Shown piece after piece: positions 1 to 33,591 of a stretch of DNA of 33,591 bases. Each line of letters begins with the position of its first letter. The stretch's first letter is position 1. The DNA is taken from the NCBI GenBank assembly GCA_030605125.1, contig JAUWBD010000032.1:1-33591 (forward strand). The letters run 5' to 3'. Source of the DNA: Verrucomicrobiota bacterium (GTDB taxonomy: Bacteria > Verrucomicrobiota > Verrucomicrobiia > Opitutales > Opitutaceae). Both the position numbers and the translations under genes were made by a program. The notes below the pieces were generated by a model. It saw only the letters and a program-made list of their open reading frames with translations. It did not search any database and was not told the DNA's origin.

Positions 1-50
1 GGTCGTTTTCGGGTGGCTTTTTCGGGGCGTGCTCCTTGCGTCGGCGGCAA

Positions 51-524
51 ATGTCCAGCGCGCCTTCGCCCGTCGATCTCATCGCCAACGCCGCCGCGCA
101 GTTTGGCGGTCGCCCCTCCTGGGACGATTACTTCATGGCCACCGCCGTGCTGCTCTCGACCCGCAGCCCCTGCGAGCGCCTCCACGTCGGCTGCGTGATC
201 GTGAGCGCCGGCGCCCGCAAGAACCGCATCGTCGCCGCCGGCTACAACGGTTTCCTCCCCGCCACGCCGCACACCTCGCGGGTGCGCGACGGCCACGAGC
301 AGGCGACGGTGCACGCCGAGCAAAACGCCATCGCCGACGCCGCCCGCCGCGGCAGCTCCGTCGAGGGCTGCACCGCCTACGTCACCCACTTCCCCTGCAT
401 CAACTGCGCCAAGATCCTCGCCGCCTCCGGCATCGCCGAGGTGCGCTACCGGCAGGACTACAAGAACGACCCGCTCGTCGCCCCGCTGCTCGCCGACGCC
501 GGCGTGCGGATCGTGCAACTGTAG
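51..524 (+). CDS. dCMP/cytidine deaminase family protein (ComEB-like)
   Basis: This is a 157-residue zinc-dependent deaminase of the dCMP deaminase/ComEB group, which normally converts dCMP to dUMP for thymidylate supply. The zinc motif is visible as VHAEQNA (His and catalytic Glu) followed by the second half FPCINCAK with the two Cys ligands. The GYNGF segment near residues 64-68 is typical of dCMP deaminases. A TTG lies in frame at 36, but the ATG at 51 is preferred because it gives the usual family length. The next gene (YqgE-like) starts 36 bases downstream in the same direction. The exact substrate cannot be told from sequence alone. Confidence 0.88.
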   Translation: MSSAPSPVDLIANAAAQFGGRPSWDDYFMATAVLLSTRSPCERLHVGCVIVSAGARKNRIVAAGYNGFLPATPHTSRVRDGHEQATVHAEQNAIADAARRGSSVEGCTAYVTHFPCINCAKILAASGIAEVRYRQDYKNDPLVAPLLADAGVRIVQL

Positions 525-560
525 TTGCAGCTGGCCTGCTTCACCCCATTTTCATTCCCC

Positions 561-1133
561 ATGCGTTCGCAGCCCTCGAATGACGACGGCTCGCTGGCGG
601 GATCGCTCCTGCTGGCCCACCCGGTCCTGCGCGACGAGACCTTCCGCCGCACCGCCATCCTCATGTCGGCCCACGACGAGCAGGGCGCGATGGGCGTCGT
701 GTTGAACCGCCCCATGCACAAGCGCCTCGGCGAGCTCGGCGGCGACTTCGCGCTCGGCCCGCTCTCCGAGGTGCCGGTCTTTGACGGCGGCCCCGTGGAA
801 AAGCGCCAGCTCATCCTCTGCGCCTGGCGTCCGCACCCCGCCGGGGATGGCGACGGCGACAGCCTGCAACTGCTCTTCGGCATCGACCCGGAGCGCGCGG
901 CCGAGCTCGCGACGGAGGACGGCGTGCAACTGCGCGCCTTCCTCGGCTACGCCGGCTGGAGCGGCGGCCAGCTCGAGGGCGAACTGGCGCGCGACACCTG
1001 GGTCGTGGCCGACCTCGAGCCGCAAATCATCCAACACCGTCCGGATGAGACGCTTTGGCGGTGCGCCTTGAGCGATATCGACCCGCAGTGGCGCCTGCTC
1101 GCCGGCGAGCCCGACCACCCGGAGCGGAACTAG
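561..1133 (+). CDS. YqgE/AlgH family protein (DUF179)
   Basis: A 190-residue protein of the YqgE/AlgH family, whose biochemical role is unsettled. Family hallmarks are present: an N-terminal GSLLLAHPVL...FRRTAILM segment, GVVLNRP, VFDGGPVE, and the FLGYAGWSGGQLEGEL block followed by a Trp-containing tail. The ATG at 561 is chosen over an in-frame TTG at 525 because it matches the family's N-terminus and leaves a normal gap after the deaminase gene. It probably shares a transcript with that gene. Function beyond family membership is not inferable. Confidence 0.9.
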   Translation: MRSQPSNDDGSLAGSLLLAHPVLRDETFRRTAILMSAHDEQGAMGVVLNRPMHKRLGELGGDFALGPLSEVPVFDGGPVEKRQLILCAWRPHPAGDGDGDSLQLLFGIDPERAAELATEDGVQLRAFLGYAGWSGGQLEGELARDTWVVADLEPQIIQHRPDETLWRCALSDIDPQWRLLAGEPDHPERN

Positions 1134-1200
1134 GCGTCGCCCGCCTTGGCCGCGGTGCCGCGCGGGCGGTGTGAAATCAGGTCGTTTACCGAAATTCCGT

Positions 1201-1230
1201 TTGACACCCCCCACGGCCAATCGGTGTGTT
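1201..1230 (+). promoter_or_regulatory. Possible sigma70-type promoter of rpmJ
   Basis: A perfect TTGACA hexamer at 1201-1206 lies 35 bases before the rpmJ ATG. The matching -10 is weak (TGTGTT at 1225-1230, 18-base spacing). The leader then runs into a pyrimidine tract directly before the ATG with no Shine-Dalgarno sequence. No Zur-like palindrome was recognised here. Confidence 0.35.
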
Positions 1231-1240
1231 CTTCCTTTTT

Positions 1241-1366
1241 ATGAAAGTTGTCTCCTCCATCAAATCCGCGAAGAAGCGTCACCCCGACTGCCAAGTCGTG
1301 CGCCGCAAGGGCCGCATCTACGTGATCAACAAGACCGACCCGCGCTACAAGGCGCGCCAAGGCTAA
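1241..1366 (+). CDS. rpmJ: 50S ribosomal protein L36, zinc-independent form
   Basis: A 41-residue basic protein starting [20 protein letters not shown] and ending in the [11 protein letters not shown] tail typical of L36. The zinc-binding Cys/His set of the classical form is reduced to one Cys, so this is the C-minus (zinc-independent) version, as in E. coli YkgO. It binds the large ribosomal subunit. It is followed 39 bases later by rpmE of type B, also zinc-independent, and the two probably form one transcript ending at the hairpin at 1692-1725. The start has no Shine-Dalgarno sequence but follows a good -35 box. Confidence 0.93.
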
Positions 1367-1405
1367 GTCGCAGCCGGCCAAGAGCCACCCAATCCATTTT
1401 ACATC

Positions 1406-1663
1406 ATGAAAGCCGAAGGCCATCCCACCCTCAACAACGTCTGCTTCCTCGACGTCGCCTCGGGCAAGAAGTTCCTCACCAAGTCCACGATGAAGTCCAA
1501 CCGCAAGGAGACCATCGATGGCGTCGAATACTTCGTCGTCGTGCGCGACGTGACCATGGATTCGCACCCCGCCTACACCGGCGAGAAGCGCATCGTGGAC
1601 ACCGCCGGTCGCGTGGAGAAGTTCACCACCAAGTTCCGCCGCGGCACCGCCGCCAAGAAGTAA
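1406..1663 (+). CDS. rpmE2: 50S ribosomal protein L31 type B
   Basis: An 85-residue L31 protein. The block HPTLNNVCFLDVASGKKFLT, the SHPAYTGEKR motif and the VDTAGRVEKF segment are those of type B L31. There is a single Cys and no CxxC pair, so it is the zinc-independent form. It sits in tandem with the zinc-independent L36 gene, an arrangement known from other bacteria where these paralogues replace zinc-bound versions in zinc shortage. Whether zinc-binding copies also exist in this genome cannot be seen here. A strong intrinsic terminator follows. Confidence 0.95.
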   Translation: MKAEGHPTLNNVCFLDVASGKKFLTKSTMKSNRKETIDGVEYFVVVRDVTMDSHPAYTGEKRIVDTAGRVEKFTTKFRRGTAAKK

Positions 1664-1691
1664 GGCCCGCGCCGCTTCGTCGCGTTTCCCC

Positions 1692-1725
1692 AACCCGCCG
1701 CGCTCTCCGGAGCCGGCGGGTTTTT
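1692..1725 (+). terminator. Intrinsic terminator after rpmE2
   Basis: A 9-bp GC-rich stem (AACCCGCCG pairing with CGGCGGGTT) encloses a loop that is itself partly self-complementary, and a run of five T follows. It lies 29 bases after the rpmE2 stop codon. Confidence 0.85.
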
Positions 1726-1754
1726 CGTGCCCGCCCTCGATGGCGCGGGCTTTC

Positions 1755-1845
1755 TCTGGAGGGACGCCGTCCCCGGCGTCCGCAGTCGGCGAGCGAGGTC
1801 GGCAGCCAATGCGCGGCCGCGGGCGGCGAGGACGCCGCCCCTCCA
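1755..1845. repeat. Dispersed palindromic repeat (GGGACGCCGTCCCC family)
   Basis: The left arm begins TCTGGAGGGACGCCGTCCCC and the right arm at 1830-1845 reads GGACGCCGCCCCTCCA, its reverse complement apart from two bases. The first 29 bases (1755-1783) are identical to 14869-14897 inside nrdA. A 13-base core also occurs at 10395-10407, and a degenerate relative may lie near 26490-26513. The element fills the gap between the convergent rpmE2 and PP2C genes. Confidence 0.75.
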
Positions 1846-1847
1846 AA

Positions 1848-2570
1848 TCACTCGCCGCCGAAGTCCACCAGCACGCCCGTGGCGTTGTCGTTGCCGCCCT
1901 TGGCGAGGGCGTCGGCCACGAGGGCGGCGAGCGTCACGGCCGGGGCGCGGCCTTCGCCGAGGTGGCGCGCGATCAAATGGTCGCCGAGCATGCGGGTGAT
2001 GCCGTCGGAGCACACGAGCAGGCGGTCGCCGGCTTGTAACGAATAATTGGATACGCGGATCTCGAGCGCCATGGGCTGGCCGATGCAGCGGGTGAGGGCG
2101 TTGCGGTAGCGCTCGTCGAGGTGCACGTCCTCGCCGCGGGAGCGGCGCAGGGCGACGTCGTGCTCGACGGTGTCGTCGATGGTGAGCTGGCGCAGGCGCC
2201 CTTGGCGGAAGAGGTAGGCGCGCGAGTCGCCCACGCTGGCGATGCGGACCGTGCCTTGCTCGACGAGGGCCGCGGTGAGGGTGGTGCCGAGCCCGGTGTC
2301 GGGCGCGAAGCGTTGGCCGAGGGCGATGACCTCGCGGTTGGCGGCGCCGAAGGCGCGGGCGAGGTCGATCGCGAGGCCGGCCTCGCGGGCGAGGCGGGCC
2401 TCCTTGAGGAGCGTGGTGATGGCGAGCTGCGCCGCCTCGGCGCCGCCCGGCAGGCCGCCGATGCCGTCCGCCACCGCGTAGAGTCCGAGGTCGTCCGCGC
2501 AGAGGTGGCGGTCCTCGTTTTCGGTGCGAACGAGGCCGATATCGGTCTGGGCGGCGGAAATCAACGGCAT
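1848..2570 (-). CDS. PP2C-family serine/threonine protein phosphatase
   Basis: A 240-residue, single-domain, soluble PP2C/Stp1-type phosphatase, a metal-dependent enzyme that removes phosphate from Ser/Thr of proteins, usually opposite Hanks-type kinases. Motifs in order: TDIGLVRTENEDR (Asp10, Asp20), VADGIGG (metal-binding Asp35), GLGTTLTAA, SVGDSRAYLFR, LLVCSDGITRML and the C-terminal GGNDNATGVLV with its metal-binding Asp. All key residues are present. The ATG at 2570 is chosen because the core fold starts within a few residues; upstream in-frame sequence is low-complexity and leads into a repeat element. No kinase gene is visible nearby. Confidence 0.92.
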   Translation of the reverse strand: MPLISAAQTDIGLVRTENEDRHLCADDLGLYAVADGIGGLPGGAEAAQLAITTLLKEARLAREAGLAIDLARAFGAANREVIALGQRFAPDTGLGTTLTAALVEQGTVRIASVGDSRAYLFRQGRLRQLTIDDTVEHDVALRRSRGEDVHLDERYRNALTRCIGQPMALEIRVSNYSLQAGDRLLVCSDGITRMLGDHLIARHLGEGRAPAVTLAALVADALAKGGNDNATGVLVDFGGE

Positions 2571-2634
2571 GGACGAAACGTTGACCGTAGGGGCTTCGCC
2601 CTGCGCTTCAAGGCCCGCGTGCATGGCGGGCGAA

Positions 2635-2756
2635 TTTGGAGTGCGGAGCCTCGGCTCCGCTCTGGACGGGCCGCCTCGGCGGCTCGCCGCGTCGTTTCCC
2701 CTTGCGGCGAGCCGAGGCTCGCCGTCGAAAGCGAAGCCGAGGCCTCGCACTCCAAA
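2635..2756. repeat. Long REP-like inverted repeat between dinG and the PP2C gene
   Basis: The outer arms begin TTTGGAGTGCG and end CGCACTCCAAA; over 27 bases they match at 24. A second internal hairpin has the arms CGGCTCGCCGC and GCGGCGAGCCG. The whole element can fold into one long imperfect hairpin. It begins right after the dinG stop codon and lies upstream of the PP2C start on the same strand, so it could attenuate read-through. Confidence 0.75.
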
Positions 2757-2761
2757 ACGCC

Positions 2762-4867
2762 TCACACGTAGGGCTGGAAAACCTCCACGCGGTTGGTGCG
2801 GTTGAAACGGATGTGCCGCGTCTGGGGCAGGCAGGCGAGGAACTGGCGGCCGTAGGCCTTTTGCAGCACGCGCGAATCGAGGATCGTCACGAGGCCGCGG
2901 TCGCGTTGGCTGCGGATCAGGCGGCCCACGCCTTGGCGGAAGGTCATGAGGGCGTCGGGCAGCGTGATCTCGTTGAAGGGATTGCCGCCGCGTTCGCGCA
3001 CGTGCTCGGTGCGGGCCTCGAGCACGGGGTGGGTGGGCACTTGAAAGGGCAGGCGGGTGATGATGACCTGCGAGAGCGAGTCGCCGGGCACGTCGATGCC
3101 GGTCCAGAAGGACTCGGTGCCGAAGAGCACGCCGTCGCCGGCCTCGCGGAGCAGGCGGGCGAGCTCGGTGCGCGAGACGTCGCGGCCCTGCATGAAGAAG
3201 GGCCGGTGCGCGCCGCGGTAGATCGGCTCCACGATCTCGGCCACGCGCTGCATGTCGGCGTAGCTGGTGAAGAGCACGAGCGAGCCGCCGGTGGTGCGGC
3301 GGGTGCAAAAATCGATGTGGTCGGCGAGGACGTCGAGGGCGAGGCGCGCCTCCTCGCGGGTGGGCAGCGGCACGTCGGCGGCGACGAAGACGCGCATGTT
3401 TCGGGCGAAATCGAAGGGCGAGTGCTGGATCTCGGCGCGCACGCGCGGGCCGCCGATGCGCGCGAGGAAGGGCCGCATGTCGTCGGCGATGGCGAGCGTG
3501 GCGCTGGTGAAGACGACCGCGGTCTGGCGGTCGAGCAGCGCCTCCTTCAGGTGCGGGGCGATGTCGATCGGCGCGGAGCGGAGCGCGATCACGGTCTGGC
3601 GGCGGCCGGTGCGTTCGAGCCAGTAAACGTTGTCGTCGGGCTCGGCGAGGGCGAGGAAGCGTTTGATGCCGAGCTGGGCGGTGCGGAGTTTGCCGGCCTG
3701 CTCGAGCAACTCCTCGCGCTCGCGGCCCTCGTCGAACTTGTCGGCGCGGGTGCGCACGGCTTTTTGCAGGGCGAGGAGCGGACCATCGAGCCAGGATTCG
3801 GCGCAGTTTTCGTGACGGATGCGGACGATCGCTTGGTTGAGCAGGTAGTTTTCCTGGAGGGCGGCGAAAAACTGGTGGTTGGCCTCGAGCGCGTCGGCGA
3901 CGAGCTGGCGTTCCTCGAGCGAGCCGAGTTTGGAGAGCAGGCCGCGGCGGGTCTTCGGGTTGTAGAGGTGGCGCAGCATGCGGTCGATGCCGTAGCTGCT
4001 GAGGCGGAGGCCGAAGTAGTCGGTGGCGACCTCGGGCACGGTGTGCGCCTCGTCGAGCACGACGAGGTCGTCGGGAAACAGCACGCCCTTCTCGGCCGAT
4101 CCGTGGGCGGCGGCGCCGCCGGCGGCGACCAGCGCGAAGAGCAGCGAGTGGTTGACGATGATGAGGTGGGCGGCGCGGATGCGGGCCCGGGCTCGCTGGT
4201 AGGGGCACTTTTCCGGGTCGCAGTATTTGCGGGCGCAGGAGGAGGAGTCGGCGTTGACCATCTCCCAGACGTCGGGGTGGGGCGCGGGCGAGAGTTCGTG
4301 GCGGAGGCCGTCGGTGGTGGTCTCGGCCCAGGCGGCGATGCGCTGCAACTCGTCGTGCTCGGGCGTGGCGAAGAGCTCGTGTTTGTCGCGCAGGGCGGTG
4401 GCGAGGCGCGAGGTGCAGAGGTAGTTGGCCTTGCCGACGAGGACGGCGGACTTGAAGTCGGCGTAGCGGGCGGTGGCGGGGTCGGCCTTGAAGACGCGGC
4501 GGCAGAGGGGCACGTCCTTGCGGTCGAGCTGCTCCTGGAGCGCGATCGTGTGGGTGGAGACGATGAGCTGCCGCTTGTGGTCGTGGGCGTGGATGATGCC
4601 GGGCAGCAGGTAGGCGAGGGATTTGCCGACGCCGGTGCCGGCCTCGAAGACGAGCGGCGTGTCGTGCGCGACGGCGTCGGCCACGGCCGCGGCCATGCGG
4701 GCCTGTTGGGGGCGGTGCTCGAGCCGGAGCGTGTCTTGCAGGATGCCGCCTTCGCCGAAAAGTTTGGCGGCGAGTTCGGGCGCGAGGGTGGGCGGCGGCG
4801 CGGGCGGGGCGTCGTCGTGGTCGGAGTCGGGCGGGAAAGGGGAGCTGTCGTCGCGCAGGCCGATCAT
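2762..4867 (-). CDS. DinG-family ATP-dependent DNA helicase (XPD-like SF2)
   Basis: A 701-residue helicase of the DinG/XPD group, which unwinds damaged DNA, R-loops or forked structures in 5'-3' direction. Walker A is FEAGTGVGKS (about residues 74-83), and the DEAH box is VVLDEAHTVPE. Between them are Cys residues (YLCTSR, then SSCARKYCDPEKCPY) in the position of the family's 4Fe-4S cluster. The C-terminal RecA-like domain has FTSYADM, the GTESFWTGIDVPG block and QGVGRLIRSQRDRG (motif VI). The ATG at 4867 is preferred over an in-frame TTG at 4918. It may be co-transcribed with the PP2C gene, with a hairpin repeat between them. Confidence 0.9.
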   Translation of the reverse strand: MIGLRDDSSPFPPDSDHDDAPPAPPPTLAPELAAKLFGEGGILQDTLRLEHRPQQARMAAAVADAVAHDTPLVFEAGTGVGKSLAYLLPGIIHAHDHKRQLIVSTHTIALQEQLDRKDVPLCRRVFKADPATARYADFKSAVLVGKANYLCTSRLATALRDKHELFATPEHDELQRIAAWAETTTDGLRHELSPAPHPDVWEMVNADSSSCARKYCDPEKCPYQRARARIRAAHLIIVNHSLLFALVAAGGAAAHGSAEKGVLFPDDLVVLDEAHTVPEVATDYFGLRLSSYGIDRMLRHLYNPKTRRGLLSKLGSLEERQLVADALEANHQFFAALQENYLLNQAIVRIRHENCAESWLDGPLLALQKAVRTRADKFDEGREREELLEQAGKLRTAQLGIKRFLALAEPDDNVYWLERTGRRQTVIALRSAPIDIAPHLKEALLDRQTAVVFTSATLAIADDMRPFLARIGGPRVRAEIQHSPFDFARNMRVFVAADVPLPTREEARLALDVLADHIDFCTRRTTGGSLVLFTSYADMQRVAEIVEPIYRGAHRPFFMQGRDVSRTELARLLREAGDGVLFGTESFWTGIDVPGDSLSQVIITRLPFQVPTHPVLEARTEHVRERGGNPFNEITLPDALMTFRQGVGRLIRSQRDRGLVTILDSRVLQKAYGRQFLACLPQTRHIRFNRTNRVEVFQPYV

Positions 4868-4998
4868 CGGGCGGAAGCGGTGAAGTTGAGAAATGCGGCG
4901 GGAGAGTCCAATGACCAAAACCGCCGGGCATAGGGCAAAACCTGCGCGGACTTGGTGGTTGATCGTCTGCTCTCGAAGCTGCTCATTGATCGAAACCT

Positions 4999-5637
4999 AT
5001 GAAAAACACGTTCCGCACGCCCTCCGCCAGGACCTTCGTTCTCCTCGCCGCCATCGCGGGGACCGTGCTTGTCGGCGGCTGTGGCGGCGGCGAGCGGACC
5101 CAGGTCGCGGGCCGGTCCGAGTTCGAGGAGGTGAACCGCCAGCTCACCACCAAGTCGGGCGGAGTGGCCTACGGCGCCACACCCGAAACGCTCGCGGCGG
5201 CGACGCAGTTCGCTGCGGCGATGAAGCAAATGCAGTCGATGATGTTCAGCGGCGGCAGCGGCAAATCCTTCGCCACCGGCGGCGACTTCCTCACCGTGGT
5301 GGTGCAGAAACCGGACGCGGTGATCGTGCTCTGCCACGTGCCCGAACTGCGCAACTACAAGACCAAGGAGGTGCGCAATTCGCTGTCCCAGATGGCGTGG
5401 ATCGTCGCGCAAAAATCGGTCGCGGGTCTGCCCGGAGTGAGCGGCGAGACGAAGCTGGTGGTCGGCCTGCGCGGTGTCGCGGCCTACGGCCCGATCTGGG
5501 AGGGCAAGCTGGGTGGCGAGGCGACCGCGAAAAACGACGGTGGCGGCGACCGTGAGCGGCTCTATCCCTATTTCGCCCCCGCGGCGGCTCCGGCGCCGAC
5601 GGAGCCGAGCTCGACCGCGGCGACCGGGCCCGCCTAG
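4999..5637 (+). CDS. Putative lipoprotein of unknown function
   Basis: A 212-residue protein with a lipoprotein signal: a basic start (MKNTFRTPSARTF), a hydrophobic stretch, and the lipobox VGGC with Cys at about residue 28 followed by Gly residues. The mature part is soluble, with a central alpha/beta-looking region and an Ala/Pro-rich tail (PAAAPAPTEPSSTAA). I do not recognise the family. It is divergent from dinG, about 130 bases away, and is followed by the P-type ATPase gene on the same strand. Confidence 0.75.
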   Translation: MKNTFRTPSARTFVLLAAIAGTVLVGGCGGGERTQVAGRSEFEEVNRQLTTKSGGVAYGATPETLAAATQFAAAMKQMQSMMFSGGSGKSFATGGDFLTVVVQKPDAVIVLCHVPELRNYKTKEVRNSLSQMAWIVAQKSVAGLPGVSGETKLVVGLRGVAAYGPIWEGKLGGEATAKNDGGGDRERLYPYFAPAAAPAPTEPSSTAATGPA

Positions 5638-5710
5638 GCTTGAGGCGCGGGCCGCGCAGCGGCGGTCTTGCTGAGTCATGGCGGCGTGGCATCGTCGATT
5701 GCATAATTCG

Positions 5711-7966
5711 ATGCAGACCCCTTGGACCGAGACCCTGGCGGAGTTTTTGCGCAGCGAGCCCGGCGTGGGCGCGGTGCGCATCGATGCCGGGGCGCGGCGC
5801 GTGCAGGTGGCCACGCTCGGGCCGGTGGATGTCGAATCGCTGCGCGCCCGGCTGGAGGAGACGCTCTCGGCCATCGAGACCGAGCTCGACACCGGCGGCG
5901 CGGGGGAGGCGGCGGCCCCCGCCGGGTTCACCCTCACGCGCGAGGGCAGCGTGGTGCAATTGGCCGGTCCCGCGTGCGAGACCGCGCCGAAGCTGTGGCG
6001 TTGGAAGGAGTATGAGTGGCCGGAGAGCGGGGCGGGCGAGCCCGGCGCCGAGGGGCACGAGCGGGAGGACTGGCGCGAACTAGCCGCCTACGCCGGCGCC
6101 TGCGGCGTGCTCGGGCTGGCGGGCTGGGGCGTGAAACTCGCGGGCGTCGGGCCCGCCTGGCTCGCGCCCGCGCTCGGCGGCGCGGCGCTGGTGGCGGGCG
6201 CCTGGGATGCCGCGAAAGATTCCTGGGAAAACCTGCGGCGCGCGAAGCTCGACATCCACTTTCTCATGCTCGCGGTCGCGGTCGGCGCCACGCTCATCGG
6301 CGCCTGGGGCGAGGCCGTGCTGCTGTTGTTCCTCTTCTCCGCCTCGGGCGCGATGGAGGCCTATGCGGACGAGCGCACGCACCGCGAGGTGGACGCCTTG
6401 CTCAAGGCCGCGCCGAAACAGGCCACGCTGGTGGAGCGCGACGGGCGCGAGCGCGTGGTGCCGGTCGAGGAGGTCGGCATCGGCGACCTTGTGCGCGTGA
6501 AGCCCGGCGAGGCCTTTTGCGCCGACGGCGTGGTCGAGGCTGGCGAGAGCGGCGCGGACGAATCGGCGCTCACCGGCGAGTCCGTGCCGGTGGAGAAGGC
6601 GCGCGGCGACCAGGTTTTCAGCGGCACGATCAACGTCGGCGGCACGCTCGATTGGCGCGTCGCGCGACTGCCCGCGGAGAGCACGCTGCAAAAAATCATC
6701 CGCCTCATCCACGGCGCGCAGCGGCTGCGCGCGCCGAGCCAGCGTTTCACCGACAAGTTCGGCACGGGCTACACTTGGCTCGTGCTCGGCGTCTGCGCGA
6801 CGATGTATCTCGTGTGGTGGCTCGCGCTCGGGCTGGAGCCCTGGCGCGACACCGCGGAGGCCCCGTCGGCCTTCTACCGCGCGATGACGCTGCTCGTGGT
6901 GATGAGCCCCTGCGCGCTCGTGCTCTCGATCCCGTCGGCCATCCTCGCGGCCATCGCCTGGGGCGCGCGGCGCGGCGTGCTCTTCCGCGGCGGCGCGGCC
7001 GTGGAAAAACTGGCCGAGGTCAACGTGATCGCGCTCGACAAGACCGGCACGCTCACGACCGGCGAACTCGTCGTCGAGGCCTACGAGAGCTTCCCCGCCG
7101 GCCGCGAGCGCGAGCTGATGGAGCTGGCCTACGCGCTCGAGTCGCGTTCGGAGCATCCGCTGGCGCGCGCCATCGTGCGTGACGCGAGGGCGCGAGGCGT
7201 CGCCGAGCTGGACGTGGAGGGTTTCGCCTCAATGACCGGGCAGGGCGTGCGCGGACGCGTGCGCGGCGCGAGCGTGATGCTCGGCCGCCGCGAACTGCTC
7301 GAGAAGGGGCCGTTGAAGGACTGGGCCGAGAAGCTGCCGCCCTCCGCGGCGGAGTTTGCCGAGGTGTGGGTGGTGGGGCCGGATTTTCTCGGACGGGTGT
7401 TGCTGCGCGATGCCATCCGCCTCGAGTCGGCGCCGGTGCTCGCGAGCCTGCGGCGCGAAGGGCTGCACACGGTGATGTTGACCGGTGATCGCCACGCCAC
7501 GGCGGCCGCCGTGGGCGCGGAGCTGGGGCTCGACGAGGTGCGGGCCGGCCTCTCGCCGGCGGAGAAGGTGCGCGCGATCACCGCGCTCAAGGCCGGCGGC
7601 GCGCGCCGCGTGGCCATGGTCGGCGACGGCGTGAACGACGCCCCGTCGCTCGCCGCCGCCGACGTGGCGATCGCGATGGGCGCGCGCGGCAGCGACGCCG
7701 CGCTCGAGCAGGCGGAGATCGTGCTGATGCATGATCGCATCGAAAACGTGCTCGCGGCCTTCGAGCTGAGCCGCCGGGCGCGCGCCGTCATCCGCCAGAA
7801 TCTCGCCATCTCGCTCGGCGTGGTGGTGGTGATGGCCGCCGCGAGCATCGTCGGCGTGGTGCCGCTCGGCGTCGGCGTGGTGGCGCACGAGGGCAGCACG
7901 GTGCTGGTGTGCCTGAATTCGCTGCGGCTCCTGCGCGGCGGGGCACGGCGTTTGCGAAACGGCTAA
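5711..7966 (+). CDS. Heavy-metal P-type ATPase, P1B-4 subgroup (Co/Fe/Zn exporter type)
   Basis: A 751-residue membrane pump that uses ATP to expel transition-metal ions. The phosphorylation motif DKTGTLT is at Asp443; TGES, the HP loop (RSEHPLARAI) and GDGVNDAP are all present. The metal-site motif in the sixth helix is SPC (residues 399-401) rather than CPC, and the last helix carries HEGST (His726). That pair marks the P1B-4 group, whose members export Co(II) or Fe(II), with Zn in some cases. The first 90 or so residues resemble a degenerate HMA fold without a CxxC metal site. The ATG at 5711 is chosen over 5678 by fit to that domain. No metalloregulator gene is adjacent. Confidence 0.9.
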   Translation: MQTPWTETLAEFLRSEPGVGAVRIDAGARRVQVATLGPVDVESLRARLEETLSAIETELDTGGAGEAAAPAGFTLTREGSVVQLAGPACETAPKLWRWKEYEWPESGAGEPGAEGHEREDWRELAAYAGACGVLGLAGWGVKLAGVGPAWLAPALGGAALVAGAWDAAKDSWENLRRAKLDIHFLMLAVAVGATLIGAWGEAVLLLFLFSASGAMEAYADERTHREVDALLKAAPKQATLVERDGRERVVPVEEVGIGDLVRVKPGEAFCADGVVEAGESGADESALTGESVPVEKARGDQVFSGTINVGGTLDWRVARLPAESTLQKIIRLIHGAQRLRAPSQRFTDKFGTGYTWLVLGVCATMYLVWWLALGLEPWRDTAEAPSAFYRAMTLLVVMSPCALVLSIPSAILAAIAWGARRGVLFRGGAAVEKLAEVNVIALDKTGTLTTGELVVEAYESFPAGRERELMELAYALESRSEHPLARAIVRDARARGVAELDVEGFASMTGQGVRGRVRGASVMLGRRELLEKGPLKDWAEKLPPSAAEFAEVWVVGPDFLGRVLLRDAIRLESAPVLASLRREGLHTVMLTGDRHATAAAVGAELGLDEVRAGLSPAEKVRAITALKAGGARRVAMVGDGVNDAPSLAAADVAIAMGARGSDAALEQAEIVLMHDRIENVLAAFELSRRARAVIRQNLAISLGVVVVMAAASIVGVVPLGVGVVAHEGSTVLVCLNSLRLLRGGARRLRNG

Positions 7967-7989
7967 AACGAGCCTTGGTGATCGGCACC

Positions 7990-8955
7990 ATGCACTTACC
8001 CCCTGTCTCGCCGGTCTCGCGTCGCGAAGCGTTGAAGTTGACCGGAGCCGTGGTGGCCGTGGCCGGTCTGGCGTTGGGAGCAGCCTCTTCGCTTCTGGCC
8101 GCAAGCCTGTCCGGCGCGCAGCCGGGGTTTTATCGGTTTCGCGTCGGCGCGATCGAGGCGATCGCGCTGCTCGACGGCGGCTCGAGCCGGCCCGTCGGGC
8201 AATCGCCGTTTGGGGTGGGGGAGGGGACGGAGGCCCTGGCCGCCGTGCTCGATGCGGCGCTGCTGCCGACCGATCGCGTGAGCACGTCGATCAACGCCCT
8301 CTTGCTCCGCGTCGGCGGGCAACTCGTCCTCATCGACGGCGGCGGCGGCCGGCTCCTCGGCAACTCGGGCGGGCGCATGGCCGCGGCGCTGGAGGCCGTC
8401 GGCGTGAGCCCGGAGCAAATCGGCGCCATCGTGCTCACGCATGCGCACCGCGACCACTTCGGAGGACTGGTGAACGCCGAGGGCGGGGCGGCCTTTCCGC
8501 AGGCGGAGCTGTTTGTGGGGCGGCGCGAGCACGCGTTTTGGGCGGCCTCGACGGCCGACTCCGCCGCGAGCGTGAAATCCTTTTTTAAGGCCTACGAAAA
8601 GCGCACCCACCTCGTCGCCGGCGGTGATCGCATCCTTGAGGGGCTGGAGCTGCTCGACACACCGGGGCACACGCCGGGCCACCTGGCCGTGATTGTCGCC
8701 GAGGGCGACCAGCAGTTGCTCCACCTGGCCGATGTGGCCCATCACCACGTGATCTCCTTCGCGCACCCGGAGTGGCGCGTCGCCTTCGATGCCGACCACG
8801 CCCTCGCGGCCGACACCCGGCGCAAGCTTCTCGATCGCGCCGCCGTCGAGCGTCTCCGCCTCTACGGCACGCATCTGCCGTTTCCCGCGCTTGGCCGCGT
8901 GCGGCCCAAGGGCGGCGCCTTCGAGTTCGTGCCGGAGCCCTTTGTCGCGGTGTAG
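7990..8955 (+). CDS. Exported MBL-fold metallo-hydrolase with Tat-type signal
   Basis: A 321-residue metallo-beta-lactamase-fold hydrolase. The N-terminus has a twin-arginine signature (VSRREALKL) before a hydrophobic segment (TGAVVAVAGLALGA), so export by the Tat route with metal already loaded is likely. The metal motif HAHRDH is at residues 151-156, with DTPGHTPGHL and the later ADVAHHH supplying further ligands. The ATG at 7990 is used because it gives a clean signal peptide; a longer frame would overlap the ATPase gene. The substrate is unknown; many relatives are lactonases or quorum-quenching-like hydrolases, but nothing here proves that. Confidence 0.87.
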   Translation: MHLPPVSPVSRREALKLTGAVVAVAGLALGAASSLLAASLSGAQPGFYRFRVGAIEAIALLDGGSSRPVGQSPFGVGEGTEALAAVLDAALLPTDRVSTSINALLLRVGGQLVLIDGGGGRLLGNSGGRMAAALEAVGVSPEQIGAIVLTHAHRDHFGGLVNAEGGAAFPQAELFVGRREHAFWAASTADSAASVKSFFKAYEKRTHLVAGGDRILEGLELLDTPGHTPGHLAVIVAEGDQQLLHLADVAHHHVISFAHPEWRVAFDADHALAADTRRKLLDRAAVERLRLYGTHLPFPALGRVRPKGGAFEFVPEPFVAV

Positions 8956-9032
8956 CCGGTGTTGCATAGCCCGCCGCGCGCAGCGGGCGGAGGCGCTTTC
9001 GCCGCGAGCTGGCGGAAACAGATCCGGAGACG

Positions 9033-9050
9033 AAAAACGCCGGCGTTTTT
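9033..9050. repeat. Perfect 18-bp palindrome upstream of the FAD oxidoreductase gene
   Basis: AAAAACGCCGGCGTTTTT is a perfect palindrome ending 59 bases before the next start codon. It could be an operator or a short bidirectional terminator after the hydrolase gene; the stem is short and the loop would be CCGG. A separate GCCCGC/GCGGGC hairpin lies near 8969. Confidence 0.5.
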
Positions 9051-9109
9051 CCGCGTTCGCGATTGCGCGCGGGGCGCCCGCGGTCACCTCTCGTTTTCCG
9101 TCCAAATTC

Positions 9110-10417
9110 ATGCGCACCGCGATCATCGGCACCGGCATCGCCGGCCTCGGCACCGCCCACTTCCTGCACCGCGCAGGCGACGACATCACGTGCTTCGGCG
9201 CCGAGGACCACCCCGGCGGCCACAGCAACACCGTCGAGGCCGCCGAGCCCGGCACGGGGCGCGCCCTGCCCATCGACACGGGCTTCATGGTCTTCAACCG
9301 GGTCACCTACCCGCTGCTCTGCCGGCTCTTCGACGAATTGCAGGTGCCGGTGAAGCGCACCGACATGAGCTTCGCGGTCAAGGACACCGACACCGGCCTC
9401 GAGTGGTGCGGCTCCTCGCTCAACCACCTCTTCGCGCAGCGCAAAAACCTCTTCAGCCCGCGCTTCATCCGGATGCTTCTCGCCGTGAATCGCTTCAACA
9501 AGGAGGCGGTGGAGGCGCTCGCGGGAGACCCGCGGATCGAGACCGAGAACCTCGCGGACTACGTGCGGCGGCGCGGCTACGGAAAGGACTTTTGGGACCT
9601 CTACCTCGTGCCGATGAGCAGCGCGGTGTGGAGCACGCCGCCCGAGCAGATGGTCTCGTTTCCCGCCGCCACGCTGCTGCGTTTTTTCCATAACCACGGA
9701 TTCCTCGGCCTGCACACGCAGCACCCCTGGTGGACGGTGGACGGCGGCTCGCGCGAATACGTGCGGCGCCTCGTCGCGCCCTTCGCCGATCGCCTCCGCC
9801 TCGGTCTCGCCGTCTCGCGTGTCGTCCGCCACGGCCCCGGCCGCGGCGTCACCGTGCTCACCGCCGACGGCGCCTCGCACGCGTTTGATCGCGTGGTGCT
9901 CGCGACCCACGGCGACCAGGCCTTGCGCCTGCTCATCAACCCCACCCGCGACGAGCAGCGCCTCCTCGGCGCCTTCAAATACCAGGCGAATGTCGCCACG
10001 CTCCACACCGACGCGAGCGTCATGCCGCGCGAGCGCCGCGCCTGGGCCAGCTGGGTGTATCAGGTTTCTCGTGACGAGCTCGGGCGCATCGTCCCCGCCA
10101 CGCACTACTGGATGAACCGCCTCCAAGGCGTGAGCGAGCGCGAGCACTACTTCGTCTCGATCAACCGCCCCGAGCAGATCGACCCCGCCAAGGTGGTGAA
10201 GCGCATCGACTACACCCACCCGCTCTTCGACCTCGCCGCGCGCGCCGCGCAGCCGGAGTTGCCCGCGCTCAACGCCGCCGCCCGCGGCACCACCGAGACC
10301 TTCTTCGCCGGCAGCTACTTCCGCTACGGTTTTCACGAGGACGCCTTCATGAGCGCCGTGCAGGTCGCGGAGACGCTGCTCGGGCGGGATCCGTGGACGC
10401 CGTCCCCGACGGCCTGA
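9110..10417 (+). CDS. NAD/FAD-dependent amine-oxidase-like oxidoreductase (COG2907 type)
   Basis: A 435-residue flavoprotein. The N-terminal dinucleotide-binding motif is MRTAIIGTGIAGLGTAHFL, followed by the acidic end of strand 2 and GGHSNTVE. IDTGFMVFN and the C-terminal FAGSYFRYGFHEDAFMSAVQVA block are typical of the COG2907 oxidoreductases, which in many bacteria sit beside a DUF1365 gene and a cyclopropane-fatty-acid-synthase-like methyltransferase; neither partner is here. The substrate is unknown. The last residues (DPWTPSPTA) are encoded by a piece of the GGACGCCGTCCCC dispersed repeat, so the C-terminus seems altered by repeat insertion. Confidence 0.87.
   Translation: MRTAIIGTGIAGLGTAHFLHRAGDDITCFGAEDHPGGHSNTVEAAEPGTGRALPIDTGFMVFNRVTYPLLCRLFDELQVPVKRTDMSFAVKDTDTGLEWCGSSLNHLFAQRKNLFSPRFIRMLLAVNRFNKEAVEALAGDPRIETENLADYVRRRGYGKDFWDLYLVPMSSAVWSTPPEQMVSFPAATLLRFFHNHGFLGLHTQHPWWTVDGGSREYVRRLVAPFADRLRLGLAVSRVVRHGPGRGVTVLTADGASHAFDRVVLATHGDQALRLLINPTRDEQRLLGAFKYQANVATLHTDASVMPRERRAWASWVYQVSRDELGRIVPATHYWMNRLQGVSEREHYFVSINRPEQIDPAKVVKRIDYTHPLFDLAARAAQPELPALNAAARGTTETFFAGSYFRYGFHEDAFMSAVQVAETLLGRDPWTPSPTA
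10395..10414. repeat. Partial copy of the GGACGCCGTCCCC repeat at a gene end
   Basis: GGACGCCGTCCCC here is shared with 1763-1775 and 14877-14889. The copy supplies the last codons of the oxidoreductase gene, whose stop codon follows within three bases. Confidence 0.55.
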
Positions 10418-10620
10418 CGGTGTTTCACGGCCGGTCGTGGCGAGGGCCGCCGCCGCGATGCCCTCACAGCGTTTTCCGCCGCTCCTCCGGCCCGCGCTTC
10501 GGGAAAACAACGGGTGAAATTCGCCCTCTGGCGACCCTCTGTGCCAGAAGGGATTAAAAACCGACTTGGATTCGCCTGCTCGGTCCTCCGAACTGGGGCT
10601 TCCTCTTCTTTTTCCCAATC

Positions 10621-11982
10621 ATGAAAATCTGCTGCATCGGAGCCGGCTACGTCGGCGGACCCACCATGGCGATGATCGCGCTCAAGGCGCCCGATATCCG
10701 CGTCACCGTGGTGGACCTCAACGAACGGCGGATCGCCGCATGGAACTCCGACGTGCTGCCGGTTTACGAACCGGGCCTCGACGAGATCGTGCGCGAGGCG
10801 CGCGGCCGGAATCTCTTTTTCTCCACCGACGTGCGCGGGGCCATCGCCGAGGCCGACATCGTCTTCGTCTCGGTCAACACGCCCACCAAAACCTACGGCG
10901 TCGGCGCCGGCCGCGCCGCCGATCTGCGCTACATCGAGTCGGTCGCGCGCACCATCGCCGAAGTCGCCACCACGCCCAAGATCATCGTCGAAAAATCCAC
11001 CATCCCCGTCCGCACCGCGACCACCATCCAGGAGATCCTCGCCGCCCACCCCGGCGCTCCGAAGTGCCAGGTGTTGTCCAACCCCGAGTTCCTCGCCGAG
11101 GGCACCGCGGTGGCCGATCTTCAAAAGCCCGACCGCGTGTTGATCGGCGGCGAGCGCACGCCCGAGGGCGAGCAGGCCATCGAGACCCTCGTCTCCGTCT
11201 ATGCCCGCTGGGTGCCGCGCGAGCGCATCATCACCACCAACCTCTGGTCCTCCGAGCTCTCCAAGCTCGTCGCCAACGCCTTCCTCGCCCAGCGCATCAG
11301 CTCCATCAACGCCATCTCCGCCCTCTGCGAGGCCACCGAGGCGGACGTGGACGAGGTCGCCAACGCCATCGGCAAGGATTCGCGCATCGGCCCGAAGTTT
11401 CTCAAGGCCTCCGTCGGTTTCGGCGGCTCCTGCTTCCAAAAAGACGTGCTCAACCTCGTCTATCTCTGCGAGCACTTCGGCCTGCCCGAGGTCGCCGCCT
11501 ACTGGGAGCAGGTCGTCAAGATGAACGACTGGCAGAAGCGCCGCTTCGCCTCGAAGATCGTCAAGACCCTCTACAACACCGTCGCCGACAAGCGCATCGC
11601 CGTCCTCGGCTTCGCCTTCAAGAAGGACACCAACGACACCCGCGAATCCGCCGCGATCAACGTCTGCCGCGATCTCCTCGCCGAGCACGCCAACGTCGTC
11701 GTTTACGACCCCAAGGTCCCGGCCGACGAGATCATGAGCGACGTCTGCGGCAAGGGCTCGGCCAATCCGCGCCTCGGTGTCGCCAAGACCGCCTACGAGG
11801 CCTGCGCCGGCGCCCACGCCATCGCCATCGTCACCGAGTGGGACGAGTTCAAGGCCCTCGACTACGAGAAGATCTACGCCGGCATGCCCAAGCCCGCCTT
11901 CCTCTTTGACGGCCGCAACATCACCGATCTCGCCAAGCTCAAGGCCATCGGCTTCCGCGCCTGCGGCATCGGCAAGGCCTGA
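10621..11982 (+). CDS. ugd: UDP-glucose 6-dehydrogenase (animal-like type)
   Basis: A 453-residue enzyme that oxidises UDP-glucose to UDP-glucuronate with NAD+, feeding surface polysaccharides. The NAD motif is [19 protein letters not shown], and the catalytic Cys271 lies in [10 protein letters not shown]. Blocks such as [54 protein letters not shown] and [15 protein letters not shown] resemble the human enzyme more than the shorter bacterial Ugd, judged from memory of the human sequence. It is transcribed alone: a 200-base gap before it and a strong terminator at 12023-12049 after it. The ATG has no Shine-Dalgarno sequence. Confidence 0.95.
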
Positions 11983-12022
11983 TCCCGCCGCCGGGTATCC
12001 GGAAGACCACTACGCGCGCCTC

Positions 12023-12050
12023 AAGCCCCGCCCGACGGCGGGGCTTTTTC
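12023..12050 (+). terminator. Intrinsic terminator after ugd
   Basis: A 10-bp stem AAGCCCCGCC / GGCGGGGCTT with a CGAC loop, followed by a T run. It starts 41 bases after the ugd stop codon. Confidence 0.9.
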
Positions 12051-12102
12051 GTGCCCGCGCCTCGGGGGCGGGCCGCTTTGTTTTCACGGGTTCCGCGAAC
12101 GC

Positions 12103-12169
12103 ACGGGGCGGGAGCCCCATGCCTCCGTTTCGTCCGCACCACGCCGGAGCGACGGGGCTCCCGCCCCGT
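12103..12169. repeat. GC-rich inverted repeat (16-bp perfect arms)
   Basis: The arms ACGGGGCGGGAGCCCC (12103-12118) and GGGGCTCCCGCCCCGT (12154-12169) are perfectly complementary; inside, CTCCG and CGGAG can pair as well. It has no T run, so it looks like a REP-type element rather than a terminator. It lies in the 652-base gap between ugd and nrdB. Confidence 0.75.
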
Positions 12170-12221
12170 CGGGCTTGATAAAATGCCGCCCACCCCCATC
12201 TGCGCCCCCCGCCCGCCTCCC

Positions 12222-12257
12222 TCATTGGTCATTCGTCATTGGTTATTGGTCATTCCG
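12222..12257. repeat. Short tandem ATTGGTCATT-type repeat
   Basis: Variations of CATTGGTCATT and CATTGGTTATT are repeated several times in about 35 bases in the ugd-nrdB gap. The function is unknown. Confidence 0.6.
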
Positions 12258-12383
12258 CGCCCGACGCGGCGTCATTCCGCGCCCGCGGCGCGGCCCCCGC
12301 TTCCGCCCTTCCGCACGCAAGCCAAAATCTGCGAAAAATTTCCGGCTTTTTGCCGAGAAGCGATTTGACGGCTCGATTCTCGC

Positions 12384-12433
12384 TTTCCATCCCTTGTGGT
12401 GTTGGTCGCCCTCCACCACAACCCCTTGTGGTG
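12384..12433. promoter_or_regulatory. Candidate NrdR operator pair upstream of nrdB-nrdA
   Basis: TTGTGGTG occurs at 12394-12401 and again at 12426-12433, exactly 32 bases apart. The second is half of a 20-base palindrome, CACCACAACCCCTTGTGGTG (12414-12433). NrdR, the repressor of ribonucleotide reductase genes, is known to bind two 16-bp palindromes about 31-32 bp centre to centre. Spacing, symmetry and position about 200 bases before nrdB all fit. The left half of the first box is degenerate, and no clear -35/-10 pair was found. Confidence 0.6.
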
Positions 12434-12634
12434 AATGGCTTGTTAATAAGTTGCGACAACTCGGGATTGCTCGTGACTTCTGCCGCCGGTTTCCCAGTCC
12501 CGACACCAGATAATCTCCCTCCGTATTTTCGCTCTCCGCTTCCTTCTCGCGCCTTCCCCAAAGCCGCTTCTCCTCCCCGCCTCCCGTTTCCCTCCGCCTC
12601 CCCTCCACCACGCGCCCATCGCCCGCCCACGCCC

Positions 12635-13723
<1,089 letters not shown>

Positions 13724-13738
13724 GGGCCGCAGGCCCGC

Positions 13739-13845
13739 CCTCGTTCTCGTTCTCTTACTCGTTCTCGAATCATCCGCTTCGCCCGCGTCTCAAGCCGCGA
13801 TCCTCAAGCCGCGAGAACGAGAACGAGAAAGAGAACGAGAACGAT
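13739..13845. repeat. Hexamer-based (GTTCTC) inverted repeat between nrdB and nrdA
   Basis: The left arm (13739-13767) is built of CGTTCT steps, and the right arm (13814-13842) is its reverse complement with one mismatch over about 26 bases. Between the arms the 11-base TCAAGCCGCGA occurs twice. The RNA could form a long hairpin soon after the nrdB stop codon, possibly affecting relative NrdB and NrdA levels. After it come CTTCGCG-type short repeats and a run of eight A near 13906. Confidence 0.75.
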
Positions 13846-14044
13846 TTTCCCCCCGCCCCCCGTCCCCTTCGCGCCCTTCGGCTCGTCCTTCGCGTCTTCG
13901 CGTTAAAAAAAACACCCCGCCCCCCCACCGCGGCCCCCATCCTGCTCACGCCGCCCGCTTTCCATCCCCGCCCCCGTCAGCCCCCCAGCCCCGTCCGTCC
14001 TCCGCCAGCCTCCGCGCGCCCCAGCGCGCTTCTAGCCCAGCTCC

Positions 14045-14109
14045 TCGTCTCCTCGCCCCCTCGTCTCCTCGGCTCCACCCAATCGTCTCCTCGACCCCTC
14101 GTCTCCTCG
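14045..14109. repeat. Four copies of TCGTCTCCTCG just before nrdA
   Basis: TCGTCTCCTCG occurs exactly four times, at 14045, 14061, 14083 and 14099, with spacing 16, 22, 16. The array ends 15 bases before the nrdA ATG and occupies its leader. No Shine-Dalgarno sequence is visible. Function unknown. Confidence 0.75.
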
Positions 14110-14124
14110 ACTCTCAAAAACCAG

Positions 14125-17100
14125 ATGAATCCCGTCCTCCAACAAGACCTCGCCCTCAAGAAGGCCACCCACACCCCCCGCGACCAGAAGCCCGCCTACG
14201 CCTGGCGCGACTGCATCCCCGCCGACACCGCCCTCCTCCCCGAGATCACCCTCCTCGCCCCCCACGGCGAGACCCGCTTCGACCTCGGCGAGATCGCCGA
14301 CTCCCTCGGCCAAGCCCTCGTCAACGTCCACCTCGCCCGCGGCGAGTCCGGCAACGTCTTCTCCCCCGAGTCCAAGACCTTCGTCGGCCGCATCGTCAAG
14401 GAGGTCGCCGCCGCTCTCGCCACCGAGGCCCAGCGCAGCTCCCCCGTCCGCATCTCCCTCAACGACCTCTACCACCTCCTCGAGCGCGTCCTCGTCGAGG
14501 CCAAGGCCTACGACGTCGCCAAGAGCCTCCTCCTCAACCGCGGCCGCAAGATCGCCCACGGCGCCGGCACCGCCACCGCCGTCCGCGTCATCCGCCGCAA
14601 CAAGCAGGTCGTCCCCTACATCCCGCAAAAGGTCGAGGTCGCCGTCCGCAAGGCCTTCCTCTCCCTCCAGCAGGACTCCCGCCCTGCCGTCGCCATCACC
14701 GAGGCCGTCACCACCCGCGTCCTCTCGTCGAAGCAGGCCTTCGTCCACATCGAGGAAGTCCAGGACATGGTCCAGGAAGAGCTCATGAAGTCCGGCCACT
14801 TCAAGGTCGCCGAAGCCTACATCCTCTACCGCGCCGCCCGCAACGAGGCCCGCCTCGGTGATCCGTCCTCTGGAGGGACGCCGTCCCCGGCGTCCGCGTC
14901 CGCCTCCGACGATTCGTCCGCCTCCTTGGCTTCCCAGCCGTCGATGTTCATGATCAAGAAGCCCGACGGCTCCAACGAACTCTGGACCCGCGCCGACCTC
15001 CGCGCCCGCATCGCCTTCGCCTCCATCGGCCTCGAGCTCTGCCTCACCGCCGACGAGATCGAGACCGAGCTCACCCGCTCCATCTACGACCAGATCTCCC
15101 AAAAAGACCTCGATCAGACCATCGTCCTCAACTCCAAGACCCTGATCGAAAAAGACGCCGACTTCGCCCGCTTCGCCGGCCGCATCCAGCTCACCTACAT
15201 CTACGAGGAAGTCCTCGGCTGGGACATCGTCCGCGACGGCATCGCCAAGCTGAAACAGTTCCACGTCGCCGCCTTCAAGAAAGCCATCGAGCACGGCATC
15301 GCCATCAAGCGCTACAGCCCCCGCCTCCGCGAATACGATCTCGACGCGCTCGCCGCCCAGCTCGACCCCACCGCCGACCTCGAATTCGACTTCCTCGGCG
15401 TCCAGACCCTCTACGACCGCTACCTCATCATCGACAAAACCGTAAAGCCGTCGCGCCGCCTCGAGACCCCCCAGTTCTTCTGGATGCGCGTCGCCATGGG
15501 CCTCTTCCTCGACGAAAAGAAAGACCGCGAAAACAAGGCCGTCTCCCTCTACGGCCTCTACAAGAGCCGCCGCTTCTGCAGCTCCACGCCCACCCTCTTC
15601 AACTCCGGCACCCTCCACTCCCAGCTCTCCTCCTGCTACCTCTACTACGTGGACGACAGCCTCGAGGGCATCATGTATCGCGGCATCGCCGAAAACGCCC
15701 AGCTCTCCAAATGGGCCGGCGGCCTCGGCGGCTCCTGGACCGCGGTCCGTGGCACCGGCGCCTACATCGGCGGCACCAACGGCGAGTCCCAGGGCGTCAT
15801 CCCCTTCCTCAAGCTCCACAACGACCAGCTCGTCGCCGTCAACCAAGGCGGCAAACGCAAGGGCTCCGGCTGCGCCTACCTCGAGTCCTGGCACAACGAC
15901 ATCTTCGAGTTCCTCGAACTCCGCAAGAACACCGGCGACGACCGCCGCCGCACCCACGACATGAACACGGCCAACTGGATCCCCGACCTGTTCATGAAGC
16001 GCATGGAGAACCGCCAGCACTGGACCCTCTTCCGCGCCAACGAGGTCAAGGACCTCCACGAACTCTACGGCAAGAAATTCGAGGAAGCCTACCTCCGCTA
16101 CGAGCAACTCGCCGAGCAGGGCAAAATCTTCGGCCAGAAAATCGAGGCCATCGAGCTCTGGAAAAAGATGCTCTCCATGCTCTTCGAGACCGGCCACCCC
16201 TGGATCACCTTCAAGGATGCCTGCAACCTCCGCTCCCCCCAGGACCACTGCGGCGTCATTCACTCGTCCAACCTCTGCACCGAGATCACCCTCAACACCT
16301 CCAACGACGAGACCGCCGTCTGCAACCTCGGCTCCGTCATCCTCGAGACCCACCTCCGCCCCGACGGCTCCCTCGACCTCGAGAAACTCCGCGAGACCAT
16401 CCGCATCGCCGTCCGCGCCCTCGACAACGTCATCGACATCAACTTCTACCCGACCGTCGCCGCCAAGACCTCCAACCTCCGCCACCGTCCCATCGGCCTC
16501 GGCGTCATGGGCCTCGCCCACGCCCTCTACCTGAAGGGCATCCCCTTCGCCTCCCAGCCCGCCGTCGAGTTCAACGACGAGGCCATGGAAGCCATCGCCT
16601 ACTACGCCTACGAAGCCTCCGCCGACCTCGCCGCCGAACGCGGCACCTACTCCACCTACCAAGGCTCCAAGTGGTCGCGCGGCCTCCTCCCGCAAGACAC
16701 CATCGACCTCCTCGCCGAGGAGCGCGGCGTCCCCGTGGACGTTCCCCGCGGCGGCAAGATGGACTGGGCCCCCGTGCGCGCCAAGATCGAGCTCCACGGC
16801 ATGCGCAACAGCAACGTTCTCGCCATCGCCCCCACCGCCACGATCTCCAACATCACGGCCACCAGCCCCTGCATCGAGCCGCTCTACAAGAACATCTACG
16901 TCAAATCCAACCTCTCGGGCGAGTTCACCGTGCTCAACCCCTTCCTCGTGAAGGACCTCAAGCAGCGCGGCCTCTGGGACCAGCAGATGATCGACGACCT
17001 CAAGTATTTTGATGGTGAGCTGAAGGACATCGACCGCGTGCCCGAGGACCTGAAGCAGCGCTACCTCACGGCCTTCGGCATTGATCCGAAGTGGGTGGTG

Positions 17101-17439
17101 GACGCCGCCGCGCGCCGCCAGAAGTGGATCGACCAGTCCCAGAGCGTGAACCTCTGGCTCGCGACGCCCGACATGAAGAGCATGTCGCACATGTATCGCC
17201 ACGCCTGGCGTTCGGGCCTCAAGACCACCTACTACCTCCGCAGCCTCGGCGCCTCCTCAATCGAGAAGGCCAGTGTGCAGGTGAAGAAAGAGGTCCGCGG
17301 CGTCGCCGGCGACGCCGGCCGAGCCGCCGCCGCGGCCGCGACGACCGCGCCGGAAAAGAAGACCTACACCGCGGAGCAAAAGCTCGCCTGCAGCATTGAA
17401 GCGATGCGCAACGGCGGCGAATGCGAGGCCTGCCAGTAA
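14125..17439 (+). CDS. nrdA: Class I ribonucleotide reductase, large subunit NrdA (with extended ATP-cone region)
   Basis: A 1104-residue R1 protein that reduces ribonucleoside diphosphates. The long N-terminal half holds two or three ATP-cone-like regions (about residues 30-150, 155-245 and 275-370), the allosteric switches. Active-site residues are clear: Cys504 (SSCYLYY), Asn716-Cys718-Glu720 (NLCTEI), Cys733 (VCNLG), the Tyr pair in TTYYLRSLG and a C-terminal redox Cys pair (CEAC). Residues 249-258 (SGGTPSPASA) and the Ser/Ala-rich linker after them come from a dispersed intergenic repeat inserted in frame. The ATG at 14125 directly follows the repeat-rich leader. It pairs with nrdB as the Chlamydia-like class Ic enzyme. 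A strong terminator follows. Confidence 0.94.
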   Translation: MNPVLQQDLALKKATHTPRDQKPAYAWRDCIPADTALLPEITLLAPHGETRFDLGEIADSLGQALVNVHLARGESGNVFSPESKTFVGRIVKEVAAALATEAQRSSPVRISLNDLYHLLERVLVEAKAYDVAKSLLLNRGRKIAHGAGTATAVRVIRRNKQVVPYIPQKVEVAVRKAFLSLQQDSRPAVAITEAVTTRVLSSKQAFVHIEEVQDMVQEELMKSGHFKVAEAYILYRAARNEARLGDPSSGGTPSPASASASDDSSASLASQPSMFMIKKPDGSNELWTRADLRARIAFASIGLELCLTADEIETELTRSIYDQISQKDLDQTIVLNSKTLIEKDADFARFAGRIQLTYIYEEVLGWDIVRDGIAKLKQFHVAAFKKAIEHGIAIKRYSPRLREYDLDALAAQLDPTADLEFDFLGVQTLYDRYLIIDKTVKPSRRLETPQFFWMRVAMGLFLDEKKDRENKAVSLYGLYKSRRFCSSTPTLFNSGTLHSQLSSCYLYYVDDSLEGIMYRGIAENAQLSKWAGGLGGSWTAVRGTGAYIGGTNGESQGVIPFLKLHNDQLVAVNQGGKRKGSGCAYLESWHNDIFEFLELRKNTGDDRRRTHDMNTANWIPDLFMKRMENRQHWTLFRANEVKDLHELYGKKFEEAYLRYEQLAEQGKIFGQKIEAIELWKKMLSMLFETGHPWITFKDACNLRSPQDHCGVIHSSNLCTEITLNTSNDETAVCNLGSVILETHLRPDGSLDLEKLRETIRIAVRALDNVIDINFYPTVAAKTSNLRHRPIGLGVMGLAHALYLKGIPFASQPAVEFNDEAMEAIAYYAYEASADLAAERGTYSTYQGSKWSRGLLPQDTIDLLAEERGVPVDVPRGGKMDWAPVRAKIELHGMRNSNVLAIAPTATISNITATSPCIEPLYKNIYVKSNLSGEFTVLNPFLVKDLKQRGLWDQQMIDDLKYFDGELKDIDRVPEDLKQRYLTAFGIDPKWVVDAAARRQKWIDQSQSVNLWLATPDMKSMSHMYRHAWRSGLKTTYYLRSLGASSIEKASVQVKKEVRGVAGDAGRAAAAAATTAPEKKTYTAEQKLACSIEAMRNGGECEACQ
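14869..14897. repeat. 29-base dispersed repeat inserted in frame in nrdA
   Basis: These bases are identical to 1755-1783 in the rpmE2/PP2C gap. Read in the nrdA frame they give SGGTPSPAS and the start of the next codon. The insertion falls in a linker between ATP-cone regions, so the enzyme core is untouched. Confidence 0.85.
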
Positions 17440-17450
17440 AACTTAGAAAC

Positions 17451-17478
17451 AAAGCCCCGGCAAAACGCCGGGGCTTTT
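17451..17478 (+). terminator. Intrinsic terminator after nrdA
   Basis: A perfect 11-bp stem AAAGCCCCGGC / GCCGGGGCTTT with a 5-base loop, ending in T residues. It begins 12 bases after the nrdA stop codon and marks the left edge of the low-GC island. Confidence 0.92.
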
Positions 17479-17492
17479 GCTGAAAAGCTAGC

Positions 17493-18356
17493 TTGCGAAG
17501 CAGTTCTCTGCATCAGGCCTTTGTGGGATCAATACTAGTGAACACTGGAGATATTCAATATTATAGCAAAACGCCAGCGCCAGAGCATGCTACTGGTGAC
17601 ATCTGGAGGGGGTTGCCGTCTACTGGTTTGTGTAAGCGGCCGACTTGCACTGGGGTTGTCATTTCGCCTGCTTGCGATCTTGCCAACTGTAAATCGGAGG
17701 TTGTCACTTACTTGCCTGTCGTTAGCATTGCCGAATACTACTCAAGTGCTGCCAGTTATATGGAATACAGGCCTGCTTTGAATAGTTGTTTGAAAGAAGC
17801 GGGCATGGATAGGTTCTCAGACTACGTCGGCTTGGAGCGGGTCCCTACGCCACAGGACATAGATGTGTTGTTCGCCCAAGTCGAAGCCGGCAACATTAAG
17901 AACAAAATACATGAGACGCGGGTCGTAAAAGGTCTTCAATGCTTGAAGCGGGCGCTGGAGTTGGACGTTAAGCAGAATGACTGGAACGATTTAAAGGTAT
18001 TTTTTGGAAGTAGGAAATTTGAAGAAACGCTTGCAGGAGTAATTACTAATTCCCAACGGCCTGATTTGCATTTCCTTCCTGCAGACAAGGAAGATCCCGA
18101 GTGGAGCGCTATACCGTTTCACTCGGTCGCTTTGTTGCGTTATCCGATAACTATCCCAATAGAGATTCTTAACGACGCGTCTCGAGCGTCCTCGCAGGCT
18201 GCATTAGAAAAAAACCTTCCCGTTAAAATCTTACGTCTACGTGAGGCGTTCACGGGAGATTTGACAAGCAGATTCGCCGCCCTTTTCGCTAGAGTAGGCT
18301 CCCCGGATTTTACGCCGAGTAATATCGAAACCATTAAAAGAGAAGTTTTCGCATGA
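17493..18356 (+). CDS. Hypothetical protein, first gene of a helicase operon (accessory island)
   Basis: A 287-residue protein that I do not recognise. The N-terminus reads SLHQAFVGSILVNTGDIQYYS, and the most striking block is GVVISPACDLANCKSEVVTYLPVV (quoted in parts: ISPACDLANCK, VVTYLPVV), with two Cys and an Asp that could be a metal or catalytic site. No membrane segment or signal peptide is seen. The only upstream start is TTG at 17493 (GTG at 17523 and 17538 are alternatives), just 15 bases after the nrdA terminator, so its own promoter is missing or the start has been disturbed. It overlaps the helicase start by ATGA, which implies translational coupling. G+C is visibly lower than in nrdA, a sign of transfer. 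Confidence 0.7.
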   Translation: MRSSSLHQAFVGSILVNTGDIQYYSKTPAPEHATGDIWRGLPSTGLCKRPTCTGVVISPACDLANCKSEVVTYLPVVSIAEYYSSAASYMEYRPALNSCLKEAGMDRFSDYVGLERVPTPQDIDVLFAQVEAGNIKNKIHETRVVKGLQCLKRALELDVKQNDWNDLKVFFGSRKFEETLAGVITNSQRPDLHFLPADKEDPEWSAIPFHSVALLRYPITIPIEILNDASRASSQAALEKNLPVKILRLREAFTGDLTSRFAALFARVGSPDFTPSNIETIKREVFA

Positions 18357-20695
18357 TGTTCGCATACCTTGCAGTGCCTCAGAAAACTTGTGGGTGGCTG
18401 CTTTCGTCTGCGCCAAGGCGACAAGCCATATCTCGGAATTTAGGGCCTTTAGTCGGACAATCGAGCCTATCGACAGGAGTATTGGCGGTCGGCCCAATAA
18501 GGCTCGCAGGCATTGCGAAGCATTCACTGTTAGTCCTTTGGCATCAGGATTACATTACTGGCGAGGGGTTTGAACATTGGGGTATAGCGAAGCTTAGTGG
18601 GGAGGATGGGCTACTTAACGAACCCGAGATTTGTGATGAGGTTTTCGAGCGCTTTCTAGCTGTAGCCGATGCTCGCTTGCAGGGACTGCTGCTAGACGAC
18701 CGATTTATTCACCGTAGCTTCGGAGATGATCTCCATACATGTCTGGCTGGGCGTGGTGATTCAGCCCGTCGGTATAGTTTAGCCTACTGCGATCGTTCAT
18801 TGCGAATCGGCACCGTTCGCGCACCGGCACTAACTTCTATCGGCCCAACTGAGGCTATTTACGAGGTGGCAGTGCGCCGGCTTGCTGATCAAAGGGCACG
18901 ATTGGAGTCGGCAATCGTCGCGGCAAATGAATTTCTTTATTCGGCTCATCGGCGGCCTAACATCGATTCGGCTAGCTATGCTGAACTGCGCCAAGCTTTT
19001 CATCAGGCGGGCAAAGTATCTGAGCCGATTCATGGGCCAGTTGCTGTTGTCCCTTCTTTAGGTGAGCTTGATGATAACGCGGGTGGACTGGATTACAGCG
19101 GGTGGATCGCTGCGAATAGTCCTCTTAGCGCTGCACAGCGAGCCATCCTTGAGCAAGATGTTATCTTGCGTCAGCCTCTTCGGATTTTGGGGCCTGCTGG
19201 TTCCGGCAAGACGCTTCTCATGCAACTTTTGGCCATTCGCCGATTGGTGGATGCGGAAGAGAAGAAGGCTTCATGCGTAATCCTATTCATAGTTCATAAT
19301 CAAGCGATGGCCGAGATGGTGTTTTCTCGATTCATTGACCTTGGTGTTTCTCGTTTCCTCGAGGGGGTCGACAGAAAGCTAAGTGTGATGACGCTGAGCG
19401 GTTATTGCCGAGAGGTGCTTGCCGACGACGAGGTTCCAGTAATCGACGTCGATGCTGCTGAGACCAAGAGGTTTCAACTGGCAATGGTGCTAGAGAACCT
19501 TAGGAAATTGTTCAAAGAGTATGATGGGAAATTAGATGATCGTGAGCACTATCCGCTAATACGACAGATTTATCAGAAAGCAGACCTCCAAGGAGTTTTT
19601 GCGGAGATTTTAGTGGCTGAGTTTGGTATCGCTATCAAATCGAGGGGCCTAAACTACGACAAAGAAAAGTATGTATACTCCGAAGCCCCTCTTAGTAGGC
19701 TCCATTCGATTTTAACTACCGCTGAGCGAGATTTCGTATTTGATGTTTTTGTTAGTTATTCGCGTTTTATAACTGATGAATCTGGGTTGCTCGACCCTGA
19801 TGATTTGGCGATCACCATGCTGTCTCGGTTGCGGACGCCGCTATGGCAAATAAAGCGGAAGAAAATTGGCTTCGATTTCGTGTTCATCGATGAAACGCAG
19901 CTCTTCAATGAGAATGAGAGGAGACTATTTACGCTCCTAACCAAGGGAACTGCAAATCATGTTCCTGTCGTTTTAGCCTTGGACGAAGCTCAATCTCTTA
20001 GTCAGTTGTCAATAGCGGGCTTCGGAACGATGGGAATTCAATCCCTCGCTGATGAATCTCTTAGCACCGTTTTTCGTAGCACGGTTTCCATACTAAAGTT
20101 GGCCTTTTTTGTTATCCAGCGTTCGACTGATCTATTTGGTCCCGAATTTCCTGATTTCACGCGAAGTGCAGCTTCAATAATTTCTGACGACCATCGCCTG
20201 GCGCAGCCCCCTATTATCAGGTGTGGCGGACAACTAAGGGGGCCTCTTGGTAAAACAGTGATCAAGGTCGCAGGCGAGCTTAGGTCTGCGAATCTACGGC
20301 AGGTGGCTGTGATTGTTCATACTGAGCGCTATTGGGATAACATCATTGCGGAATTACGAGCGTCTAGGTTGCCTCTGCTCGTCCTATCCACCCGGGGGGA
20401 AAAAATTGACCCCACTCAAGCGCTCATTGTGGTTAGCAAACCAGAGTTCGTTGGTGGCCAAGAGTTCGATGCTGTTATCGCTGTTGGACTCGAAGAAGGA
20501 CTTGTTCCCCCGCAAGTAAGTGGACAAGACTCACTCCAAGCAGGGCTGGAGCAGCGTGCGCTCCGTGAAATGTATGTAGCGTTCACCCGCGCTCGTTATC
20601 GACTGGTTGTGCTTAACTCGACGGGCTCACATCTTACGCCGGTTCTACGAGACGCAGTGAAAGCTCAATTGATATTGCATGCTAAAGCTCCCTAG
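18353..20695 (+). CDS. UvrD-like SF1 helicase with novel N-terminal region
   Basis: A 780-residue protein. Residues 1 to about 255 form a region I do not recognise. From about 262 on it is an SF1A (UvrD/Rep-like) helicase: GPAGSGKT (Walker A, 280-287), FVFIDETQ (motif II, Asp513, DETQ instead of DEAQ), VVLALDEAQ (motif III), VFRSTVSIL (motif IV), VGGQEFDAVIAVGLEEG (motif V) and MYVAFTRARYRLVV (motif VI). The core is complete and probably active. It starts inside the stop of the preceding gene (ATGA overlap), so the pair should be expressed together. Helicase plus small unknown partner on a low-GC island resembles anti-phage modules such as Gabija or helicase-DUF2290, but the partner does not match a nuclease I know. 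Confidence 0.85.
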   Translation: MMFAYLAVPQKTCGWLLSSAPRRQAISRNLGPLVGQSSLSTGVLAVGPIRLAGIAKHSLLVLWHQDYITGEGFEHWGIAKLSGEDGLLNEPEICDEVFERFLAVADARLQGLLLDDRFIHRSFGDDLHTCLAGRGDSARRYSLAYCDRSLRIGTVRAPALTSIGPTEAIYEVAVRRLADQRARLESAIVAANEFLYSAHRRPNIDSASYAELRQAFHQAGKVSEPIHGPVAVVPSLGELDDNAGGLDYSGWIAANSPLSAAQRAILEQDVILRQPLRILGPAGSGKTLLMQLLAIRRLVDAEEKKASCVILFIVHNQAMAEMVFSRFIDLGVSRFLEGVDRKLSVMTLSGYCREVLADDEVPVIDVDAAETKRFQLAMVLENLRKLFKEYDGKLDDREHYPLIRQIYQKADLQGVFAEILVAEFGIAIKSRGLNYDKEKYVYSEAPLSRLHSILTTAERDFVFDVFVSYSRFITDESGLLDPDDLAITMLSRLRTPLWQIKRKKIGFDFVFIDETQLFNENERRLFTLLTKGTANHVPVVLALDEAQSLSQLSIAGFGTMGIQSLADESLSTVFRSTVSILKLAFFVIQRSTDLFGPEFPDFTRSAASIISDDHRLAQPPIIRCGGQLRGPLGKTVIKVAGELRSANLRQVAVIVHTERYWDNIIAELRASRLPLLVLSTRGEKIDPTQALIVVSKPEFVGGQEFDAVIAVGLEEGLVPPQVSGQDSLQAGLEQRALREMYVAFTRARYRLVVLNSTGSHLTPVLRDAVKAQLILHAKAP

Positions 20696-20831
20696 GGGCT
20701 GCCACAGCGGTTCGAACGGGCGAGACGGGGGACACGGTTCGATCTGGGGAGATAGTTTAGTCCAGGTCTATAGGGTGCACATTCAGGACAAATGCTGTAA
20801 TCCTAACGAATTGCACTAAGAGTTCTTCATC

Positions 20832-21755
20832 TTATGCTAGATACCGCTTTTCCATTTCTTCGATCATCCGCATGAGTTCGATATTTGGGATCTGAGGGCG
20901 GGGAGGCCGAGATCTTATTCGCTCCCATGCTTGGATGTATTCAGTAAAAATCTTCTTTCCGATCAGTTCCTGCGCTCCCCAAGGCGATAATACGTGGCAC
21001 CTGAGCTCATTTTCATCCGCCCCGACCATTCGACTCGCGAGATACTTAACTACTCTGTCCCGCGTTATCAAAAGAACAGGAGTTTTGTTTTTATGCCCTT
21101 TAAAGGCACATCGCCGCCAGTGCTGAATTAGTGAGAAGTCCCAAGCTACATTCCTTATGTCTTGGAGTGTCCTCTTTTTTAACATTCTCCCTGGGTGGCT
21201 CGGGGAGAAGAGAAGGTTTGCAAATAGGAACGCTGACGATCCAAAGCGGAACTTGGTCTCCATCCATTTGATGAGCGAAATGACGGCCACTTCTGGATCG
21301 AAATTTTCCTTCGTAATCAATGCGATCTTTAGTGCGAGAATGTAATTAGCGAGATAATCTGTTCCTTTATCCTCAAATAACTCGGCCTTAGGGACGTCTT
21401 TCACCGGTTCTAAATCTTTGATCGACGATGTATCTAGTCGGGCCGATCGGCCTACCGCAAAGTCGACCCATGCATTGGGATCGCAATTGTCCGCTCGGTA
21501 GAACTGAAGGAAATCATCTAATGCCTCTTTGCCTCCCTTGTGACTGGCGTATTCACGAAGGGATGAACCGTATTGGAATCGGATTTTAGCAATTTGGCAA
21601 AAAGCCATTACGGCTGCTGCCCAACGATAGTCGGCCTGTTGGGGAATCGGTGGGCAATAATCGCGCGCTAGAGCAGTTATACGGGTGTAGACGTTTCTAT
21701 CTAATATAGCAGTGAAATCCCTAAGTCTACGGGAGAAGTGGTATTGCGGCCGAGC
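20832..21755 (-). pseudogene. PIN-like protein gene, 5' end removed by the RAYT/REP element
   Basis: About 307 residues remain open. The frame continues upstream to a TTG at 21815, but those codons read the REP sequence (ATKRGLTP), so the true start is lost; no ATG occurs in the first 68 codons of the extended frame. The remaining protein begins PQYHFSRRLRDFTAILDRNVYTRI (in parts: FTAILDRNV, VYTRI). The spaced acidic motifs ILDRNV, RNVAWDFSLI and LLITRDRVV resemble PIN-type nuclease folds. It is convergent with the helicase operon, 136 bases away, and has the same low G+C, so it probably belonged to the same island. Without a start it is likely inactive, though expression from the TTG cannot be excluded. 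Confidence 0.6.
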
Positions 21756-21757
21756 CG

Positions 21758-21783
21758 AAGGGGTCAGGCCGCGTTTTGTTGCA
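21758..21783. repeat. Left REP of the RAYT element
   Basis: AAGGGGTCAGGCCGCG followed by TTTTGTTGCA is the reverse complement of the repeat at 22764-22787 over 24 bases. It truncates the PIN-like gene. Confidence 0.88.
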
Positions 21784-21844
21784 GAATCGGCCGGTTTTTG
21801 GACATAACACCCCAACTGCTTCTCCTGGACCCACTTTCCCCACC

Positions 21845-22783
21845 ATGGCCCGCAAACTCCGCATCCAGTTTTCCGGCGCGATCTACCACGTCATCAACCG
21901 CGGCAACTACCGTCGCGACCTCTTCCTCAGCCCCGGCGAGGCCAAGGCATTCCTCGACACGGTGAAGGAGGCGAAGGAACGCATGGGTTGGCGCGTCCAT
22001 GCCTACGCTTTGATGCGCAACCACTACCACTTGGCCATCGAGACGCCCGAACCCAACCTCGTGCAGGGCATGCATTGGCTGCAGACGACTTGGGCCAGTC
22101 GCTTCAACCGCTACCGCCAGGAAAGCGGGCACCTTTTTCAAGGACGCTACCGGGCTATCCTGCTCGAGGACTCCGCCGTGCTCGGCAAGGTCGTGGACTA
22201 CATCCACCTGAACCCGGTGCGGGCCAAGATCGTGCCTCCGGAGCAGGTGAAAAGTTATCGTTGGAGCAGCTTGAGCGGGATCGTGCGCGGAGAGGCTTGG
22301 GTGGACGATGCCGGTTGGCGCGCAGGTGGGCGTTTCGGCAAGAGCGCCGAGGACCGCAAAGCCTACGAGGCCTACCTAATCGAGGTCGGCCAAGATGAGG
22401 CGCGCTGGGAAAAACTTGGCCTCAAAGCCTTGTCCAAAGGGTGGGCGATCGGGACCTCGGGCTGGCGGCGCAGCTTGGCGAAAGAGCACGCGCAGTTGGC
22501 GCTCAATCCGGGGCTTGAGAGCGCGGAGGTGCGCGAGATGCGTGAGCTCGTCTGGGAGCAGGCGGTGCGCGAGGGCCTGCATGCGCTGGGGAAGGAAGAG
22601 GAGGCGCTTCTCAGCAAGCCCTTCGTGCTCCCGTGGAAGCTAATGCTCGCCGACCGTGTGCAGCGCGAGGCGGGGGCCTCGGTCGCCTGGCTCGCCCGCC
22701 GCCTCCAGCTCGGGCACGAGTCGTCTCTGCGCAGTCGCTTGTGCAAGCTCCGCAAGCCGGATTTGCAACAAAACGCGGCCTGA
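21845..22783 (+). CDS. REP-associated tyrosine transposase (RAYT, TnpA_REP)
   Basis: A 312-residue Y1 transposase of the RAYT group, single-strand HUH enzymes that act on REP sequences. It starts MARKLRIQFSGAIYHVINRG; the HUH motif is RNHYHLAIE (His60, His62), and the catalytic Tyr is probably Tyr119 in VDYIHLNPVRAKI. The C-terminal extension (about 130-312) looks like the DNA-binding tail of longer RAYTs. The stop codon lies inside the right-hand REP, so the last residues (QQNAA) are repeat-encoded. High-GC codon use matches the chromosome rather than the low-GC genes to the left. Inverted REPs on both sides fit an active or recently active element. Confidence 0.92.
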   Translation: MARKLRIQFSGAIYHVINRGNYRRDLFLSPGEAKAFLDTVKEAKERMGWRVHAYALMRNHYHLAIETPEPNLVQGMHWLQTTWASRFNRYRQESGHLFQGRYRAILLEDSAVLGKVVDYIHLNPVRAKIVPPEQVKSYRWSSLSGIVRGEAWVDDAGWRAGGRFGKSAEDRKAYEAYLIEVGQDEARWEKLGLKALSKGWAIGTSGWRRSLAKEHAQLALNPGLESAEVREMRELVWEQAVREGLHALGKEEEALLSKPFVLPWKLMLADRVQREAGASVAWLARRLQLGHESSLRSRLCKLRKPDLQQNAA

Positions 22784-22875
22784 CCCCCTTACGCCCCCCT
22801 TACGCCCTCGCAACAAAACGCGGCCTGACCCCCTTACGCCCTCTGACCCCCTTACGCCCTCCCCCTTACGCCCTC
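22764..22875. repeat. Right REP cluster of the RAYT element (two full, two partial copies)
   Basis: TGCAACAAAACGCGGCC followed by TGACCCC at 22764-22787 is the inverted match of the left REP. A second copy follows at 22810-22841, then shorter CTGACCCCCTTACGCCCT and CCCCCTTACGCCCT pieces. CCCCTTACGCCC is the shared tail. The decay from full to partial copies suggests repeated slippage or transposition. Confidence 0.88.
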
Positions 22876-22883
22876 GTGGGGGG

Positions 22884-23226
22884 CCGCGCTCGTTGGCACG
22901 ACGCCAATCGAAAACCGGGGTATCTTCCCGACTTAAATTGCGACGCGAGTTGGCCGGGAAATCCTTGGCAGGGAGTTGTTGTCGAGCTATCTCCGCGGCG
23001 TCCGCATCAGGCGTGCGAGTATCTTTCGGAGATAAACGCATCTCAAATCGGCGGCTATCCCTGCTGGGTTCAAGATGCCGCCTATCCTGAGTGCCCTGAG
23101 TGCAAACGAACGATGACTTTTATCGCCCAGCTCGATAACAACGCATTTCCCGCACACGAAGGCATCTACTACGCTTTTCTTTGCCGCCCCTGCCAAGTCA
23201 CCGCGACCAGTTACCAGCAGACGTAA
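22884..23226 (+). pseudogene. C-terminal fragment of a YwqG/DUF1963-like protein
   Basis: About 110 residues continue an open frame that comes out of the REP cluster (ATKRGLTPLRP...). The real protein part is recognisable at its end: QIGGYPCWVQ, YPECPECKRTMTFIAQLD, then YYAFLCRPCQVTATSYQQT. The order GG-P-W-x-Q, CPxC, M-x-F-x-x-Q-L-D and a second CxxC resembles the C-terminus of DUF1963-type proteins with a zinc-ribbon-like pair. No own start codon or N-terminal domain is present, so the 5' part was lost when the RAYT/REP element arrived. Family assignment is from memory and moderate. Confidence 0.55.
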
Positions 23227-23292
23227 GAAGGCCAAGTCTGGAACATAGGGCGACTGTAAGCGAAGCCGTGAAACGCCGCGGGAGCTCAGGCC

Positions 23293-24144
23293 TCAGTCCG
23301 GCCAGTGCCCCTCGCTGCGATAGCGCGCCGGGCTCACGCCAAACCGTGCGTGGAACAAGCGGTAGAAATGCCCCACGTTCTCGAAGCCACAGTCCGCGAT
23401 GATATCCGGAATCTTCCGCTCCGTGCCCACGAGTTGCTGCGCCGCAAAGCCCAGCCGCGCGTCGTTGAGCAGCTGCGTCGGGGTCTTGCCCAAGTGCTTC
23501 TGTGCGCTACGCGCCAGGTGCTCGCCGCTGTAGCCGGCAAGCTCGACCAGCGCCGCCACGCCACCCTGAAACACCCGCGGCTCCTGGACCCGCTGGCGGA
23601 GTTCGAGCAACCATGCGGGGACGGACTTCCCTTTCGACTCTCGCCCCGCCTGGTCCAGCAGAGCCAGCACAGGCAGAAGCGCCGCCTCCACCGCCAGCGC
23701 GTCAGCCCGCGCACCGAGCAGCGCGCGCGTCATTTCGCGGATCGCAGCAAAGGCCGCCGCGGACGGTCGATACTCGCGCGCCGCCACCGCCCGCGCCGCG
23801 AAGAGCACCGGCCGCCGCCCGAAATGGCGCGCGTGCAGGCGACGCCAGATCGCGGAGCGGAAGGCGAAATTCGTGAAGACAAAGGGCGCGCGCGTCGCCT
23901 CCAGTCCGTGCACGTCCTCCGGCCGCACGAGCACGATATCCCCCGCGCGTAGCGGACGCGCCTCGCCGTTCACATGGTGCAAGCCCTCGCCTTCCTCCAC
24001 CCAGAAAAGCTCGTGAAAATCGTGGTCATGCAGCCCGGCGGCCGCGTGCACGGTCGGGAAGGTCCAGCGCCGCAGCTGCCCGCTGTCGCCCGCGGGAAGG
24101 CCTTTGAGGGAAAGTCGCCGGATCAAAGCAGCGTAAGTGGGCAT
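23293..24144 (-). CDS. AraC-family regulator with N-terminal cupin
   Basis: A 283-residue transcription regulator. The N-terminal part is a cupin-like sensor (DHDFHELFWVEEGEG, LRAGDIVLVRPEDVH), usually binding a sugar. The C-terminal 100 residues have two helix-turn-helix units: VAALVELAGYSGEHLARSAQ and IPDIIADCGFENVGHFYRLF, followed by FGVSPARYR. It is divergent from the GH92 gene with starts about back to back, so it most likely controls that gene. The ATG at 24144 is chosen because the cupin begins soon after and earlier in-frame sequence looks non-coding. Confidence 0.9.
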   Translation of the reverse strand: MPTYAALIRRLSLKGLPAGDSGQLRRWTFPTVHAAAGLHDHDFHELFWVEEGEGLHHVNGEARPLRAGDIVLVRPEDVHGLEATRAPFVFTNFAFRSAIWRRLHARHFGRRPVLFAARAVAAREYRPSAAAFAAIREMTRALLGARADALAVEAALLPVLALLDQAGRESKGKSVPAWLLELRQRVQEPRVFQGGVAALVELAGYSGEHLARSAQKHLGKTPTQLLNDARLGFAAQQLVGTERKIPDIIADCGFENVGHFYRLFHARFGVSPARYRSEGHWPD

Positions 24145-26395
24145 CAAGTGGCGACAGGGACACAAGCCCGGAAACACGCTAGCATACGGCTTCCTCCTCC
24201 CGCTCATGTGCGCCGCCCCGCTCCGCTCCCCCGCCGAACCCGCACCCGCCCCCGGCCGTGCCGACGACGTTGATATGCGCATCGGCGTGCTCGAGCGAGG
24301 CAACAGCACGATCGGGCCCTGCCTGCCCTTTTCCTCGGTCCTGCCTGGCCCGGACACCCTCGACGGCGGCTACGACGGCTACGCCGCCGACCGCTCCATC
24401 GTGGGCTTTAGTCAATTGCACGTAAGCGGCGTGGGCTGGGGTCAATACGGCAACATCCTCGTCGCCGCGCAAATCGGCCGATCAATCGCCCCCTTCGCGA
24501 TCAGCTCCACCAAGTCCGAGGAGCGCGCCGAGCCCTTCGCCTACGAGGTCTTGCTCGACCGCCACGGCATCCGCGTCGAGCTCGCGCCCACCCGGCGCGC
24601 CGCGCTCTATCGCTTCACGTTTCCGCCCAGCGCGGAGGCGACGCTGATATTCGACCTTTTCCACTCCATCGCCACCACCGTCGTGCCGCGCATGGGCGGC
24701 GGTGTGCTGGGCGGCGTGCTGCGCATCGGCCCGGACGGGCGAAGCGTGAGCGGCCACCGCGTCTATCGCGGCGGTTTCAGCGCCACGGACTACCCCGTGT
24801 ATTTTCACGCGGAGTTCGACCGTCCCGCGCGCCAGCTCGGCGTCTGGCGCGGCGACACCCTGCACGAGGGCCTCGCCGAGATCAGCGCGAGCGAGGGCGA
24901 ACGCATCGGTGCCTGCCTCAGCTGGCCCACCGGGACCGGCGGCGAGGAGGGCGCCACGCCTCCGAGCGTGCAGATGCGCATCGGCATCTCGCTGCAGAGT
25001 CTCGCACAGGCGCGCCGCTACCTGACGGAAGAAATTCCCCACTGGGACCTCGCGACGCTGCGCGCCGCCGGTCGGGCCGAGTGGGACCGACGGCTCGGCG
25101 CGATCCGCCTCCGCGCGGACAGCCCGGACCAGCGCGCGTTTTTCTACACCTCGCTTTTCCGCTGCATGACCACGCCGCGCGACCGCAGCGGTGAGTTCAC
25201 GCGCTTCGACCCCAAGGTGCCGATGTGGGACGACCATTACGCGCTCTGGGATACTTGGCGCACGCTCTTCCCCCTACTCGCGCTCATCCGGCCCGACGTC
25301 GTGCGCGACACGCTCGCGTCCTTCGTCGAGCGCCAGCGCGTCGATGGCATCGTCAACGACGCCTTCATCGGCGGCGCGAACAACCCCGCCGAGCAAGGAG
25401 GCAACAGCGTCGATTGCGTGATCGCCGACGCCCACGCCCGCGGCGTGCGGGGCGTGGACTGGGCTCCCCTCTACGCATTGATGAAGCACAACGCCGAGCG
25501 GCGCCGCCTCGGCTGCGCGGACCCCGCGCGCAATCCGCACCAGGAGCACTATCGCCAGCACGGCTGGATCCCGGCCGGGCTGATGAATGTGTCCTACACG
25601 CTTGAATACGCCTACAACGACTACCTCACCTCCCGTCTCGCCGAGGCGCTGGGCGATACCGTGCACGCGGCGAAGTATCGCGAGCGCTCGACCCGATGGC
25701 AGGCGCTGTGGAATCCCGCGCTGGAGAGCGACGGCTTCCGCGGCTTTATCGCGCCCAAGGACGCCGCCGGCCAGTGGCTGCCCTGCGACCTCAAGGCCTA
25801 CCCGGGCTCGTGGAAGCCCTACTTCTACGAGGCCAACTCCTGGACCTACTCCTTCAATCCGCCGCACCAACTCGGTCGGGTCGTGGAGTTGATGGGCGGT
25901 CCGGAGGAGACGGCGCGCCGCCTCGAGCACGCGTTCGCCCATTCCTATTTTGGGATGTATAACGAGCCGGCCTTCCTCATGCCGCAGATGTTTCACCACG
26001 CCGGGCGGCCCGACCTCGCGAGCAAGTGGCTGCGCCACACGATCGAGAACAAGTTCACGCGTTTCGGGTATCCGGGCGACGACGACAGCGGCGCGATGGC
26101 CTCGTTCTACATTTGGGCCACGCTCGGCCTCTTCCCCAACGCGGGTCAGGACTTCTACTACCTGAACCGTCCCCTCGTGCCCGAGGCGGTGATCGAGCGG
26201 CCGGAAGACGGCGCGCTGACGATCCGCCGGCTCGGCGGAGGCGCCTACGTGCGGGCGGTGTGGCTAAACGGCCGCGCCCACTCGCGCTCTTGGCTGCGCC
26301 ACGCCGAGATCGCCGGCGAGACGGAGATCGTGTTTGAGACCAGCGACGAAGTCGGCGATTGGGGCCGCGCCGAGCCACCGCCTAGCCTGCGCTGA
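24137..26395 (+). CDS. GH92 family alpha-mannosidase, probably exported
   Basis: A glycoside hydrolase of family 92 (752 residues from the GTG at 24137; an ATG at 24206 gives 729). GH92 enzymes are calcium-dependent exo-alpha-mannosidases that trim N-glycans or yeast mannan. Typical blocks: an N-terminal beta-sandwich, MWDDHYALWDTWRTLFPL, the YEANSWTYSF region, FAHSYFGMYNEPAFLMPQMF, and GYPGDDDSGAMASFYIWATLG with the catalytic acidic cluster near Asp648. From the GTG start the N-terminus (basic, then LAYGFLLPLMCAA) can serve as a signal peptide, which fits an exported enzyme; from the ATG it could not. That start overlaps the divergent araC start by 8 bases. The AraC regulator next door suggests sugar-controlled expression. 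Confidence 0.9.
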   Translation: MGIKWRQGHKPGNTLAYGFLLPLMCAAPLRSPAEPAPAPGRADDVDMRIGVLERGNSTIGPCLPFSSVLPGPDTLDGGYDGYAADRSIVGFSQLHVSGVGWGQYGNILVAAQIGRSIAPFAISSTKSEERAEPFAYEVLLDRHGIRVELAPTRRAALYRFTFPPSAEATLIFDLFHSIATTVVPRMGGGVLGGVLRIGPDGRSVSGHRVYRGGFSATDYPVYFHAEFDRPARQLGVWRGDTLHEGLAEISASEGERIGACLSWPTGTGGEEGATPPSVQMRIGISLQSLAQARRYLTEEIPHWDLATLRAAGRAEWDRRLGAIRLRADSPDQRAFFYTSLFRCMTTPRDRSGEFTRFDPKVPMWDDHYALWDTWRTLFPLLALIRPDVVRDTLASFVERQRVDGIVNDAFIGGANNPAEQGGNSVDCVIADAHARGVRGVDWAPLYALMKHNAERRRLGCADPARNPHQEHYRQHGWIPAGLMNVSYTLEYAYNDYLTSRLAEALGDTVHAAKYRERSTRWQALWNPALESDGFRGFIAPKDAAGQWLPCDLKAYPGSWKPYFYEANSWTYSFNPPHQLGRVVELMGGPEETARRLEHAFAHSYFGMYNEPAFLMPQMFHHAGRPDLASKWLRHTIENKFTRFGYPGDDDSGAMASFYIWATLGLFPNAGQDFYYLNRPLVPEAVIERPEDGALTIRRLGGGAYVRAVWLNGRAHSRSWLRHAEIAGETEIVFETSDEVGDWGRAEPPPSLR

Positions 26396-26638
26396 GGAGA
26401 TTTTGTTCAAGCGCAGCTACGTTCCTGACGCGGAGAAAGCGTGTAAGGCCGCAGCCACCGAACGGCCGATAGGAGTTTCTGGTGTTGGGACGCCGCTCGC
26501 CGCCCCTCCACCTGGGGCCGAGATGGTCGAGCTGGCTGAACTGCGCACATCCCCCGGCTCGCGCGGCGGTGATCACCGCTCCGTGTTTGGGGCGGCCCCG
26601 GGGCTCCGCTGGCGCAGCGGCTGCGGCATTCTCGACGC

Positions 26639-27808
26639 ATGCGAATCGCCTACGTCTACCCGCAGAACGCCGCGGATCCCGCGGTGCAATCCGGTCGCCC
26701 AGCCGCGCTTTTGGAGGCGTTTCGCGGCCTAGGAGCGCAGATTAATGCGATCTTCCCGCTCCACGCGCGGCCCCCACGCTTCGCGCTGGCGAAAAAGCTC
26801 CTCTACCGCCTCGGCGCGCGGGTGCACCGCAGCGACCGCGACCCCGCCTACCTCGCGCGCGCCGCCCGCGAAATCAACGAACGCCTCGGCGATTCGCCCT
26901 ATGACCTGGTTTTCACCCCCGGTTCCGAGCTGGCCGGCGGCATCGCGAGCTCGCGCCGGGTCGCCTTTTGCGCCGACGCCACTTTTGCGGGCATGCACGG
27001 CTACTACCACGATTTCACCCGCCTCTCCGCGGAGTATGTGCGGATGGGCTACAACCAAGAGCAGGCGGCCCTGAAGCGTGCCCAGCTCGCCGTCTATCCC
27101 TCCGAATGGGCTGCTCGCTCCGCGATCGACGCCCATGGCGCCGACCCCTCCGCCGTGGCCGTCATCCCCTTTGGAGCAAACCTCGGTCGCGACAACTCCG
27201 CCGCCTCCGTTGCGTCTTGGATCGAGGATCGCCAGCCGCTCGATTCTCCCCGGCTCCTCTTCGTCGGACGCGACTGGGAACGCAAGGGCGGCGACCTCGT
27301 GGTCGAGACCGCCCTCGCGCTCCGCACGCGCGGCCTCGCCGTGACGGTTGACCTCGTCGGTTGCGCCCCGCCCGCCCGCCACCGCTCGCTCCCCTGGCTC
27401 GTCTCCCACGGGCGGCTCGACATGCGCGAACCCGCCGCCATGCAGCGACTGGCTCGGCTCTACGCCCAGGCTCACCTGCTCTTCGTGCCTTCGCGCGCCG
27501 AAGCCTACGGCCTCATCTACGCCGAGGCGCTCGCGCACGGACTGCCTGTAATCGCCACCCGCACGGGCGGCGTGTCCGGCATCGTGCAAGACGGCGCGAC
27601 CGGTCGCCTACTTGCTTTGGAAGCCGGACCTCCCGACTACGTCGCGGCCATCGAAGGCTTGCTCCGGGACTTCTCGAATTATCGTCGCGTTTGCCTGCGC
27701 TGCTACGCCTCGTTTTCGGAGACGCACAACTGGAAACGCTTCACCTCCCGGCTGCTGGAGCGGCTCGCGGAGAGCCGGCCCGATGTCGCCGGTTCTTCCC
27801 GGAGCTGA
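26639..27808 (+). CDS. Family 4 glycosyltransferase (GT-B)
   Basis: A 389-residue GT-B enzyme that transfers a sugar from a nucleotide donor to a glycan or lipid acceptor. The C-terminal donor domain has LLFVGRDWERKGGDL, then the EX7E motif in SRAEAYGLIYAEALAHGLPVIAT (in parts: RAEAYGLIYAEAL), and GGVSGIVQDGATG. The N-terminal domain starts MRIAYVYPQN. No membrane segment is seen. It is convergent with the GT2 gene, 70 bases away. The acceptor is unknown; a role in surface polysaccharide is likely. The preceding 243-base gap holds no gene I can support. Confidence 0.9.
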   Translation: MRIAYVYPQNAADPAVQSGRPAALLEAFRGLGAQINAIFPLHARPPRFALAKKLLYRLGARVHRSDRDPAYLARAAREINERLGDSPYDLVFTPGSELAGGIASSRRVAFCADATFAGMHGYYHDFTRLSAEYVRMGYNQEQAALKRAQLAVYPSEWAARSAIDAHGADPSAVAVIPFGANLGRDNSAASVASWIEDRQPLDSPRLLFVGRDWERKGGDLVVETALALRTRGLAVTVDLVGCAPPARHRSLPWLVSHGRLDMREPAAMQRLARLYAQAHLLFVPSRAEAYGLIYAEALAHGLPVIATRTGGVSGIVQDGATGRLLALEAGPPDYVAAIEGLLRDFSNYRRVCLRCYASFSETHNWKRFTSRLLERLAESRPDVAGSSRS

Positions 27809-27826
27809 GTCTACGCGACACCCGAG

Positions 27827-27858
27827 GGCGCCGCGAGCCCGTGACCGGACGCGGCGCC
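27827..27858. terminator. Hairpin between convergent glycosyltransferase genes
   Basis: A 9-bp perfect stem GGCGCCGCG / CGCGGCGCC with a 14-base loop lies between the two stop codons. There is no T run on either strand, so it is only a possible shared terminator. Confidence 0.35.
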
Positions 27859-27878
27859 TCCCTCAACCAAGGGCCGAC

Positions 27879-28829
27879 TCAAGCCGCGGGCGATTTTGCA
27901 AGCAGCTCCGCTCCGGCAGGCGCGGCGCTCTCGGGATTCTGGTGGTGCTGGGAGATCCAGGGAAGCCGGCGCCAGCGAGTATATTGAGCCCGCTGGAGCG
28001 GGTTTCGGTTGCGCCGATAGCGCAAACCGGCGCCCAGACCCGCGAGGTAGCCACTCAAGACGCTGCGGTAGCATGCCCGCGGCACCAACGCCAGACTGCC
28101 GACAAACGCGGACGCGAGGCGGAAGGGCAGGGCCCACCACGGGAAATGCCAGAGCGCAAGCAGGACGCGGTTACGGCCTTGGAAGTAGGCGATGCGCGAG
28201 GCGTTCCGCCCGCTGTTGGCGACATTGTGACGAAACAACATCGCGGGGAAATAGTGCACTTCGTGACCATGCCGAAGCAGCCGCGCGCAGTATTCGCCTT
28301 CCTCCGCGTAGTGGACGAGCTCCTCCCGGTATCCGCCCAGGTAGAGGAAGAGCTTTCGCCGCAGGAGGTGGGCGCATCCGATGAAGCGCTGCACTCTGAA
28401 AGGCCGGGTGTTCAGGGGCACTCCCGGGATGGTGGCTTCATCGCAGAGAATGTTGCAGGCCAGCGCACCCACGTGGGGATTTGCGTCGAGGTAATCCGCC
28501 GCATCGTCGATCGAGCCCAGAACGGGGTGGGCGTCGTCGTCCAAGATCAACACATAGGGCGTGTCGAGCAGCCGAGCGATCTCGTTTCGGCGCCGGATAT
28601 AGCCTTGGTTTACCTCGTGGTGGATGAAGCGCACCCAAGGGTGCCTTTCGAGAAGCTCCGCAGGCGCGGGGGTGCGGGAGCCGTCATCCACGACCACGAC
28701 AGGGTGACGGCGGTGGTAGCCGCCAGCCTCCAGCTGTCGAAGCGTCTCTAGGAGATCCAGCCAGCGATCTTTGGTCGAGATACCGATGCCTACCCGAGGG
28801 GGAGTGGAAGTAAGATGAGTATTTGTCAT
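27879..28829 (-). CDS. Family 2 glycosyltransferase (GT-A)
   Basis: A 316-residue GT-A glycosyltransferase. VGIGISTKDR opens the fold, VVVVDDGSRTP (Asp48, Asp49) binds the nucleotide, and VLILDDDAHP holds the DXD metal site. The later AEEGEYCARLLRHG segment matches the ED-type catalytic region of GT2 enzymes. Near residues 215-250 (ALWHFPWWALPFRLASAFVGSLALV) is a hydrophobic stretch that may touch the membrane. Probably a surface glycan enzyme like its GT4 neighbour. The ATG at 28829 is followed directly by the fold. The 223-base gap upstream shows no gene. Confidence 0.9.
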   Translation of the reverse strand: MTNTHLTSTPPRVGIGISTKDRWLDLLETLRQLEAGGYHRRHPVVVVDDGSRTPAPAELLERHPWVRFIHHEVNQGYIRRRNEIARLLDTPYVLILDDDAHPVLGSIDDAADYLDANPHVGALACNILCDEATIPGVPLNTRPFRVQRFIGCAHLLRRKLFLYLGGYREELVHYAEEGEYCARLLRHGHEVHYFPAMLFRHNVANSGRNASRIAYFQGRNRVLLALWHFPWWALPFRLASAFVGSLALVPRACYRSVLSGYLAGLGAGLRYRRNRNPLQRAQYTRWRRLPWISQHHQNPESAAPAGAELLAKSPAA

Positions 28830-29052
28830 GTGAGATGTTGCACCAAGACGCTCAAATTCGAGCCCTTATGAAACAAGCACGCGCTGGGTTCGTGCTTCCC
28901 GAACGTCTCGCCGGGCATTTTCCAGCCGGAGCCGAGCGAGCTTTTTCTAGGAAAGATCCCTTAGGCGCAACGGGGCGTCTCTTTGCGGCGCCAAGCGGAC
29001 CCGACCCGGAACCGCCCGCTATGCGTGCGAGGGAGGCGGAGTTTTTGCCGAG

Positions 29053-30552
29053 TCACCGGGTTTGTGCGGCGAGGAGGCGGGTGCGCGTGACGAGGTCGTC
29101 GTGGGCGGCGGTGAGGCGGCGGCGTTCGCTGCTTGTCCAGGTGCGCAGGGACTCCGCCGAGGCGCGTTGTTCGGCGAGCATACGCGCGGTCTCGGCGGGC
29201 TGCGGGCCGCCCCGGCCCCGACGGCTTTTCACCACCGCCAGCGGGTCGAAGCTGCGCGCGAGTTGCTCGGGCGAAATAGGGAGGGGCTGCCCGATCACTT
29301 CGAGGTAGATCCGCCCGACCTCCTCGTGGCTGAGCTGCGTCGGCACGCGCCCTTGTTCACGGCCAAAGGTGGCGACGGCGGAGGCGACGCCGTAGCCTAC
29401 GCGAAAGGGCACGCCGGCTTCGCGATGCAGGGTCTCGGCAAGCTCGGTCATGGTGGAATAGTCGGCGTCGATCGCGTCGCGCAGCGCCTGCGGGCGGATG
29501 ACGAGCGCGTCGAGCGTGGCCCCGGTCTCGGCGAAGAGGCGCGCGGCGGTGGCGGCATGGGTCTCAAGCCGGTCCATGTGGTCCTCGCGCACGTCCTTCA
29601 CCTCGTAGAGCGGCGTGTTGTGCGCGAAGATCGCGGAGGCATGGGCGTTGGCGACGACCTCGCTGGCGCGGAGGCGCAGTCGCTCGATGGAGCTGGGGTT
29701 GCGCTTCTGGGGCATCGCGCTGCTGTGGCTCGCCGCCTCGGCTTGGAGCAGGAAGTCGGGGGAGGGCGCGGCGTATTGGAAAAGGAGGTAGGTGGCGAAG
29801 CGGCCGACGCCGATGGCGGAGAGCCCGAGCGTTTGGGAAAACTCGATTTTGCTGTCGGCGGCGGAGACCATGATCGCATCGTAGCCGTTCTCAACCGAGC
29901 CCCCGAAGCCCAGCAGCCGGGCGAGAAGCTCGCGGTCGAATTCGAAGCCGGAGGTGGTAAACGCGGCCACCCCGAGTGGGCTGAGGTTTATGCGCGCGTA
30001 GGCCTCGCGCAGGCGCTCCTGGTCGCGCTGCAGGCCGGCGTCGAAGGCGAGCAGGAAGTGCGCGACCGTGGTGGGCTGGGCCTGCACGCTCTGGGTAAAG
30101 CCGGGCATCACCGTCTCGAGGTGCTCGCCCGAGATCTGGTGGAGGCGCGCGCGAAGTTCGCCGATCGCGTCGATGAGCTCGAGGACGAGGTCGCGCAGGC
30201 GCATGCGGTTCATCGTCTCGCCGAGATCATTACGACTACGCCCGAGGTGGATGTTGGTGGCACTCGGGCCGGCGAGTTCGGTGAGGCGGCGCTCGAGCGG
30301 GAGATATTCGGCGCTGCGAGCGCCTCCGAGGCCGCTTTGTTCGGCGCCGAAGCACTCGAGCGCCTGCGCGATGGCGGCGGCTTCGGCGGCGGGCAGGAGC
30401 CCGCGCTCGTGCAGCATGACGAGCTGCGCGCGGTTGGTGTCCATGAGGTGGTCGTGCATGTCGCGCGACGCGGCCGGGGCCGGAGCGGACACGCCGAGCC
30501 AGAAAAGTGGGAGGAGCAGGAGGCGGGCGTGGCGCGGGCGGAGCAGGATCAT
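29053..30552 (-). CDS. Argininosuccinate-lyase-like enzyme with apparent signal peptide
   Basis: A 499-residue member of the fumarase/argininosuccinate lyase superfamily, which cleaves C-N or C-O bonds by beta-elimination. Conserved regions: HLGRSRNDL (102-110), the TQSVQAQPTTVAH block with the catalytic-type His165, and the signature SSAMPQKRNP (277-286). Unlike cytoplasmic ArgH, the ATG at 30552 gives a signal-peptide-like start: MILLRPRHAR, a run of Leu/Pro/Phe/Trp, then SAPAPAAS with AxA-type cleavage near residue 28. An internal start at Met32 would give a cytoplasmic form. No arg genes are nearby, so the substrate may be different, for example an aminodicarboxylate such as in EDDS lyase. 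Confidence 0.82.
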   Translation of the reverse strand: MILLRPRHARLLLLPLFWLGVSAPAPAASRDMHDHLMDTNRAQLVMLHERGLLPAAEAAAIAQALECFGAEQSGLGGARSAEYLPLERRLTELAGPSATNIHLGRSRNDLGETMNRMRLRDLVLELIDAIGELRARLHQISGEHLETVMPGFTQSVQAQPTTVAHFLLAFDAGLQRDQERLREAYARINLSPLGVAAFTTSGFEFDRELLARLLGFGGSVENGYDAIMVSAADSKIEFSQTLGLSAIGVGRFATYLLFQYAAPSPDFLLQAEAASHSSAMPQKRNPSSIERLRLRASEVVANAHASAIFAHNTPLYEVKDVREDHMDRLETHAATAARLFAETGATLDALVIRPQALRDAIDADYSTMTELAETLHREAGVPFRVGYGVASAVATFGREQGRVPTQLSHEEVGRIYLEVIGQPLPISPEQLARSFDPLAVVKSRRGRGGPQPAETARMLAEQRASAESLRTWTSSERRRLTAAHDDLVTRTRLLAAQTR

Positions 30553-30774
30553 GGGAAGGGGGGTGGTCTCGTCGTTGTGGTGGTGCGCGCGAGGGCGGGC
30601 TTCGCTTGTGGCTGCGGGGTCGAAGATCCGAGGCGCCGCTCAGCAATTTCGCGAGCCAAACTCGGATTCGGTCCACGTGTAGCGCTAGTCCGTGGCGCTC
30701 GGTTCGGGTTTCGGGAGAGACGCCTGCGGCCGAGGCCCGGCGGTTGGTGTGCTCGGCGACTCTCCGCGCACAAA

Positions 30775-31317
30775 CTACAGATCGGGCGATCCCTGCTCCT
30801 GCTTTACCCCGCGAAGAGTGGAAGCCGCGGGGGCGCCTTCATCGCTTCGACGCACGACGCTGAGCGACCCGTCCGTCTCCAACACCACTGCCTCCGCGTC
30901 CTGCAACGCGGCAAAACCCCGGGAGCGGAGAGCCGCCAGCACTTCGGTTTCGGTCACGCGCGTGCGTCGCAGGGCGTCCCCCAACATCCGCCCGCGATGC
31001 AGCAGGAGCGTGGGCTCCCCCGTCACGAGTTTTCGCATCCACCGCACTCGCACGCTTGTCTAGGTGATGAGAAATTGCAGCCCGACGAGGAGCCCGAGGG
31101 CCATGACGCCCTCGGCCAGAGAGGTGTCCTTATTGAGCAGGATCGTGGCGAGGGTGGAGCCGAGCGCGATCGTCACGACGAAGTCGAAGGCGTTCATCTT
31201 CGAGAGCGTGCGTTTGCCGGAGACACGCAGAAGCACCACGAGGCAGAGATATGCCACGAGGCTGACGACAAGTGTGCGCCAGAGCGTGTCGGCGGAGCTG
31301 AAGAAGACGGAGCGCAT
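30775..31317 (-). pseudogene. YetF-like DUF421 membrane protein gene with one in-frame amber codon
   Basis: The frame from the ATG at 31317 encodes 85 residues with three likely membrane helices (LVVSLVAYLCLVVLLRV, FDFVVTIALGSTLATIL, GVMALGLLVGLQFLIT) and the DUF421 segment SGKRTLSKMNAFDFVVTIALGS (in parts). It then meets TAG (31062-31060). The same frame continues at once with TSVRVRWMRKLVTGEPTLLL and the soluble DUF421 domain (GRMLGDALRRTRVTETEVLAALR) up to the stop at 30775. Relatives have Trp in the region of the stop, so TGG to TAG is the simplest explanation. Everything else is intact, which suggests a very recent mutation or a sequence error. Confidence 0.82.
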
Positions 31318-31445
31318 CAGCGCGCCTACCCTATCCTGAGCCGCGGGGTGGCGGATACCGGAGGCAGCCCCCGGAAACCCACGGAGGGTGCACCAGTCCA
31401 TTGGTCCTGTGCTTGACGTCCGCCGCCCCCTTGCGCGCAGCCGGC

Positions 31446-31568
31446 ATGGGCCGCGAGGATTGGCGTGATCTTCCGGTAGTGCTCCCCGGCGACGAAGAGC
31501 GCCCCGTGCTCGCGATCTGCGCCATCCTCTTCGTGCTCGCATTCATGGCCGGCACCGTCGTGACCTGA
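31446..31568 (+). CDS. Possible small single-pass membrane protein (40 aa)
   Basis: The ATG at 31446 opens a 40-residue frame: a charged N-terminal half (MGREDWRDLPVVLPGDEERP) and a C-terminal hydrophobic segment (VLAICAILFVLAFMAGTVV) that fits one membrane helix. A TTGACG hexamer at 31413-31418 could be a -35 box. It is divergent from the DUF421 gene. I do not recognise it, and a frame this short in GC-rich DNA can arise by chance. The downstream 31569-31819 stretch holds no gene I can support. Confidence 0.4.
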   Translation: MGREDWRDLPVVLPGDEERPVLAICAILFVLAFMAGTVVT

Positions 31569-31819
31569 ACAGATCGGTCTCGCGTCCCGCCCCGCCGCGC
31601 CTCCTGGCCGTCTCCGGGAAAGTGGCGTCTCGGCGGCGATCGAGGCAAAGTGGCCGCCGAACGTTGAAAGGGCCGGCGGACGCGGCCCGGGCGGCGTCGA
31701 GACGGGCGCGGGGCGGGCGAGCCGCTTGAGGATCTCCGCCTGGTTTCCTTGCAGCGTGGTGTCGGGGAAATTTCGTCTCCACCAAGCGCTGCACAAACCC
31801 GAAGGAGTTGCCTCGTTGG

Positions 31820-32404
31820 CTACCGTCTCTCGCCGTCGCTCAGAAGGCGCACCGCCGGGGGCTCGTCTTCGTCCACTCGGGGGTAGCGACCGACGGCGGG
31901 ATCGAGAAAGAGGTTGTCGTTTTCGTCGTCGTTGGCGGTGGAGACTTCACCGATGATGCACTCGTCGCTGGAGGGATAGAAGGCGTGCCAGACGCCGGGC
32001 ACGAGGGTAACGCGGGAGCCGGCGGCGAGCACGAGGCGTTCGCCGCGGGCCAGCCGTCGCTGGGCGCCGTCCACCGGGACGAGGAGTCCGCCGCAGGGCT
32101 CGGAATCCGAAGCGGGCTTGGCGGGCCAAAGCTCGAGCGTGAGCTCTCCGGCGCGGCAGATCACGTCCTCCTTCTTTTTCTTGTGCGCGTGGCTCGGCGT
32201 GGTCTGGCCGCGACGGGCCCACATGAGTTTCTCGCAGTATTCGGGCTCGTCGGCCAGATTGACCAAGACGAGGCCGAAGCGCTCGAAGTCGCCGAGGCCG
32301 TAGTCGGTGATGTCCCATTTGGGCGCGGGCGGGAGCACCCAATGGTGGCGGGCGAAACAGGCGGAGGCGGCGCGGTAGGCGGTGTTGATTTGCGAGCGTT
32401 TCAT
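31820..32404 (-). CDS. D-lyxose/D-mannose ketol-isomerase (YdaE-type cupin)
   Basis: A 194-residue cupin enzyme of the D-lyxose isomerase family, which converts D-lyxose to D-xylulose and, in many members, D-mannose to D-fructose. The start MKRSQINTAYRAA and KWDITDYGLGDF are family hallmarks. Metal ligands are His72 and His74 in SHAHKKKKED with Glu79, and a later His in LVPGVWHAFYP; the tail VGRYPRVDEDEP is also typical. The ATG at 32404 is chosen over a longer frame from 32509 because family members begin at this Met. It lies on the minus strand with no operon partner. It could handle mannose released by the GH92 enzyme 5.4 kb away. Confidence 0.9.
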   Translation of the reverse strand: MKRSQINTAYRAASACFARHHWVLPPAPKWDITDYGLGDFERFGLVLVNLADEPEYCEKLMWARRGQTTPSHAHKKKKEDVICRAGELTLELWPAKPASDSEPCGGLLVPVDGAQRRLARGERLVLAAGSRVTLVPGVWHAFYPSSDECIIGEVSTANDDENDNLFLDPAVGRYPRVDEDEPPAVRLLSDGERR

Positions 32405-32845
32405 GGCGGGTCGGGGCGGGCCCAAGCTTATGCTCAGGACCGTCACGCCTAAACCCCGATTTCGCCGGGCCGGTCGATGGGAGCGATCCCTGCGGCGCGC
32501 GCGGTCCAATTCGGAAACCCGGGTGACGGCACGTCGCGATGATCAGCCTGCTTTTGTTCCCCCCCGGCAGGGACGGGGGTGACGGCGGGACCGCGAGGCG
32601 GAGGTGGATCGGGAAAACAGGCTCCGATGCGGGGGGCGCGCGGGCGGTAGAGGTGGCGGTTTATGCCGAGGTTACAGGCGTGGCTCGGCTTTATCCCCGA
32701 CCGCCTTGGCGGGCGCAGGCCCCGTGCGTCACGGGAGCATCTTGGAGGCGAAGTTCAGATACGGAGTCGGCGGGAACGCTTGTGCATCCGACGCATCGGA
32801 CGGGAAATCGCACCTGAAGCGAAACCCTCAACCCAGGCCGTGCCC
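32405..32845. other. Gene-free gap upstream of the acyltransferase gene
   Basis: This 441-base stretch separates the divergent isomerase and acyltransferase genes. I see no supported frame, RNA gene, terminator or clear promoter. It has short G- and C-rich runs and a GCATCCGACGCATCGGACGG motif near 32786 with partial symmetry. Confidence 0.4.
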
Positions 32846-33591
32846 ATGAATCCCGAATCCATTCCTTCGCAGCGTCCTCGCAACCATCTGGAGGGCGTGC
32901 AAGTGTTGCGCTTCGTGGCGGCGTTTTTGGTAATGGGGGCTCATTCGAAGTTGGTGCTCGCGGACTCGGAGGTGCCGGCGGGATGGGACGCCTCGATGAT
33001 GGCCTTTGGCGTGGACGTGTTTTTCGTGATCAGCGGTTTCGTGATCGCGATGTCGGCGGCGCGGGCGGCGAACGCGTGGAGCTTTATGCGCGACCGCTGC
33101 CTCCGGGTCTTGCCGCTGTATCTGCTCGTCTCGTCGCTTTTCGTGCTAAAGCGGATCGTCTCCGGCGAGGGAGTGCCGGCGCCGGAGCTGGTGAACAGTT
33201 TGTTCTTCGTGCCGATTCTGGACATCAGCGCCTACTCGGGAACCTTTCATCCCTACGGCTGGAGCATCGCGTTTGAGATGTGGTTTTACTCGCTGGTGGC
33301 GCTGGCGATCGGCTTGTTTGCGAGGGCGCGGGCGGCGCTGATCTGCGCGGCGATTTTGACGGCGGGAAGCGCGCTGGTGGGCGTGCTGTATCAGGCGAGT
33401 TGGCTGATGCCGCGCTTCCTGTTTAGCCCGCTCGTGGTCGAATTTGCGGCCGGCTGCGTCCTGTATGCGTATCGAGATCGGATTCGTCGTTTCGCTTGGG
33501 CGGCGTGTCTGGGGCTGCCGCTTTTTGGCGCGGGGCTGTGGTTCACGAGCTATCTCGGTTACCCGACGGAGGTGATCGGCAACCACTTCCT
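32846..33591 (+). CDS. Acyltransferase-3 family membrane protein (OafA-like), cut by window end
   Basis: At least 248 residues are present before the window ends. It belongs to the acyltransferase-3 family, multi-pass membrane proteins that O-acylate surface polysaccharides. LRFVAAFLVMGAHSKLV holds the conserved His of the first helix, GVDVFFVISGFVI is the second family block, and RDRCLRVLPLYLL matches the R-x-x-R-x-x-P-x-Y motif. WSIAFEMWFYSLV is the next typical helix. The ATG at 32846 places the first helix about 20 residues in, as usual. A role in decorating glycans made with UDP-glucuronate and the two glycosyltransferases is plausible but inferred. Confidence 0.9.
   Translation, partial: MNPESIPSQRPRNHLEGVQVLRFVAAFLVMGAHSKLVLADSEVPAGWDASMMAFGVDVFFVISGFVIAMSAARAANAWSFMRDRCLRVLPLYLLVSSLFVLKRIVSGEGVPAPELVNSLFFVPILDISAYSGTFHPYGWSIAFEMWFYSLVALAIGLFARARAALICAAILTAGSALVGVLYQASWLMPRFLFSPLVVEFAAGCVLYAYRDRIRRFAWAACLGLPLFGAGLWFTSYLGYPTEVIGNHF

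Follow-up and report, generated by a model that had tools for sequence, protein, structure and literature searches.

A conserved pair of a UvrD-like helicase and a predicted MazF-fold protein as a likely mobile anti-phage module

Introduction

Gabija is encoded by two genes, one of which specifies GajB, a UvrD-like SF1 helicase; GajB binds DNA termini and promotes the activity of GajA (PMC10952713), an ATPase plus TOPRIM nuclease. In the helicase-DUF2290 system, known from a phage satellite (Rousset et al. 2022, PMC9122126), a UvrD-family helicase likewise has a small partner. The partner of the toxin in MazEF, PemIK and Kid-Kis is a small antitoxin, and the catalytic roles in MazF/PemK fall to an Arg after the beta1-beta2 loop and a Thr/Ser in the next strand. 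PrrC is a nuclease tied to a type I restriction-modification (R-M) locus (PMC2610378), and Detocs is a two-component defence system.

Here we describe a pair of genes, A and B, in a 33,591-nucleotide stretch of DNA (the window) from a Verrucomicrobiota bacterium (contig JAUWBD010000032.1). An earlier note, made without database searches, had proposed the pair as a new or little-known defence system and had named Gabija and helicase-DUF2290 for comparison. The proposal is supported, with protection against phage remaining an inference; judged by its partner gene, however, the pair is neither of these two systems. No description of the A-B pair was found in the literature searched.

Results and Discussion

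Layout of the module and the low-GC island

The features of the locus are as follows.

17454..17478, plus strand: intrinsic terminator of nrdA (GCCCCGGC-AAAAC-GCCGGGGC-TTTT), left edge of the island
17538..18356, plus strand: gene A, predicted MazF-fold protein of 272 aa from GTG 17538
18353..18356, plus strand: ATGA shared by the stop of A and the start of B, read from the sequence
18353..20695, plus strand: gene B, UvrD-like SF1 helicase of 780 aa, helicase core at about 247-780
20832-21815, minus strand: gene C, a third low-GC gene inside the island

The earlier claim of two genes overlapping by ATGA held, both open reading frames being confirmed at their coordinates. The frame of gene A reaches up to TTG 17493, which would give 287 aa, and this first start codon had been taken as the start of the module; alignment with relatives (e.g. 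L012, 'MGTPATPDDYYDHTPEPGHATGDIW') favours GTG 17538, and the start was corrected. Translational coupling of A and B through the overlap is likely, as inferred from sequence alone, and in most relatives the two genes overlap or are separated by only a few bases. A scan for consensus promoters upstream of A found none. The nrdA terminator was read directly as a hairpin (17454-17474) followed by TTTT; a pattern scan missed it, the T run having only 4 T.

G+C content was 0.465-0.524 in 1-kb windows from 17501 to 22000, and 0.62-0.74 elsewhere once the two windows at the island edges are set aside. The claim that G+C lies below that of the flanking chromosome thus held (0.47-0.52 as against about 0.67), as did insertion right after the nrdA terminator, since DNA similarity to same-genus nrdA loci ended at 17478 in six of nine and at 17439-17441 in the other three. 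One stray 41-base match occurred elsewhere in one of these nine loci. A, B, gene C and the transposase were all absent by tblastn from the nrdA flank in 9/9 same-genus relatives, the search reaching about 1.5 kb into the flank in seven of them, but only some 700 bases in L074 and some 360 in L078; five further same-genus genomes had no nrdA match and lay outside this comparison. The island is larger than had been stated, as gene C also lies inside it. Gene C was rejected as a third component of the module: tblastn of the pair loci examined detected no copy of gene C and none of the transposase. Relatives of gene C were present on 11 of 72,556 plasmids.

Protein B is a UvrD-type SF1 helicase

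Protein B exceeded the cut-off for PF00580 (3.1e-09) and PF13361 (9.8e-08). In a 30-sequence alignment, G280, G283, G285, K286, T287, D513, E514, D544, Q547, R575, G702, Y741, R746 and A747 were invariant, which we take to be the SF1 motif residues (Walker A/B and motifs III-VI). B is therefore a UvrD-type SF1 helicase with all its motifs, as had been claimed. The further claim of about 255 N-terminal residues of no known family also held, with the length nearer 245 and no Pfam family match to this part. The best PADLOC match of B was a GajB model (1.6e-12, 44.9 bits), scoring highest over the C-terminal motifs at 701-753; an RT-associated helicase model came second (3.9e-09). In PHROGs, B matched phrog_1967 'DNA helicase' (3.3e-21) and weaker helicase families. 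The model of B matched a UvrD structure with VIA Z 19.8, but with a large rmsd (17 A) arising from domain placement. A PDB sequence search gave only weak UvrD/PcrA motif rows, plus WDR5 rows that we regard as chance.

Protein A has a predicted MazF fold and an invariant Cys-Asp

Protein A had no Pfam, NCBIfam or PADLOC family match; PDB sequence search returned nothing and PHROGs nothing significant. Rows below the cut-off for single A proteins (HTH_18 0.028, DUF2452 0.13, TIGR02787 0.054) were regarded as chance. The AlphaFold2 model of A (pLDDT 86.5) resembled MazF/Kid-type toxins, the best VIA-align row (Z 12.6) superposing 104 residues on a chain of 108 at 2.4 A, and all 50 listed rows were titled MazF, Kid, MoxT, YdcE or, less specifically, toxin/endoribonuclease. 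The first 34 Foldseek rows were likewise of MazF/toxin type; the Foldseek E value of 0.056 carries no significance by itself, every chain staying short of E 0.001. A PemK/MazF toxin again came top in BFVD (E 0.073). The model also places a helical insertion of about 100 residues at about 64-175.

Sequence profiles did not confirm this predicted link to MazF. Six A proteins gave no match to PF02452 (the MazF/PemK family), and hhalign against 15 PemK proteins gave a probability of 0.4%, or 5.5% (global) and 0.3% (local) with the insertion columns removed. A was therefore rejected as an ordinary PemK/MazF toxin by sequence.

The ISPACDLANCK block, described earlier as conserved-looking, held up: its Cys46-Asp47, like Gly254, was identical in 24/24 aligned members, and Arg201 was present in 23/24. 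This Cys-Asp was not seen in the 15 aligned PemK proteins, where Arg is invariant and TS common. In A, the column at the PemK Arg is variable and the next Thr position hydrophobic, as far as a low-confidence alignment can tell, and it is thus possible that A does not cut RNA in the MazF way or is no enzyme at all. An invariant Cys-Asp on a MazF-type fold does resemble an active site; this is an inference, and nuclease activity has not been shown.

The pair is conserved and sporadic

Gene A lay directly upstream of B in 29 of the 30 B loci with room for it, the sole exception being a helicase fragment, and both new strong A matches had B downstream (2/2). Pairwise identities of A and of B were correlated across 26 loci, one near-identical pair included (Pearson 0.95, Spearman 0.76), with none of 5000 permutations as high. 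These data show that the pair is conserved and co-diverging across several phyla. The module occurs in very different bacteria, copies in Mesorhizobium (L008) and Collimonas (L018) among them, in phages and on plasmids. It is rare in whole-genome samples: sampling 176 other genomes of the order and 386 others of the phylum turned up no further A, leaving the window's genome as the sole carrier among 387. Homologues rarely found together, or housekeeping genes at one locus in most relatives, would have refuted the earlier proposal; the outcome was the opposite. A first genome scan with B alone as query found nothing, nor did tblastn of A alone against plasmids and phages. One weak A match (L067) was dismissed as chance, its frame being antisense to a long hydantoinase-like ORF on reading by eye.

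Some copies lie in defence loci and on mobile elements

Gene order was hsdM-hsdS-A-B in L012, hsdM-KilA-N-hsdS-A-B in L024 and pglZ-brxL-A-B (BREX) in L026, and a type IV-like restriction gene lay downstream of the pair in L020. Placement behind hsdS was seen in only two (L012, L024) of the 25 loci surveyed, a count that is a lower bound. A copy on a P2-like phage sits between the portal and nicking (gpA-type) genes, in the P2 gpQ-gpA interval, described as a hotspot where P2-like phages carry anti-phage systems (PMC9122126). In E. coli, 113 of 5426 genomes gave a match, all on plasmids; most plasmids carrying the pair are predicted to be conjugative. One Paraburkholderia plasmid copy adjoins genes annotated as ImuA, DNA polymerase Y family and error-prone DNA polymerase. 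Location beside defence genes or on mobile elements, a criterion for anti-phage systems, is thus met. The survey of defence neighbours suggested in the earlier note placed some copies at type I R-M, BREX and the gpQ-gpA hotspot, without a background control.

Comparison with described systems

The pair shares with Gabija its two-gene build with one UvrD-like SF1 helicase, and GajB, the best PADLOC match of B, has the same two Pfam domains. In contrast, A matches neither GajA nor any other PADLOC family and has a predicted MazF-like fold, and B carries the extra N-terminal 245 or so residues. Gabija membership was rejected, as the GajA partner is missing and four A proteins had no PADLOC or Pfam family match. 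The likeness to helicase-DUF2290 lies in the UvrD-family helicase with a small partner; membership was rejected, PF10053 being unmatched by six A proteins and the A profile finding no match in three DUF2290 loci. The B profile scored only 13.7 bits there, in one of the three.

With MazEF, PemIK and Kid-Kis, A shares its predicted fold, but it differs in the helical insertion, the invariant Cys-Asp and the want of a PF02452 match, and its partner is a large ATPase. Membership of type II toxin-antitoxin systems by a small antitoxin partner was not met, the conserved partner being a helicase (about 710-790 aa when complete). The pairs directly behind hsdS recall PrrC and other nucleases linked to type I restriction loci as an extra module, although no family label ties A or B to PrrC.

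Proposed function and rival explanations

A defence function for the pair, as a mobile anti-phage module, is likely; it is inferred, without a phage assay. The explanation that we narrowly prefer as a whole is a helicase-plus-effector module with B as sensor motor and A as effector. B would load on DNA ends or single-stranded DNA, which would arise when phage DNA replicates or is cut, and hydrolyse ATP; this DNA sensing is inferred. The N-terminal domain of B, the helical insertion of A or both would relay the state of B to A and so release or activate it, again by inference. The effector, A, would combine the MazF fold with an active site of its own, made up of Cys46-Asp47 and Arg201. In the simplest case it would be an RNA-cutting nuclease, and the infected cell would stop growing, an abortive outcome that is likewise only inferred. 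The earlier note had left A as sensor or effector. Effector is now the inference we lean towards, since an A-like domain takes the C-terminal output position of receiver-like proteins at two loci (described below). That A cuts RNA is an inference we hold with more doubt than confidence.

The roles may possibly be swapped: A would then be a sensor or adaptor, its barrel binding a nucleic acid or protein of phage or host, and B would act on phage DNA as the effector, by unwinding it, clearing it or blocking its replication. The lack of MazF's usual Arg and Thr in A (on the low-confidence alignment), the motif residues kept in 30/30 B sequences and the large extra N-terminal part of B speak for it. 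Against it stand the output position of A-like domains in two genomes, the active-site-like Cys-Asp of A and the description of GajB as a sensor of DNA termini (PMC10952713). Alternatively, A could be a toxin held by B in a toxin-antitoxin or plasmid/prophage stabilisation system that mainly benefits maintenance of the element. The predicted fold of A and carriage on plasmids, most predicted conjugative, and on a P2-like phage would fit; a 780-aa ATPase, however, is unlike a small labile antitoxin, and the pair also occurs at type I R-M and BREX genes, which makes this reading unlikely.

Least credible, and very unlikely, is a DNA repair or recombination module without a defence role. B being a UvrD-like helicase and the repair-type annotations beside the Paraburkholderia copy favour it, but the patchy occurrence of the pair (in the phylum, one genome of 387, the window's own), its carriage on mobile elements and its neighbours among defence genes argue against it, and no MazF-fold partner is known to us to have a role in repair.

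If the preferred module of sensor helicase and effector proves protective, it would be a further helicase-driven immune module whose partner type is unnamed in PADLOC 2.0.0. MazF-fold effectors would then gain a family whose active site differs, and proteins at present annotated as 'hypothetical protein' and 'UvrD-helicase domain-containing protein' could be given a name. The module should be easy to test because it is carried on E. coli plasmids, and the invariant Cys-Asp is a direct and cheap target for mutation.

A-like domains outside the helicase pair

Two genomes (L066/L070 and L087) have a HATPase gene next to one for a receiver-like protein that ends in an A-like domain; the receiver domain was below the Pfam cut-off in L066 (E 0.032) and judged by eye in L087. 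A kinase-type ATPase with a receiver-like protein bearing an A-like output domain recalls Detocs, a likeness limited to the wider A-like domain family and not extending to the helicase pair. A bolder reading, no more than possible as a whole, makes A the founder of an enzyme family not yet described, in which a MazF-type barrel carries a new Cys-Asp(-Arg) active site. Bacteria would use it as a shared effector in three or more conflict architectures: the UvrD-helicase pair (with the helical insertion), the kinase/response-regulator pair (where it is the output domain) and a short form that stands alone next to a TIGR04255 protein. The helicase pair would then be a DNA-sensing abortive system attacking RNA or nucleotides, in part built into type I R-M and BREX loci and ready to step in when restriction fails. 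The short form was found beside a TIGR04255 protein once (L068), and this pairing was not seen elsewhere. One of the two receiver-like/HATPase loci also lies beside a C5 DNA methylase and Vsr.

Genomic setting of the two-gene module

An earlier note, made from the sequence alone, had proposed that a low-GC gene pair lying right after the nrdA terminator, with its start at 17493, is a candidate defence system. The placement held, as the left border of the island lies directly behind the nrdA terminator hairpin and G+C in 1-kb windows is 0.62-0.74 outside the island and its edges. When the C-terminus of NrdA was used as query against 15 same-genus genomes, 10 matched, including the window's own; in the nine other loci DNA similarity to the window stopped at 17478 (six loci) or at 17439-17441 (three loci), the only exception being a single stray 41-base match. 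None of the island genes was found in the nrdA flank available for these nine loci, which spans about 1.5 kb in seven of them and only about 700 and about 360 bases in the remaining two. The island carries, in this order, A, B, gene C (unrelated and on the opposite strand) and a Y1 (IS200-like) transposase gene.

Features of the island
17479 to ~21750: low-GC island, G+C 0.465-0.524 (1-kb windows)
17538-18356 (+): gene A, predicted MazF-fold protein
18353-20695 (+): gene B, UvrD-like SF1 helicase
20832-21815 (-): low-GC gene C, at most 327 aa
21760-22880: Y1 (IS200-like) transposase element, gene between copies (91%) of a 32-nt inverted repeat

The proposed overlap of the two genes was confirmed, ATGA being shared by the stop of A and the start of B. 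The proposed start held in part: the open frame of A does begin with TTG at 17493, and alignment with the nearest relatives favours GTG at 17538, giving 272 aa.

Conservation of the A-B pair

The earlier note had asked whether the pair is conserved, and it is. A profile of B scanned over 84,980 genomes gave at least 23 loci, and other collections gave 6 viral contigs, 91 plasmid records (none covering 80% of B) and 2 records of one phage. Carriers include Alpha-, Beta- and Gammaproteobacteria, Fibrobacteres and Deltaproteobacteria MAGs, Mycolicibacterium, Microbacterium, Treponema and Lachnoclostridium. Identity to the nearest relatives (loci L008-L012 and L031) is 41-43% for B, and 29-35% for A in four of them.

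We examined 35 loci including the window, 30 of which had at least 600 bases upstream of the B frame. A lies directly upstream of B in 29 of these, 25 by a strict rule and four (L008, L027, L030 and L033, where the stop-to-stop B frame runs into A) by other analyses; the one locus without A, L015, has only a fragment of the helicase, cut by the end of its contig. Some loci duplicate each other in part (L007/L034 and L005/L006). When the ORFs of the loci were searched with a profile of only four A proteins, these A frames were recovered with E-values no higher than 1.1e-4. The A frame is interrupted in three of the 29 (L005, L006 and L011). Of these three, L005 and L011 keep an open helicase frame, and that of L006 is split in two.

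In the reverse test, the A profile was run against samples of three classes (337, 321 and 246 genomes) and gave, beyond the three seed genomes, two strong matches, both with B directly downstream (2e-76 and 8e-121), and three weak matches without B. Pairwise identities of A and B co-vary over 26 loci (Pearson 0.95, Spearman 0.76, Mantel 0/5000). A was not found in 176 other genomes sampled from the order (single-protein query), nor in 386 others sampled from the phylum (four-row profile).

Gene A is predicted to have a MazF-type fold

The window's A matched no Pfam, NCBIfam or PADLOC family, and no other A member scanned rose above any family cut-off. An AF2 model of good quality, built from 22 sequences (pLDDT 86.5, pTM 0.81), was compared by VIA-align with the 827 top Foldseek chains only; the 50 listed rows were titled MazF, Kid, MoxT, YdcE or, more vaguely, toxin or endoribonuclease (judged by title), with a best match of Z 12.6 over 104 aligned residues at 2.4 A. 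Foldseek E-values were weak (best 0.056), and in a viral-model search PemK/MazF toxin again ranked first at E 0.073. Sequence profiles did not confirm the link (hhalign 0.4%; 5.5% global and 0.3% local without the insertion columns); the MazF-type fold rests on the predicted model. A helical insertion of about 110 residues (64-175) lies between barrel strands in the model.

Of the conserved-looking ISPACDLANCK block pointed out earlier, the Cys-Asp part held: Cys46 and Asp47, like Gly254, are present in 24/24 aligned A proteins, and Arg201 in 23/24. Invariance of Lys52 depends on the alignment, since it is complete in a 22-row alignment and 17/24 in another. In the model the Cys-Asp pair follows the second strand and is located on a linker and a short helix; according to a MazF review, the MazF active site is on linkers joining barrel strands (PMC7180214). 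In a low-confidence alignment, the A columns matching an Arg invariant in 15 PemK proteins are variable and those matching the following Thr are hydrophobic. If A is an enzyme, which is itself inferred, its chemistry probably differs from that of MazF.

Gene B is a UvrD-like helicase

PF00580 and PF13361 scored above cut-offs in B and the motif residues are invariant in a 30-sequence alignment, upholding the claim of a UvrD-like helicase with all SF1 motifs. The claim of about 255 N-terminal residues of no known family held for about 245, which had no match in Pfam. In the AF2 model (pLDDT 79.4, pTM 0.62) residues ~247-780 match UvrD/PcrA/Rep with VIA Z up to 19.8 and rmsd of ~17 A, a value which we read as likely to reflect domain placement. 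Its final third aligns with the C-terminal domain of HelD (Z 19.7, 2.5 A, 159/159). The top PADLOC match was a GajB model, at 44.9 bits. Structure prediction, proposed earlier for both proteins, gave a MazF-type match for A and a UvrD/PcrA/Rep match for residues ~247-780 of B.

Mobile elements and defence genes around the pair

The phage copy (L007) has a portal gene on one side and, on the other, a gene with the annotation 'nicking at origin of replication'. This position is the gpQ-gpA interval of P2-like phages, for which a role as hotspot of anti-phage systems has been described (PMC9122126). Among 5426 E. coli genomes 113 matched, 109 of them over 80% or more of the query, and all matches were plasmid-borne, none chromosomal; two complete copies inspected had transposase genes or remnants on their flanks. 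The A frame is interrupted in some plasmid copies.

Neighbours were surveyed for 25 of 29 scan loci, with up to six nearest ORFs each (138 of 195 ORFs, crude calling) and no background control. In PADLOC 247 families matched, the hits including at least three type I methyltransferases and two specificity subunits. In Pfam 119 families matched, with at least four phage integrases and one BrxL among the hits, alongside many metabolic families. Neighbours were identified for part of the loci, and only two of the three methyltransferases were placed (L012 and L024).

Neighbours of the pair at four loci
L012: hsdM-hsdS-A-B
L024 (Treponema), 2694-11088: hsdM, KilA-N, hsdS, A, B, then DUF5677 and Macro-domain genes, all in the same orientation and separated by short gaps
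L026: pglZ-brxL-A-B
L020: type IV-like restriction gene downstream

We read the L024 run as an extended restriction-type operon. As to enrichment near defence genes, which the earlier note had wished to see, some copies do adjoin type I, BREX-type and type IV-like genes, with no background control.

A wider family of A-like domains

Among weak A matches, two unrelated genomes (L066/L070 and L087) encode a protein in which a receiver-like part is followed by a C-terminal A-like domain, with an HATPase gene adjacent.

A-like proteins outside the pair
L070, 6761-10075: HATPase gene and receiver-like/A-like protein, Cys-Asn for Cys-Asp; C5 DNA methylase and Vsr endonuclease adjacent
L087, 3-1908: HATPase gene and receiver-like/A-like protein, Cys-Asp kept
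L068, 95-652 (-): A-like protein of 186 aa without helical insertion, LTQSCDLAHAK; adjoins TIGR04255 family protein at contig end

E-values of the A profile were 1e-14 for L068 and 2e-8 for both L066/L070 and L087 in a small search, and 5e-5 (L068) and 1e-5 (L066) over whole genomes. For L066 the evidence for a receiver is weak (Response_reg at E 0.032, which misses the cut-off), and in L087 receiver and HATPase were identified by eye only. The L070 and L087 arrangement could possibly be an unlisted two-component conflict system.

Proposed mechanism and novelty

GajB of the Gabija system has been described to recognise DNA termini and to stimulate GajA (PMC10952713), and it has the same two Pfam domains as B. 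By analogy with GajB and GajA, B would serve the pair as motor and DNA sensor, with A as its effector. A is cast as effector mainly because the A-like domain stands at the output end of receiver-like proteins; the output-end domain of a response regulator is usually its effector. For the A-B copies behind hsdS there is a precedent in PrrC, a tRNA nuclease that a linked type I R-M enzyme keeps silent and that a phage anti-restriction factor activates (PMC2610378). Every mechanistic step for the A-B pair is inference.

A and the A-B pair are unnamed in Pfam, NCBIfam, PADLOC 2.0.0 (2023) and PHROGs 4, and no description of the pair was found in the literature searched. Preprints and most subscription papers were outside this scope, as were newer defence-system lists, and therefore an existing description is not excluded. 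With this reservation, we infer that the pair is a new variety of helicase-plus-partner defence module, and A may be a new effector family.

Other genes of the island

Gene C had no Pfam, NCBIfam or PADLOC family above cut-off and was not found in the loci of the A-B pair examined. Its relatives were present in 11 of 72,556 plasmids, each of which is predicted to be conjugative. Integrase genes were nearby in two relatives inspected. The Y1 transposase segment (21760-22880) looks like a RAYT-type element. A 23-mer within it has three genomic occurrences (at most 1 mismatch), all within that element's region, and five 16-nt CCCCCTTACGCCC-type repeats lie behind the transposase gene.
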